A stretch of DNA of 64,000 bases, taken from NCBI GenBank assembly GCA_002707645.1, contig PANN01000007.1:14298-78297 (forward strand). Direction: 5' to 3'. This document shows positions 1-64,000 of this stretch, piece by piece (position 1 is the first letter of the stretch; each line of letters begins with the position of its first letter). Under the pieces are notes generated by a model. It worked only from the letters and a program-made list of their open reading frames with translations, was not told the DNA's origin and did no database searches. Source of the stretch: Fidelibacterota bacterium (lineage in GTDB: Bacteria > Fidelibacterota > Marinisomatia > SCGC-AAA003-L08 > D37C17). The position numbers and the translations under genes were made by a program.

Positions 1-96
1 AGTAATACTATTTGAGCCAATAAATGGATTTGATTGTTTATCGCAACTAAAAAATATTAACATTGGAACTAAAACTATATATCTTAAAATTTTCAT
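1..96 (-). CDS. Partial lipoprotein (5' end only, runs off the left edge)
   Basis: Reverse complement from ATG at 96 reads MKILRYIVLVPMLIFFSCDKQSNPFIGSNSIT..., a signal peptide with a lipobox-like FFSC. It starts 5 nt after the stop of the upstream ORF. Not in the ORF track because truncated. Confidence 0.6.
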   Translation of the reverse strand, partial: MKILRYIVLVPMLIFFSCDKQSNPFIGSNSIT

Positions 97-101
97 TTAT
101 A

Positions 102-1079
102 CTAAAATTCTCTCTTTTTTAAATAAATTATATATTCAAAAATTATTTTATCAAATGTTTTCAAATTATCTACCCAAGAATATTCAGAACTTGTTAATCT
201 TTTTCTATACTTTAAAAGAAACTTACTCCTATTTTCATTATCATGCAATAGGGTAAACCAAGCAGAAATTTGATAATCAATATGAGTTCTATGGAAGTGA
301 AGCTGATCTTGGATAATATTTGAACTATACTTTCTTGAATTTGAATTAAAAGAAAGTCCAATCTTATTAGCAAATAATTTACTCTCGTAATTAATAAAAT
401 AATTCAGCTCAGTATATCCTCTATCCATATAATCTGTAGAAATAGTGCTATCATTTTTTGTTATATTCTTAGCATCAAAAAATATAATAGAAAAATTATA
501 TTTATTAAGCTTATTTTTATTTGAATATTTAACTTTAAAACCGTTAATCTCTAAATCGAACTCTGTAAAATAAGGATTATAAAATTGAGTTTGGTATAAG
601 TAATAGTAATTTAATTTAGATTTTTTATTTTTAATTGGTTTTTCATAACCTAAAGAATATTTTGAAAAATCAAAATCACAGCCTGTTCCTTCGTATATAT
701 TATCTAAAATACCTTGATCAACATCTACATACTCCCTCAAATAAATATCATTAATATAACTGTATGAAAAGTCTAAAAATCTATAGTCACCAAGTGGTTG
801 TTTCAATTTAAATGATAAACTGTAATTTGATTTATCATCGTAATCTAAAAAATAGTTTTTTTTTATTGAAAGATTAAACTTTGTTGATCTTTCAAAAAAC
901 TGAAATTTTCTTGATAAAGACTTCTGATTACTAATGTATCTAGAAAACAGTATATCTTCGCTTTCAGAAGATTTAAGAACATTATTATCATAACCAAAAT
1001 GGTAACTACTTTTATATTCCCAAGAAAAAATTGGACATAAAAAAAGTAATGATATAAAAATTAAATAAATTTGTTGCAT
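102..1079 (-). CDS. Predicted exported protein, possible outer-membrane beta-barrel, in Pgs-like operon
   Basis: Signal peptide (MQQIYLIFISLLFLCPIFSW), many alternating aromatic/polar stretches, C-terminal Phe (…YLKKREF) typical of OM barrels. No recognised family. Confidence 0.5.
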   Translation of the reverse strand: MQQIYLIFISLLFLCPIFSWEYKSSYHFGYDNNVLKSSESEDILFSRYISNQKSLSRKFQFFERSTKFNLSIKKNYFLDYDDKSNYSLSFKLKQPLGDYRFLDFSYSYINDIYLREYVDVDQGILDNIYEGTGCDFDFSKYSLGYEKPIKNKKSKLNYYYLYQTQFYNPYFTEFDLEINGFKVKYSNKNKLNKYNFSIIFFDAKNITKNDSTISTDYMDRGYTELNYFINYESKLFANKIGLSFNSNSRKYSSNIIQDQLHFHRTHIDYQISAWFTLLHDNENRSKFLLKYRKRLTSSEYSWVDNLKTFDKIIFEYIIYLKKREF

Positions 1080-2002
1080 TATTTTGAAGTGATAGAATTT
1101 GTCTCTACTTTTACCAAAACATTACTTTTAGAACTTTTAATATTATCAATCAAGTAATAATTCAAACCATCTGGAACGTTAAAATACATGGTATTATACT
1201 TTGTTAGATTTTTTTTATTATTTTCTTCATCAAAATAATACGCATCTTTTTTTGATTTAATAATCTTATGGTTTTGCTTAGCCATAAACTTTCCATTTTC
1301 TTCAATTTTAAAACCATATAAATTATTATCAGAGTAAATATCATCACTTCTAGACATTATTTTTAAAACAGCTGGACCAACAGCTTTAAATTGGAATTCA
1401 CTATTCTTATTAACTTGATACCACTTCTTGGACTTAACAAGGGAAGAATCCCTTAAAAAATAAACAGTATTTGATTTAACTATATTAACTGGATCAATAT
1501 AGGAATCAAATTTTTCTTCTATAATCTCATTATAGACAATACGAACATCTACTTCAGGACTACCCTTAAGCGGTTTTATTAGTAATCTAGCTTTTGAAGA
1601 ACCTTCCATTTCTTCAAGCCAAAACCCTGCATTTGTATAAGAAAATCCTCTTTTATTAGGTACTTTAGATGGCGAAACTTTCTTCTTGAATTTTAATTCT
1701 TTGGTAGTAGTATCTTTTCCTTCAATAATATTTAAAATATAACCAAATGATTTACTCGAATTACTATTTTTAGAAATTTTTGTTCTAGTAATTATTTTAA
1801 CTGTATAATCTTTCTGCTTACTAAACACTTCGTTTAAGTTGGGATATTTTAAATAACTTTTTTTATCTAAGTGATAATAAGTTCTGGTTTTATTTTCATC
1901 CGATATTTTAACAATTTCTATATTTTTGCTATTAATTGGTTTAAGTGGTATGGAATAAGCAAATGTCACCAATAATAAAATTAATCTAAATAATTGAATC
2001 AA
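1079..2002 (-). CDS. Exported protein of unknown function in Pgs-like operon
   Basis: N-terminal signal peptide (MIQLFRLILLLVTFAYS); stop/start overlap with neighbours; no recognised family. Confidence 0.5.
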   Translation of the reverse strand: MIQLFRLILLLVTFAYSIPLKPINSKNIEIVKISDENKTRTYYHLDKKSYLKYPNLNEVFSKQKDYTVKIITRTKISKNSNSSKSFGYILNIIEGKDTTTKELKFKKKVSPSKVPNKRGFSYTNAGFWLEEMEGSSKARLLIKPLKGSPEVDVRIVYNEIIEEKFDSYIDPVNIVKSNTVYFLRDSSLVKSKKWYQVNKNSEFQFKAVGPAVLKIMSRSDDIYSDNNLYGFKIEENGKFMAKQNHKIIKSKKDAYYFDEENNKKNLTKYNTMYFNVPDGLNYYLIDNIKSSKSNVLVKVETNSITSK

Positions 2003-3143
2003 CTTCGTCCTCCTTCATTTTTTTTCGTATTTCATAATGGCTGTATAATCCTATAATTAATGACATAATAACTGAAGCAATTAAAGCAAACCACACTGTC
2101 TTTACGTTAAATTTTTCAATATCATAGTACAACTTACCTTCTTTGATTTTATTTGCATCAGAATCGAGCAGGTATTCTACACCATAATCTTTTAAAAGTG
2201 AATTAATATTTTTGATATTAATAACTGGAATGTTTTTATCTAAAAAATAATAGGATATTGATTTCTTAAAATCTTTATAAAATAATTCTGAATTTTCATT
2301 ATCAAAATAAATTTCAGAAGAATCATCTTTCAAGATCGGATTTATTATTCCTCCTTTGATATAACTCTTACCTTTTCCAGGTCCTAATGAGGATGCATTT
2401 CCTCCAATATTAATAAAAGCAGAATAATTCATTATTTCATCAAATAAATTAATTTTTTTTGAAATATTCTTATCTAAATTTGATTCATTAATAAATAAAA
2501 CATCACTTTCAGCAATAATCTCTTCAATTAATTCTATCCCATCATCAGATAAATTGTCACCTAAATCATTTTCTCCTCCAATAGAACAACCTATACTTTG
2601 ATAATTAAATATATCATTATCATTTAATTTTTTTTCAATTTCCAACCAAGAATAATTAATTGTATTTGCACCCCATGAAGATGAACCTAAAGAAGAAATA
2701 ATCACAGGGTTTAAACCAAGCGCCTTACATGCAGATAATACGGCTATATTTGCACCGGGAAAAGAACCTGTCATAGATACAGCTACAGAATCACCTTTTT
2801 CTAAATTAGACTCTTCTAATAAATCAATAATAAAAGCACTAAAATTAGGATTGGTTGTTGCTATTTTAGATTGTAAAATTAAACTATCTTTATACTGGAT
2901 TGTTGTTATATCAGAATTTGCATCACCTATTAAGCCAGTTTTATATATATCACTTGGTGAAATTGATTTATTTTTTTTAATTATATTTATTGATTCAACC
3001 ATTATATCAACAGCTAAATATTTTTTATGAATATTAAAGTTATTTATATATGTTTTTGAATTTGAAACCATATAGACTAAACATAAGCTAACAAAAGCTA
3101 GTGCAAATAATATTCTTGTTCTTTGTATTTGAGGTCTAAACAT
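1986..3143 (-). CDS. PgsW-like poly-gamma-glutamate system protein
   Basis: N-terminal TM segment, conserved-looking core (VSMTGSFPGANIAVLSACKALGLNPVIISSLGSSSWGAN), C-terminal TM; directly downstream of pgsC/pgsB-like genes. Confidence 0.75.
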   Translation of the reverse strand: MFRPQIQRTRILFALAFVSLCLVYMVSNSKTYINNFNIHKKYLAVDIMVESINIIKKNKSISPSDIYKTGLIGDANSDITTIQYKDSLILQSKIATTNPNFSAFIIDLLEESNLEKGDSVAVSMTGSFPGANIAVLSACKALGLNPVIISSLGSSSWGANTINYSWLEIEKKLNDNDIFNYQSIGCSIGGENDLGDNLSDDGIELIEEIIAESDVLFINESNLDKNISKKINLFDEIMNYSAFINIGGNASSLGPGKGKSYIKGGIINPILKDDSSEIYFDNENSELFYKDFKKSISYYFLDKNIPVINIKNINSLLKDYGVEYLLDSDANKIKEGKLYYDIEKFNVKTVWFALIASVIMSLIIGLYSHYEIRKKMKEDEVDSII

Positions 3144-3608
3144 TTAGATACTATATATAAAAATTAACATTAAAAAGAAATGAACTATGCTTGATTCTAT
3201 TACAACAACAGAGACAGTCCGAATAATACCCTGTTTATCCATCCATGAGGCTATTAGACCTGGTATAATAAAACCAATATATTCCATGTAGAGGAAGTCT
3301 CTAAAAAGAAGTCCTATTAAAAAAGCAATTAATAAGGATAAAATAACTCTTCTTCTTCCAAAAACTATTATATAGTTTGATAAGAACTTTACTATTAAAA
3401 AAGTTAAGACACCTATAGAGAATGTAATTGATACAGCGTAAAAGTCTTGTAAATGAAGGGCGAAATAACCGGGCACTATAAGCCCCCCTCCCATCACACC
3501 TAAGGTTTCGCTGAAAATTAATCCAACTAACATTCCTACCCCAATTGCTAAATAAACATACTGAGCATAAGGCAAGATAAAGCTATCTACTGGAAAAACA
3601 AAACTCAT
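3144..3608 (-). CDS. pgsC: Poly-gamma-glutamate biosynthesis protein PgsC/CapC
   Basis: 154-aa polytopic membrane protein with ETLGVMGGGLIVPGYFALHLQ motif; adjacent to pgsB with ATGA overlap. Confidence 0.85.
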   Translation of the reverse strand: MSFVFPVDSFILPYAQYVYLAIGVGMLVGLIFSETLGVMGGGLIVPGYFALHLQDFYAVSITFSIGVLTFLIVKFLSNYIIVFGRRRVILSLLIAFLIGLLFRDFLYMEYIGFIIPGLIASWMDKQGIIRTVSVVVIESSIVHFFLMLIFIYSI

Positions 3609-4759
3609 GATTTAAACTCTTTTAATTGATTTATAAACTCATCACCCCAGCCAACTATATTGCCAATTCCAACTATTGTAAACTGATTTAATTCTACTAT
3701 ATAATTTATAACATCATTTTGGTTTGATTTCATTGGAAATTTTTTAATTTTTATTTTATTATTATTTTTAGATAGCTCTAAATCAACATTATCTGCTCTT
3801 ATTATAAATAGATCAGGCTTAATTTTATTAAGCACTAAATCAATTAATTGAATTGTTCGATACCTTCTATCATTTCTACTATTTAAGAAGAAGCATGTCT
3901 TATTTTTCTCTTTTAACTTTATGAGTTTCCAGACTCTAAAAGTTGAATCTGGATCATTTGCAGCAAAAGCACTAATAAATTTATTTTTATTTTTCAGATT
4001 CCATATTAGTAATGCACCTGGATCAGGTATAGTTTTCAGCATTCCAGCTAATGCTTTTTCTCTTTTTACTCCTGCCTCCATACAAACAGATAGAGCTAAT
4101 TCAACATTCTCCGTATGTTCTAAGTATGGCATTTTTGTCATGTAGCTTGATTCAATACTAGACTCACTTGATTTAACTATTTTAGAATTTCTTTTAAGTG
4201 CGATTTTTTTTAAGAATTTTAAAGATAATTTTTCTGATGTGAATATTTTTGAATTAAATGGAATAGTATTAGATAAAGAATAAGCAATATCTCTAATTGT
4301 ATCTCCCATTTCATCAACATGATCTCTCCTTACATTTGTAATGACACTGATTGTGGACTTTACAATCTTATGCTCAGAAATCCATTGATACTGTGGATTT
4401 ACTGCCATACATTCAATAACCAATGCATCAGGATTTTTCTTACCAAAAAACCTAATCAATCTAATTTGCTCTCCAATAGTTGCTGACCTTAATCTGTGCA
4501 GTTCTAAATCTTTCCCTTTATCATTAATAATCCGAGGAATAGTACCTGTTGTTTTAGCAAACGTCTTTAAACCACCTTGTCTAAGTCCAGCAGCAATTAA
4601 CCTTACAACACTTGACTTGCCTCTAGTTCCATTTACATGAATTCTAATTGGTATCTTTTTTAGCGAAATTTTATGAACTCTAGATTCAGATACTCCAAAT
4701 ATAACAAGTATAAAAATTATACATATTAAAGCATTTATTGATATTAATGTTAATTCCAT
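3605..4759 (-). CDS. pgsB: Poly-gamma-glutamate synthase PgsB/CapB (Mur ligase-like)
   Basis: IRIHVNGTRGKSSVVRLIAAGLRQGGLKTFAKTTGTIPRII P-loop, ECMAVNPQYQW, ITNVRRDHVDEMG. Confidence 0.9.
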   Translation of the reverse strand: MELTLISINALICIIFILVIFGVSESRVHKISLKKIPIRIHVNGTRGKSSVVRLIAAGLRQGGLKTFAKTTGTIPRIINDKGKDLELHRLRSATIGEQIRLIRFFGKKNPDALVIECMAVNPQYQWISEHKIVKSTISVITNVRRDHVDEMGDTIRDIAYSLSNTIPFNSKIFTSEKLSLKFLKKIALKRNSKIVKSSESSIESSYMTKMPYLEHTENVELALSVCMEAGVKREKALAGMLKTIPDPGALLIWNLKNKNKFISAFAANDPDSTFRVWKLIKLKEKNKTCFFLNSRNDRRYRTIQLIDLVLNKIKPDLFIIRADNVDLELSKNNNKIKIKKFPMKSNQNDVINYIVELNQFTIVGIGNIVGWGDEFINQLKEFKS

Positions 4760-4778
4760 TTAAGGATAGAATATAATT

Positions 4779-7700
4779 TTACGAATTGAGAATAATATTT
4801 ATAATTATAATTACATCTAAGATGTTTACGTTTCCATTGCCGTCAACATCAGCAATATAAACACCCATTGAGTCTAATAGCTCTGCATTTATAATATGAT
4901 TAACTGTAACTATTACATCTAATACATTAATTTCTTCATCTTGGTTTGGATCACCTGGTAAAGTTTGTATTGGATTTCTTGTTGTTATGAATATTGCTGA
5001 CTCATCATTTAAGACCATTGAACTTTGTGGATATTGATTATTAAAAGTATACTGAAGACCGTCATTAGATAAATGATTTTCAATTCCCACAGTACAATAA
5101 GCACCATGTAAAGGAGTACCCCAGCCACCGTAACTACCAGTTGAAGTATTATTGAATTCTTTATATTGAATTTTGACCTCATTGTCTCCAGTTGGAGTCA
5201 AATAAGTTTCATCGTATAAAATAATCTGAAATGTCTCTATTGAATTATTATTATAAGTCCTCATTTCAGACCATTGTACAACTAAATAATGGTCACTTTC
5301 ATATTTATATATTTCAGCAGCAGAACTTGTTTTTAAATCATCCCAAAAAGCTGCAATCATAGGTGAAGGACCACCAGCTCCTGGGATAGGATAATTCCTG
5401 AATGAAGTAATATTTGATTCGCCAAATGTAATCCACCCATTTGTATTTACAGTAATTTTGCTATAAGATATTCCATAAAATTTAAAATTAAAGGGTAAAT
5501 CTAAAGTATAAGAACTGCTAGATATACCATTGCCATCTCCACTATCGCTCATTGGCAAAAGTGAACCTTGGCCTCCATAATCTTGATCGATTTCTATCCA
5601 ATCGTATATAGGACATAGATTATATCCCAAATCATTAGAATCATAAATGTAATAACCATGAAGATCAGGACCAAGAGGATCATTAACATTTGTTTCACCA
5701 ATATTTAATGGGAAAGATATTTCCTGATTATAACCACTTTCACTTACTATGCTTGCTTGAATGTTTACTATAGAACCATTAATTGTATTAGAATCAATTA
5801 AGACCCTAGCATTTAGACTATTACTAGGCTCAGAAACTTCACCTGCAATGATAGTATCATAATTAAGAATATTTTGGATAATATCTATTGAATAACCTGA
5901 ATGTAATAGATTCAATTGAACATTATCTAAATCTATACTACCAATATTCCTTAAATATATTTTTAAATCTGTCTCTAAACCAGGAGATAAATTATCATTA
6001 CCTATAATTTCGATGTTGTCAAAGACTATATGACTAGCATAAACATCCAAATTAACATTAGACTCCCAACTATTACCAGAACTATCAAATAAATTTAATC
6101 TTAATAATAAATCTTCATTATTAGTTATGTCACCTAGAAGCTCTAAAACAAAAGAGATACTTTCAATTTGGCCAGGATTAATTTGATTAACTGTATTTGA
6201 AATATCTGTTACAACTAATGAATTTGATTCAGATAATAAATTAGATTGCAAATCATAAATAATTTGTTCGCTGTAATTTACCAAGGGAATTGTAACAGAG
6301 ATAGTTTCACCAGGATTTAAGACCCCATCGTTATTACCACTAGTCATCTCACCAATCGAGTCATTAATAATAATATTCTCATAATCAACATTAACAGTAG
6401 CATTGCTGTAATCTTGGATAATAAAACTATTTTCAACAGGAATAAAGTTTTGTTTAACTGCTGTCACATATACTTCACCAAAACTATTGTAATCTAAATC
6501 AAAAGTTACAAAACCAGAGCTATCAGTATGTTTAGATACGAATATTTCATCGTTGTCTTTTAAAACTGTCACCAAAACATTATCAATCGGTAAACTATTA
6601 TCATCTGTTATATTAATTTCAATAAAATTAGTTCCAAATGGTATAGATTCATTATGAGTTACATTCATAGAATTTGGAGTATCTGTCCAAAGAAGTAAAG
6701 CGGGATCACCGATTAAATTATTCCAAAAAGAAAATATACTAACTCTATCGTTTGGGTTTTCCGGATATGTGCTTAATAAAGATAATTTTCCATTAGTAAC
6801 AACAGAACCAGCTAGCTTTAAGTTTTTGGCAAAGATACCATCATATATACCCATGCCAACTATGTTATTAAACATCGTATGCGTTCCTGTAGTCGCTGTT
6901 CCAATAGAGGCTACAGCACCCTTTGGGTTGCTTACCGAACCTGCTCTAAAAAATTCTTCACTTAATGAAGTCCCATTGTAATCTCCTGTACCACACGTTA
7001 AAAAGGTTGCAAAAGGTGTTTTATAATAATTATTAGCTGAATTAATATTTCCAGAGCCAAAACCACTGGAGCCATAATAACCTCTGTAATTCATATATAA
7101 ACATCCATCCTCTAATTCATTTTCCATCCAGCTAGAATAATTACCACTTCCATAATTCGTATTAATTTCATTAAAGCCATATTGACTCATCATGTTTTCT
7201 ATGTATTGATTTGTAATTATTGTTGATTGCCCAGAAGAACTAGGATCACCACATAAAGCAGCACGTTCGTACCAATCTGTTCCAACTTGTGATAAATAAG
7301 TTGCTTTTTCATATGCTATTGTTTTATTGATGACATTATTTAAATCACTGTTTGAATTAACTGAAATACGACCAATTATAATTTCTGGTAATAGATCTGT
7401 TCCGTCTAATTGAGTATATGGTAAATCTCCTGCCCCACTATAGCCTGACCAACTTTCTGTAAAATATCCGATACTATAGCTTCCACTTGTATCTCCAATT
7501 AAACCAACTATTTCTGGTGGATTTTCCCAGTTATCATAAGCATTTTGAATATAATTTTTAATATCTGATGAGCTAGATCCAATTTCATTTGTAGATATGG
7601 AATTGACTACATAGCCAGACTTATGTCTCCATTCTAGTAAATTTTGAACATAGGAATTATCAATAGAAGAACCTCCACAAATATATAATATTGAAGGAGA

Positions 7701-8297
7701 TTGATAATCCTCAGATCTATTACTAGTTTCATAATTAATAATTAGATTTTCATAAAAATCTTCGAATAATTTTGATTTTTTTAACTTTCTATTATCTCTA
7801 ATAACATCTGATTGATATTCGTCAATTAGAATATTAACATTATTTAAATATTCCAATTCTCCATTGGACAGATTAATTCTAAACGGATAATATGTTATCT
7901 GCTTAACAACTAGTCCTCTAAATATCATTTCTTCAGAAACTACTAAATTATTTTTGGGGAAATATTGACTATCTAATCCAGTATTTTGCACAATTTTACT
8001 CTTCATCGATTCATGTACAAAACTGTGAGGAGAAAAGTCTTCCAGTGAACTTGTAACGCTTATATCGAACCCATCTTTAATTTGATAAAAAGATGAATAG
8101 GAAGGCAATATAGTTTCATTAAATTCTAACTCACTTGAATTTAATTGCTTGTTGAAACTCTCAATTTTTTTAGATATATCAACCATATCAAGTTCAAAAA
8201 TGTTATTTTCTTCATCTAAAATATGAAAATTTGAACCTCCAATTACAAAAGTAAAAAAGGCTATTAAAATTATATATTTATTATAAGTGTTATTCAT
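4779..8297 (-). CDS. C25 (gingipain-like) cysteine peptidase family protein with Ig-like/NIDO-like regions and C-terminal dockerin-like repeats
   Basis: Propeptide-like N-terminus, LPEIIIGRISV, MNYRGYYGSSGF, FLTCGTGDYNGTSLSEEF, KGAVASIGTATTGTH; C-terminal GDPNQDEEINVLDVIVTVNHII / ADVDGNGNVNILDVIIIINIIL. Confidence 0.8.
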   Translation of the reverse strand: MNNTYNKYIILIAFFTFVIGGSNFHILDEENNIFELDMVDISKKIESFNKQLNSSELEFNETILPSYSSFYQIKDGFDISVTSSLEDFSPHSFVHESMKSKIVQNTGLDSQYFPKNNLVVSEEMIFRGLVVKQITYYPFRINLSNGELEYLNNVNILIDEYQSDVIRDNRKLKKSKLFEDFYENLIINYETSNRSEDYQSPSILYICGGSSIDNSYVQNLLEWRHKSGYVVNSISTNEIGSSSSDIKNYIQNAYDNWENPPEIVGLIGDTSGSYSIGYFTESWSGYSGAGDLPYTQLDGTDLLPEIIIGRISVNSNSDLNNVINKTIAYEKATYLSQVGTDWYERAALCGDPSSSGQSTIITNQYIENMMSQYGFNEINTNYGSGNYSSWMENELEDGCLYMNYRGYYGSSGFGSGNINSANNYYKTPFATFLTCGTGDYNGTSLSEEFFRAGSVSNPKGAVASIGTATTGTHTMFNNIVGMGIYDGIFAKNLKLAGSVVTNGKLSLLSTYPENPNDRVSIFSFWNNLIGDPALLLWTDTPNSMNVTHNESIPFGTNFIEINITDDNSLPIDNVLVTVLKDNDEIFVSKHTDSSGFVTFDLDYNSFGEVYVTAVKQNFIPVENSFIIQDYSNATVNVDYENIIINDSIGEMTSGNNDGVLNPGETISVTIPLVNYSEQIIYDLQSNLLSESNSLVVTDISNTVNQINPGQIESISFVLELLGDITNNEDLLLRLNLFDSSGNSWESNVNLDVYASHIVFDNIEIIGNDNLSPGLETDLKIYLRNIGSIDLDNVQLNLLHSGYSIDIIQNILNYDTIIAGEVSEPSNSLNARVLIDSNTINGSIVNIQASIVSESGYNQEISFPLNIGETNVNDPLGPDLHGYYIYDSNDLGYNLCPIYDWIEIDQDYGGQGSLLPMSDSGDGNGISSSSYTLDLPFNFKFYGISYSKITVNTNGWITFGESNITSFRNYPIPGAGGPSPMIAAFWDDLKTSSAAEIYKYESDHYLVVQWSEMRTYNNNSIETFQIILYDETYLTPTGDNEVKIQYKEFNNTSTGSYGGWGTPLHGAYCTVGIENHLSNDGLQYTFNNQYPQSSMVLNDESAIFITTRNPIQTLPGDPNQDEEINVLDVIVTVNHIINAELLDSMGVYIADVDGNGNVNILDVIIIINIILNS

Positions 8298-8644
8298 GTA
8301 TTAAATCTTATTTTATTAATTAATTTATAATACAATTAGTATTATCATTAATATAAGTTTGTATCATTATGTAAATATAATTCCAATTATTATAATAAAT
8401 ATAAAACTTTAATTTTTTTCTAAAATTGATAAATAACAACTTTATTTATTAAAAATAATTTTGTATTTTTTTATATCCGTATTAGAATAACACATTAACT
8501 ACTACTATTATACACTAAATAAATTAGTTATATCAAATTAACATGTTGTTACATAAATTAAGTGTATAAAATTATTACTATAATATAAATTTGGGTTTAT
8601 GTTTAGTGCTCAAGGTTAAACATTAATATAAGAGGAGAATAAGA

Positions 8645-9085
8645 ATGATTAAGAATCTTAAACAAAGATTACAAGAGGGTTTTACCCTTGTTGAAATACT
8701 AATTGTTGTTGTAATTATAGGTATTTTAGCCGCAATAGCTATTCCTACATATTTTGATTATGTTGAGAGAGGATATGCTTCGGATGCAAAAGTTCAGATG
8801 AAAAATATATTAGAAAATTCAAAACTTTACTACGCAGAAAATGCAGAGTTTCCCGAAGATGTTGAAACTATGAATTCTGAAGGATATTCTAATGTTCCAA
8901 GATCCACGCTTGATAAATGGAGTTTTACTATTGATTTAAGTTATGATGATACTGAAGGCATAACAGGTCAATTGACTGCAGAAAGTACAGACAAAATGAA
9001 AGGTGGAGCGGGTCAGAGTATTATCTTTGAACTTAAAGATGGTAAATTTTATGGTTATGGTGCTGAAGAACAAGAGGGCAGCTAA
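8645..9085 (+). CDS. pilA: Type IV major pilin-like prepilin
   Basis: EG^FTLVEILIVVVIIGILAAIAIPTYFDY prepilin signal with Glu5; AGGAG RBS upstream of ATG. Confidence 0.85.
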   Translation: MIKNLKQRLQEGFTLVEILIVVVIIGILAAIAIPTYFDYVERGYASDAKVQMKNILENSKLYYAENAEFPEDVETMNSEGYSNVPRSTLDKWSFTIDLSYDDTEGITGQLTAESTDKMKGGAGQSIIFELKDGKFYGYGAEEQEGS

Positions 9086-9093
9086 ACTTTAAT

Positions 9094-10149
9094 ATGAGCC
9101 AAATAAACGAATTACTTGAATACTCCATGAAATCTGGAGCATCAGACCTTCATTTAAGTGTAGGTTCTATTCCTATGGTAAGAATTCATGGTATTATGAA
9201 TAAATTAAAACTTCCAAAAGTTGATATTGAAACTATGGAAGAGATTAAAAAAGATATCCTAAATGATAATCAGCAATCTATTTTTGAAGATAGACTTGAA
9301 ATTGATCTTTCTTATTCTTTGAAAGACTTGGGAAGATTTAGGGTTAATTTTTTCAAACAAATAAATGGACTTTCAGCTGTTTTTAGGACTATACCGTCAA
9401 TCATTAAAAGCAGTGAAGAATTAGGAATTGCACCTATTGTTAATCAATTATCAATGGAAGAAAAAGGACTAGTTTTACTCACTGGTCCAACTGGAAGTGG
9501 TAAATCAACTACTTTAGCAGCAATGATTGACCATATTAATGAAAATAAAGCTTGTCATATTATAACTATTGAAGATCCAGTTGAATATTTTCATTCATCT
9601 AAGACATCAATGATTAATCAAAGAGAACTCGGTCAATCAACTCATTCTTTTGCTAATGCTCTTAAGTCGGCATTACGTGAAGATCCTGATGTTATTTTGG
9701 TTGGAGAAATGAGAGATGTTGAAACCATTCAGTTAGCATTAACTGCTGCTGAAACTGGACATTTAGTTTTATCTACTCTTCATACATCCAGCGCAGTTAA
9801 AACAATTGATAGAATAATTGATGTTTTCCCATCAGGTAAAAAAGCACATATCCGTTCTATGCTTTCTGAAAGTTTACTGGCTGTAATTGCTCAAAAGCTA
9901 TTACAAACCAGAAGCCAAGATGGCAGGGTTCCTGCATGTGAAATAATGGTTGCGAACTCTGCTATTAGAAATTTAATTAGAGAAGATAAAATTTATCAAA
10001 TACCAACAATCATTCAAGCTGGTGCTCAAGAAGGCATGCATACCTTAGACCAAGATCTTCAAAGGTTAATCCAAAAAGGAAATATCGATAAAGATTCCGC
10101 TATTAAAATAGCAGACAATCCTGAGCTATTTGAAAAAGGAATTTTTTAA
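9094..10149 (+). CDS. pilT: Type IV pilus retraction ATPase PilT
   Basis: GASDLHLSVG, Walker A GPTGSGKSTTLAAMIDHIN, LREDPDVILVGEMRD, TGHLVLSTLHTSSA. Confidence 0.93.
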   Translation: MSQINELLEYSMKSGASDLHLSVGSIPMVRIHGIMNKLKLPKVDIETMEEIKKDILNDNQQSIFEDRLEIDLSYSLKDLGRFRVNFFKQINGLSAVFRTIPSIIKSSEELGIAPIVNQLSMEEKGLVLLTGPTGSGKSTTLAAMIDHINENKACHIITIEDPVEYFHSSKTSMINQRELGQSTHSFANALKSALREDPDVILVGEMRDVETIQLALTAAETGHLVLSTLHTSSAVKTIDRIIDVFPSGKKAHIRSMLSESLLAVIAQKLLQTRSQDGRVPACEIMVANSAIRNLIREDKIYQIPTIIQAGAQEGMHTLDQDLQRLIQKGNIDKDSAIKIADNPELFEKGIF

Positions 10150-10152
10150 TGT

Positions 10153-10608
10153 ATGGAAATTTACAAAAACACATATGGTTTTACTTTGATTGAGACTTTA
10201 ATAGGCATACTTATGACGACAGTAATATGTTCCACACTTTTTCTGGGAATAACTCAAGCTAAGCTTTATCTTGAAGCAATTAGAGTTAAAGAAAAAGCAT
10301 TCATTGAATTGAAAAATTTTACAAATGAATGGAAAAGCATGGTTGCTGCTGGTGTCAGTAATTTTCCATCAGATTCTAATTCAGGTGAAAAAGTTCCACT
10401 TAAAATTGATTCTAACGGTAATACTACTCTTGAAGGTAATTTATATAAAAAAATTACTAAGGCAACAAACTCAGGTCAATATTCTATTTATTATAATATT
10501 CAAACTTACATAACGTGGGATAAAAAAAATCTTTTCTTTAATAAAGAAAAAAGCTTGTTAGATACACTATCATTTAATACTTATCAGATACAGTTTAATA
10601 TACAATGA
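10153..10608 (+). CDS. Minor prepilin
   Basis: N-terminal YGFTLIETLIGILMTTVICS methylation motif; operon position. Confidence 0.75.
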   Translation: MEIYKNTYGFTLIETLIGILMTTVICSTLFLGITQAKLYLEAIRVKEKAFIELKNFTNEWKSMVAAGVSNFPSDSNSGEKVPLKIDSNGNTTLEGNLYKKITKATNSGQYSIYYNIQTYITWDKKNLFFNKEKSLLDTLSFNTYQIQFNIQ

Positions 10609-11216
10609 AATATAAATTTAATATAAATCAAGATGGTTTTACATTAATTGAGTCTCTTGTTAGTATGCTTATTGTCTCAACACTTTCATTTTCTATGTTT
10701 TTTGCGTTTTATCAAATACAAAAAAATTTAGTCAATGAAGACTATAAATCTGATATGCTTAATTATGGAAACAGAGTACTTGATGATATGGAAAATGAAA
10801 TAATGAAATCATATCAATTGATAAAAATAAATCAATCTCTAAGTAATACAACTATTGAATTGTACTATAAAAACACACAAATCAAGACCAAATATCTAGT
10901 TAGCCTAGAAAATGGTATCAAAAAAAATAATGGAACATCTAATAGATATACACCCATCGATATTTATATCCCAAAAGATGATGAAAACAGATACAAATAC
11001 AAGATTACCAACTTTGAGATATCTCAACCAACTCTCACAGCAGGAGATGTTTTTTCATATGAGGCAAACATGGCTCGCTATGCTTCGTACCAAATAAAAT
11101 TAGAGATTGATTTATATAACTATCCAAATGATAATGTTTTAGAAACTTTAGAATTCAATAGAAGAGTTTTTTCACCTGCAAAATATATTTATAATATTAA
11201 CACCAATAATGCTTAA
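10605..11216 (+). CDS. Minor prepilin
   Basis: N-terminal DGFTLIESLVSMLIVSTLSFS; ATGA overlap with upstream prepilin gene. Confidence 0.75.
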   Translation: MKYKFNINQDGFTLIESLVSMLIVSTLSFSMFFAFYQIQKNLVNEDYKSDMLNYGNRVLDDMENEIMKSYQLIKINQSLSNTTIELYYKNTQIKTKYLVSLENGIKKNNGTSNRYTPIDIYIPKDDENRYKYKITNFEISQPTLTAGDVFSYEANMARYASYQIKLEIDLYNYPNDNVLETLEFNRRVFSPAKYIYNINTNNA

Positions 11217-13293
11217 ACACTTAGAAAAATATCAGTCAGGAATTACATTGCCCATAACCATACTTTTTTTGTTTATAAGTTCTGGTATATTATTTTCATT
11301 TATATTAACAATATATGAAAAAGATTTTCAAGTTGAATATAAAATAGCTCAAACAAAAGCACTTTACAATGCTGAATCAGGCATAGCGCTAGGTGCTTAC
11401 TCAAATTTATATAAGAAGGACTATATTCCAGATGCTGCAACTGATTCATCAAGTTATATTTATATTGATGATATGGGATACTATTCTATTGGCTTATTTG
11501 AAGGTATAGACCCTGAACTTTACCAACCTATTAGAGGAGCAAATGCAACAGGGTATGCAAAAGTAAAACATGTTTTAGGTTTAAAAGAAATAGAAATTCA
11601 AAGACAAAAAGTTTTGAATTTAGGCAATACATCATCTTTATCCGATTATTTATGGCTAACAGATTCTGAATTAGCTGGAGGTGCGCCATGGTCCTTTGAT
11701 AATGGAACACCCTCTTTTAATACTAGGCGAGAAAACACATGGGGTTCGGGAGATCAATTAAATGCTAGTTGGGAGGGAGACCCAATATGTGATGTAGGAT
11801 TTAAAACAAATGGGACATTTGTTACTAGTCAATTTGGAACACCTAACTTTGATATAACTGTCAGCGTTGTTGAAGATGCTAATGGTGATGTCCATTATCC
11901 TGATATTCAATCTGGTAGCGCAACTCAGATATTCCAAGGTGAGCCTGCAATAGACACAGTAAAGACTACTTGTCTTCCTCCTCCTGGTTATGAAACAATG
12001 AAAAGAGTAATACAAAATAGCAATGAGCACTATACTTTTGATGCTACAAAAAAATTAAATTATAATTCAGCTACTGGTTCTAGGGATACTCTAATAATGA
12101 CAGATATAGAGTTTTTTGTAGAAAATGCAGTTCATGGATTTAGAGTCAAACAATTTTGGTTTTTAAAACCTCCATACTTTAAAGAGGATTACAATGTTGG
12201 ATATCCATATATGTTTAATCTTTTAATAGAAAACTTTTCTACAGACTGTCCAACTATTGGTGGTCAATATGATATAAGGACCTGTCCCAATTATATTGAA
12301 CAACTTGAAAATTTTCATAGTAAAACTATAAATATACTTACTGGCAATGATTCTTTTATAGCTCCAGATTATTGGGGAATAGTTTCTAGTACTCATGGTT
12401 TTCATCACTATGACTTTCCTTATGTATACAATACAAATGGAGAATGGATTTCTCAATTCGAAATAGATCAAGATCAACCATTTAATAGTCCAGATCAATT
12501 ACTACCTGAGTATATGTCAGGAGGTGGAGTTCAAACATACAACTATTCTCAGCCAACAGCTATCTATGTTAAAGGTGGACCAGTTAGAGTTCATGGAAGA
12601 TATAAAGGTAAATATACAGTAGTTACTGATGAATATACTCCTTATCATAGACACGCATGGCTTTCAACTATGGGAGCAACAAAAATTGATACGTTATGGA
12701 ATAATATTTGGATTACTGATGATTTGATTAATGACGATGCAACAAATGGAACATATAGCTTGTTTAATGCGCAACCGGATGCGGAATGTAATGATGGAAC
12801 AGAAAATAATTTAGGCTTAGTGTCTGGAGCAAATGTTTTTGTAGCAAATACTGAGAAAAATGGCGCTCAAGATGGTGGATATAATAATTGCAATGATAAT
12901 ATATGTGATGTTAATATTCATGCACATATTATTGCATTCAATGAATCTTTTGCTGTGCAGTATTGGCAAAATACATACAATTCAAACAACGGTTATTACT
13001 CAAAACCCCCATTTGGGGATGGTCAAGGAATTCAGATTTATGGAAATTCAGGCAACGACGATACTAGAGGAAAAGTCAATATGTGGGGTGGCGTTGTTCA
13101 AAAGTTTAGAGGATATATTGTTAGAAATAATCCTGGGCCATATAATCTGCCCCAGGGAAATATAGGATATGATGGTAAAGATTACAATTTTGATTGTAAT
13201 TTAAAGTGCTCCTTTCCACCATTATATCCTGAAAATACAACATGTGATGAGGGTGCAGATGAACTGCCTTGGAGCGTAACAGCATATTATTAG
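11209..13293 (+). CDS. Large PilX/GspK-like minor pilin, candidate pilus tip protein
   Basis: SGITLPITILFLFISSGILFSFILTIYEKDFQVEYKIAQTKALYNAESGIALG: prepilin-like helix lacking Glu5, followed by ~640-aa Cys-containing extracellular region. Confidence 0.6.
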   Translation: MLKHLEKYQSGITLPITILFLFISSGILFSFILTIYEKDFQVEYKIAQTKALYNAESGIALGAYSNLYKKDYIPDAATDSSSYIYIDDMGYYSIGLFEGIDPELYQPIRGANATGYAKVKHVLGLKEIEIQRQKVLNLGNTSSLSDYLWLTDSELAGGAPWSFDNGTPSFNTRRENTWGSGDQLNASWEGDPICDVGFKTNGTFVTSQFGTPNFDITVSVVEDANGDVHYPDIQSGSATQIFQGEPAIDTVKTTCLPPPGYETMKRVIQNSNEHYTFDATKKLNYNSATGSRDTLIMTDIEFFVENAVHGFRVKQFWFLKPPYFKEDYNVGYPYMFNLLIENFSTDCPTIGGQYDIRTCPNYIEQLENFHSKTINILTGNDSFIAPDYWGIVSSTHGFHHYDFPYVYNTNGEWISQFEIDQDQPFNSPDQLLPEYMSGGGVQTYNYSQPTAIYVKGGPVRVHGRYKGKYTVVTDEYTPYHRHAWLSTMGATKIDTLWNNIWITDDLINDDATNGTYSLFNAQPDAECNDGTENNLGLVSGANVFVANTEKNGAQDGGYNNCNDNICDVNIHAHIIAFNESFAVQYWQNTYNSNNGYYSKPPFGDGQGIQIYGNSGNDDTRGKVNMWGGVVQKFRGYIVRNNPGPYNLPQGNIGYDGKDYNFDCNLKCSFPPLYPENTTCDEGADELPWSVTAYY

Positions 13294-13302
13294 GATAAAA
13301 TT

Positions 13303-14343
13303 ATGAGTTTTGCATTAGATATAGGAAAATTTAGTATTAAAATGGCTGTGCTTGAACAGGTGGATGACATAGTTAAAATTGTAAATCTTGAAAAAATTAA
13401 TATTGTTGAAGATTTAGATACGTATGATATTGAAAAATTATCAAAATCTCAAATATCTGCATCAATCCAGGATTTATCTAACTCACTAAATATTAAATCA
13501 AAAAAAGTTAAAAATTTAATTAGTTCATTATCAGGCTCCGTTGTTGATACTAGGCAAGTGAGTATTTTAGATATGCCTGATAACGAATTATTGCAAGCAT
13601 TAGAACTTGAAGCGAAAAAACATGTACCACTGGATGGTACAGAAGCCATTATTGACTATCATCATATTGGTAAAGATCCACATGAACTAGATAAAATTAA
13701 TCTATTATTAACTACAACAACAAAAGATAAAATAAAGGATCATGCAGAAATTTTAAAAAACTCTGGATTTAAACCAGGAATTTTTGATACAGATCCAATT
13801 GCACTTTGTAATTTATTAAAATACTCCTACAATTTACCTGAAACTGGAGCAAATGTTATTTTAGATGTTGGACATTCATCAACCACTTTAGTTGTTTTTG
13901 GTAATAATACCACATATTTTTCCAGAGAAATTGAAATTGCTGGAAACCATATTAGTCAATCTCTTGTTAGAAATAATAAGATTAAATATGGCGAAGCTGA
14001 GCAAGAGAAACATAAAAAAGGTATAAATGTTTTTGATTCTGATACAGATAACAATGAAGAGACTATATCAGTAGAAAAAAGAACGATTTTAAATGATTTA
14101 GTAGATGAAATCAGAAAAACACTTAGATTTTATATGAAAAGTAATTCACAAGCCTTTTTTAATCAATTTTATTTATCAGGTGGTTGTTCAAAAATGCCTG
14201 GTTTTGATACATTTATTGCAGATAGTTTGAATGTTAAAGTTGAGTTTTTAAATCCTATGAATAAAATAGATTATGAAAAGAGTCTAGACAACCCAAGTGA
14301 GTATTCAATTGCAATAGGCCTAGCCTTAAGAGGTCTGTTATAA
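13303..14343 (+). CDS. pilM: Type IV pilus assembly protein PilM
   Basis: MSFALDIGKFSIKMAVLE, VILDVGHSSTTLVVF, FNQFYLSGGCSKMPGFDTFI (actin-like ATPase motifs). Confidence 0.88.
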   Translation: MSFALDIGKFSIKMAVLEQVDDIVKIVNLEKINIVEDLDTYDIEKLSKSQISASIQDLSNSLNIKSKKVKNLISSLSGSVVDTRQVSILDMPDNELLQALELEAKKHVPLDGTEAIIDYHHIGKDPHELDKINLLLTTTTKDKIKDHAEILKNSGFKPGIFDTDPIALCNLLKYSYNLPETGANVILDVGHSSTTLVVFGNNTTYFSREIEIAGNHISQSLVRNNKIKYGEAEQEKHKKGINVFDSDTDNNEETISVEKRTILNDLVDEIRKTLRFYMKSNSQAFFNQFYLSGGCSKMPGFDTFIADSLNVKVEFLNPMNKIDYEKSLDNPSEYSIAIGLALRGLL

Positions 14344-14344
14344 A

Positions 14345-14911
14345 ATGGATTTAATTAAAATAAATTTAAATCAAACTGTTAGTAAAGCTCAAAAAGACTT
14401 TATAGACCAAGAAAAGAAAAGATGGTACTTATTTACTTTTGTATGCGTTGTATTTGTATCTACTTTTATATGGCTATTTTTAATCAACTCTAGAATGCAA
14501 TACGTAATAGATGAAAGAAATAAAACTATAGAAAATATTTTATCTGATACTGCTAAACTTAAAAGTTCTGGACAAATCAATTTATCAAAAAAAGATATTG
14601 ATAATCTTTTCAAAGTCGAATCAAAAAGAATATTTTGGACTGAAAAACTTATTGCTCTATCAAAAATAACTCCAGATGACATGGCAATAACTAAAATAGA
14701 ATTTAAAAATAAAAAATTATACATATCTGCTATTTCTAATATAGGTTCTGGAGTTAAAGAATTTACTGTAGTAGAAAATTTTATGAAAAAAATAGATTTA
14801 AACAATGAGTTTAACAAAGATTTTAAAGATATCAAGTTTGATTTCCTTGATAAAGAAAAAACAAAGAACGATGAACTACTTACATTTAAAGTAGAGGCAA
14901 AACTAAGATGA
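14345..14911 (+). CDS. pilN: Type IV pilus assembly protein PilN
   Basis: MDLIKINLNQ start, single TM, position between pilM and pilO. Confidence 0.75.
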   Translation: MDLIKINLNQTVSKAQKDFIDQEKKRWYLFTFVCVVFVSTFIWLFLINSRMQYVIDERNKTIENILSDTAKLKSSGQINLSKKDIDNLFKVESKRIFWTEKLIALSKITPDDMAITKIEFKNKKLYISAISNIGSGVKEFTVVENFMKKIDLNNEFNKDFKDIKFDFLDKEKTKNDELLTFKVEAKLR

Positions 14912-15465
14912 TTTTAAAGAGAAGTATTATACTCATTGCAATATCAATCGTTTACTATTTATTTGGTTCACTGCTTTCAAATTATATGATTAAAAATAAA
15001 GAAGAAAAAATATTTTCACTGGAAGAAAAACAAAAAATTGTTAACGAACAATTTATAACAGCACAAATTTTATCTCAAAAACTAGACAACGTTTATACAG
15101 TATTTGAAGAAAACTTAGCAAATTCAATGAAAGATAATAAGAACAAAGAAGCTTCTATGGATTTCTTGAAATATCTTACAGATGTTATGGAAAAATATTC
15201 AATAAAATTAAATCAGATAATTCCTGATAAAAGGATTAAGAAAGGTTTACTAACAAATATTCCATATACAATTAGCTTTTCTTGTGATTATGAAAAATTT
15301 GGTCAATTTATCAATCAATTAGAAAGTGCAGATCGAATAATTTTAATAAAAGAAATTATTATGAAAAATAATATTGATAATATGAAAACTACCGATGAAG
15401 GTGGAGATATGGAAATTGAGATGGAAATTGTAACTATAACTATTAATAAATCAAAAAATATTTAG
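14908..15465 (+). CDS. pilO: Type IV pilus assembly protein PilO-like
   Basis: N-terminal TM then coiled coil and ferredoxin-like fold-sized domain; ATGA overlap with pilN; synteny. Confidence 0.7.
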   Translation: MILKRSIILIAISIVYYLFGSLLSNYMIKNKEEKIFSLEEKQKIVNEQFITAQILSQKLDNVYTVFEENLANSMKDNKNKEASMDFLKYLTDVMEKYSIKLNQIIPDKRIKKGLLTNIPYTISFSCDYEKFGQFINQLESADRIILIKEIIMKNNIDNMKTTDEGGDMEIEMEIVTITINKSKNI

Positions 15466-15466
15466 A

Positions 15467-15958
15467 ATGAATTTAAGAGAAAAATTTATTTGGAATATAT
15501 CGCTTACTATTGCTGCTTTAGTATCAATAATTAGTATATATAATTTCTTTCAAGTTGGATCAAATGCAAATGACTATTATGATAAGTTTATTAATGAAGA
15601 AGTGGGAACAGATAAAGAACTTGAGAAAAAAGTATCAGAATTAGAAAAAAATTATACATTTAGAGATAATTTAGCTTTTAATATCTTTAGCGATCCTGCT
15701 GATTTGAATAGAGTTGTCTCAATTGAGGGCTCTTCAAGAGGGAAAAAAAGGAAAAGTCTTTGGGTTTCAGGTATTATCAACAGAGGTGGTAAGGATAATA
15801 TTGCTATAATGAATTACAAAGAACAATCATTTAATGTTGTAAAAGGAGACTCTGTTGCGGGAGGTGTTATAATAGATATTTCTCCTACAGAAGTAACTTT
15901 CAATAAAAATGATAAAACAATTAAATATAACTTAAGTATAAAAAATACTTTAGATTAA
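15467..15958 (+). CDS. PilP/GspC-like inner-membrane to secretin linker
   Basis: Single TM plus C-terminal SFNVVKGDSVAGGVIIDISPTEVTFNKNDKTIKYNLS HR-like motif; between pilO and secretin gene. Confidence 0.65.
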   Translation: MNLREKFIWNISLTIAALVSIISIYNFFQVGSNANDYYDKFINEEVGTDKELEKKVSELEKNYTFRDNLAFNIFSDPADLNRVVSIEGSSRGKKRKSLWVSGIINRGGKDNIAIMNYKEQSFNVVKGDSVAGGVIIDISPTEVTFNKNDKTIKYNLSIKNTLD

Positions 15959-15974
15959 AAATTTGGAGATATTA

Positions 15975-17375
15975 ATGACTAAAATAAAAAAAATAACTGT
16001 ATTAACTATATTTATCTGTTCTGTATTATTTACACAAGAAAATAAGCTAGAAGATGATAGACCCTTAGTATCAATACATGCTGAAGATACTCACTTACCT
16101 TCCATACTTGCTATTTTAGCTGAAGAAAGTGGTTATAATATTGTTACTGGACCCAATGTTCAGTCAAAAAATAAACTAACTATTCATTTAGATGAAGTAC
16201 CAATAGATCAGGCAATAAATTTAGTTATTAGAGCTGCTGGATTAAGCTATGAAATAGTTGGTAATTCTATTTTAGTAGCCAATCAATCAAAAATAAATGA
16301 AGATGTTGGAGTTTCTCCTGCTGTAATTCCTTTACAGTATGCAAATGCTGAAGAAGTAGCTATTTTATTAAAAGATATAACTGAGAAAATTTCTATTGAT
16401 GCGACAGGAAACAAACTATTAGTAACAGCAAGTCCTAAAAAAATAGCAGAAGTACAAGCTATTGTAAAAGAAATAGATGTTCCCTCAATTCAAATTATGC
16501 TTGAGGCAAGATTAATTGAAGTTGCTTTAAATGAAACAGAAGAACTTGGAATAGATTGGGAGAGACTTGCCTCAACTACACTTATATTAGCTGAAACTGG
16601 AGAGCCTCAAAATATTACTGAGAGCCTAGTTACAGGCTCATATCTTCCTGGCTATGTCCCAGAAGTTGTAGCGGGTGCCGATGGTTCTGATGCTTTTGTT
16701 TTTGAACAAATTACAGGTACAGCAACTGGTGCAATTCCAGATCAAATGGCTTTTACTAGATCTGGCGGTGTAAACTCGTTTGGAAGACAACTTACAGCTT
16801 TTGATGTTACACTTGATATGCTACTTAAAGATAATAAAGCAAATATCCTGACCAATTCTCAAATAGTTACTGTTAATGGACATGAAGCTGAGATACAAAT
16901 GGTTGATGTAATACCTTATCTTGCATCAAACGGTGGGTTTGGGAATTCTAATTTTCAAGTATTAAAAGAAACTGTTGGAATTAAGTTGAAGATTTTACCT
17001 TATGTTAATACAGATGGTTATATAACAACTCAAATAACTCCAGAAGTAAGTTCAATTCAGTCCTGGACTGCCCAAGGATATCCTTGGACAAAAAAGAGGG
17101 AATCTACAACAACTGTAAGAGTTAAAGATGGTCAAACTATTGTAATTGCAGGTCTTATAACTACAGAATCAATAAATACTGATACAAAAGTACCTGTTTT
17201 ATGGAGAATTCCATGGGTTGGTAAAAAGTGGTTTACGCACACAGAGATGCAAGATAAAAAAACAGATTTAATTATTCAAGTTACTCCCTCTATAGTGAAA
17301 GATAATTATTCTGGTATTGAAAAACAAGATTATCATAAAAATGCTGAGGAAAAAGCATTTGAAGAAGAAAATTAA
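15975..17375 (+). CDS. pilQ: Secretin PilQ
   Basis: STN/N1-like N-terminus and secretin domain (IMLEARLIEVALNETEELGIDW … VRVKDGQTIVIAGLITTE … VPVLWRIPWVGKKWFTH). Start moved from TTG 15963 to ATG 15975 with GGAG upstream. Confidence 0.88.
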   Translation: MTKIKKITVLTIFICSVLFTQENKLEDDRPLVSIHAEDTHLPSILAILAEESGYNIVTGPNVQSKNKLTIHLDEVPIDQAINLVIRAAGLSYEIVGNSILVANQSKINEDVGVSPAVIPLQYANAEEVAILLKDITEKISIDATGNKLLVTASPKKIAEVQAIVKEIDVPSIQIMLEARLIEVALNETEELGIDWERLASTTLILAETGEPQNITESLVTGSYLPGYVPEVVAGADGSDAFVFEQITGTATGAIPDQMAFTRSGGVNSFGRQLTAFDVTLDMLLKDNKANILTNSQIVTVNGHEAEIQMVDVIPYLASNGGFGNSNFQVLKETVGIKLKILPYVNTDGYITTQITPEVSSIQSWTAQGYPWTKKRESTTTVRVKDGQTIVIAGLITTESINTDTKVPVLWRIPWVGKKWFTHTEMQDKKTDLIIQVTPSIVKDNYSGIEKQDYHKNAEEKAFEEEN

Positions 17376-17391
17376 TAAGGAGTTTATATTT

Positions 17392-20300
17392 ATGAGATTA
17401 TTAAAAAATAAGTTATTTATATTATTATCTACATTTGCAATTTTAAACCTAGCATGTGATAGCGATAGCCCAACGCAAGCAAACCCTGATTCAGACCCAT
17501 CTGTATATTGTCTATCCATGTCTAGTGTTGTTGAGGGTGGTGAATATGACTATGTAGATGATACAGTTACTCAAAGAGCTATAACTATAACCTTAACTAG
17601 CTCAGATACAGATTGCTCTTCAAATGATTTATCGCCAGTATCAAACGCATCTCTAACTTTTAATTGGAATATACTTGATCCAGAAGGGAATGAAATTGAA
17701 TCTGGTTCTGCTGAACCGCATTTGCAAACGATTCCAAATAGTGGACAAACAGCTACAGACATATATTTAAACCAATCTTTTTTAACAGATGATTCTGGTG
17801 AAATTGAGTTTTATTGGATTGATGACAATCAAGAAGGATGTATATTTTTATACTCAGAATATACACATTCTGATGGTAATGTTTGGTCTTTAGAATCACC
17901 GTCAAACAGTTGTGCAAATTCTTCAAACAATCCGTTTGAAGTTAAAGCAGCTGAAGCGTCTTATGATAATATTTCTATTTTTACTCTCTCTTCTTCAATT
18001 GATACTTTAACATATAATGATTTACCAAATAGTGTTGATTCTACAGAATCAATAACTGAACTTAATTTAGATGCAATTATTAAAGATTCTGACGGTGTTG
18101 CATTACAATATATTCCTGTTAAATTTTCAAATACGACTCCAGATTATGGTACTTTAATTAATTCTGAAATTACAACAAATTCATTTGGGTTAGCTCAGAA
18201 TCAACTTGTTAATATTTATCCTGATAATTTAACTGACGGCTTGGGTACAATTACAATTAATGCTCAGGTAATCAATGAAAATGATGAAGAAATTGTATCA
18301 GCTAATAAGGATATTTTATTTGTAGCAAAATCAGTTAAAAAAACATGGGAAGTTAATAATTTAGATGCAGTTTTTTTACAAAACATATCATTAATTAATA
18401 ATATAAATTTATCTTTTACAGACTCTATTATAGCTCAAGTATTAGACGAAAACGATACGCCTGTGAATGGCGTTCCTATTCAATTTAGCTTAATTTCAGA
18501 TGATGTTGGATATCTAGAAAATGAACTACTTTATAGTGATGACCAAGGGTTTGCAAGAACAGTTTTTCATATTTCACAAGCTGATTTATTAGAAAACCTA
18601 GAAAATATTAATATTTCAGTTAATGTTCATGTTAGTGATGATATTAATCAAACTTTATCTAGAACGTATGTAATTGATGGTAATGCAAATATTGAATATG
18701 ATGTTAATCAATTTAATTATTACCCTCAAACTATAAGCAATTTGGATACTTACGCCGCTGCAGGTTCAAACCTAGGTGAATATGAAGGAGTAAGAGAGGT
18801 TTTACCATTTATAGTTAAAAGTGAATCTGGCCAAGGAATCCAAGGTGTTCCTGTCCAATTTGAAATTTTTGAACAGTCAAGAAATAGTAATGGTTCATTG
18901 AGTACAGCTCTTGCCTATACTTGTTGCAACACTAGTTCAACAGATGATGGTTCAACAGATGATGGTTCAAATGATGATGGCTCAAATGACGGTGGTTCAA
19001 ATGATAGTGGAGCATCGGATGGTGGTACAAATAGTACTGGTGATACTTTATATGATTGGAATGGTGATGGAACCGCAACAATTGACGAGAACATGGGAAT
19101 TGCAACTGTGATTTATAATAATTCAGTTACAGGTGTATCGGATAATGTTAGAGCTTTTATTCTAGATCCTCAAAACCAAACTCAGTATATTGATGCTAAT
19201 GGTATTAGTCAAGGTGGATTTGAAGAATTCTCAATTCAAACAAAATATGTAGATGAACTAGCTCAGTCAATACTTTTAAATACAATGCCCTCAAGTCTAA
19301 ATTTTGGTGACACATCAAACACATCAACAGATGATGGTGGTGCTGGTACAGCAACAGGTGGAACAGTTGATGATACACAAAATCAAGATAATTGTGCTAC
19401 AGTATATGCAATAGCATTTAATGAGTTTGGAGGAGTGCTAAACGGAGTACCTGTTAATTTTTCATTAAATGATATCTCAGATTCTCAATATGGGATTTTA
19501 ACAGAATTCTATGCAGTAACAGACTCTATTGATGTTGCTCCATATATTGCAGCTGAAACATCATTTTGTACTTTTGAAAATACTGCTTTAACTATTGAAG
19601 AAGATATAAATATTCAAATTAATGCAACATTATCAAATAATGAAAATATTTTAATTAATCCTACAAATATAACACTTACTCAAAATAGCAGTAGTCTTGG
19701 TATGATTTCAACAATAGAATTTACTGAACTTCCTAATAATTCTATTGAAACTTCAACTGTTAGTGTTACTGTTACTGATGATGATGGCTATGTAATTGAA
19801 AATACATTAGTCCAATTTGAGAGTTTAACTCAGGATGATAATGGAGAATTGACTCAATCTATTGGAAGTTTTGATCCAACTTATTCTTTTACAGATATTT
19901 CTGGTACGGCCTCTTCAATTTTTAATATGGGAAATGATGTTGGTTTGGCTACGATTATAACATCAGTTCCAGAATATAACTTGTCAGATACTTCTTATGT
20001 TTCTGTTACTGCTTCTAATGCTGAATACATTCAGATTTTGCAACCTTTCCCTAATGAAATAACAGTATCTGGTGGTGGTGGACTTGAATCTACAGAGCTA
20101 ACTGTTGAAGTAAAAGATGGTAACGGGAATTTAGTTTCCGAACCATATTTAATATACTTTGAATTAGGCGATAATTCACCAACAGGTTCATTTGTAAATG
20201 TAGAAGGACAAAATTATGGATGTATTGAGTCCAGTAATGGTGTAGGCTCTGTTACCTTAAACTCTGGCACACAACCAGGCTCTATTCCTGTTCACGTTGA

Positions 20301-21858
20301 ATTATTTGATCTAGGCATTCCTGAAGTACCTTGTGCTGGCATAAATGGTATTCCACTTCAAGAACAGCCTGATATTGGTGCAGAAATATGTGCATCAATA
20401 TATACCAATAGAAATAATGGTTTATATGATGATTGTGAATTAGCATTTTTTGATGCAATTCCAGTAACAGTTGTTACCGGTGCTCCTGATTCAGGAGAGA
20501 TTAATTTCAGCTATGTTGATATTGCTCCAATTGGAGGTGGATTATATCAGGTTCCACTATCTGTACAACTTGAGGATGAATGGGCAAATCCTGTTCAAGA
20601 TTCTACAAATGTTTATATTTGGGTAGAAGGATTTGCTAGGTCTTTTGATACTGCAATAGATTACCCAAATGAAGGTGCAATTACAGATACAGTAAAATGG
20701 GGTCTTGAAATAGATGGAAGTATTGATATTAGAGATAGTTTAAGATATGTACTTCAAAGACCAGATTTATTTACATTGGGGCAAAACCCAAATGAAATGA
20801 ATACAAATATTATTAGTAATTCATGTGAATGCTATAAAAATCAATTACTTAATGAATGTAGCGCAGATGGAATAACAACTGATTGTATATGGGAAATTAT
20901 TCCAAATGAACCTGGATCAGTCATTGGTGAAGCAAAAACTGGAATGCTATCTCCAGATAACGCTACCATTCCAGGAGTTGCCTGGTCATTTGTATATTTT
21001 GGGACAGGTGATATGTTTGAAAGAGTTGTAATTAAAGCATTAACATATAATTCTGATGGTGAAATACTACTAATTGATAGTAGAGAAAATCATCAGAACA
21101 GGCCGCTTACTTTACCTTTTTGGCCTGGTTCATTAAACGTAAGCTCAGCAATAGACGCATGGGATTTTGGAGTACAAGGAGTAGGTACTGAATGCTATGA
21201 ACCAGATTGGGTAAATGATGCAACTTTAGGTGATGAATCTGGAAGCACACTATCTTTCCCTAATGATGGAGTCTCAATTATAGCCTCAATTACTGATTTC
21301 TATCAATATCCGGTAAGCGGTGGAACAATTTTATTAGATGCAGATTTTTCAACTCCTGATGAAGGGTCATATAACTATTGTGATACAGGAGAAGCTGAAG
21401 AAGACTATGATGATTGTTTTATTCCTAGTGGTCAATCTCAAAATGCATGTACTAACACAAGTGCTGTCAATATTGATGATTCAGATACTGCTGCTAATGC
21501 CCATGATTGGATTGCATGTGATCCAATCGATTCCGATGGTGACGGTATTACAGGTGATTGTAATATAGATGATTTTGATAATCAATGCAGCCTATGTGTT
21601 GGAAATGGTGGCATCTGGACTCCTGATAATAATGATACCATTCTTGGTTCATTTGATGATGACCAAACAGTTTGTAAAACAAATGGTAATGGACAATGTT
21701 TCTGGATAATTCACTACAATGAAAATGTGATTCCTAGACAAGAAAATAATGGTCAGTTTACTTATCAAGATAGAATATCTACAATTATAACGACTCTTCA
21801 AAATCCACTTCAAACTGCAAGTGAGAGTATTGATATTATTTTAGAAAAAAATCCTTAA
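17392..21858 (+). CDS. Large lipoprotein with repeated bacterial Ig-like (Big_1/invasin-type) domains
   Basis: ATG 17392 preceded by AAGGAG (17378-17383); signal peptide with lipobox AILNLACDS. Repeated Big_1-like motifs: VLDENDTPVNGVPIQFSL, VKSESGQGIQGVPVQFEI, AFNEFGGVLNGVPVNFSL, VKDGNGNLVSEPYLIYFEL. ORF-track start at 17317 overlaps pilQ and is unlikely. Confidence 0.75.
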   Translation: MRLLKNKLFILLSTFAILNLACDSDSPTQANPDSDPSVYCLSMSSVVEGGEYDYVDDTVTQRAITITLTSSDTDCSSNDLSPVSNASLTFNWNILDPEGNEIESGSAEPHLQTIPNSGQTATDIYLNQSFLTDDSGEIEFYWIDDNQEGCIFLYSEYTHSDGNVWSLESPSNSCANSSNNPFEVKAAEASYDNISIFTLSSSIDTLTYNDLPNSVDSTESITELNLDAIIKDSDGVALQYIPVKFSNTTPDYGTLINSEITTNSFGLAQNQLVNIYPDNLTDGLGTITINAQVINENDEEIVSANKDILFVAKSVKKTWEVNNLDAVFLQNISLINNINLSFTDSIIAQVLDENDTPVNGVPIQFSLISDDVGYLENELLYSDDQGFARTVFHISQADLLENLENINISVNVHVSDDINQTLSRTYVIDGNANIEYDVNQFNYYPQTISNLDTYAAAGSNLGEYEGVREVLPFIVKSESGQGIQGVPVQFEIFEQSRNSNGSLSTALAYTCCNTSSTDDGSTDDGSNDDGSNDGGSNDSGASDGGTNSTGDTLYDWNGDGTATIDENMGIATVIYNNSVTGVSDNVRAFILDPQNQTQYIDANGISQGGFEEFSIQTKYVDELAQSILLNTMPSSLNFGDTSNTSTDDGGAGTATGGTVDDTQNQDNCATVYAIAFNEFGGVLNGVPVNFSLNDISDSQYGILTEFYAVTDSIDVAPYIAAETSFCTFENTALTIEEDINIQINATLSNNENILINPTNITLTQNSSSLGMISTIEFTELPNNSIETSTVSVTVTDDDGYVIENTLVQFESLTQDDNGELTQSIGSFDPTYSFTDISGTASSIFNMGNDVGLATIITSVPEYNLSDTSYVSVTASNAEYIQILQPFPNEITVSGGGGLESTELTVEVKDGNGNLVSEPYLIYFELGDNSPTGSFVNVEGQNYGCIESSNGVGSVTLNSGTQPGSIPVHVELFDLGIPEVPCAGINGIPLQEQPDIGAEICASIYTNRNNGLYDDCELAFFDAIPVTVVTGAPDSGEINFSYVDIAPIGGGLYQVPLSVQLEDEWANPVQDSTNVYIWVEGFARSFDTAIDYPNEGAITDTVKWGLEIDGSIDIRDSLRYVLQRPDLFTLGQNPNEMNTNIISNSCECYKNQLLNECSADGITTDCIWEIIPNEPGSVIGEAKTGMLSPDNATIPGVAWSFVYFGTGDMFERVVIKALTYNSDGEILLIDSRENHQNRPLTLPFWPGSLNVSSAIDAWDFGVQGVGTECYEPDWVNDATLGDESGSTLSFPNDGVSIIASITDFYQYPVSGGTILLDADFSTPDEGSYNYCDTGEAEEDYDDCFIPSGQSQNACTNTSAVNIDDSDTAANAHDWIACDPIDSDGDGITGDCNIDDFDNQCSLCVGNGGIWTPDNNDTILGSFDDDQTVCKTNGNGQCFWIIHYNENVIPRQENNGQFTYQDRISTIITTLQNPLQTASESIDIILEKNP
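18937..19041 (+). repeat. Seven imperfect 15-nt tandem units encoding STDDG/SNDDG-type repeats
   Basis: tcaacagatgatggt x2, tcaaatgatgatggc, tcaaatgacggtggt, tcaaatgatagtgga, gcatcggatggtggt, acaaatagtactggt, in frame with the lipoprotein. Confidence 0.85.
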
Positions 21859-21884
21859 ATTTTATACAAAGGAGATATATTTAT

Positions 21885-23600
21885 ATGGATAACTTTAACC
21901 CTCAATTTCAAAAAATAGGTGATATACTTGTTCATCAAAAAATTATTACATCTGAGCAACTTAGTAATGCTTTAACTGAACAAAAATCTACTAAAGATAA
22001 ACTTGGTAGTATTCTTATTTCTCAAGGAACAATCACAGAAGAAGAGCTAGTAAATGCTTACTCCATGCAATGCGGTCATCGTTCAATAACAAAAGATGAA
22101 ATGCTTAAAGTCGAACAATCCATAGTAGCTTTATTACCTGAAGATTTTGCTAAAGAAAACAACGTCCTTGCTCTTAGTAAAAAAGATAATTATCTAGCTA
22201 TAGCTATGGAAGATCCTGAAGATTTATCAACTCTAGATTCAATAAGAAAATTAACTAATTTAAGTCCAGAAATTTTAGTTGCAGGCAGAAGTTCAATTAA
22301 AGATGCTTTAGAAAGTTTATACGAAAAAGTAAAAAAAAGTGGAGAAGTTGAAAGTGCTATATCAAAAATCAGTATTGTTAGAGGGGATGAAGAAAATGAA
22401 GATGAACTAGATTTAGGATCTGAAAATGTTTCTGCTGAAGATGCTCCGTTTGTAAAATTAGTGAATCTAATGCTAACTGAAGCAATAAAAGAAGGTTCAA
22501 CAGATGTACATATAGAACCTGGAAGAGATAATGTAAATGTTAGAATAAGAATCGATGGAGTCCTAGTAACAATTATGTCTCCACCAATCAACTCTTTAAA
22601 TGGAATGGTTACAAGAATTAAAATACTATCTAAACTTAATATAGCTGAGCATAGATTACCTCAAGATGGAAGAATGAAAATCAAAACAGATTCAAAAGAA
22701 ATTGATGTAAGAGTATCAATTCTTCCAACTGTACATGGAGAAAAAGTTGTACTAAGATTACTTGGAAGTGGTGGAAAGACTTTAACACTTTCAAACTTAG
22801 GTTTTCCTGATGATAAATTAAAAGTATTTAGAAAATGGATTAATCAACCTTATGGAATGGTTATTATTTCTGGTCCTACTGGTAGTGGTAAATCAACGAC
22901 ACTTTATGCTTCATTAATGGAAATTCAAAGTGAAGGTATAAACATAACAACTGTAGAAGATCCAGTTGAATATCAAATTCCAGGTATAAATCAAGTTCAA
23001 ATGCATGATGATATTGGTTTAAATTTTTCAGCATCATTAAGATCTATACTTAGACAAGATCCTGATGTATTATTAATCGGAGAAATTCGTGACGAAGAAA
23101 CTGCAGATATTGCTGTTAAATTTGCTTTAACTGGACACTTAGTATTTTCAACTGTCCATGCTAATGATGCTCCATCTACAATTGCAAGATTATTAGATTT
23201 AGGCATCCCTCCATTTTTGCTCGGTTCATCTTTAAATTTAATAATGGCACAAAGACTAATTAGAACAATTGACGAAAATGAAAAAGAAGAATATACACCA
23301 AGTAAAAATGAGCTTGAAAGAATTGGTCTATTAAACGAGAAAAATTTAAAATATTTTAGAGGTAAACCAGCAACATCAAATCATAATTCAGGATATAAGG
23401 GAAGAACTGCTATCCATGAAATATTAGAAGTAACTACTGATGTAAGACAATTAATATATGACAATGCAAGTCAATTAGATATGAAAAAATTAGCTGTCAA
23501 AAATGGAATGACACCTTTAAGAGAAGCTGGTTTAAATAAAATAAGAAATGGCTCTACTACAATCGAAGAAATTTTAAGAGCAACAGTTGAGGAAAATTAG
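21885..23600 (+). CDS. pilB: Type IV pilus assembly ATPase PilB (GspE family)
   Basis: GSPII_E_N-like N-terminus, GPTGSGKSTTLYASLMEI, TTVEDPVEYQIPGINQVQ, LRQDPDVLLIGEIRDEETADIA. Confidence 0.93.
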   Translation: MDNFNPQFQKIGDILVHQKIITSEQLSNALTEQKSTKDKLGSILISQGTITEEELVNAYSMQCGHRSITKDEMLKVEQSIVALLPEDFAKENNVLALSKKDNYLAIAMEDPEDLSTLDSIRKLTNLSPEILVAGRSSIKDALESLYEKVKKSGEVESAISKISIVRGDEENEDELDLGSENVSAEDAPFVKLVNLMLTEAIKEGSTDVHIEPGRDNVNVRIRIDGVLVTIMSPPINSLNGMVTRIKILSKLNIAEHRLPQDGRMKIKTDSKEIDVRVSILPTVHGEKVVLRLLGSGGKTLTLSNLGFPDDKLKVFRKWINQPYGMVIISGPTGSGKSTTLYASLMEIQSEGINITTVEDPVEYQIPGINQVQMHDDIGLNFSASLRSILRQDPDVLLIGEIRDEETADIAVKFALTGHLVFSTVHANDAPSTIARLLDLGIPPFLLGSSLNLIMAQRLIRTIDENEKEEYTPSKNELERIGLLNEKNLKYFRGKPATSNHNSGYKGRTAIHEILEVTTDVRQLIYDNASQLDMKKLAVKNGMTPLREAGLNKIRNGSTTIEEILRATVEEN

Positions 23601-24841
23601 TGCCTAATTTTGATTATATAATTAGAAATGAATCTGGTTCTAGAAAAACAGGTTCAATTAAAGCAGATAACTACAACCAAGCAGTAGAAAAATTACAAAA
23701 AGATCAAAATACTATTGTAAAGTTAACAGAATCTGACACTTCATTTGATTTTATAAAGCCTTTTATAAATAGATTGGCTCTTGAAACAGAAAAATTCAAG
23801 AATAAAATCCCAATTACAATCCTAGTCTTTTTTACTAGACAGTTATCAACTATGTTTTCATCTGGGTTAACAATAGAACGTGCTTTACATTTCCTAACTC
23901 AGGAAGAAAAACATAAAAAATTTAGAAAAGCTTTAGAAAATATAGAAAATGATGTTAAAAAAGGATTATTACTATCTGATGCTCTTGAAAGGCATCCAGG
24001 TATCTTCTCAAATTTATATATTTCTCTAGTTAGAGCTGGAGAAGTAAGTGGTAAACTATCAGAAACTCTCCAAGAGTTATCAAGCTATCTTGAAACTGTA
24101 GAGGATACGCAAAGACGTGTTAAATCAGCAATGTACTACCCTGTATTCATATTGATTTTTTTAACTTGTATTTTATTTGGAATTTTCTATTTTTTGATAC
24201 CTCAATTTTCAACAGTTTATGAACAACTTGGAAGCGAACTTCCTTACTACACAATTTTATTTGTAAATTTTTCAGTTTGGTTAAAAAATAATGTAGCCAA
24301 TCTTATTTTTACAATTTTTCTATCAATAATTTCTATATGGTTTATAACCTTGACTGATTATGGTAGATTAATTAGAGATAAGATATTACTAAAACTTCCT
24401 ATCTTTGGGAATTTAATACAACAAAATATTTTAAGTAAATTCGGTAAAACATTTGGTATTTTGATAAGTGCGGGTGTATCGGTTATGGACTCAATGGATT
24501 TACTTATTAAAATTGTTGATAATCGAGTTTATGAATTAGCTCTTATTGATGCTAAAAAAGAAATTGAAAATGGTATAAGTATTTCTCAAGCTTTAAAACA
24601 AACAGATATATTCCCACCAATATTCATTCAACTTTTAATTACAGGTGAAGAAACAGGTGAAATTGATAATTTAGCTTTAAAAGCATCAGAGTTCTATAGT
24701 AAACAAGTTTCTGCTATTGTTGATAGACTAACATCTCTTATAGAACCAATTCTAATCGTAACTGTAGGAGCTGTAATTGGTATAGTCCTAGTTGTTACCT
24801 ACCTACCAATATTTAATTTTGGCTCAGCTTTAGCTGGCTAA
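23600..24841 (+). CDS. pilC: Type IV pilus inner-membrane platform protein PilC (GspF family)
   Basis: FFTRQLSTMFSSGLTIERAL, SNLYISLVRAGEVSGKL, GKTFGILISAGVSVMDSM. GTG start overlaps pilB stop by 1 nt. Confidence 0.92.
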   Translation: MPNFDYIIRNESGSRKTGSIKADNYNQAVEKLQKDQNTIVKLTESDTSFDFIKPFINRLALETEKFKNKIPITILVFFTRQLSTMFSSGLTIERALHFLTQEEKHKKFRKALENIENDVKKGLLLSDALERHPGIFSNLYISLVRAGEVSGKLSETLQELSSYLETVEDTQRRVKSAMYYPVFILIFLTCILFGIFYFLIPQFSTVYEQLGSELPYYTILFVNFSVWLKNNVANLIFTIFLSIISIWFITLTDYGRLIRDKILLKLPIFGNLIQQNILSKFGKTFGILISAGVSVMDSMDLLIKIVDNRVYELALIDAKKEIENGISISQALKQTDIFPPIFIQLLITGEETGEIDNLALKASEFYSKQVSAIVDRLTSLIEPILIVTVGAVIGIVLVVTYLPIFNFGSALAG

Positions 24842-24842
24842 T

Positions 24843-25574
24843 TTGAATTTAATGTTATACTTATATTATTTTATTTTAGGCACAATATTTGGTAGTTTTT
24901 TAAACGTAGTTATTTATAGAGTTCCTAAAAAAAAATCTATTATTTTACCACGTTCATACTGCCCAAACTGTAAAAACATAATCCCATTTTATAGAAATAT
25001 TCCATTAATTTCATTTATCACTCTAAAAGGAAAATGTAATAACTGTAAAACATCAATTTCTTCAATATATCCATTAACAGAAATTATAATTGGTTTGATT
25101 TTTTTAATTGTAATATATAATTTCCGAGGAGCAGAATTAATTTCATTTATTTTAGTTTCAAGTTTATTATATGTAGTATCAATAATTGATTATAAATATT
25201 TTATAATTCCTCTAGAAATATCATTTTTTATATTATTATCATTGCTACCTAATATAATATTTTCTCCGAATCCATTATTTTATTTTTATGGATTTTTAGT
25301 TGGTTTAGGTTATTTACTTTTTATTTATATAATAACATGGGTCATTACAAGAAAAGAACCCTTGGGCTTAGGCGATTTTCAATTAATATGTTTACTAGGT
25401 TTATGGCTTGGTCCTCTTAAAATATTAATAACAATTTTTTTATCTGCATGTATTGGAATTTTATATTGGATATTATTATACTTCGTAAAAGGACATGAGA
25501 AAAATAGAAAATTACCTTTAGGTTCTTTTCTATCATTTTCTGCGATTATTGTTTATTTAATACAATTTATTTGA
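24843..25574 (+). CDS. pilD: Prepilin peptidase PilD (A24 family)
   Basis: GTIFGSFLNVVIYRVP, CPNCKNIIPFYRNIPLISFITLKGKCNNCKT two CxxC pairs, SIIDYKYFIIP, GLGDFQLICLLG. ATG at 24852 is an alternative start. Confidence 0.92.
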   Translation: MNLMLYLYYFILGTIFGSFLNVVIYRVPKKKSIILPRSYCPNCKNIIPFYRNIPLISFITLKGKCNNCKTSISSIYPLTEIIIGLIFLIVIYNFRGAELISFILVSSLLYVVSIIDYKYFIIPLEISFFILLSLLPNIIFSPNPLFYFYGFLVGLGYLLFIYIITWVITRKEPLGLGDFQLICLLGLWLGPLKILITIFLSACIGILYWILLYFVKGHEKNRKLPLGSFLSFSAIIVYLIQFI

Positions 25575-26345
25575 TAATTGTCTTTGTCGTTCAAATAGTA
25601 TAATACTTGTTGCAGCAGTAACATTAAGAGAATCAATTTTACCGTTCATTTTAATTGTTGCTAAAAAATCACAATTTTTTTTTATCAATTGTCTGATTCC
25701 CCTACCTTCACTTCCTAAAATAAAAATAATTTTTCCTTTATAATTTAATTCATACCATTGTTTTGCTTCAACTCCATTTTCAACACCAACTATCCAAAAT
25801 CCTTTTGATTTCAGATAATCAATAGTTGACCTCAAATTAGTTTGCATATAAATTTTAGTATTAATAAAAGCACCTTGACTTACTTGAAGTACAGTATTTG
25901 TAATTCTTGCTGAATTATTTTTAGGTATTATAATACCATTTATTCCTGCACATTCAGATGTTCTAATGATTTGTCCTAAATTTTGTGGATCATTTATTTG
26001 ATCAAGAATTAAAAAACATTCGTTTTCCGAAAAGTTATTTTTTAAAAAAATATCATGATAGAAATCATATGTAAAATCAATTACAATTCCTTGCGTATGT
26101 TTTTGAAAAAATTTATTATTAAATGTATTATTATCTAAAAAAGAAATTGGAAATTTATTGGTTTTTATAATTTCATCTAGTTTTTTTGACTCAAATCTTT
26201 TAGCAGATTTATTTATTGAAATTAATTTTATATCAATATTTAATTTTGAAGATAGTAAACTAATACAATTGTTTATACCATATACTGTAAAGAAATCATT
26301 AGATTTTTTTTTTAAAAAAGACTTATTCACTGAGAAGTAGTTCAA
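25557..26345 (-). CDS. rlmB: SpoU-family RNA 2'-O-methyltransferase, RlmB-like
   Basis: FLILDQINDPQNLGQIIRTSECAGINGIIIPKNNSA, FILGSEGRGIRQLIKKNCD, IDSLNVTAATSIILFE SPOUT motifs. Confidence 0.82.
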   Translation of the reverse strand: MNYFSVNKSFLKKKSNDFFTVYGINNCISLLSSKLNIDIKLISINKSAKRFESKKLDEIIKTNKFPISFLDNNTFNNKFFQKHTQGIVIDFTYDFYHDIFLKNNFSENECFLILDQINDPQNLGQIIRTSECAGINGIIIPKNNSARITNTVLQVSQGAFINTKIYMQTNLRSTIDYLKSKGFWIVGVENGVEAKQWYELNYKGKIIFILGSEGRGIRQLIKKNCDFLATIKMNGKIDSLNVTAATSIILFERQRQLSNKLY

Positions 26346-26871
26346 TATTAAAGACTAAGTCTGAGTACATATTAGGATCATATTCTTTTAATATAGCACC
26401 AGGATAAATCCTTTTAATTCTATTGTTTTTACCGATTAAAAATGTTGTGGGAATTGAATAAACTCCACCGTAATCGACAATTATTTTATCGATAATATCT
26501 TGCTTACCATATAAAACAGGGTAGTCTATCTCATAAACTTTTAAAAAATTATCAAGTTGTTTTTTTGTATCTGATATAGAAAGACCTAATATATTTAATC
26601 CTTTTGCATTATACTTGCTATACAAATCATTAAAATCTGGGATTTCCATTCTGCATGGCCCACACCAAGTTGCCCAAAAATTGATTAAAACGACTTTATC
26701 TTTCATATCACTAAGAGTGTATAAACTATCTTTTTTAACAGAGTTTAATGTAAAGTTTTTAGCTAAATCGATATCATTAGTTAACTCTTTTATCTTATCT
26801 ATTTGTTCTTCATTTAATTCATTTAAAAAAATAAATGAAACAAAAATTATATATATATATTTAATCTTCAA
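26323..26871 (-). CDS. TlpA-like thioredoxin family protein
   Basis: INFWATWCGPCRMEIPDFNDLY, YSIPTTFLIGKNNRI; signal peptide. Confidence 0.85.
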   Translation of the reverse strand: MKIKYIYIIFVSFIFLNELNEEQIDKIKELTNDIDLAKNFTLNSVKKDSLYTLSDMKDKVVLINFWATWCGPCRMEIPDFNDLYSKYNAKGLNILGLSISDTKKQLDNFLKVYEIDYPVLYGKQDIIDKIIVDYGGVYSIPTTFLIGKNNRIKRIYPGAILKEYDPNMYSDLVFNIELLLSE

Positions 26872-28732
26872 ATTTATTCCTTGAATTATTCAAAAAATCT
26901 ATAAATTTATCTTTATTTGTATCCATTCCTGGGAAAGTACCAAGCACATTATCATCAGTACTCAAAATAACATAATAAGGTAAAGCAGCAGTACCAAATC
27001 TTTCTATCTCTAATTGTCTATTTTTTTTATGATTTTTTTCTTTTCCATCTGTATATAATTTTACTAAGACGAAATTTTCAAAAATTTCCTTAACTTCATC
27101 TTCTTCAAAAATATTAATTTCCATCCATCTACAATTAGTACAAGTATAACCTGTAAAATCAATAAATATCGGTTTATTTAATTCTTTCGAAACTTTATAA
27201 CCAACATCTAAATCTTCTATCCATATTTCTTCCTTATCTGGTGGTAAATAGGATTCTATTAAACCATGTAATTTATTATTAAATAAACCTGTGGATAAGT
27301 AAATACCTACAAATAAAAATATTATACAAAAAATAATTCTATAAAAACTTATTTTTTTGATTGGACTATCAAATGGCATTTTAATTAAACCTAATAAATA
27401 TAAACTCATTAATATGAAAATTATCGCCCATATAAGCAATACCATACTTCTATCAAATATACCCCAGTTCCAAACTAGATCAACATTACTAATAAATTTA
27501 AAGGCTGCCGCAATTTCTAGAAAACCCATAATTACTTTAACAGAATTTAACCAACCTCCACTCTTAGGTAGCTTTGATAAATATTGAGGGAATAAAGCCA
27601 ATAAAAAAAATGGAGACGCAAATGCAAGTGAAAAACTTAACATACCAATAATTGGCCAAAAAATCGCACCTTGGCTTGCAGTAGCTAATAATGCACCCAC
27701 AAAAGCTACAGTACATGTAAATGAAGTCAATGTAAAGGTTAATGACATAAATAAGATACCAAGCACACCACCTCTATTTTCTTGATTGATACTAAATTGT
27801 CTTAGAAATGAAGGTGTTTGTATTTCGTAATAACCAAATAAACTAAAAGCTAAATATATGAATAATGAAGCAATAAGAATATTTATCCATGGGTTAGCAG
27901 CAAGATCTCCAGCGCCAGATGCTCCAAGTGTAAAAGATAGAAGTAATCCTAAAGTTGTAAAAATAATTATAATACCTAGTGCATACAATGAAGCAGAAAA
28001 AATGGGGTTATTATCTTTTTTCTCTCCTTCTTTTGTGAAATATGAAACAGTGATTGGTATCATAGGAAATACGCACGGAGTTAATAAAGCTAGGAAACCC
28101 ATTCCGATAGCAAATAATATAAATGAAAATAAGCCCTTGTTTATTTCTGTTTCAAGTTCAGTTAAAGGAATATTAGAATCATATTCTATTGGAAATGGCT
28201 TCAACTCAAAATCTGTTCTTTTCTCACCATCAAACACTTGAAATTCAAAACTAAAATTATCCCATCTAGGAATACACATACTCTCATCACATGCATAATA
28301 TTCAAAAACACCATTTACTTTGTAATTATTATTTTCAAGTGAATCAGATAGTTTTAAATTTTTAACTAGTTGTATATTTTCCTTATGATAGTAAATATCT
28401 TGATTAAAATTTTTATCAAATTTCTTTAAAGCCTCTGGTTCATTAATAATACCAATATCAGAAAAATATACAGAGTCAATAATATCAACATAAGTAGGAC
28501 TTAAGCTTTTTTCAGGATGAACTGAATAAATATGAAATCCATCATCTATCTCAATATTAAAAAATAAATATAAATCTTCTCCCCCAAAGTAAACTTTTCT
28601 ATCTACTTTGACATCAAACTTTACACAGTTTTCTAATGCTGATATATCAAACTCATTTGATAATGAAATCCCAAATAAAAAACAAAAAACTATGGATATA
28701 TAATTACTTAGAATTTTCTTCAATATTTTCAT
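26861..28732 (-). CDS. dsbD: Thiol:disulfide interchange protein DsbD
   Basis: N-terminal DsbD-alpha-like domain, LALLTPCVFPMIPITVSYFTKEG, FTCTVAFVGALLA, C-terminal thioredoxin domain with YTCTNCRWMEINIF. Confidence 0.9.
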   Translation of the reverse strand: MKILKKILSNYISIVFCFLFGISLSNEFDISALENCVKFDVKVDRKVYFGGEDLYLFFNIEIDDGFHIYSVHPEKSLSPTYVDIIDSVYFSDIGIINEPEALKKFDKNFNQDIYYHKENIQLVKNLKLSDSLENNNYKVNGVFEYYACDESMCIPRWDNFSFEFQVFDGEKRTDFELKPFPIEYDSNIPLTELETEINKGLFSFILFAIGMGFLALLTPCVFPMIPITVSYFTKEGEKKDNNPIFSASLYALGIIIIFTTLGLLLSFTLGASGAGDLAANPWINILIASLFIYLAFSLFGYYEIQTPSFLRQFSINQENRGGVLGILFMSLTFTLTSFTCTVAFVGALLATASQGAIFWPIIGMLSFSLAFASPFFLLALFPQYLSKLPKSGGWLNSVKVIMGFLEIAAAFKFISNVDLVWNWGIFDRSMVLLIWAIIFILMSLYLLGLIKMPFDSPIKKISFYRIIFCIIFLFVGIYLSTGLFNNKLHGLIESYLPPDKEEIWIEDLDVGYKVSKELNKPIFIDFTGYTCTNCRWMEINIFEEDEVKEIFENFVLVKLYTDGKEKNHKKNRQLEIERFGTAALPYYVILSTDDNVLGTFPGMDTNKDKFIDFLNNSRNKFED

Positions 28733-29567
28733 TATTAACTCTTACTTTTATAATTTTAACTGGTTTTTTTGTCCTATGAATATTTTTTAAACCTTTAGTT
28801 ACATCATCTTTAAATTTATTTTTATTTTCATTTATAGGAATTTTTATATATCTTTTTCTATTTTGATGTTTAAACTCTAAATATTGATTATTTGCATTAT
28901 CGGGAACCTTATCTAAAGATTTATTTATAATATAACTAGATTCAGATTTTAATTTTTCAATTTTATCCAAAACATCGTACCCACTTAATAATTTCCCAAA
29001 AACTGTATATTTATTATTCAAATGGTTAGCATTATCAAAACATATAAAGAATTGACTTCCAGCTGAATTCACATCTTGTGATCTTGCCATTGATAATATT
29101 CCACGTTCATGAGATATATTATTAAATTCTTCATCTACTGTCCATCCAGGGTTACCTCTTCCATCATTATCCCTGTTTGAATCTCTAGTTAAAATATCTC
29201 CACCTTGAGCCATAAATCCAGGAATAATTCTATGAAATATAGTTTCGTCATAAAATCCACTATTTGCTAATTTCTTGAAATTATAGGCATGTTTTGGAGC
29301 ACTTTCAGCATAAATTTCAAATTTCATTAAACCAAAATTTGTTTCCATAACAATAATATTGTCAACTCCTACAGGCTCTGGTATAAACTCTCTCGCTTTA
29401 GATTTTATTAAATCTATTTCTACAGGTGAAATTTCAGAAGGTAGGCTTGGGAAAAAATTACCTTTTAAATTAGCATTAATTTTTAAACCTTTTTTATTCA
29501 ATAAAGGATTATAATAATTCAAAGAATCTGATACTAAGAAAGATGTAAATATAAAAACTAGTAGCAT
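28704..29567 (-). CDS. Peptidyl-prolyl cis-trans isomerase, cyclophilin type
   Basis: METNFGLMKFEIYAESAPKHAYNFKKLANSGFYDETIFHRIIPGFMAQGGD, GRGNPGWTVDEEF, GSQFFICFDNANHLNNKYTVFGKL. Confidence 0.9.
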   Translation of the reverse strand: MLLVFIFTSFLVSDSLNYYNPLLNKKGLKINANLKGNFFPSLPSEISPVEIDLIKSKAREFIPEPVGVDNIIVMETNFGLMKFEIYAESAPKHAYNFKKLANSGFYDETIFHRIIPGFMAQGGDILTRDSNRDNDGRGNPGWTVDEEFNNISHERGILSMARSQDVNSAGSQFFICFDNANHLNNKYTVFGKLLSGYDVLDKIEKLKSESSYIINKSLDKVPDNANNQYLEFKHQNRKRYIKIPINENKNKFKDDVTKGLKNIHRTKKPVKIIKVRVNNENIEENSK

Positions 29568-29568
29568 A

Positions 29569-30141
29569 TTATTTCCCTGTACTTCCTGGTTTAGTTATTT
29601 CAATTTTATCAAGCCAATCAGGTATATTACTTTTATCCCAACTTTTAACATCTAATTTTAACAAAGAATTAAATGGAAAACCAAAATCTAATTTCTTATT
29701 AGATCTATCAACTAAACATACTATACCTTTAATATTTACATTTAAATTTGATAATAAATTTATTAACTCAATAATTGATCCACCTGTTGTAACAATATCT
29801 TCGACAATTAATACATTAGCATTCTTTTCAACTGTAAATCCTCTTCTAAATTGCATTTCACCATTTATCCTTTCACTAAAAATATGTTTACAGTTTATAT
29901 GTTTACCCACACCACCTGATAATAATATTCCTCCTATTGCAGCTCCCACGACTAAATTTATATTTTGACTTTTAAACTCATTAGACATCTCTAAGCAAAT
30001 TTTATCTAGAGCAATAGGATTTTCTAATAATCTAAATTTTTCAATATATGTATCGCTATGTCTTCCTGAAGTTAATTTAAAATGCCCCTTCATTATTGCA
30101 CCAGTCCACTTTAATAAATCCATTACTTCATTACTTTTCAT
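29569..30141 (-). CDS. pyrE: Orotate phosphoribosyltransferase
   Basis: GHFKLTSGRHSDTYIEKF, VVGAAIGGILL, VLIVEDIVTTGGSIIELI PRPP motif. Confidence 0.92.
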   Translation of the reverse strand: MKSNEVMDLLKWTGAIMKGHFKLTSGRHSDTYIEKFRLLENPIALDKICLEMSNEFKSQNINLVVGAAIGGILLSGGVGKHINCKHIFSERINGEMQFRRGFTVEKNANVLIVEDIVTTGGSIIELINLLSNLNVNIKGIVCLVDRSNKKLDFGFPFNSLLKLDVKSWDKSNIPDWLDKIEITKPGSTGK

Positions 30142-30923
30142 AATATTTCTCTAATCATATTTGTATAATTTTCTGTAGCCAATCTAATATCTGAAATTTT
30201 TTTATCCTTAAATGATAATATTGCTCTAGATACATTCACTAAAGAAAGATAATTTTTTTCTCCAATCTTTAATGATTTCTCTAAATTTCCTCCTTGAAAA
30301 CCTATACCTGGCATTAACCAAGGAATAGATTCTGAAATCAAACCAACTTGTTCTAATTCTTTATCATTTGTTGCACCAACTACAAGACCAATATTGTTAT
30401 ATTTATTCATCCTATTACACATTTGGATAACTAATTTATATAATTTATTATTATTTACACTTTTTTTTTGAAAATCTACACTTCCGGGGTTTGATGTTAA
30501 AGCTAAAATAAAGACACCTTTATTTTTATAATTAATAAATGGCTCAATTGAATCTGAACCCATATAAGGAGAAACTGTTATACTATCATATCCTAAATAA
30601 TTAAATATAGATTCTGCATAAAATTTTGATGAATTACCTATATCACCTCTTTTAGCATCAGCAATTGATATAGATTTTCCATTTATATATTCTGGAATTT
30701 TTTCTAAAATTTTATAACCCTTAGAACCATATCTTTCATAAAATGAAAAGTTAATTTTATAAATTGGACAAAGATCAATTGTAGCATCAATAATATCTTT
30801 AATATACAAATTCATATAATCTAATGAATTATTTTTTAAAGCTTTATTATCAATATCAAGACCTAAACAAAGTCTATTATTTTTTTCTAAACATTTTAAT
30901 TTTAACTTTTCATTAAAATTCAT
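30138..30923 (-). CDS. pyrF: Orotidine 5'-phosphate decarboxylase (type 2)
   Basis: LCLGLDID, SIADAKRGDIGNSSKFYAESIF, SITVSPYMGSDSIEPF, WLMPGIGFQGG. Confidence 0.9.
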   Translation of the reverse strand: MNFNEKLKLKCLEKNNRLCLGLDIDNKALKNNSLDYMNLYIKDIIDATIDLCPIYKINFSFYERYGSKGYKILEKIPEYINGKSISIADAKRGDIGNSSKFYAESIFNYLGYDSITVSPYMGSDSIEPFINYKNKGVFILALTSNPGSVDFQKKSVNNNKLYKLVIQMCNRMNKYNNIGLVVGATNDKELEQVGLISESIPWLMPGIGFQGGNLEKSLKIGEKNYLSLVNVSRAILSFKDKKISDIRLATENYTNMIREIL

Positions 30924-30974
30924 TTATTCTTATTTTTTTTTTAATTGTCAATAACATAAATTTACAATGATATT

Positions 30975-31538
30975 ATGAAACAATTATCATTAAATATAGT
31001 GAATAAATCTAACTCTAAAATAGTCGCTTCCTCATCTTATGATTTCAAAATAGAATTAATAAAAAGCATTGGTAGTGATGATATTCAAAATATTCTAGAT
31101 ATTTCTAAGGATTTCTCTGAAATTTATGGTAATAGATTGATTTTAAATAATAACAATATCCTTAAATATTTTAATGATAATACCCTTCCTTTCATAGCAA
31201 GATATAAAAAAGAAATTATTGGATATATTATAGGAGTTCCTCTTGAGTACTTTAAGCAAGAGAGCTGGTCTCATTTTGACACAAATATAAATAAAAATAA
31301 TACCATTTATACATATGCTTTTTTTATGAAGAAACAATATAGAAAAAAAGGCGGTTTTTCAAAAACATTGAAAATGATATATTTAAATTGGTCAAAAAAG
31401 AAGGGATTTAAATATGTTTCTGGCCATGTTATTGAAGGAACATCAAACAAATTTTCTAAAAAGTCAGAAATAATTAAAATTTTTCCAAATTGGTATGGTT
31501 TAAATAAACCATATGAATATTACAGAAGAATGTTATAA
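30975..31538 (+). CDS. GNAT-like N-acetyltransferase
   Basis: LPFIARYKKEIIGYIIGVPLEYF … YTYAFFMKKQYRKKGGFSKTLKMIYLNWSKKKGFKYVSGHV acyl-CoA-binding-like pattern. Confidence 0.55.
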   Translation: MKQLSLNIVNKSNSKIVASSSYDFKIELIKSIGSDDIQNILDISKDFSEIYGNRLILNNNNILKYFNDNTLPFIARYKKEIIGYIIGVPLEYFKQESWSHFDTNINKNNTIYTYAFFMKKQYRKKGGFSKTLKMIYLNWSKKKGFKYVSGHVIEGTSNKFSKKSEIIKIFPNWYGLNKPYEYYRRML

Positions 31539-31547
31539 TTTAATATT

Positions 31548-32426
31548 ATGATTATCATAATTTTATTTTTAAATATTAGTTTACTTGGTTACTCGCTTCA
31601 AGATGTCTATGATAATGCAAATTCTCTTGAAAATTATGATAAGTATTTAATATTATCTCCAGATCATGTATACATAGGAGGATTAGGTTTATATCAAGGG
31701 AATACATATATTGACTGCAATGGCGCTATCATTAATTTAGAAGATGGTAATGGAATCTGGATATATGGAGATCAAAATTATCAAACAAATTTAGATATTC
31801 AAGAATGTATAATAACTAATAGTCTATATTATGGATTAAGCTTTAGCGGAGAATCAACTGGAAGTATCAAAAATTGCAATTTAATAAATACAAATTTTGG
31901 TCTTAAACTATTTGATAATTCTATTGTTTCTGTAGATAATTCTATTTTTGCATTTAATAATTCTATGGGCATTGCTTTGTATTCAGAAAGCCCAATTTTA
32001 GATATTTCATATTCCTTATTTTGGAATAACGAGGATGATTACCTTGAAAATTGTCCTGGCTGAGGTAATATATGGACTCAGTTTGAGTTAAATTCTGGAA
32101 TGGGAATTTTATATAATGATCCACTATTCGTAGATGCAAATCATTGGAATTTTAATATCACTTTAAACTCGCCATGTATTAATTATGGAAACCCTAACAT
32201 ATATGATTTTGATGGTAGTATATCTGATATTGGTGCACTACAATATAATCCAGGCTGTATGTTAACAGGCGATTTTAATAATGATAATTATGTAGATATT
32301 CTTGATGTTATTAAACTTGTGAATTGTGTATTATTTGCAGAATGCTCAAATTGTTCAGATTTGAATAATGATAGCATGTATAATGTATTAGATATTATAG
32401 ATTTAGTGAATATTATAATTAATTAG
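31548..32426 (+). pseudogene. Exported beta-helix-like protein with C-terminal dockerin-like repeats, interrupted by in-frame TGA at 32061-32063
   Basis: ORFs 31548..32063 and 32100..32426 share one frame with no other stop between them. N-terminal signal peptide and right-handed-helix repeats; C-terminal GDFNNDNYVDILDVIKLVN / SDLNNDSMYNVLDIIDLVN. Confidence 0.65.
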
Positions 32427-32435
32427 ATTTTTTAT

Positions 32436-33632
32436 TTACTGTAGTTTCCCATTTTTTACGACTTTTGATATTTTTGTATTCGATGAATCAAACCAGTAAG
32501 GTATTTCTTCTAAATTATTAATATTCCACAAAATAAAATCAGCTTTATATTTTTTTCTTATTAGACCTAGACTATCCTCTTTTTGTAATGATCTAGCTGC
32601 ATTATAGGTAACTCCTAAAAATGATTCCTCAAGAGACAGTCCACACTTTTGCATGGCTAAAAACATAATATTTGACAAAGATCTTATAGTACAAGTACCT
32701 GGATTAAAATCTGAAGCCAACGCAACTGTACAGCCTTTATCAATTAATTTTCTACCATTTGCATACTTCTCTTTGTTAAGAAAAAAAGTTGTCCCTGGTA
32801 AAATTGTTGCAACAGTTTTAGAATTTGCAAGAGCATTAATACCTTTATCGTTTATTACCATTAAATGATCAGCTGATAGAGCACCAATATTAGCAGCAAG
32901 TTCTGAAGCACCAAAATAATTAAATTCATCAGCATGAACTCTTGGCTTCAAATTATATTTTTTTGATGTTTCTAAAATTCTCTCACTTTGTTTTATATTA
33001 AAATATCCTTCTTCACAAAATACATCACAAAATACTGCCAATTTCTGTTCAGCTATTTGTGGAATCATTTCTTCACATATTAAATCAACATACTCCTTTA
33101 ATTCATATTCTTTAGGAATATCATGAGCACCTAAAAATGTTGGAATAATATCCAGACATAGTTCTTCATTTATTTTTTGTATAACTTTTAAAGACTTAAT
33201 CTCATCTTTTACTGATAAACCATAACCTGATTTAGCCTCCATTGTTGTTGTTCCAAAATTAATAAATGGTTTTATGTTTTTAAGAGAATATTCAAATAAC
33301 TCATCAAATGAAGAATTTCTTAAACTTTTAATTGAGGATAGAATTCCACCTCCCATTTTTTTAATATCATCATAACTTTTACCATTTAATCTCATATTAA
33401 ATTCATTTGCTCTATTACCTATAAATATTGGATGAGTGTGTGAATCAATAAATCCAGGAGTTAATACACAGTTTTCAGCATCAATAACATTACATTTTTC
33501 ATTAATAGATTTATCAATAGAAAGTATTTTATTATTTTCAATTAATATCTCATGATTTTTAAAGATATCGACTGTAGAAGAATCAGGGTTCCAAGTATAA
33601 ATTTTACTAATATTAATAATTTTAGTTTTCAA
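32436..33632 (-). CDS. hutI: Imidazolonepropionase
   Basis: LTPGFIDSHTHPIFIGNRANEFNMRL, TTTMEAKSGYGL, AHDIPKEYE, LASDFNPGTCTIRSLSNIM. Confidence 0.93.
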   Translation of the reverse strand: MKTKIINISKIYTWNPDSSTVDIFKNHEILIENNKILSIDKSINEKCNVIDAENCVLTPGFIDSHTHPIFIGNRANEFNMRLNGKSYDDIKKMGGGILSSIKSLRNSSFDELFEYSLKNIKPFINFGTTTMEAKSGYGLSVKDEIKSLKVIQKINEELCLDIIPTFLGAHDIPKEYELKEYVDLICEEMIPQIAEQKLAVFCDVFCEEGYFNIKQSERILETSKKYNLKPRVHADEFNYFGASELAANIGALSADHLMVINDKGINALANSKTVATILPGTTFFLNKEKYANGRKLIDKGCTVALASDFNPGTCTIRSLSNIMFLAMQKCGLSLEESFLGVTYNAARSLQKEDSLGLIRKKYKADFILWNINNLEEIPYWFDSSNTKISKVVKNGKLQ

Positions 33633-33634
33633 AA

Positions 33635-35278
33635 CTAAGAAGGTATCTTAAGATTTCTATCACTGGCTACTTTTATTGCTTTTTCATACCCTGCATCAAG
33701 GTGCCTAGCAACACCTAATCCGGGATCATTAGTTAAAACTCTATTAATTCTTTCTTTCATTTCTATTGAACCATCAGCAACAATAACAACTCCCGCATGT
33801 ATTGACAATCCCATACCAACACCTCCACCATGGTGTAAAGATGTCCAACTTGATCCTCCAGATACACTTAACATTGCATTTAAAATTGGCCAATCTGCAA
33901 CAGCATCAGAACCATCTTTCATTGCCTCAGTTTCTCTATTTGGTGAGGCAACTGAACCACAGTCCAAATGATCTCTTCCAATAACTATAGGTGCTTTTAA
34001 TTCTCCAGATGCAACCATATCATTAATAGCTTCTCCAAAAATATTTCTTTCTCTATAACCTAACCAACATATTCTAGCAGGCAAACCTTGAAATTGAACT
34101 TTTTCTTGAGCTAAAGTAATCCATTTTTTAAGAGATTGATCTTGAGGAAATAATTCTAATACTTTTTTATCTGTTTTATATATATCTTCTGGATCACCAG
34201 ATAAAGCTACCCATCTAAAGGGACCTTTCCCTTCACAAAAAAGAGGTCTAATATATTCAGGAACAAAGCCAGGAAAATTAAAAGCATTTTTAAGTCCTCC
34301 TTTTTCTTTGGCCTGACCTCTTAAATTATTACCATAGTCAAAAACTATTGAACCTTTTTTCTGTAAATCTAACATAGATTTACAGTGGATAGTCATCGAT
34401 TCATAAGATAACTTTATATACTTATTTGGGTTGTTTTTACGTAATTCTAAAGCATCTTTATAAGATAATTGATGTGGAATATACCCATTTAATTCATCAT
34501 GTGCAGATGTTTGATCTGTAACAATATCAGGTATAATATTTTCCTTTACAAATTTAGGAAATAATTCTGCAGCGTTCCCAAGTAAACCAATAGATAATGC
34601 TTTTTTGTTTTCTTTTGCTTTTAATGCTATTTCTACTGCTTCATTAAAAGATTTAATTTTTATATCAAGATAACCAGTTTTAATTCTCTTATCAATTCTG
34701 CTTTCATCAAATTCAATTGTTATATTTACACCTTCATTCATTGTAACAGCTAATGGTTGTGCACCTCCCATACCACCAAGTCCAGCAGTTAAAGTTAAGG
34801 TTCCCTTTAAACTTCCATTAAAATTCTTTCTTGCTACTTCTGCTAATGTTTCAAAAGTACCCTGCAAAATTCCTTGTGTACCAATATAAATCCAACTACC
34901 TGCGGTCATTTGACCATACATCATAAGTCCTTTTTTATCTAATTCTCTAAAATGCTCCCAATTAGCCCAATCAGGTACTAACATAGAATTTGATATAAGG
35001 ACACGAGGAGAATATTTGTGAGTTTTAAATACTGCTACAGCTTTACCAGATTGAATTAATAACGTCTCATCATCTTCAAGGTTAATTAAAGCTTTTTCAA
35101 TTTTTTCAAATTCAGACCAATTTCTTGCTGCTTTCCCAAATCCACCATAAACTATTAAATTATCAGGGTCTTCCGCTACAATTGGATCTAAATTATTACG
35201 AAGCATTCTTAAGGCTGCTTCTTGATGCCAACCTTTACAAACTAAATTACTTCCAATATTTGATTTTATTAATTTCAT
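33635..35278 (-). CDS. hutU: Urocanate hydratase
   Basis: [98 protein letters not shown]. Confidence 0.96.
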
Positions 35279-35280
35279 AT

Positions 35281-36462
35281 TTAATCTATATAAAAATTCA
35301 AAGTTTTATAAATTGGATTATACCAATTTGTGGTATCTTTAACAATATTATAAGGAAATATTGAAAAATTATTAAACCCTTCAATTCTAGATAATAAAAT
35401 TTTATTTGAAATTATTGACTGATTTTGATTATATACAGATATACCAATTGATATTTTATCTTTATCTAAATTTCTTGAATTAATAATTCTATTAATTGAA
35501 TTATATTTATCAAAATCATCATAATAATTCATTATGATACAAAAATCAATAATATCTTCTTCTATCCAAGATTCCCAATCTTGAAACCATCTATACTTTG
35601 CTTCTAACATATCTGGCTTTACTGCAGCACTAACTTGGAGATTCAATGAATCATTCAATATTAAATATTTAATAGATCTAACAAATTGAGTTATTTTATT
35701 TATTTTAAATTGCTCCCAATTTGTCTGCATTGAATCTACATATTCTTTATTATAGCCAAATCTCTCTGATATAATTCCTCTCTTTAAATCAACAGGGTTA
35801 ATTAAGAATTTATCTTCAAACTCTTTTAATCCATACTGATTATATCCATAAAAATTATCTTGATATCTTAAATAGTCTAAATGAATTCCATGAATATTAT
35901 AATTTTTAATTAATTCATTAATAACATTAAGTAAATGAGTATTAACATCGGGATTTAAAGGGGAAAGGTAAATACCCTCCCATGATTTGGAATGTATCTG
36001 ATGTAAAGGTATAGATATATCTGACTTTCCATTTAAATCAACTTCAAAACATTCTTCACAATTATAATAAAGATGATTTTCATTTATAGGTTTTTTATCA
36101 GAAGACCATAGAATATATGTATTAAACCATGCATGTATTTCAATATCAGTACTATCAACTTTTTCTAAAATATAATTTAATGGATCAAAAATAGAATCTA
36201 ATTTTTCATGTTTAGGAACTAATTCAGAATTATAAAGAGCATCACCTCTAAATCTAACTTGATAAAAAAGTTTATTAACTTTATTTTTTATAGCAAAATT
36301 ATATACTGAATCGACACTACTACTATCAAGAATACTAGTAGATTTAACCCAAAGTGAATTATCTACAATTTTAGGAAGTAATGATTTTGGAAATATATTT
36401 AAGGAAAAAAATAGGAAAACAATAAAAAAAAATTTTATTTTTCTATTAACATAATTCAACAA
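35281..36462 (-). CDS. GHL10-type glycosyl hydrolase-like exported protein
   Basis: [89 protein letters not shown]. Confidence 0.7.
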
Positions 36463-36464
36463 AT

Positions 36465-36902
36465 TTATTTTTTATCTTCTGTTTTTTCGCTTACTTTTTT
36501 AGGTGACTCATCATTTGAATCAGCTTGTTCACTTGATTTAAAATCAACAAACTCTAGAATTGAAACCTTAGCATCATCATTTTTTCTATTACCAACCTTA
36601 ATTATTCTGGTGTAACCTCCAGATCTACTTTCATAATTAGGAGCGATCTCGTGAATCAATGTATTAGCAATTTCTTTTTTATAACTACCTTTAACTTTTT
36701 TCAGAATTAATCTTCTACCATGAACATTATTTTTTTTTGCATATGTAACTAATCTTTCAACATACTTTTGTACTTCTTTTGCTTTAGGAAGAGTTGTAGT
36801 TATATGTTTATGTTTTATCAAAGAACAAGCCATATTGCTCATGAGTGCTTTTCTATGACTAGCTGTTCTATTTAATTTTCTACCTTTTTTTAAATGTCTC
36901 AT
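36465..36902 (-). CDS. rplQ: 50S ribosomal protein L17
   Basis: MRHLKKGRKLNRTASHRKALMSNMACSLIKHKHITTTLPKAKE; hydrophilic C-terminal tail. Confidence 0.97.
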   Translation of the reverse strand: MRHLKKGRKLNRTASHRKALMSNMACSLIKHKHITTTLPKAKEVQKYVERLVTYAKKNNVHGRRLILKKVKGSYKKEIANTLIHEIAPNYESRSGGYTRIIKVGNRKNDDAKVSILEFVDFKSSEQADSNDESPKKVSEKTEDKK

Positions 36903-36915
36903 ATAAAATACCTAT

Positions 36916-37890
36916 CTAATCTTTCATGAATTGGCTTATATCCATACCAAATTTCAAATTAAGTTCACCTAATTTCTCATTAAGCTCTGTTAAAGATTTT
37001 CTACCAAAGTTCTTAAATTTTAGCATTTCACTTTCATCCTTACTAACCAAATCAGAAATTTGATGTATACCCGCTGCTTGCAAGCAATTATGACTTCTTA
37101 CAGATAATTCCATTTCATCAATACTCTTTAATAAAGTTGCTTTGATTTCGATTGCCTGATTTGCTTCTTCATTATCAATTGCCTTAATTCTTGTAGCATC
37201 ATCAAACATAAAGAAGGATAAATGCTGAATAAGAATACTTGCAGCATGATTAATACAATCTTTTGCTGAAGTTGAACCATCAGTATCAACTTCTAGCAAT
37301 AATCTTTCTTGACCTTCAGTAGATGCTGGAATAGGTATAACTTCCCAAGCAACATTGAGGACAGGATTAAAAATAGAATCAACAGCAATCGTTCCAAGTG
37401 TATCATCAGATCTCTTATTACTTTCAGAACCAACGTAACCTTTGCCCCTAGAAACACGAATTTCAATTTCTAAAGAAGTTTTTTTATTGAAAGTCATTAT
37501 AGGCAAAGAACCATTAATAACTGAAAAATCATCTAAATATTTATTTAATTCCTCTGCTTTAAAGACTCCAGCATTATCATAGTTAAGTTTAAATGAAATT
37601 AATTCACTTGTAACATCATCATTCATTTTAAATCTTATTTTTTTAAAGTTTAGAATGATATCTGGAAGATCTTCAGAAACACCTTTAATAGTTGAAAATT
37701 CATGCGATACTCCATCAATTTTAATTGATGTTATTGCAGCACCAGGTAAAGTAGTTAATAAAGTTCTTCTAAGTGCATTACCAACTGTTACAGCATAACC
37801 TCTATCAAATGGCTCAACGCTAACTTTTGCATAACTTTTTTTATCATCTTCAAATTTAATATTTAAATCATTAAAATATTTTACTGACAT
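36916..37890 (-). CDS. rpoA: RNA polymerase alpha subunit
   Basis: FDRGYAVTVGNALRRTLLTTLPGAAITSIKIDGVSHEFSTIKGVSEDLPDIILN; CTD SVRSHNCLQAAGIHQISDLV. Confidence 0.98.
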   Translation of the reverse strand: MSVKYFNDLNIKFEDDKKSYAKVSVEPFDRGYAVTVGNALRRTLLTTLPGAAITSIKIDGVSHEFSTIKGVSEDLPDIILNFKKIRFKMNDDVTSELISFKLNYDNAGVFKAEELNKYLDDFSVINGSLPIMTFNKKTSLEIEIRVSRGKGYVGSESNKRSDDTLGTIAVDSIFNPVLNVAWEVIPIPASTEGQERLLLEVDTDGSTSAKDCINHAASILIQHLSFFMFDDATRIKAIDNEEANQAIEIKATLLKSIDEMELSVRSHNCLQAAGIHQISDLVSKDESEMLKFKNFGRKSLTELNEKLGELNLKFGMDISQFMKD

Positions 37891-37902
37891 AATTAATTTC
37901 CT

Positions 37903-38514
37903 TTATTTTGAATATAACTCAACTACTAATTGTTCATTTAACGGTTCTAATATTTCATCTCTTGTTGGAGATTTATCAAAAGTTCCTCTTAGTTTACTTT
38001 TATCAAGAGTCAACCAAGGCATAGGATTATCACTTTTAATTCTTCTCATAGAATTAAGAAATATATCATTTTTTCTACTTTTGCTCCTTACTTCAATTAT
38101 ATCTCCATCACTTAAGTTGTAAGAAGGTATATTTACTACCTTGTTATTAACTAGGAAGTGCTTATGAGAAACTAATTGTCTAGCTGCACTTCTTGTGTTA
38201 GCAAGACCTAATCTATAAATAGTATTATCTAATCTAGACTCGAGTGAAATCAATAGATTATCACCAGTTGCACCCATTTTATTATTTGCTTTTTTAAAAT
38301 AGTTTCTAAATTGTTTTTCTAGAATACCATACAAATATTTAATTCTTTGTTTTTCTCTTAATTGAACACCATAGTTAGATAATTTTCTTCTCCTTGATTG
38401 ACCATGTTGGCCTGGAGGATAATTTTTTCTAATCGAAGAGAACTTTTCTGATTCAAACACAGGAAATTCTAATCTTCTACATATTCTTGCTCTTGGACCT
38501 CTATATCTTGCCAT
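37903..38514 (-). CDS. rpsD: 30S ribosomal protein S4
   Basis: MARYRGPRARICRRLE, YPPGQHGQSRRRKLSNYGVQLREKQR. Confidence 0.98.
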   Translation of the reverse strand: MARYRGPRARICRRLEFPVFESEKFSSIRKNYPPGQHGQSRRRKLSNYGVQLREKQRIKYLYGILEKQFRNYFKKANNKMGATGDNLLISLESRLDNTIYRLGLANTRSAARQLVSHKHFLVNNKVVNIPSYNLSDGDIIEVRSKSRKNDIFLNSMRRIKSDNPMPWLTLDKSKLRGTFDKSPTRDEILEPLNEQLVVELYSK

Positions 38515-38525
38515 TTAATGCTCCT

Positions 38526-38906
38526 TTAAACTCTTCTCTTTTTAGAAGGTCTACATCCATTATGAGGAATTGGAGTTAAATCCATTATTCCCGTTACTTT
38601 TAAACCTGAAGCCATCAATGCCCGCACAGCAGCTTCTCTTCCACCACCTGGACCTTTAATCATTACTTCAATAGTTGTTAAACCTCTTGAAATTCCATCC
38701 GCAGCTGCTTTTTCTGCAGCCTGAGCAGCAGCAAATGGTGTATTTTTTCTTGAACCTTTAAAGCCTACCATCCCAGAACTTGCCCATGAAATTGTATTGC
38801 CATATTTATCAGTTAAAGTTATAACTGTATTATTAAATGTTGACTTGATAAAAGCAATACCTTGAGGATCAACTTTTGCTTTTTTCTTATTTGATTGTTT
38901 CGCCAT
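38526..38906 (-). CDS. rpsK: 30S ribosomal protein S11
   Basis: [42 protein letters not shown]. Confidence 0.98.
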
Positions 38907-38917
38907 AAATTAAACCT

Positions 38918-39292
38918 TTAAACCGCCTTTTTCTTATTTGCTATAGTTTTCTTTTTACCTTTTCGTGTTCTTGAATTATTTTTAGTATTTTGGCCATTAA
39001 CAGGCAACCCTCTTTTATGTCTTAACCCTCTATATGCTCCAATATCAATTAATCTTTTGATATTTCTTCCAACTTGACTTCGCAATTCTCCTTCAACAAG
39101 ATAATTTTCTGATAGTTCATTTCTTATCTTTAAAATCTGTTCTTCATTTAACTGATTTGTTTTAGTTTTTGGATTAATATCAATAGCCTTTAAAATTAAT
39201 TTTGATTTTGCTAATCCAATACCAAAAATATAAGTTAAACTTATTAAGATTGATTTATTTGCTGGTAAATCTACTCCTGATATTCTAGCCAT
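38918..39292 (-). CDS. rpsM: 30S ribosomal protein S13
   Basis: [52 protein letters not shown]. Start trimmed to ATG at 39292. Confidence 0.97.
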
Positions 39293-39293
39293 A

Positions 39294-39407
39294 CTATCCT
39301 TGCCTTTGCTTATGTTTAGGATTTTCACATATTACACGCACAACGCCACTGCGTCTAATAATTTTACATTTAATACATATTTTTTTTACTGATGATCTTA
39401 CTTTCAT
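39294..39407 (-). CDS. rpmJ: 50S ribosomal protein L36
   Basis: Reverse-complement translation [37 protein letters not shown] (37 aa, CxxC…C…H zinc ribbon); below ORF-track length cutoff. Confidence 0.97.
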
Positions 39408-39422
39408 AATTATATTACCATA

Positions 39423-39638
39423 TTAGTATCTAAAAACAATTCTTCCTTTACTTAAATCATAAGGAGACATTTCTATTTTTACCTTATCTCCAGGCATTAG
39501 TTTTATATAATGCATTCTCATTTTACCTGATACATGAGCTAAAATAACATGCTCGTTATCTAAAACTACCCTAAATGTAGCATTAGGTAATGTTTCTTGT
39601 ATCTTTCCATCAACTTCTATAGGTTTTTCTTTTGCCAT
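39423..39638 (-). CDS. infA: Translation initiation factor IF-1
   Basis: [71 protein letters not shown]. Confidence 0.98.
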
Positions 39639-39644
39639 ATTTTT

Positions 39645-40388
39645 CTAAGCTGTTAAAATTTTCACTTTATTATCTATTAAAGCTATAGAATGCTCAAAAT
39701 GTGCTGAAGGTGAACCATCAGAAGTTGAAATAGTCCAATTATCTTCTTTTGTATAAACCTCAAAACTACCCATATTAATCATGGGTTCTATAGCTAAACA
39801 TAAACCATCTTCAATTAAAGGTCCTTGGTTATAAATACCAAAATTAGGGACTTGCGGCTCTTCATGTAATTTCCTTCCAATTCCATGTCCAACTAATTCT
39901 CTAACAACACTAAAACCATTTTTTTCAACAAAATTCTGTATAACTGAACCAATATTACCTATTTTAGCATTAACCTTAACCTCTTTAATACCTAACATAA
40001 GTGATTCTCTAGTTACATCTAATAATTTTTGTTTTTCACTAGAAATACTACCAACAGAAAATGTTTTTGCATGATCACCATAAAAATCGTCACAAATTGT
40101 TCCAACATCAATCCCAATAATCTCACCATCTTTCAGAACTCTATTACTTGGAACCCCATGTACAACTTCATCTTCGATTGAAACACATAAAGTACCTGGA
40201 AAACCATATAATCCCTTAAAACCTGGAATCGCATTATTTTTTCTAATAAAATTTTCTGCAATTTCATCCAATTCGATGGTTGTAATACCTGGTTTAACAT
40301 GTTCTTCAATTAGAAACAAAGTGTCTTTTACAATTTGTCCTGCACGATACAATTTTTCAATCTCAGATTTATTCTTAAGATGAATCAT
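39645..40388 (-). CDS. map: Methionine aminopeptidase type I
   Basis: [27 protein letters not shown]-like motif, [42 protein letters not shown]. Confidence 0.97.
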   Translation of the reverse strand: [247 protein letters not shown]

Positions 40389-40389
40389 T

Positions 40390-41721
40390 TTAGTATCTTC
40401 TAGAACGTCCTCTTATTTTACCTTTATTCAAAAAGCCATCGTAGTTTCTCATTAACATATGAGACTCTACTTGTTGCAAAGTATCTAATGCAACTCCTAC
40501 AATTATTAATAAACTTGTTCCTCCATAAAAACTTGCTAAAGAATAACTAATATCTTCATTAAAAGCCCTAAATAAAATTATAGGGAATACAGCAATAAGA
40601 GCTAAGAAAATTGAAGAAGGTAATGTAACTCTTGTTAAAATTCTATCGATATAATCAGATGTAGCTTTACCTGGTCTTACCCCAGGAATAAATCCTCCCT
40701 GTTTTTTCATATTATCTGCGACATCTACAGGATTAAACGCTATTGCAGTATAAAAATATGTAAAAATAATAATTAATAAAGCAAAGAAAATTGAATATAC
40801 AAAGTGAGTTGGTGAAAAATATATCCTAAGAGCATCTCCAAAACCACTATCAGGAAAAAATGAAGCAACAGTGTTAGGCAAAAACATTAAAGCTTGAGCA
40901 AAGATAATTGGCATTACACCGGCTGTTAAAATTCTTAATGGTATATGGGAAGCTTGTCCACCATAAACTTTCCTACCAACTACTCTTTTAGCATATTGAA
41001 CAGGAATTTTCCTTACTCCTGTGTTGACTAACACAACGACAAAAGTAATAACAAACATTAAAATTGCAAGAAAAATATATCTATAAGGATTTGATGTAAT
41101 ATTGAACCATTCTGCCTGAAAAACAAATGGTGCCTGTGCAAGGATTCCACACATTATAATTAATGAAATACCATTACCTAAACCATAATCTGAGATTTGT
41201 TCACCCAACCACATTATAAAGATTGTTCCTGTAACTAATGTTATTATGGTAACGAAATAAAAATAAAAACTACCATCAGGAACAACAGAAGCCCCATTAT
41301 TTAATTTAATGCTAGACAAATAAACTGAAACACCAATTGATTGCATGCTTGCTATCAGTACCGTTCCATATCTAGTTAACTGAATAATTTTTCTTCTTCC
41401 TAACTCACCCTCTTTTTGTAATTTTTGGAAATAGGGAACCACGGAACCTAATAATTGAATAATAATTGAAGCTGATATATAAGGCATTATTCCAAGAGTA
41501 AAAATTGATGCTTGTGAAAAAAATCCTCCCACAAAAGTATCATAAAGACCAAGTAAAGAATTTTGCTGAGTGGCTTGATCCATAAAGCTCTTTAAAACAC
41601 CTTTATCAACACCAGGCACTGGGACTTTTCCACCTAGTCTATAGATTAATAACATAAAACCAGTAAAAGCTAATTTTTTTCTTAAATCACTAATCCTAAA
41701 TATATTTAGAAATTTATTCAT
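40390..41721 (-). CDS. secY: Protein translocase subunit SecY
   Basis: Polytopic; IYRLGGKVPVPGVD, SIFTLGIMPYISASIIIQLLGSVVPYFQKLQKEGELGRRKI. Confidence 0.98.
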   Translation of the reverse strand: MNKFLNIFRISDLRKKLAFTGFMLLIYRLGGKVPVPGVDKGVLKSFMDQATQQNSLLGLYDTFVGGFFSQASIFTLGIMPYISASIIIQLLGSVVPYFQKLQKEGELGRRKIIQLTRYGTVLIASMQSIGVSVYLSSIKLNNGASVVPDGSFYFYFVTIITLVTGTIFIMWLGEQISDYGLGNGISLIIMCGILAQAPFVFQAEWFNITSNPYRYIFLAILMFVITFVVVLVNTGVRKIPVQYAKRVVGRKVYGGQASHIPLRILTAGVMPIIFAQALMFLPNTVASFFPDSGFGDALRIYFSPTHFVYSIFFALLIIIFTYFYTAIAFNPVDVADNMKKQGGFIPGVRPGKATSDYIDRILTRVTLPSSIFLALIAVFPIILFRAFNEDISYSLASFYGGTSLLIIVGVALDTLQQVESHMLMRNYDGFLNKGKIRGRSRRY

Positions 41722-42170
41722 TATACAAAAATAGCCTTTCCACCAGCTTTTTCAATTTTTATTAGAGCAGATTTACTAAAAAAATTAGCAGAAATTTCTA
41801 AAGATTTTTTTAATTCACCCTTAGAAAGAACTTTTAGAGGGATATCTTTAGATTTAATTAGATTATTTTTATATAAAAAATCATGATCAACTTTTGAAAC
41901 TTTTAAATCAGAAATTTTCTCCAAATTTATAGTCTGATAATTATTTTTATATCTATGGACTTTAGAAAAGATTTTCATACCTCTTTTAGGTAATCTTCTC
42001 ATTAATGGAGTTTGACCTCCTTCAAAATGGAATTTAGCTTTTGTACCAGAACGAGCTTTATATCCGTTATGACCTTTACCTGCTGTTCTTCCTTGTCCAG
42101 TAGCATTTCCTCTTCCTATTCTTTTTCTACCAGATATTGAACCTTCTTTATATTTTAAAGTATATGACAT
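41721..42170 (-). CDS. rplO: 50S ribosomal protein L15
   Basis: RKRIGRGNATGQGRTAGKGHNGYKARSG, FEGGQTPLMRRLPKRG. Confidence 0.97.
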   Translation of the reverse strand: MSYTLKYKEGSISGRKRIGRGNATGQGRTAGKGHNGYKARSGTKAKFHFEGGQTPLMRRLPKRGMKIFSKVHRYKNNYQTINLEKISDLKVSKVDHDFLYKNNLIKSKDIPLKVLSKGELKKSLEISANFFSKSALIKIEKAGGKAIFV

Positions 42171-42171
42171 T

Positions 42172-42354
42172 TTATAATTCCCTTACTCGAACTAAATGCT
42201 TGACCTTGTTTACCATTCCTACATGAGCAGGATCATTATTCACAACAACAGGTGAATTTAATTTTTTGATTCCAAGAGCTTTTATAGTTGCTTTAGTTTT
42301 CTTATTATAACCAATCGCACTTTTAAATTGTGTTATTTCTATTTTATTTGACAT
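42172..42354 (-). CDS. rpmD: 50S ribosomal protein L30
   Basis: IEITQFKSAIGYNKKTKATIKALGIKKLNSPVVVNN; operon position. Confidence 0.95.
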   Translation of the reverse strand: MSNKIEITQFKSAIGYNKKTKATIKALGIKKLNSPVVVNNDPAHVGMVNKVKHLVRVREL

Positions 42355-42355
42355 T

Positions 42356-42862
42356 TTAATTAAATAATTCTTTCATTGTTATACCCCTATCCTTTGAAAC
42401 TTGAAGAGGATCTCTCAATTCTTTTAATGCTTCGACAACAGCTCTTACAACATTTAAAGCATTAGTTGAACCAGTATTTTTTGTTAAAATATTAGTTACT
42501 CCAACTTGTTCTAAAACAGCTCTTACTGGTCCTCCAGCTATAATACCTGTACCAGGAGAAGCTGGTTTTAACATAAGCTTAACCGAACCATACTTGATAT
42601 CAACTCTATGCGGGATAGTTCCTTTAATAATAGGAGCTTTGAAAATACTTTTTTTAGCGATTTCTTTTGCTTTATTTACAGCAGCAGCGACTTCATTTGC
42701 TTTACCAAAACCTATTCCTACATGACTATTTCCATCACCTACAACAACGATAGCATTAAATCTCATTCTTCTACCACCTGTTGTAGATTTTGAGACTCTA
42801 TTTATTTGAACTACAAATTCGTCTTGTAGTTGTAAATCAGTTGGACTTATAATGTTATTCAT
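42356..42862 (-). CDS. rpsE: 30S ribosomal protein S5
   Basis: VQINRVSKSTTGGRRMRFNAIVVVGDGNSHVGIGFGKANEVAAAVNKA. Confidence 0.97.
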   Translation of the reverse strand: MNNIISPTDLQLQDEFVVQINRVSKSTTGGRRMRFNAIVVVGDGNSHVGIGFGKANEVAAAVNKAKEIAKKSIFKAPIIKGTIPHRVDIKYGSVKLMLKPASPGTGIIAGGPVRAVLEQVGVTNILTKNTGSTNALNVVRAVVEALKELRDPLQVSKDRGITMKELFN

Positions 42863-42884
42863 TTATTATTTACCTATTAATATA

Positions 42885-43250
42885 TTAAATACTAATACCC
42901 TTTTCTTTAATAGCATCAACAACAGCCTTAACTCTTCCATGAAATTGGTATCCATTTCTATCAAAAATAACTTTTTCAATTTTATTATTTTTAATCTTGT
43001 CAGCAAGCATGTATCCTACTTCAGTACTTTTAATAACTTTGCTCATAGATTTGACTTTTTTCCTTAAATCATTATCCATAGAGGATGATGAGAATAATGT
43101 AACATTTTTATTATCATCAAGTAATTGACCATAAATATGCTTGTTAGATTTAAAGATTACTAATCTAGGATACTTACCTAACGTTCCTAATGACTTTTTG
43201 GTTCTTAACTTCTTTTTTAAATATTTTTTTCTTTTATCATTTAAAGACAT
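42885..43250 (-). CDS. rplR: 50S ribosomal protein L18
   Basis: PRLVIFKSNKHIYGQLLDD…VIFDRNGYQFHGRVKAVVDAIKEKGI. Confidence 0.96.
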   Translation of the reverse strand: MSLNDKRKKYLKKKLRTKKSLGTLGKYPRLVIFKSNKHIYGQLLDDNKNVTLFSSSSMDNDLRKKVKSMSKVIKSTEVGYMLADKIKNNKIEKVIFDRNGYQFHGRVKAVVDAIKEKGISI

Positions 43251-43273
43251 ATTAATTTATCCTAATATAAATA

Positions 43274-43819
43274 TTAACTTGCTCCACCAACAACTTTACC
43301 AGCTTTTCTCCTTACAATCTCATCTGAATACTTTATCCCTTTTCCTTTGTACGGCTCTGGCTTTCTCATCGATCTAATTTTTGCAGCAAAATCTCCAACG
43401 TTTTGCTTATGATATCCTTTAACAACTATAGTAGTTTGATCAGGAGTTGAAACTGTTAGACTATCAGGAATTTGAAAATAGATAGGGTGAGAGAATCCAA
43501 CATTAATGAGTAACAAATCACCTTTCTTTTCAGCAGTATATCCAACACCTACTAGCAGTAATTTTTTTTCAAATCCAATTGAAACACCAACAACCATATT
43601 TTGCAATAAAGATCGATATAAACCATGTAATTCTTTATCTTTTCTATTATCAGAGTTTCTTTTGACTGTTATAATACTATTTTTAACTGATATGTCTATC
43701 TTTGAATCATAACTCATATTTAATTGACCTAATTGGCCTTTAACTAAAATAGAGTCTTTAGATACATCAACATCTACGTTTCCTGGTATTGAAATTGGTT
43801 GTTTTCCTATATTTGACAT
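43274..43819 (-). CDS. rplF: 50S ribosomal protein L6
   Basis: MSNIGKQPISIPGNVDV, MRKPEPYKGKGIKYSDEIVRRKAGK. Confidence 0.97.
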   Translation of the reverse strand: MSNIGKQPISIPGNVDVDVSKDSILVKGQLGQLNMSYDSKIDISVKNSIITVKRNSDNRKDKELHGLYRSLLQNMVVGVSIGFEKKLLLVGVGYTAEKKGDLLLINVGFSHPIYFQIPDSLTVSTPDQTTIVVKGYHKQNVGDFAAKIRSMRKPEPYKGKGIKYSDEIVRRKAGKVVGGAS

Positions 43820-43831
43820 TTTTTCTTAACT

Positions 43832-44230
43832 TTACCATACATGGCAAAGTATTTCTCCTCCAATATTTAAATTTTTTGCTTTTTTATTTGACATAACACC
43901 TTTTGAAGTAGAGATAATAGATATTCCCATACCGTTTAAAACTCTGGGTAATTTTTCAACAGATACATATTCTCTACAACCAGGAGTGCTTATTCTTTTA
44001 AGTCCCCTAATAACAGGTTTATCATCATAGCTGTATTTCAAGTAAACACGTAAAATACCTTGCTTTTTATCTTCAATTTTAACGTAGTCGCGAATAAAAT
44101 ACTCTTCCTTTAAGATAAATAGTATTCGAATATTTACATTAGAACATTTAACATCTACCCATTTTTTGGAAATGGCACTTGCATTTCGAATTCGTGTTAA
44201 TAAATCTGCTATTGGATCATTCATACTCAT
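43832..44230 (-). CDS. rpsH: 30S ribosomal protein S8
   Basis: MSMNDPIADLLTRIRNAS, LNGMGISIISTSKGVMSNKKAK. Confidence 0.97.
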   Translation of the reverse strand: MSMNDPIADLLTRIRNASAISKKWVDVKCSNVNIRILFILKEEYFIRDYVKIEDKKQGILRVYLKYSYDDKPVIRGLKRISTPGCREYVSVEKLPRVLNGMGISIISTSKGVMSNKKAKNLNIGGEILCHVW

Positions 44231-44243
44231 AATTTTATTCCTT

Positions 44244-44549
44244 TTACCAGCTTGCTTTCTTTAAACCTGGAACTCTACCCTTTGTAGCAAGTTCTCTAAG
44301 AGATATCCTTGATAAACCAAACTTTCTATAATAACCTCTTGGTCTTCCAGTTAAATTACATCTATTTCTAATCCTTATAGGATTTGCATCTCTAGGTAGT
44401 TTTTCTAATTGCATGTATGCTAATCTCTTTTCTTCAATAGAAGTTTTGGGATTTTTAACGACAGATAACAACTCTTCTCTTTTTATCTTAAATTTTTCAA
44501 CTAATTTCTGACGTTGAATATTTTTAACAACTTTAGATTTCTTAGCCAT
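44244..44549 (-). CDS. rpsN: 30S ribosomal protein S14 (long, zinc-free type)
   Basis: [41 protein letters not shown]. Confidence 0.97.
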
Positions 44550-45124
44550 TATTTACCTTTTTTCTTAATTTTATACTCATTAATAGGAAATCCAAAACCA
44601 ACCAATAATTCGTAAGCATGTAAGTCATTATCAGTATTTGTTGTGATAGTAATATTTATACCTCTAATAGTATTTACTTTATCATAATTAATTTCAGAGA
44701 AAATAATTTGTTCAGAAATACCGAAGTTATAATTACCTCGACCATCAAAACCTTTAGAGGGAAGACCTCTGAAATCTCTAATTCTTGGTGATGAGATTGA
44801 AATAAATCTATCTAGAAATTCATACATTTTTGCACCTCTAAGAGTAACTTTAACTCCAACTGGATCTCCAATTCTTAATTTAAAGTTAGAAATTGCTTTT
44901 CTTGCTTTAGTGATTACTGGTTTTTGACCTGTAATAATTGTCATTTCATCAATTGCTTTAGCTAAACTATTTTTATTATCTTTTGCATCACCAATTCCCA
45001 TATTTAAAACAATTTTTTCTATTTTAGGTAATTGCATAACATTTTTAATGTCTAATTTTTCCTTAAGCAAAGGCTTAATACTATCTTTATATAAATCGAA
45101 TAATCTTGGACTATAATTTTTCAT
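44549..45124 (-). CDS. rplE: 50S ribosomal protein L5
   Basis: [63 protein letters not shown]. Confidence 0.98.
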
Positions 45125-45432
45125 TAATCTATTTTATTACCATTTTTTTTATTAATTCTATAACGCTTACCATCCTTATCAATACCAAATCCAACTTTTA
45201 CTAATTTTCCTTTATTCATTAAACCAAGATTAGATAAATTTATAGATAATTCTTTTTCTATAATTCCACCTTGAGGATTATCTTGAGTTGGTCTTATATG
45301 TTTTTTAGCTTTATTTATTCCTTCAACAATTGCTCTGTTTTTTTCTTTTATAATTTTAACTACTCTACCAGATTCTCCTTTATAAGAGCCGGCTAAAACC
45401 ATAACTGTATCTTCTCTCTTTATTTTATTCAT
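45124..45432 (-). CDS. rplX: 50S ribosomal protein L24
   Basis: KREDTVMVLAGSYKGESGRVVKI, VEGINKAKKHIRPTQDNPQGGIIEKE. Confidence 0.97.
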   Translation of the reverse strand: MNKIKREDTVMVLAGSYKGESGRVVKIIKEKNRAIVEGINKAKKHIRPTQDNPQGGIIEKELSINLSNLGLMNKGKLVKVGFGIDKDGKRYRINKKNGNKID

Positions 45433-45434
45433 AA

Positions 45435-45803
45435 TTAAATAACCTCTGGTGCTAAAGATAGAATTTTCATATATTTTTTTTCTCTTAACTCTCTTGCAAC
45501 AGGTCCAAAGACTCTAGTACCTGCAGGCTCATTTTGATTATCAATAATAACTACTGCATTATCGTCAAATCTAATATAAGAGCCATCTTTTCTTTTAGAT
45601 TCTTTTCTTACTCTAACGACTACGGCCTTTCTAACAGTGCCTTTTTTTACATTTGAATTAGGAATTGCTTTTTTTACAGTAACAACAATCATATCTCCCA
45701 ATCTAGCATATCGTTTTCTAGAACCACCTAATACTTTAATACACAGCGCTTGTTTAGCACCCGTATTATCAGCAACATTTAGTCTTGTTTCTTGTTGAAT
45801 CAT
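45435..45803 (-). CDS. rplN: 50S ribosomal protein L14
   Basis: [49 protein letters not shown]. Confidence 0.98.
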
Positions 45804-45804
45804 A

Positions 45805-46062
45805 TTATATTTTAGCTGCTTTCTTTAAAATTTTTTTTACACGCCATCTTTTAAGTTTACTCAAAGGTTTTGATTCTTCAATTAATACGGTATCACCACA
45901 CTCACACTTATTGTTTTCATCATGTACATAATACTTTTTAGAAAATTTTACATATTTCTTATATACAGGGTGTGGAAAACTTCTAACAATATTAACAACT
46001 ACAGTTTTATCCATAGTATTTGATTGAACTAAACCACTTAATTCTTTTCTATTATTATCCAT
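45805..46062 (-). CDS. rpsQ: 30S ribosomal protein S17
   Basis: [45 protein letters not shown]. Confidence 0.97.
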
Positions 46063-46066
46063 AAAT

Positions 46067-46270
46067 TTATTTTCTTAATCCTAATTCAAATTGTCTTATA
46101 AATGTTTTAACTCTAGCAATATCTTTCTTATTCTGATTAATTTTTTTTGGATCTTCTAATTGCTGAAGAGTTTTTTGAAACCTATAATTTAACATAGAAT
46201 CATTTAGTTCAGTTAATTTTTTATTTAATTCATCCAAAGTTAAATCTTTAATATTTTTCTTTTTTGCCAT
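46067..46270 (-). CDS. rpmC: 50S ribosomal protein L29
   Basis: [52 protein letters not shown]. Confidence 0.96.
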
Positions 46271-46273
46271 TTT

Positions 46274-46687
46274 CTATAATTCTCTTCTAGGTACCATTTT
46301 AGTTTTTATTGCAAATTTATGAGAACAAGCCCTAAAAGCTTCTTTAGCTTGATCTTCTGTTAACCCATCTATCTCATATAAAATTCTACCAGGCTTAACA
46401 ATTGAAACCCACGAGTCTGGCGAACCTTTTCCTTTTCCCATCCTAGTTTCTGCTGGTTTTTTTGTAATAGATTTATTGGGAAATATTCTAATCCATAATC
46501 TTCCAATTTTTCTTACTCTACGAGATAAAGAAATTCTACCAGCTTCTATTTGCCTATTAGTTATCCATCCTGGCTCCATAGCTTTCATTCCATATGTTCC
46601 ATAACATACATAATTACCAGAATTAGACATGCCTCTTAAATTTCCCTTATGAGGTTTTCTGTATTTAATTCTTTTAGGAGATAACAT
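46274..46687 (-). CDS. rplP: 50S ribosomal protein L16
   Basis: MLSPKRIKYRKPHKGNLRGMSNSGNYVCYGTYGMKAMEPGWITNRQIEAGR. Confidence 0.98.
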   Translation of the reverse strand: MLSPKRIKYRKPHKGNLRGMSNSGNYVCYGTYGMKAMEPGWITNRQIEAGRISLSRRVRKIGRLWIRIFPNKSITKKPAETRMGKGKGSPDSWVSIVKPGRILYEIDGLTEDQAKEAFRACSHKFAIKTKMVPRREL

Positions 46688-46704
46688 ATTATTTTTTTTC
46701 CTTA

Positions 46705-47319
46705 TTAATCATTATATATCCAAACTTTTATACCAATAATACCGTATGTTGTATTAGCTTCAACATGCGCATAATCAATCTTTGCTCTTAGAGTATGCAA
46801 TGGTACTCGACCTTCTTTAAAGGTTTCTTGTCTAGCTATTTCTGCACCATTTAATCTACCAGCAATCCTTACTCTTATTCCGTTTGCGCCCATACTAATT
46901 GTACTTTGAATTGATTTTTTTACAGCTCTCCTATAATTAACTTTTTTCTCAATTTGTTGAGAAATATTATCACCAACTAAGCTAGCAACTAAAGCAGGTC
47001 TTTTAATCTCGAAAACATTCACAGAAACCTCATGGCCAACGAGTTTGTTTAATTCTTTTTTTAAACTATCTACTTCTGATCCGCTTTTTCCAATTATCAA
47101 TCCAGGTCTTGCTGTGTTTATAGTTATACTTACTTTAGTTGATGTTCTTGAAATTAGAACTCTTGAAACACTAGCAGTTTTATACTTTTTTTGAATGTAT
47201 CTTCTTAAAATAATATCTTCTTTTAAACGATCAGCATAATGCTTTTCATCAAACCAAGTAGAATCCCATCCTCTATTAATTCCTAAACGTAAACCTATTG
47301 GATTAGCTTTTTGACCCAA
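46705..47319 (-). CDS. rpsC: 30S ribosomal protein S3
   Basis: MGQKANPIGLRLGINRGWDSTWF, RPGLIIGKSGSEVDSLKKEL. Confidence 0.98.
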   Translation of the reverse strand: MGQKANPIGLRLGINRGWDSTWFDEKHYADRLKEDIILRRYIQKKYKTASVSRVLISRTSTKVSITINTARPGLIIGKSGSEVDSLKKELNKLVGHEVSVNVFEIKRPALVASLVGDNISQQIEKKVNYRRAVKKSIQSTISMGANGIRVRIAGRLNGAEIARQETFKEGRVPLHTLRAKIDYAHVEANTTYGIIGIKVWIYND

Positions 47320-47321
47320 AA

Positions 47322-47669
47322 TTAACCTCTCTTATTAATTTTTTCTGATAAAGTTATTGTTAAATGGCTAGTTCTTTTTAAAATCTGAGAAGCCCTACCC
47401 ATAGCTCTTGGTCTAAATCTTTTCATTACAGGACCTCCATCAACAAAAGCACTTGAAACAACAATTTCATCTTGGTTAAAATCACCTTTATTTTCAAGGT
47501 TAGACAAACCGGAGTTAATTGCTTTCAATATAAAATTTGATGCTTTTTTATTACTATTAATTAAGATATTAATAGCACGATTAACTTTAAGTCCTCTAAG
47601 TTCATTAAGAACAAAACGAACTTTAGTTGGAGACTGTTTTAAATGTTTAACTTTTACTGTAGTTTCCAT
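47322..47669 (-). CDS. rplV: 50S ribosomal protein L22
   Basis: VKHLKQSPTKVRFVLNELRGLKVNRAINIL, MKRFRPRAMGRASQILKRTSHLTI. Confidence 0.97.
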   Translation of the reverse strand: METTVKVKHLKQSPTKVRFVLNELRGLKVNRAINILINSNKKASNFILKAINSGLSNLENKGDFNQDEIVVSSAFVDGGPVMKRFRPRAMGRASQILKRTSHLTITLSEKINKRG

Positions 47670-47671
47670 AA

Positions 47672-47944
47672 TTATTTCATTTTCCTATCACCAGAATGAC
47701 CCCTAAAAATCCTAGTTGGAGCAAATTCACCTAATTTATGACCAACCATATTCTCCGTAATAAATACTGGGACAAATTTGTTTCCATTATGTATTGCTAA
47801 AGTATGACCAACAAATAACGGAGATACCATTGATCTTCTAGCCCAAGTTTTAATTACCTCTTTTTTATTAGCTGAATTCATTTTATCTAGTTTTTTTTCT
47901 AGCTTAAAATCGATATATGGTCCTTTTTTAAGAGATCTAGACAT
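47672..47944 (-). CDS. rpsS: 30S ribosomal protein S19
   Basis: [57 protein letters not shown]. Confidence 0.98.
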
Positions 47945-48777
47945 TATTTTTTTCTCCTTGAAACTATATATTTATTTGATATTTTATTTTTCTTTCTAGT
48001 TTTATAACCCTTGGCTGGAGTTCCCCATGGCGAAACAGGATGTCTACCACCAGAAGTCTTACCTTCACCACCACCATGAGGATGGTCAACCGGGTTCATT
48101 ACTACACCTCTGACTTTTGGTCTTCTTCCTAACCATCTTGCTCTGCCAGCTTTACCAATTTTAATATTTTCATGTGTCTTATTACCAACCGTACCTAAGG
48201 TAGCTAAACACTGTTCAGATACCATTCTTATTTCACTTGATGGTAACTTTAATGAAACCATTTTATTTTCTTTAGCCATAATTCTTGCATAAGTACCAGC
48301 ACTTCTTGCCATTTGAGCACCTTTGCCTGGTTTCAATTCAATATTATGAACTAGCATACCATCTGGAATATCTTTTAACAATAGCGCATTACCTGTTTTA
48401 AAATCAACTTTACTATCTTTTGAAGATATAATAGTGTCATTAACATTTAAACCATCCGGAGCAATTATATATCTTTTCTCATTATCTTCGTATTGGATTA
48501 ATGCAATCCTTGAAGATCTATTTGGATCATATTCAATCGAAGTAACTTTACCTGTCATATTAAACTTATTTCTTTTAAAGTCAATAAGCCTGTATCTTCT
48601 TTTATGTCCTCCACCTCTTCTTCTAGATGTTATTCGACCAAGATTATTTCTTCCACCAGTTTTCTTAAGAGGTTTTGTTAAGCTTCTTTCGGGACGTTTT
48701 TTTGTAATTTCGTCAAATGTAGATATCGACATATATCTTCTACTTGGTGTATCAGGTTTTAATTTTCTAATAGCCAT
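47944..48777 (-). CDS. rplB: 50S ribosomal protein L2
   Basis: [49 protein letters not shown]. Confidence 0.98.
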
Positions 48778-49097
48778 TAAAATTCTCCGTCAACTAAATT
48801 CAACTTATCGTCTTTGTGTAAAGTAACAATGGCTTTTTTCCATAAATCTCTATGACCAGAAGTCCTAATTACGTGGCCTCCGCTTTTCACACTAGTATTT
48901 TTAAGTTTTCCTTTAAAAACAGATGTACGGACTTTTGTTATCCTTACATCAAATCTTTTTTCAATTGCTTGCTTAATTTGTAATTTATTTGCTTTTGGGT
49001 TAACCTTAAAAACATACTTATTGTATTTTTCTGTAATAAGGTTACTTTTTTCTGTTAGCATAGGTGATAATATAATATTTGACATTTCTAATAACAT
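48777..49097 (-). CDS. rplW: 50S ribosomal protein L23
   Basis: [50 protein letters not shown]. Confidence 0.97.
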
Positions 49098-49100
49098 AAT

Positions 49101-49730
49101 TTATTTCATCAAGCTCTTATTCAAAAAATCAACAGAACTCTTATCTATTAATAAAAAATTACTATTCATAACATCGTAAGTTGAAAAGCTTTTTACATTT
49201 ACTAAATTAACATTTTTAACATTCCTAGAGCTTAAAAATAAATTATTTTCAAAACTATCAGTGATAACCAATGTCTTTATATTTTTAACTTCTAAATTCT
49301 CTAAAACTGTTAAAAAATCTTTCGTTTTAATTTTATCCATTGAAAAGTCATTCAATACCTTGTAAGAATCTTTTAAAACTTTAATTGATAATGCACTTTT
49401 TCTAGCTAAGGTTCTTACCTTTTTATTTAATTTAAGTGAATATGTCCTTGGTTTAGGACCAAAAGCAGAACCACCGTGCACTCTTGCAGGATTTCTTGTT
49501 GATCCGACTCTAGCATTACCAGTACCTTTTTGCTTGTAAGGCTTTCTTCCACCACCACTAACTTCAGATCTTGTTTTGGAACTTGATGTTCCTTGTCTCT
49601 TAGCAGCTAATTCAGATTTGACAGCAAGATAAATGCAATGCTCGTTTGGCTCAATTTTAAATACTCTATTGTCCATATCTACTTTTGTAGATGTTTTCTT
49701 GCCACTTTTATTATAAGTATTTACTTTCAT
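49101..49730 (-). CDS. rplD: 50S ribosomal protein L4
   Basis: RQGTSSSKTRSEVSGGGRKPYKQKGTGNARVGSTRNPARVHGGSAFGPKPR. Confidence 0.98.
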   Translation of the reverse strand: MKVNTYNKSGKKTSTKVDMDNRVFKIEPNEHCIYLAVKSELAAKRQGTSSSKTRSEVSGGGRKPYKQKGTGNARVGSTRNPARVHGGSAFGPKPRTYSLKLNKKVRTLARKSALSIKVLKDSYKVLNDFSMDKIKTKDFLTVLENLEVKNIKTLVITDSFENNLFLSSRNVKNVNLVNVKSFSTYDVMNSNFLLIDKSSVDFLNKSLMK

Positions 49731-49731
49731 A

Positions 49732-50556
49732 TTATTTCTTTGTTAAATATAAATAATTATTATTTGAACCAGGAAGAGAACCTTTAATAAATATTAAATT
49801 ATTACTATAATCTATATTTAGCACCTCTAAATTCTTAACTGTAACTTTTTCATCACCCATTCTTCCTGCCATTTTCATTCCAGGGAAAATTCTTCCAGGA
49901 TCAGTACCAGCACCAACAGAGCCAGACTTTCTCATAACACTGTTTTTTCCATGCGATGCTCTACCGCCTCCAAAATTGTGCCTTTTCATATGGCCAGCAA
50001 AACCTTTACCTATTGACCTACCTGTAACAGTCAAGAAATCACCTACATTGAATTGCTTTAAATTAACTTCATCACCAATACTTGGGATATTATCAAGCTT
50101 ATGTAATCTAAATTCTTTCAAAACTTTCTTTGGTGTTATCTTAGCTTTACCAAAATGACCCATTAGAGGTTTAGTCAAATGTTTTTCTTTAGCATCAATA
50201 AAGCCAAGCTGCACAGAATCATAACCATCATTTTTTTTATTTTTAATTTGTGTCACTGTACACGGGCCAGCCTGAACAACTGTAGCTGGAAAAACATCTC
50301 CAGATTCTGTAAACAATTGCGTCATCCCAACTTTTTTACCAATCAAATTTGAAAAAGAAAATTTCAATTCTTCATTATTTTCTTCATCAACAGCATCTTC
50401 TTTGGAAGTTTTCTTATCAGATTCTAAATTTTTAATAGGAGCTTCTTCAACTTTTATATCTCCATCTAATGAGCTTTCGCCTGATGAATCTTCTTCATGC
50501 TCTATTTCATCTTCTAAAAATAAATCTAAATTATATAAATATGTATCTAATACCAT
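49732..50556 (-). CDS. rplC: 50S ribosomal protein L3 with ~70-aa acidic N-terminal extension
   Basis: Canonical core LIGKKVGMTQLFTESGDVFPATVVQAGPCTVTQIK … HMKRHNFGGGRASHGKNSVMRKSGSVGAGTDPGRIFPGMKMAGRMG, preceded in frame by 70 aa rich in D/E. Confidence 0.96.
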   Translation of the reverse strand: MVLDTYLYNLDLFLEDEIEHEEDSSGESSLDGDIKVEEAPIKNLESDKKTSKEDAVDEENNEELKFSFSNLIGKKVGMTQLFTESGDVFPATVVQAGPCTVTQIKNKKNDGYDSVQLGFIDAKEKHLTKPLMGHFGKAKITPKKVLKEFRLHKLDNIPSIGDEVNLKQFNVGDFLTVTGRSIGKGFAGHMKRHNFGGGRASHGKNSVMRKSGSVGAGTDPGRIFPGMKMAGRMGDEKVTVKNLEVLNIDYSNNLIFIKGSLPGSNNNYLYLTKK

Positions 50557-50564
50557 TTTGAATT

Positions 50565-50867
50565 CTAAGTCCTTATTTCAACATCAACGCCAGCTGGCAT
50601 ATCTAATTTCATTAAAGCATCAACAGTTTTAGAAGTTGAATTTAACAATTCAATAATTCTTCTGTGAATAGTTATCTGAAACTGCTCCCTAGATTTTTTA
50701 TCAACAAAAACAGACTTATTTACAGTATAAATCGTTTTCTTATTAGGCAAAGGAATTGGACCTAATACCAAAGCACCTGTTTCATTAGCTTTTTTAACTA
50801 TTTTAACAGTTGACTTATCAAGCAACATATGATCATAAGCTCTTAATTTTATTCTTATTTTATTCAT
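50565..50867 (-). CDS. rpsJ: 30S ribosomal protein S10
   Basis: [41 protein letters not shown]. Confidence 0.98.
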
Positions 50868-50869
50868 AA

Positions 50870-52960
50870 CTATACCGTTACATTCCCTTTAAATTTTTCA
50901 ACAACTTTTTCTTGAATGCTTTTTGGAGCTTGCTGATATTCAGCAAATGCTAATGTAAAAACAGCTCGACCCTGTGTCAATGAACGTAAATCTGTTGCAT
51001 AACCAAACATTTGAGACAATGGAACAGTTGATTTTAAAACCTGAGTTTTATCTCTAGGTTCATAGCCTTTTACTATACCTCTTCTTGAGGTAACATCACC
51101 CATTACAGCACCTAAATATTCATCAGGCATAACTACCTCTAAATCCATAATCGGTTCAAGCAACTTTGGACCACCTCTTCTCATTGCTTCTCTCATTGCC
51201 ATACTTCCTACAATTCTAAAAGCCATCTCATTTGAATCTACATCATGGAAGGAACCGTGAAATAAAGTAACCTTAATATCTTCAACAGGATATCCAGCTA
51301 ATGGACCATTTAAAATAGCATCTTGAATTCCTTTATCAACAGCAGGTATATATTCTTTAGGAATAGCACCACCAACAATCTTGTTAATAAATTCATAACC
51401 TGCACCAGATTCGTTTGGTTCAACATTCATTACCACATGAGCATACTGACCTCTACCACCTGACTGCTTTGCTAACTTTGTATTTTGCTCAACGTCAGAA
51501 GTAATACACTCCCTATAAGCAACTTGGGGAGCACCTACATTAGCTACAACATTAAATTCTCTTTTAAGCCTATCTACAATAATTTCTAAATGAAGTTCAC
51601 CCATTCCAGATATAATTGTTTGATTAGTTTCTTCATCTGTGTGAACTCTGAACGTAGGATCTTCTTCGGCTAATTTTGCTAATGAAACAGATAAATTTTC
51701 TTGATCTTTCTTAGTTTGCGCTTCAACAGATACAGATATAACAGGATCAGGAAAAATCATAGATTCAAATAAAATAGGGTTTTTTTCTGAACATAAAGTG
51801 TGCCCTGTTTTTGTATTTTTCAATCCAACCATAGCTGCAATTTCACCACAACTAACTGTTTTTCTTTCTTCTCTTTTATTTGAATGCATCAACATAAGCC
51901 TTCCAACTCGCTCTTTTTTTTGAGAACTAGAATTATAAATAAAATCACCAGTCGAAACTTGACCAGAATAAACTCTAAAAAATGTTAATTTACCAACAAA
52001 AGGATCAGTCATTATTTTAAATGCGATAGCACTAAATTCTTCAGATTCAGAAGGTTCTCTTTCTAATTTATTTTCTTCATTTCTAGGTTCAAATCCATCC
52101 ATGGAACCAACATCTGTTGGAGATGGTAGGAAATCAATCACAGAGTCTAAACATCTTTGAACACCTTTATTTTTAAAAGCTGAGCCACACAATGTTGGAA
52201 CAATCGAACCATCTAAAGTAGCCAATCTAAGAGCAATTTTAAGTTCAGATTCAGTTATTTCTTCATTTTCAAGAAATTTATTCATTAAATTTTCATCTTG
52301 CGTAGCAACTTCTTCAATTAAAAAAGATCTAAATTTTTCAGCTTTATCAGCTAATTCAGCCGGAATATCAGAGTATTCAAACTTTGAGCCATCATCGGCA
52401 GTATAAATTATCGCTTTGTTAGATATTAAATCTACAAGACCTGTAAACTCCTGGCCAGAACCAATAGGTAAAACTAAAGGAACAGGATTTGCACCAAACC
52501 TATCCTTAATCATTTCCACTACATTATAAAAATCAGCACCAGTTCTATCCATTTTATTAACAAAAGCAATTCTAGGGACATCATATCTATCAGCTTGTCT
52601 CCAAACTGTTTCTGACTGAGGCTCTACACCACCAACAGCACAAAATAAAGCGATTGCCCCATCTAATACTCTTAAAGACCTCTCTACTTCCATTGTAAAA
52701 TCAACGTGACCAGGAGTATCAATAATATTAATCCTATGATCTTCCCAGAACGCCGTTGTTGCTGCAGAAGTAATTGTTATACCTCTTTCTTTTTCCTGAT
52801 CCATCCAATCCATTGTAGCAGCACCATCATGGACTTCACCTAAACGATGCAATCTGCCAGTATAATACAATATTCTTTCGGTCATTGTAGTTTTGCCAGC
52901 ATCTATATGAGCCATAATGCCTATATTTCTTACTTTTCCTAGTGAAATTTGCTTATCCAT
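50870..52960 (-). CDS. fusA: Elongation factor G
   Basis: [59 protein letters not shown]. Confidence 0.99.
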
Positions 52961-52965
52961 AATTT

Positions 52966-53433
52966 TTATCTAAAATGAGCAAAAGCTTTGTTAGCCTCTG
53001 CCATTTTATGTGTATCTTCTTTCTTTTTAATCGAGGAGCCTTCATTATTAGAAGCAGCAATTAATTCAGCAGCTAATCTGTTTGACATTGTCTTACCTTT
53101 TCTGCCTCGTGAAAAACTCAATATCCATCTCATTGCCAAGGATAGTTTTCTTGATTGAGAAACTTCCATTGGGACTTGATATGTAGCTCCTCCAATTCTC
53201 TTAGACTTAACTTCAAGAGTAGGTGAAACATTTGATAATGCTTTCTTAAAAACATCAATAGCATTTTCTTTTTTTTCTTTCTCAGATATAATATCTAAAC
53301 AATTATAAAATATTTTTTCTGCTACACTTTTCTTACCACTTTTCATTAAATAATTAATGAATTTAGCAACAGTGTAATCCTTGTATGTAGGATCTGGTAA
53401 AATTAATCTTTTTTCTGGTCTTCTTCTTCTCAA
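52966..53433 (-). CDS. rpsG: 30S ribosomal protein S7
   Basis: [41 protein letters not shown]. Confidence 0.98.
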
Positions 53434-53439
53434 ATCTTA

Positions 53440-53814
53440 TTACTCCTTAGGCTTTTTAGTTCCATATCTTGAACGACTAGTCTTTCTTCCTTCAACACCA
53501 GCCGGATCAAGAACACCTCTAACAACATGGTATCTTACACCTGGCAAATCTTTAACTCTTCCACCTTCAATAAGAACAATAGAATGCTCTTGAAGATTAT
53601 GGCCTTCACCAGGTATATAAGCTGTTACTTCAAAATTATTTGATAGTTTAACTCTGGCAACTTTTCTTAAAGCAGAATTAGGCTTCTTAGGCGTTGTAGT
53701 GTAAACCCTAGTACAAACACCCCTTCTTTGAGGACAAGCCATTAAAGCAGGAACTTTACTCTTTTTAGTCTGCTTTTTTCTACCTTTTCTTACTAACTGA
53801 TTTATAGTTGGCAT
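53440..53814 (-). CDS. rpsL: 30S ribosomal protein S12
   Basis: [59 protein letters not shown]. Confidence 0.99.
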
Positions 53815-53934
53815 AACAACCTTTTCCTATTTTTATTATATTCTGCTAACAAATACAGCTTATAAATTTAATATATACTTTATCATGTATACAAATATTT
53901 TTTTTATTTAAATGGAATATATTCAAAGTGAAAA

Positions 53935-56900
53935 TTATTTTGTTACAATACTTTCTAAAATCTCCTCTTCATGATCGAGCTTTTCAGGAGCAGCAACTTC
54001 ATTTTTCGAAGATACATTTACCTGTCTGTAGTCTTTTCTTCCCGTTCCAGCTGGAATCAATCTACCAATAATAACATTTTCTTTCAATCCAAGGAGATTA
54101 TCAGTTTTTGCCTCAACAGCAGCATCCGTAAGCACTCTTGTTGTCTCTTGGAATGAAGCAGCTGAAATGAAACTATCAGTATTTAATGAGGCTCTTGTAA
54201 TACCAAGCAGTAACGGCTTTGATGTAGCAGGCTTAGCTTTTTTAGTTTTAACAATTTTTTTACCTGCTTCTTTTAATTCAACATTCAATTCTTTGATATT
54301 AGAAGATAAAACAACATCAAATTCCAAGTAATCTGAATCACCAGGATTTGTAACAACAACATTATCTTTAGATTTTTTATTAGCGAAATTAAAATCTGAC
54401 TTATTAACTCTATCTCCTTTTAGGTATTCAGTATTCCCAGGTTCAATTACTTCAACTTTTTGCATCATTTGCCTAACAATCACTTCAATATGCTTATCAC
54501 TAATTTTAACACCTTGTAATCTATAAACCTCTTGAATAGAGTTTAATAAGTAATTCTGGACCATTGTTGAACCACTGATATTCAAAATATCTCTTGGAGA
54601 AACAGACCCTTCACATAACCTATCACCAGCAAAAATATAATCACCTTCATGTACTAAAATATGCCTGCCATATGGGATTTTGTATGTTTTCTTTATATCA
54701 TTTGCTTCAACTACTATCTCTCTAATACCTCTCTTGAGTTTACCATATTTACATATACCATCAATTTCTGTTACAACAGCTGGATTTGAAGGGTTTCTAG
54801 CTTCAAATAATTCTGCAATACGAGGAAGACCACCAGTGATATCCCTTGTCTTGCCTGACTCTTTAGGTATTTTTACAATCACTTGACCCTCTTTTACTGT
54901 TTCACCTTCATTAACAACAACAGTTGCTTTTACAGGTAATATACTAACTCCAGCGGTATCAGATTTAGATGTAGATTTAATTTCAATATGAGGGCTAAGA
55001 TTTCTATTTTTTGACTCAATGATAACCATCATCTTTTTACCACCTTCAACAACCTCTTCAACATAAGTCTCACCTTGAATAAGGTCCTCAAAAACAACTT
55101 TTCCAGATTTTCTAGCTAATATTACATCTGTGTAAGGATCCCAAGAAAATAACATATCACCAGCTTTGACTTTTTGCTTATCTTTAACATTTACATAAGC
55201 TCCGTATGGAATTTTCCAGGAGTTTAATTTAATACCAGACTTATCCAACAATAACATTTCAGAATTCCTCGATTGAGAAACCATATGCTTATCACCTTCA
55301 TCATCAATTGAAAGAACTAATTTAACTGTATCAGAAAATTTAATTTGGCCATCAAGCTTTGTAAATCTTTGCGATCCTTCAACAATTCTAGAAGCAGTTC
55401 CACCAATATGGAAAGTTCTTAAAGTTAACTGCGTCCCTGGCTCTCCAATAGACTGAGCCGCCATAATACCAATAGCATCACCAATCTTAACTTCTGTATG
55501 TGTAGCTAGATTTATTCCATAACATCTAGAACAAACTCCTCTTACGGACTCACATGAAAGAGTAGATCTAATTTTAACTTCATTAACACTGCTATGAGAT
55601 ACTTTGTCAACTGTAGACTGATTAATAAGTTTATTTTTCTTTAAAAGAATCTCTTTAGTAATTTCATCTACGATATTATCAGCTGAATATCTTCCAATTA
55701 TTCTCTCTTCTAAAGTTTCTATAACTTCTTCACCATCCTTAATGTCTTCAACAATCACACCTTGGTTAGTTTTACAATCTAGTTCTGATATAGTTATGTC
55801 CTGAGCAACGTCAACAAGTCTTCTTGTCAAATATCCAGCATCAGCTGTTTTTAAAGCAGTATCAGCTAGACCTTTTCTAGCGCCGTGTGTTGATATAAAA
55901 TATTCAAAAACAGACAAACCTTCTTTAAAATTAGCTCTAATAGGATTTTCAATAATTTCACCAGTAGATCCTGTCATTGACTTCTTTGGTTTTGCCATCA
56001 AACCCCTCATACCTGCAAGCTGCTTAATCTGATCTTGACTTCCTCTTGCTCCAGAATCTGACATCATAAACAATGGATTAAAGCCTTGATTATCCAGCTC
56101 CAGCTCTTCAAACATTGCTGAAGCAACATCACTAGTAGCGTGAGTCCAAATATCTATAACCTTATTATACCTTTCACCATCAGTTATAATTCGTTTATTA
56201 AATTTATCTTGGATAGAATCAACTTTTTTATCAGCTGCGCTTAATATTTCATCTTTTTTAGCAGGTATATGAATGTCATCAAGTGCAATAGATAAACCAC
56301 TCTTGAAAGCAAACTCAAAACCCAGGTCTTTTAATTTATCTAGAAATGCAACTGTATCCATATTACCACACTCTTTATATGATTTGCTTATAATATTATT
56401 TAATTTCTTTTTAGATATTATATCATTTATATATCTTATTTTTTTTGGAAGTATTTCATTAAATAACACCCTCCCAATTGAAGTAGATTTAATCCATTTT
56501 CCATCGGAATCTTTAAAACTAATTTTAGCATGCAAAGTTACTGCTTCATTAATATAGCTTAACCTAGCCTCATCATATGAACCAATAAATGATCCTTCGC
56601 CTTTTTCATTATCTCTTAATCTTGTCAAATAATAACAACCAAGTATCATGTCCTGAGAAGGTATTGCGATTGGTCTTCCATGAGCTGGATGGAGTATATT
56701 ATGACTAGATAACATCAACATCCATGCTTCAACTTGAGCTTCAACAGAAAGAGGTATATGAACAGCCATCTGATCACCATCAAAATCTGCGTTAAAAGCA
56801 GCGCATACTAGAGGGTGTAACCTAATTGCTTTTCCATCAATTAATAAAGGCTGAAAAGCTTGTATTCCAAGTCTATGCAAAGTAGGCGCCCTATTTAAAA

Positions 56901-58215
56901 GTACAGGATGATTACTTGTCACATATTCCAAAACTTGATACACCTCTTGAGCTTTATCATCTACTAATATTCTTGCATTCTTAGGAGTTCTAGCATATCC
57001 TCTTTTAATTAGTTCATTAATAATTTGAGGCTTAAATAATTCCATTGCCATATCCTTAGGGATACCACATTGATGCAACCTCAATTCAGGTCCTACAACA
57101 ATCACAGAACGTCCAGAATAATCAACTCTTTTTCCAAGTAAGTTTTGTCTAAATCTTCCTGTTTTTCCCTTTAGAGAATCACTTAATGACTTAAGAGGTC
57201 TTCTTGTACCACTTCTAACTGCTGATTGCATTCTACTATTATCTAACAATGAATCTACAGCCTCCTGAAGCATTCTTTTCTCATTTCTTAAAATTACATC
57301 TGGTGCTTTAATCTCCATAAGCTGTTTCAGTCTATTATTTCTAATAATAATTCTTCTATATAAATCATTTAAGTCCGACGCAGCAAATCTTCCACCTTCT
57401 AATGGAACTAAAGGTCTTAATTCAGGAGGCAACAATGGCAAAATACTCAAAACCATCCACTCAGGCTTGTTATTTAATTTTTTTTCTAAACGAGGATCAA
57501 ATTTCCTTAAAATTCTTAATCTTTTTAAATAATCGTCTTTCTTAGTAACAGAAGTCTTTTCATTATTTATTAGAGCAAGGAGTCTATTTATCTCTTTTGA
57601 AACATCCAAATCAGATAATAGTGATTTAATAGCAGCTCCACCCATAGATGCATGAAAAAAATTATCATCGTCGATATCATCCTCTGAAATACCCTCAGAA
57701 TCAATTCCAAATTCATAATCTAAATCTAAATATTCATCCTCAGTAATCAGCTCACCAGTTTCTCTTCCAGATGCTCCAGGTTGAAGTATAACAAATTTCT
57801 CATAATAAACAAGTGACTCTAACTGCTTGGTTGTGTATCCTAGAAGATAACTAATTTTACTAGGTATTGAACGTAAATACCATATATGAACAACAGGAAC
57901 TGCTAAGGTTATATGTCCAATTCTTTCTCTTCTAACAGACTTCTTTGTGACCTCTACGCCACATCTATCACAAACAATACCCCTATATCTAATGCCCTTG
58001 TATTTACCACAATGACATTCAAAATCTTTAATTGGGCCAAAAATTTTCTCACAAAATAAACCACTCTTTTCCGGTTTATATGATCTATAATTGATTGTTT
58101 CTGGCTTGGTCACTTCACCATAAGATCGTTCTAAAATGTTTTCGGGAGACAACAAGCCCAAAGTAACCGAATTAAATGATTTGAATTGTGAATTTGATCT
58201 ATAATTTTTTCTCAA
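53935..58215 (-). CDS. rpoC: RNA polymerase beta' subunit
   Basis: [16 protein letters not shown] catalytic motif, [24 protein letters not shown] zinc site, [22 protein letters not shown]. Confidence 0.99.
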
Positions 58216-58243
58216 AATTATTCTCCCTTGAATTAATTTTAAA

Positions 58244-61200
58244 TTAACTTAAATGGACATTAAGTCCCAATGCTTCTAATTCTTTACATAAAACCTTGAA
58301 TGATTCTGGGACATTAGCTTCAGGAGTATTCTTACCTTTAACTAGAGAATTATACAGATTGGTTCTTCCCATTATATCATCAGATTTTACAGTCAATATT
58401 TCTTGTAATGTATGCGCAGCACCATATGCTTCTAACGCCCATACTTCCATTTCTCCAAATCTCTGACCACCAGACTGAGCCTTACCACCTAAAGGCTGCT
58501 GAGTAATCAACGAGTATGGTCCAGTAGAACGAGCATGCATTTTATCTGCAATAAGATGCGATAATTTTAAAAAGTAGGTACTACCATAAACTACAGGAGT
58601 TTTAATTTTTTCACCAGTTCTACCATCCCATAATTCCATTTTTCCTGTTGTTGGTAAACCAGCTTGCTTTAATTCATTTAAAACTTCTTTTTCAACAGCT
58701 CCGTTAAAAACAGGTGTTTTATATACTTTTTTTAATTTTCTTCCAGCCCACCCAAGCATAGCTTCATATAATTGACCTAAGTTCATTCTTGAAGGAACAC
58801 CTAGTGGATTTAAAATTAAATCAACTGTTTTTCCATCTTTGGTAAAAGGCATATCTTCTTCTGGAACAATAATTGAAACGATTCCTTTATTACCATGTCT
58901 ACCTGCCATTTTATCACCAATAGAAACTTTTCGTTTTTGTGCTATATATACTTTTGCTAATTTCATAACACCTTGCTGAAGTTCATCTCCGATTCTTAAC
59001 TTAAATACTTCTTTTTCAAGCTTATCTTCAAGTTGCTTCATATTCCTATTATAATTTCTCCAAATTTTCAAAATATTATTCCAATTTATCGGATTTATCA
59101 CCCATGGTGACTTTAGAGAAAGAGATTCAAAATCCAAACTACTAATTCTTTTTTTAGTAAGCAAGGTTTTAGCTTTAACAACAGTCTTATTTGATGCAAT
59201 ATCTCTAATTCCACCAGAGTTTTCATCAAGCATCTGAGCTATTAAAAGTTCACTCCTTTTATTCATCAATTCGACTCTTTCGCGCCTTGCATTTGATTGT
59301 AGTTCTCTAATTTTTTTCTTTTCTTCAGCTCTTATAGCAACATTTTTTCTTTCAAATAATTGAGTTTCAACTACTACTCCACTAACGCCTGCACCACAAC
59401 GCTTTGACGCATCCTTAACATCTCCTGCTTTTTCGCCAAATATTGCTCTTAATAATTTTTCTTCTGGAGTAGGGTCAGTTTCTCCTTTTGGAGTTATTTT
59501 ACCAACTAAGATATCACCTGGATTAACTTCTGCTCCAACTCTAACGATTCCTCTATGATCCAAATCTTTTGTTGCATCTTCACTAACATTTGGAATTTCA
59601 TTTGTCAACTCCTCCTCACCTCTCTTAGTATCTCTAATCTCAACCTCAAATTCTTTAATATGGATAGATGTAAGAGAATCATCTTTTACTAATTTTTCAC
59701 TTATTACAATCGCATCCTCAAAATTATATCCTCTCCAAGGCATGTACGCAACAGTAAGATTTCTACCTAACGCCAATTCACCATCTTTTGTAGAATGACC
59801 ATCAGCAATAATATCACCTTTTTTAATTTTATCACCAACTTTTACTATTGGCTTTTGGTTAATACATGTATTTTGATTTGTCCTTAAGAATTTCTTAAGA
59901 GAATAAGTATAGAACTTTTCAACAGGATTTAGTTCAATATCTTCATTCTCTCCTTCTGTTTGAATAGTAATATGATTTGCATCTACTGATGAAACAACAC
60001 CATTATGCTTACTAGCCATTGCTGAACGTGAGTCTTTAGCAACCGTAGATTCCATTCCAGTACCAACAATTGGTTTTTCAGGCTGCAGCAATGGGACAGA
60101 CTGCCTCATCATATTTGAGCCCATCAAGGCTCTGTTTGCATCATCATTTTCTAAAAAAGGAATCAACGCTGCCGAAACACTTACGATTTGATTAGGCATA
60201 ACATCCATATAATCAATTTCCTCTTTTGTGGAAAGTGTAAATTCAACACCATTTCTTGTTTTAATTAGCTTGTTAGAAAATTCACCATTTTTACTATACT
60301 CTTCAGAGGCTTGTGCAATAAATGAACGATCTTCTTCATCTGGAGATAAATACTCAATATTATCTGATATTTTTTTATCAACTTTTCTATAAGGTGATTC
60401 TATAAATCCTAAATTATTAACTACCGCATGAATAGATAGTGAATTAATTAAACCAATATTTGGACCTTCGGGAGTTTCAATAGGACACAATCTACCATAG
60501 TGAGTGTAATGAACATCTCTAACCTCAAAACCAGCCCTATCTCTAGATAAACCGCCTGGTCCCAAAGATGATATACGTCGTTTATGAGTGACTTCAGCTA
60601 AAGGGTTGGTCTGATCCATAAATTGAGACAACTGACTTGTACCAAAAAAAGCATTTAAAACAGTAGTAACAATCCTTGAGCTTATCAAATCTTGAGGTGT
60701 TAAACTTTCAGCTTCTCTTTGATTCATTCTTTCAGATACAGTTCTCTTCATTCTAGCTAGTGCAATATTAAACTGATTAGCTAGCTGCTCGCCACATGTC
60801 CGGACTCTTCGATTACCTAAATGGTCAATATCATCTGGGCCATTTTGATTATTTCTCATAGATATTAAATATTTAAAAACTTGTATAAAATCATCTTTTG
60901 TTAATACAGCATCTTCAATAGGAGTTTCTAAACCAAATTTCTTATTTATACGATATCTTCCTACCTGACCTAAATCATATTTCTTCGTAGAAAAAAACAT
61001 TTTTTCAATAAACTTAGCAGCAACTGATACATCGGGCGCTTCACCAGTTCTCAAATGTTGATAAAGTAATAAAACAGCTTCACCAGAATTGTTAGTTGGA
61101 TCTTTTTTTATTGTATTTCCTAAAACTTCAATGGCTACTTCATTTTCTTTAATATCATCCAACAATTCAATTTCATTCAATTTATTATTTAAAAGAAGTT

Positions 61201-61987
61201 TAATACTATCCTTATCTATAATAGCATCTTTCTCAAGCAAGACTTCACCAGTGTTGATATCGATAATATCATCTAAAAGAATCTTACCTAAAATATTTTT
61301 ACTATTTTTTAATTTATGATTTTTAGTAAGACCAAAAGATGAATATATTTCAGTATTCGTTGAAAAACCAATTGCTCTTAATAATATTGAGGCAGGGAAC
61401 TTTCTTCTTCTATCAATAATAGCATAAATACAATCATAAATATCAGTAGTAAAATCTACCCATGAACCTCTAAAAGGAATAATTCTTGCAAGAAATATTT
61501 TAGTTCCATTTGGGTGGAAAGATTGATCAAAAAAGACTCCAGGTGATCTTTGAAGCTGACTTACTATTACTCTTTCTGCACCATTTATAATAAATGTACC
61601 TGAATCTGTCATGTAAGGAATATTTCCAAAGAAAACATCTTGCTCAATATTTTGCACATAATTAGACTTATCATTTTCATCTGTTATATGAAGCACAAAT
61701 TTGACCTTCAGAGGAACATTGTATGAGATTCTTCTTTCTAAACACTCTTTAACGGAATATTTAGGTAAACCTAAAAAATAAAATTTATATTCTAAAACAT
61801 AGTTTCTATGATTATCTTCTATGGGGAAAGTATTTCTAAGGACTGCTTCTAAACCTAGATTTTTTCTTTTTTCAGGCAAAACATCTTCTTGCAAAAAGTC
61901 TTTCCAAGATTCAACCTGGATAGCTAATAAATCAGGTAAATTTATACTAAAATTATTTTTTGAGAAATCGTGAATATTATTTTTCAT
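58244..61987 (-). CDS. rpoB: RNA polymerase beta subunit
   Basis: FFGTSQLSQFMDQTNPLAEVTHKRRISSLGPGGLSRDRAGFEVRDVHYTHYGRLCPIETPEGPNIGLI. Confidence 0.99.
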   Translation of the reverse strand: MKNNIHDFSKNNFSINLPDLLAIQVESWKDFLQEDVLPEKRKNLGLEAVLRNTFPIEDNHRNYVLEYKFYFLGLPKYSVKECLERRISYNVPLKVKFVLHITDENDKSNYVQNIEQDVFFGNIPYMTDSGTFIINGAERVIVSQLQRSPGVFFDQSFHPNGTKIFLARIIPFRGSWVDFTTDIYDCIYAIIDRRRKFPASILLRAIGFSTNTEIYSSFGLTKNHKLKNSKNILGKILLDDIIDINTGEVLLEKDAIIDKDSIKLLLNNKLNEIELLDDIKENEVAIEVLGNTIKKDPTNNSGEAVLLLYQHLRTGEAPDVSVAAKFIEKMFFSTKKYDLGQVGRYRINKKFGLETPIEDAVLTKDDFIQVFKYLISMRNNQNGPDDIDHLGNRRVRTCGEQLANQFNIALARMKRTVSERMNQREAESLTPQDLISSRIVTTVLNAFFGTSQLSQFMDQTNPLAEVTHKRRISSLGPGGLSRDRAGFEVRDVHYTHYGRLCPIETPEGPNIGLINSLSIHAVVNNLGFIESPYRKVDKKISDNIEYLSPDEEDRSFIAQASEEYSKNGEFSNKLIKTRNGVEFTLSTKEEIDYMDVMPNQIVSVSAALIPFLENDDANRALMGSNMMRQSVPLLQPEKPIVGTGMESTVAKDSRSAMASKHNGVVSSVDANHITIQTEGENEDIELNPVEKFYTYSLKKFLRTNQNTCINQKPIVKVGDKIKKGDIIADGHSTKDGELALGRNLTVAYMPWRGYNFEDAIVISEKLVKDDSLTSIHIKEFEVEIRDTKRGEEELTNEIPNVSEDATKDLDHRGIVRVGAEVNPGDILVGKITPKGETDPTPEEKLLRAIFGEKAGDVKDASKRCGAGVSGVVVETQLFERKNVAIRAEEKKKIRELQSNARRERVELMNKRSELLIAQMLDENSGGIRDIASNKTVVKAKTLLTKKRISSLDFESLSLKSPWVINPINWNNILKIWRNYNRNMKQLEDKLEKEVFKLRIGDELQQGVMKLAKVYIAQKRKVSIGDKMAGRHGNKGIVSIIVPEEDMPFTKDGKTVDLILNPLGVPSRMNLGQLYEAMLGWAGRKLKKVYKTPVFNGAVEKEVLNELKQAGLPTTGKMELWDGRTGEKIKTPVVYGSTYFLKLSHLIADKMHARSTGPYSLITQQPLGGKAQSGGQRFGEMEVWALEAYGAAHTLQEILTVKSDDIMGRTNLYNSLVKGKNTPEANVPESFKVLCKELEALGLNVHLS

Positions 61988-62070
61988 CTAACAGTATACA
62001 CCTCCATATTTGAATAGAACATAGATTAAAGACTACTATATTAAATTTCTTGTTATAAAAATTGTTTAAA

Positions 62071-62457
62071 CTAACTTAAAGTTACTGTTGCGCCAGCTTC
62101 TTCTAATTTTGCCTTTAATTCTTCAGCTTCTTCTTTTGGAGCTGAATCCTTAACAACACTTGGAGCCCCATCAGCTAATTCTTTAGCTTCTTTAAGACCA
62201 AGAGAAGTAACTTCTCTAATAACTTTAATAACAGCAATTTTCTTATCTCCAGTAGCGGTCAACTCAACCTTGAAATCAGATTTTTCTTCTGCTGCACCTT
62301 CAGCAGGTGCTCCCGGAGCTGCTCCACCAGCAACTGCAACTGGTGCTGCAGCTGACACATCAAACTTATCCTCAATATCTTTTATTAATTCAGAAATCTC
62401 AAGCATATTAGCTGTTTCTAAATAACTTAAAACATCATCTTTACTTATTTTTGCCAT
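62071..62457 (-). CDS. rplL: 50S ribosomal protein L7/L12
   Basis: Ala/Glu-rich hinge and [55 protein letters not shown]. Confidence 0.98.
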
Positions 62458-62483
62458 TGTAATCTTCCCCTTATTATTAAACT

Positions 62484-62999
62484 TTATTTTTTATTTTCTA
62501 AACTCTTAATAGTACTCGCTAATTTTGACATAGAAGCATTTAACAATGATGCCATTTTTGACATTGGAGAGTTAAGCGCATAAACAAACTTAGCTAGAAG
62601 AACATCTTTTGTTGGCAAATTAGCCAACTCTTTATATTTAGATGGATCATAAAGATTACCATCAAAATATAAACCCACAACTTCAAAAGACTCGTTTTCT
62701 TTTGAAAAATCTTTAATCACTCTAGCTGGTGATGTAGGATCACTATTAGCATAGGCAATAGCAATCTGGCCAGAAAGAATAGTATCAAACATATCATTGA
62801 AACCTGCATTTTTCGCTGCAATCTTAGTTAATGTATTTTTAGATACCATGAAATCCACATCGTTATCAATGAAGTTCATTCTAAGGCTAGCTGCTTGATC
62901 AACATTCATACCAGTATATTTTGTGAAGTACAACGCGGATGAATTTTTAAATTTACTTGTTAAATTTTCTACTAATTCTATATTTTTTTGATTCGGCAT
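62484..62999 (-). CDS. rplJ: 50S ribosomal protein L10
   Basis: [43 protein letters not shown]; synteny between rplA and rplL. Confidence 0.96.
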
Positions 63000-63018
63000 A
63001 ATTATTCAATTCTTTAAG

Positions 63019-63714
63019 TTAATTTACAAACTCACTTTTATCAATTTTTAAACTAGGACTCATAGTAGAAGAAATTGAAAACTTTTTAAAATAAACACCC
63101 TTGACAGAAGAAGGTTTAGCCTTCAATATTGCACCAATACAAGCATTTATATTTTCAATTATTTTATCTTTGTCAAAAGATACTCTTCCAACACTTACTG
63201 CAATAATACCAGCTTTATCAACTCTATACTCAACTTTACCAGCGATAATCTCTTCTACAGCTTTTTCGATATTTGGAGTAACCGTTCCAGTCTTAGGGTT
63301 GGGCATTAAGCCTCTTGGGCCTAACACTCTTCCTAACTTCCCAACTTCGGCCATCATATCAGGAGAAGAAATTAGAACATCAAAATCTAACCATCCACCG
63401 GCTATCTTATCTAACAAGTCTTTAGCCCCTGATTCAATTGCACCTAAATCTTTTGCCTTTTTATTTTTCTCATCATCTTTGGACAAAACTACAACTTTAA
63501 TTTTTTTTCCAGTTCCATTTGGTAAACTAACCATACCACGTACCAATTGGTCAGCATGACGAGGATCTACACCTAAATTAACAGATATATCTACTGACTC
63601 ATCAAACTTTGATTTAGAAAAACCATGCAATAAATCAACGGCTTTATCTAAACCATACTCTTCTAATGGGTCATAGGACGATAAGCTTTCTTTGTATTTT
63701 TTACCTCTCAACAT
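63019..63714 (-). CDS. rplA: 50S ribosomal protein L1
   Basis: GVDPRHADQLVRGMVSLPNGTGKKIKVVVLSKD, KLGRVLGPRGLMPNPKTGTVT. Confidence 0.98.
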   Translation of the reverse strand: MLRGKKYKESLSSYDPLEEYGLDKAVDLLHGFSKSKFDESVDISVNLGVDPRHADQLVRGMVSLPNGTGKKIKVVVLSKDDEKNKKAKDLGAIESGAKDLLDKIAGGWLDFDVLISSPDMMAEVGKLGRVLGPRGLMPNPKTGTVTPNIEKAVEEIIAGKVEYRVDKAGIIAVSVGRVSFDKDKIIENINACIGAILKAKPSSVKGVYFKKFSISSTMSPSLKIDKSEFVN

Positions 63715-63719
63715 ATTTA

Positions 63720-64000
63720 TTAACCCTCTACTTTTACGCCCATACTTCTGGCTGTACCCTTAACCATTTGGATAGCTGAATCTATTTTTTTAGTATTCAA
63801 GTCAGGCAATTTAATTTTAGCAATTTCTTCAACTTTTGAAGATGAAATTGTTCCAACAATATCTCTATTTGGCTCCGAGGAACCTTTTTTAATCTTACAG
63901 CCTTCAAGGATTAAAGATGGAACAGGAGGAGTTTTTGTAATAAAAGTAAAAGACCTATCTGCATATACAGTTATAACCACAGGAACAACTTTGCCTGCCT
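63720..64000 (-). CDS. rplK: 50S ribosomal protein L11 (partial, 5' end beyond window)
   Basis: [85 protein letters not shown]; frame stays open to the right edge. Confidence 0.95.

What the first reader, a model, noticed from the sequence alone, without database searches (positions are those of the whole stretch)
1..8297. Poly-gamma-glutamate-type (PgsB-PgsC-PgsW) operon coupled to new exported partners and a C25-family protein
Seven same-strand genes lie nose to tail: C25-like protein, 20 nt, pgsB, ATGA overlap, pgsC, pgsW-like, 17-nt overlap, a 307-aa exported protein, a 325-aa candidate barrel, and 5 nt later a lipoprotein start. PgsB/PgsC are the known gamma-glutamyl polymer synthase pair, mostly studied in Gram-positives with PgsA/CapA. 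No PgsA is visible here. A PgsW-like protein plus putative periplasmic/outer-membrane components suggest a diderm version that makes and exports an anionic polymer across two membranes. That function is inference.
Basis: partly seen in the sequence, partly recalled or inferred. Interest (0 to 1): 0.72.

Follow-up and report, generated by a model that had tools for sequence, protein, structure and literature searches.

The report
Polyglutamate synthesis operon with envelope-export genes
In marine Neomarinimicrobiota (SAR406) and related two-membrane bacteria, the genes that make a poly-gamma-glutamate-type polymer sit in a conserved operon with two undescribed protein families, one predicted to be an outer-membrane channel, which would give these cells a dedicated route for the polymer across both membranes.

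Summary
On the minus strand at window 1-8297 lie a C25-like gene, pgsB, pgsC, pgsW, a 307-aa exported protein (P307), a 325-aa barrel (P325) and a lipoprotein start, nose to tail. PgsB, PgsC and PgsW all exceed curated NCBIfam cut-offs. Left of the window the operon continues: lipoprotein, 990-aa exported protein, M14 carboxypeptidase, second C25 protein. The host belongs to Neomarinimicrobiota/Marinimicrobia (Fidelibacterota). The order pgsB-pgsC-pgsW-P307-P325-lipoprotein recurs across this phylum and in Bacteroidota, Ignavibacteria and (without the lipoprotein) Cloacimonadota and Electryoneota. In 199 genomes of the phylum, 72 have both PgsW and P325, 4 only PgsW, 2 only P325; four of these six exceptions lie at contig ends. 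P325 and P307 have no Pfam, NCBIfam or PHROG family. P325 folds confidently as a 14-strand outer-membrane barrel with a net positive lumen; P307 as a basic, tandem beta-sandwich periplasmic protein. Best reading: a diderm version of the poly-gamma-glutamate synthase that exports its anionic polymer through P325. Polymer identity and export are inferred. No PgsA lies in the operon, but an unlinked CapA-domain protein exists. PGA genes in Cloacimonadota were reported before; the export module was not found described in the papers searched.

The parts
4779..8297 (-). C25a: exported gingipain-like protein (propeptide, C25 fold, Ig, NIDO, C-terminal dockerin); catalytic Cys kept, canonical catalytic His replaced
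   Evidence: Pfam PF01364 177 bits, NIDO, Dockerin_1; alignment to RgpB shows NYTGHG replaced by NYRGY; same in readable orthologues
3605..4759 (-). pgsB: gamma-glutamyl ligase (Mur-ligase/FolC-like, P-loop GTRGKSS)
   Evidence: TIGR04012 387 bits, cut-off 223; PF08245
3144..3608 (-). pgsC: membrane partner of PgsB
   Evidence: TIGR04011 106 bits, cut-off 96; PF14102
1986..3143 (-). pgsW: poly-gamma-glutamate system protein, hydrophobic stretch at each end around a presumed periplasmic domain
   Evidence: TIGR04332 242 bits, cut-off 100; no PDB relative by profile; alignment A3
1079..2002 (-). P307: exported basic protein, tandem beta-sandwich, TTG start
   Evidence: AlphaFold2 pLDDT 87.9; Foldseek to CBM51/CBM22 tandems and BcsB, low TM; pI mostly 9-10; no Pfam/NCBIfam family
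102..1079 (-). P325: signal peptide plus 14-strand outer-membrane beta-barrel with positively charged lumen
   Evidence: AlphaFold2 pLDDT 90.7, pTM 0.85; Foldseek OmpG TM 0.61/0.73 and CymA; lumen net charge mean +9.8; no Pfam/NCBIfam family
1..96 (-). start of a lipoprotein gene (578 aa, continues left of the window); beta-propeller (LVIVD) in orthologues
   Evidence: LVIVD PF08309 in the Bacteroidota orthologue, subthreshold in L087

Best explanation
This is a trans-envelope poly-gamma-glutamate-type (PGA) capsule/matrix operon of FCB-group diderm bacteria. PgsB (cytoplasmic ligase) with PgsC (inner membrane) polymerises glutamate by gamma-amide bonds; PgsW, anchored in the inner membrane, presents the chain in the periplasm; P307, a basic tandem beta-sandwich protein, guides the polyanion across the periplasm; P325, a 14-strand outer-membrane barrel lined with conserved arginines, lets it out; the lipoprotein and the co-directional exported proteins (C25-like, 990-aa, M14 carboxypeptidase) work on or in the surface polymer. 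Shown by sequence and model: enzyme families, linkage, predicted folds, charge. Inferred: polymer chemistry, each step of transport, and the roles of the exported proteins.
For: PgsB/C/W above curated cut-offs. Operon packing: overlaps of 4, 17 and 1 nt, gaps of 0-19 nt. Order kept in 41 Neomarinimicrobiota loci (P307 at +1 of PgsW in 35/41, P325 at +2 in 34/39, lipoprotein at +3 in 31/37, C25 at -3 in 26/37) and in 19 loci of other phyla (17/19, 17/18, 11/16, 15/16), where P307/P325 were found with models trained on Neomarinimicrobiota only. PgsW/P325 presence: 72 both, 4 and 2 single, 121 neither. P325 is a confident 14-strand barrel closest to the porins OmpG and CymA; lumen-facing residues average +20.7/-10.9 with R115, R249, R294 invariant. 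P307 pI 9-10 in 30 of 33, with a weak fold match to BcsB of cellulose secretion. A second PgsBCW locus type in the phylum sits with two gamma-glutamyltranspeptidases and an Asp/Glu racemase-family gene, which supports gamma-glutamyl chemistry for the trio. Probable PGA (DAPI-stained matrix) was reported in Cloacimonadota, a phylum that carries this module (PMC13082233; L148, L153).
Against: No polymer has been shown in any Neomarinimicrobiota. Porin-like barrels of 14 strands can serve other solutes, and the lumen charge was computed from strand parity, not on a pore model, and without a control porin set. Genus g6 (L041, L042) has no P307 between pgsW and P325. PgsW has no known function or solved relative. 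PgsBCW of the second locus type lacks P307/P325, so they are not obligatory for every PgsBCW. Genomes are MAGs, related by descent, so co-occurrence counts are not independent.
Confidence: 0.6

Rival explanations
1. The polymer is made and reaches the surface, but the module's main job is display: the PGA-type chain is the anchor for exported proteins (C25-like, 990-aa, M14), in place of the A-LPS used by the type IX system, and P325/P307/lipoprotein build that anchor.
For: Exported proteins with type IX sorting tails or dockerins are part of the same operon in several phyla; SprA is in the genome; C25 is the fold of the type IX sortase PorU, and Bacteroidota C25a scores 92 bits to the PorU model.
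Against: Far below the PorU cut-off of 420; the catalytic His is lost in readable members; no direct link of PGA to protein anchoring is known to me.
Confidence: 0.15
2. PgsBCW makes a gamma-glutamyl product other than a secreted homopolymer (for example a short tail on a lipid or periplasmic acceptor), and P325 is an ordinary porin or uptake channel for its breakdown products.
For: P325 resembles uptake porins OmpG and CymA; an M14 carboxypeptidase that keeps its zinc and catalytic residues by alignment is in the operon.
Against: P325 lies beside the synthase, in the same direction, in five phyla; no dedicated inner-membrane uptake gene is conserved in the module.
Confidence: 0.17
3. P307, P325 and the lipoprotein are unrelated envelope genes that happen to be linked.
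For: Gene clusters can persist by descent alone.
Against: Order retained across five phyla while P325 falls to about 20-30% identity; 72 of 78 genomes with either have both.
Confidence: 0.04

Closest known systems
PgsBCA/CapBCA(E) poly-gamma-glutamate synthase of Bacillus and Fusobacterium nucleatum
   Same: PgsB and PgsC equivalogs in the same order, ATGA-coupled; a Gram-negative producer is known (review PMC3815933)
   Different: PgsW in place of PgsA in the operon; P307, a predicted outer-membrane barrel, a lipoprotein and C25/M14 exported proteins attached
Synthase-dependent exopolysaccharide export (cellulose Bcs, alginate Alg, Pga)
   Same: Works alike in outline: inner-membrane synthase, periplasmic guide, outer-membrane barrel; P307 has a weak fold match to BcsB
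   Different: Polymer is a gamma-peptide, synthase is a Mur-ligase relative, barrel has 14 strands rather than 16-18 (numbers for the known systems from general knowledge), no TPR protein seen in the operon; not a member
PGA loci reported in Cloacimonadota (PMC8542988, PMC13082233)
   Same: CapB/CapC homologues in a related phylum; probable PGA matrix seen by DAPI
   Different: Those papers describe CapBC(A) and do not describe PgsW, P307 or P325 as an export unit in the passages read
Type IX secretion (PorU/gingipain C25, sorting tail)
   Same: C25 fold; orthologues of the operon's exported proteins carry type IX tails; SprA in the genome
   Different: C25a fails the PorU cut-off and lacks the canonical His; in this species the tails are dockerins

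Membership tests
PgsBC poly-gamma-glutamate synthase | PgsB equivalog TIGR04012 above cut-off, with P-loop | tested here: met
   387 bits vs 222.7; GTRGKSS in the translation
PgsBC poly-gamma-glutamate synthase | PgsC equivalog TIGR04011 above cut-off, next to pgsB | tested here: met
   105.9 vs 96.45, 4-nt overlap
PgsBCA operon (Bacillus type) | PgsA/CapA (PF09587) in the operon | tested here: not met
   None in the operon; unlinked CapA-dockerin protein at G000:C19; 37 of 76 PgsW genomes have no PF09587 hit over cut-off
PgsBC poly-gamma-glutamate synthase | makes gamma-linked polyglutamate | not testable with these tools
   needs chemistry on cells or a heterologous host
PgsW (TIGR04332 poly-gamma-glutamate system protein) | TIGR04332 above cut-off, beside pgsC | tested here: met
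   242 vs 100 bits; PgsC at -1 in 39/41 and 18/19 loci
Outer-membrane beta-barrel (P325) | signal peptide, even number of amphipathic strands closing a barrel, aromatic near the C-terminus | tested here: met
   14 strands, pLDDT 90.7; porin matches; F/Y-rich C-termini
Type IX sortase PorU / active gingipain | NF033707 above cut-off | tested here: not met
   no NF033707 hit for the window protein; 33.8 and 92.4 bits vs 420 in two relatives
Type IX sortase PorU / active gingipain | catalytic His-Cys pair | tested here: not met
   Cys kept, His replaced
Synthase-dependent exopolysaccharide secretion | 16-18-strand barrel plus TPR periplasmic protein | tested here: not met
   14 strands; no TPR family hit in operon proteins

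The most novel reading that the evidence does not exclude
In the FCB group a poly-gamma-glutamate-type chain, exported by PgsBCW-P307-P325, is the surface scaffold on which type IX or dockerin-tailed proteins are displayed, with a His-less C25 protein as polymer-binding or transfer factor: an anchoring route parallel to A-LPS.
Probability: 0.12. Interest if true: 0.85.

Novelty: new variant of a known kind. Interest (0 to 1): 0.64.

Why it matters
How poly-gamma-glutamate leaves a cell with two membranes is not explained by the PgsBCA operons studied in Gram-positives. This locus names concrete candidates (P307 periplasmic, P325 outer-membrane channel) in two undescribed families that are kept with the synthase across several phyla, including one of the abundant uncultured ocean lineages (SAR406). 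It makes the question testable by expression in E. coli, and suggests that polyglutamate may be a widespread part of the surface of FCB bacteria.

Tried and rejected
First genome-contig query (A4) had no conserved stretch; a tighter alignment (A5) worked. Profile searches of PgsW and P307 against the PDB gave nothing significant. PADLOC and PHROGs gave no hits for P307, P325, PgsW. C25a as the type IX sortase PorU: rejected by cut-off and by the missing His. Literature on PgsW by name: no relevant paper. P307 matches to other beta-sandwich domains in Foldseek are generic jelly-roll similarity (TM about 0.25) and were not taken further. A first regular expression for the C25 active site was too strict; the second reads only part of the set.
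Full report
What is there. On the minus strand of window 1-8297 seven genes stand nose to tail. Reading in the direction of transcription: a 1172-aa C25-like protein (4779-8297), 19 nt, pgsB (3605-4759), 4-nt overlap, pgsC (3144-3608), 0 nt, pgsW (1986-3143), 17-nt overlap, P307 (1079-2002), 1-nt overlap, P325 (102-1079), 5 nt, a lipoprotein start at 96. The TTG start of P307 follows AAGGAGG by 6 nt. The window is G000:C15:14298-78297 of a 1.2-Mb, 79%-complete genome, so the left flank could be read: lipoprotein of 578 aa, exported 990-aa protein with C-terminal dockerin, M14 carboxypeptidase of 742 aa ending in dockerin-like repeats (no Pfam dockerin call), second C25 protein of 943 aa with NIDO and dockerin, then Lrp, glnA and an SLC13-type transporter (the last three named from their sequences, not tested). 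The right neighbour, divergent, is a type IV pilus cluster.

Identity of the core. PgsB, PgsC and PgsW exceed the curated NCBIfam cut-offs (387/223, 106/96, 242/100 bits). The C25 protein is PF01364 (177 bits) with NIDO and dockerin domains. P307 and P325 match no Pfam, NCBIfam or PHROG family; Pfam was also run across 33 and 36 orthologues, with only scattered hits in one or two members.

Host and spread. A genome-contig scan with a PgsW alignment returned Candidatus Neomarinimicrobiota/Marinimicrobia records for the genomes of the window's phylum, and further loci in Bacteroidota, an Ignavibacteriaceae MAG, Cloacimonadota and Electryonea. In 199 genomes of the phylum 76 have PgsW and 74 have P325: 72 both, 4 PgsW only, 2 P325 only, 121 neither. 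Of the six exceptions, G029, G091, G148 and G158 have the neighbour cut off by a contig end; G049 and G074 carry a different kind of PgsBCW locus. Because genomes are related, the Fisher value is not a true probability; gene order at large sequence distance is the stronger evidence.

Gene order. In 41 Neomarinimicrobiota loci PgsC is at -1 of PgsW in 39, PgsB at -2 in 39, P307 at +1 in 35 of 41, P325 at +2 in 34 of 39, the lipoprotein at +3 in 31 of 37, a C25 gene at -3 in 26 of 37. In 19 loci from other phyla: 18/19, 17/18, 17/19, 17/18, 11/16 and 15/16. In those phyla P307 and P325 were recognised with models built only from Neomarinimicrobiota (E 1e-17 to 1e-55), so this is an independent test. 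The 80 loci were the best matches to the query, so looser relatives are under-sampled. Cloacimonadota carry the M14 and C25 genes (and in L153 the 990-aa relative) upstream of pgsB instead of downstream (L148, L153). In genus g6 (L041, L042) P307 is absent and PgsW is longer (456 aa). A PgsW tree puts 19 of 21 sampled Neomarinimicrobiota rows in one supported group (99/95), the other two being the second locus type; this fits mainly vertical descent.

The two new families. P325: AlphaFold2 on 36 orthologues gives pLDDT 90.7 and pTM 0.85, a signal helix and 14 strands; best PDB matches are the 14-strand porins OmpG (TM 0.61/0.73) and CymA. By strand parity, lumen-facing positions average 20.7 basic and 10.9 acidic residues (net +9.8, range 1 to 16), lipid-facing ones 7.1 and 5.3; R115, R249 and R294 are invariant or always basic and face the lumen. 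This was not compared with a control set of porins. P307: pLDDT 87.9, signal helix and two beta-sandwich parts; Foldseek finds tandem carbohydrate-binding modules and the BcsB crown of cellulose secretion at low TM, which says tandem jelly roll, not homology. Its pI is about 9 or more in 30 of 33 members.

PgsA. None in the operon. PF09587 occurs elsewhere in the genome as a 723-aa protein with a dockerin, but 37 of 76 PgsW genomes have no PF09587 hit above cut-off, so the module does not depend on it.

The second PgsBCW locus type. G069 and G049 (L072, L202), with G074 (L053) by layout, have PgsBCW without P307/P325 beside it. In L072 the order is gamma-glutamyltranspeptidase, AstE/AspA-like, gamma-glutamyltranspeptidase, Asp/Glu racemase family, pgsB, pgsC, pgsW, N-formylglutamate-amidohydrolase-like protein with a type IX tail. 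Gamma-glutamyl enzymes around the same trio support gamma-glutamyl chemistry. It is also a natural negative for P307/P325.

The exported proteins. The C25 proteins keep the catalytic Cys but have NYRG followed by Y, W, F or E where gingipain RgpB has NYTGHG (readable orthologues), so they are probably not ordinary peptidases. The M14 protein aligns with carboxypeptidase T at its zinc and catalytic residues. In some genera the 990-aa and M14 orthologues end in type IX sorting tails, in the window's species in dockerins; SprA is in the genome, with 45 dockerin, 12 sorting-tail and at most 2 cohesin hits. What the dockerins bind is open.

Mechanism. Most likely PgsB and PgsC make a gamma-glutamyl polyanion, PgsW and P307 carry it through the periplasm and P325 lets it out. 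Shown: families, linkage, predicted folds, charge. Inferred: polymer identity, direction, each contact. Prior work: a Gram-negative PGA producer, Fusobacterium nucleatum, is known (PMC3815933); Cloacimonadota PGA genes and a PGA-like matrix are reported (PMC8542988, PMC13082233); a capsule survey takes CapB and CapC as mandatory (PMC5542703). None of the passages read describes an outer-membrane partner, and the literature search was limited to an open-access library.

Noticed in passing
L072:2660-11830; L202:6601-14177; L053:5709-11012: A second kind of PgsBCW locus, without P307/P325; in L072 with two gamma-glutamyltranspeptidases, an AstE/AspA-like gene, an Asp/Glu racemase-family gene and an FGase-like protein with a type IX tail.
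   Followed up: partly
window 4779-8297 and L002:4621-7452: C25 proteins of this module keep the catalytic Cys but lack the gingipain catalytic His (NYRGY/NYRGW instead of NYTGHG), in Neomarinimicrobiota and Bacteroidota members alike.
   Followed up: partly
whole genome G000: 45 dockerin_1 matches, 12 type IX sorting tails, but only 1-2 weak cohesin matches; some ORFs carry both a dockerin and a sorting tail, and orthologues swap one for the other. Dockerins may do something other than bind cohesins here.
   Followed up: partly
L200:622-2793 (G000:C19): CapA-domain (PF09587) protein with C-terminal dockerin, far from pgsBC; about 1590-aa versions in many relatives.
   Followed up: partly
window 8645-24841: Type IV pilus cluster (pilin, PilT-like, PilM, PilN, PilO, secretin, PilB, PilC) divergent from the operon; in other families GspE/GspF/prepilin peptidase genes lie directly upstream of the C25 gene in the same direction (L087).
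   Followed up: partly
L041:8632-10002, L042:3401-4771: One genus lacks P307 and has an enlarged PgsW of 456 aa.
   Followed up: no
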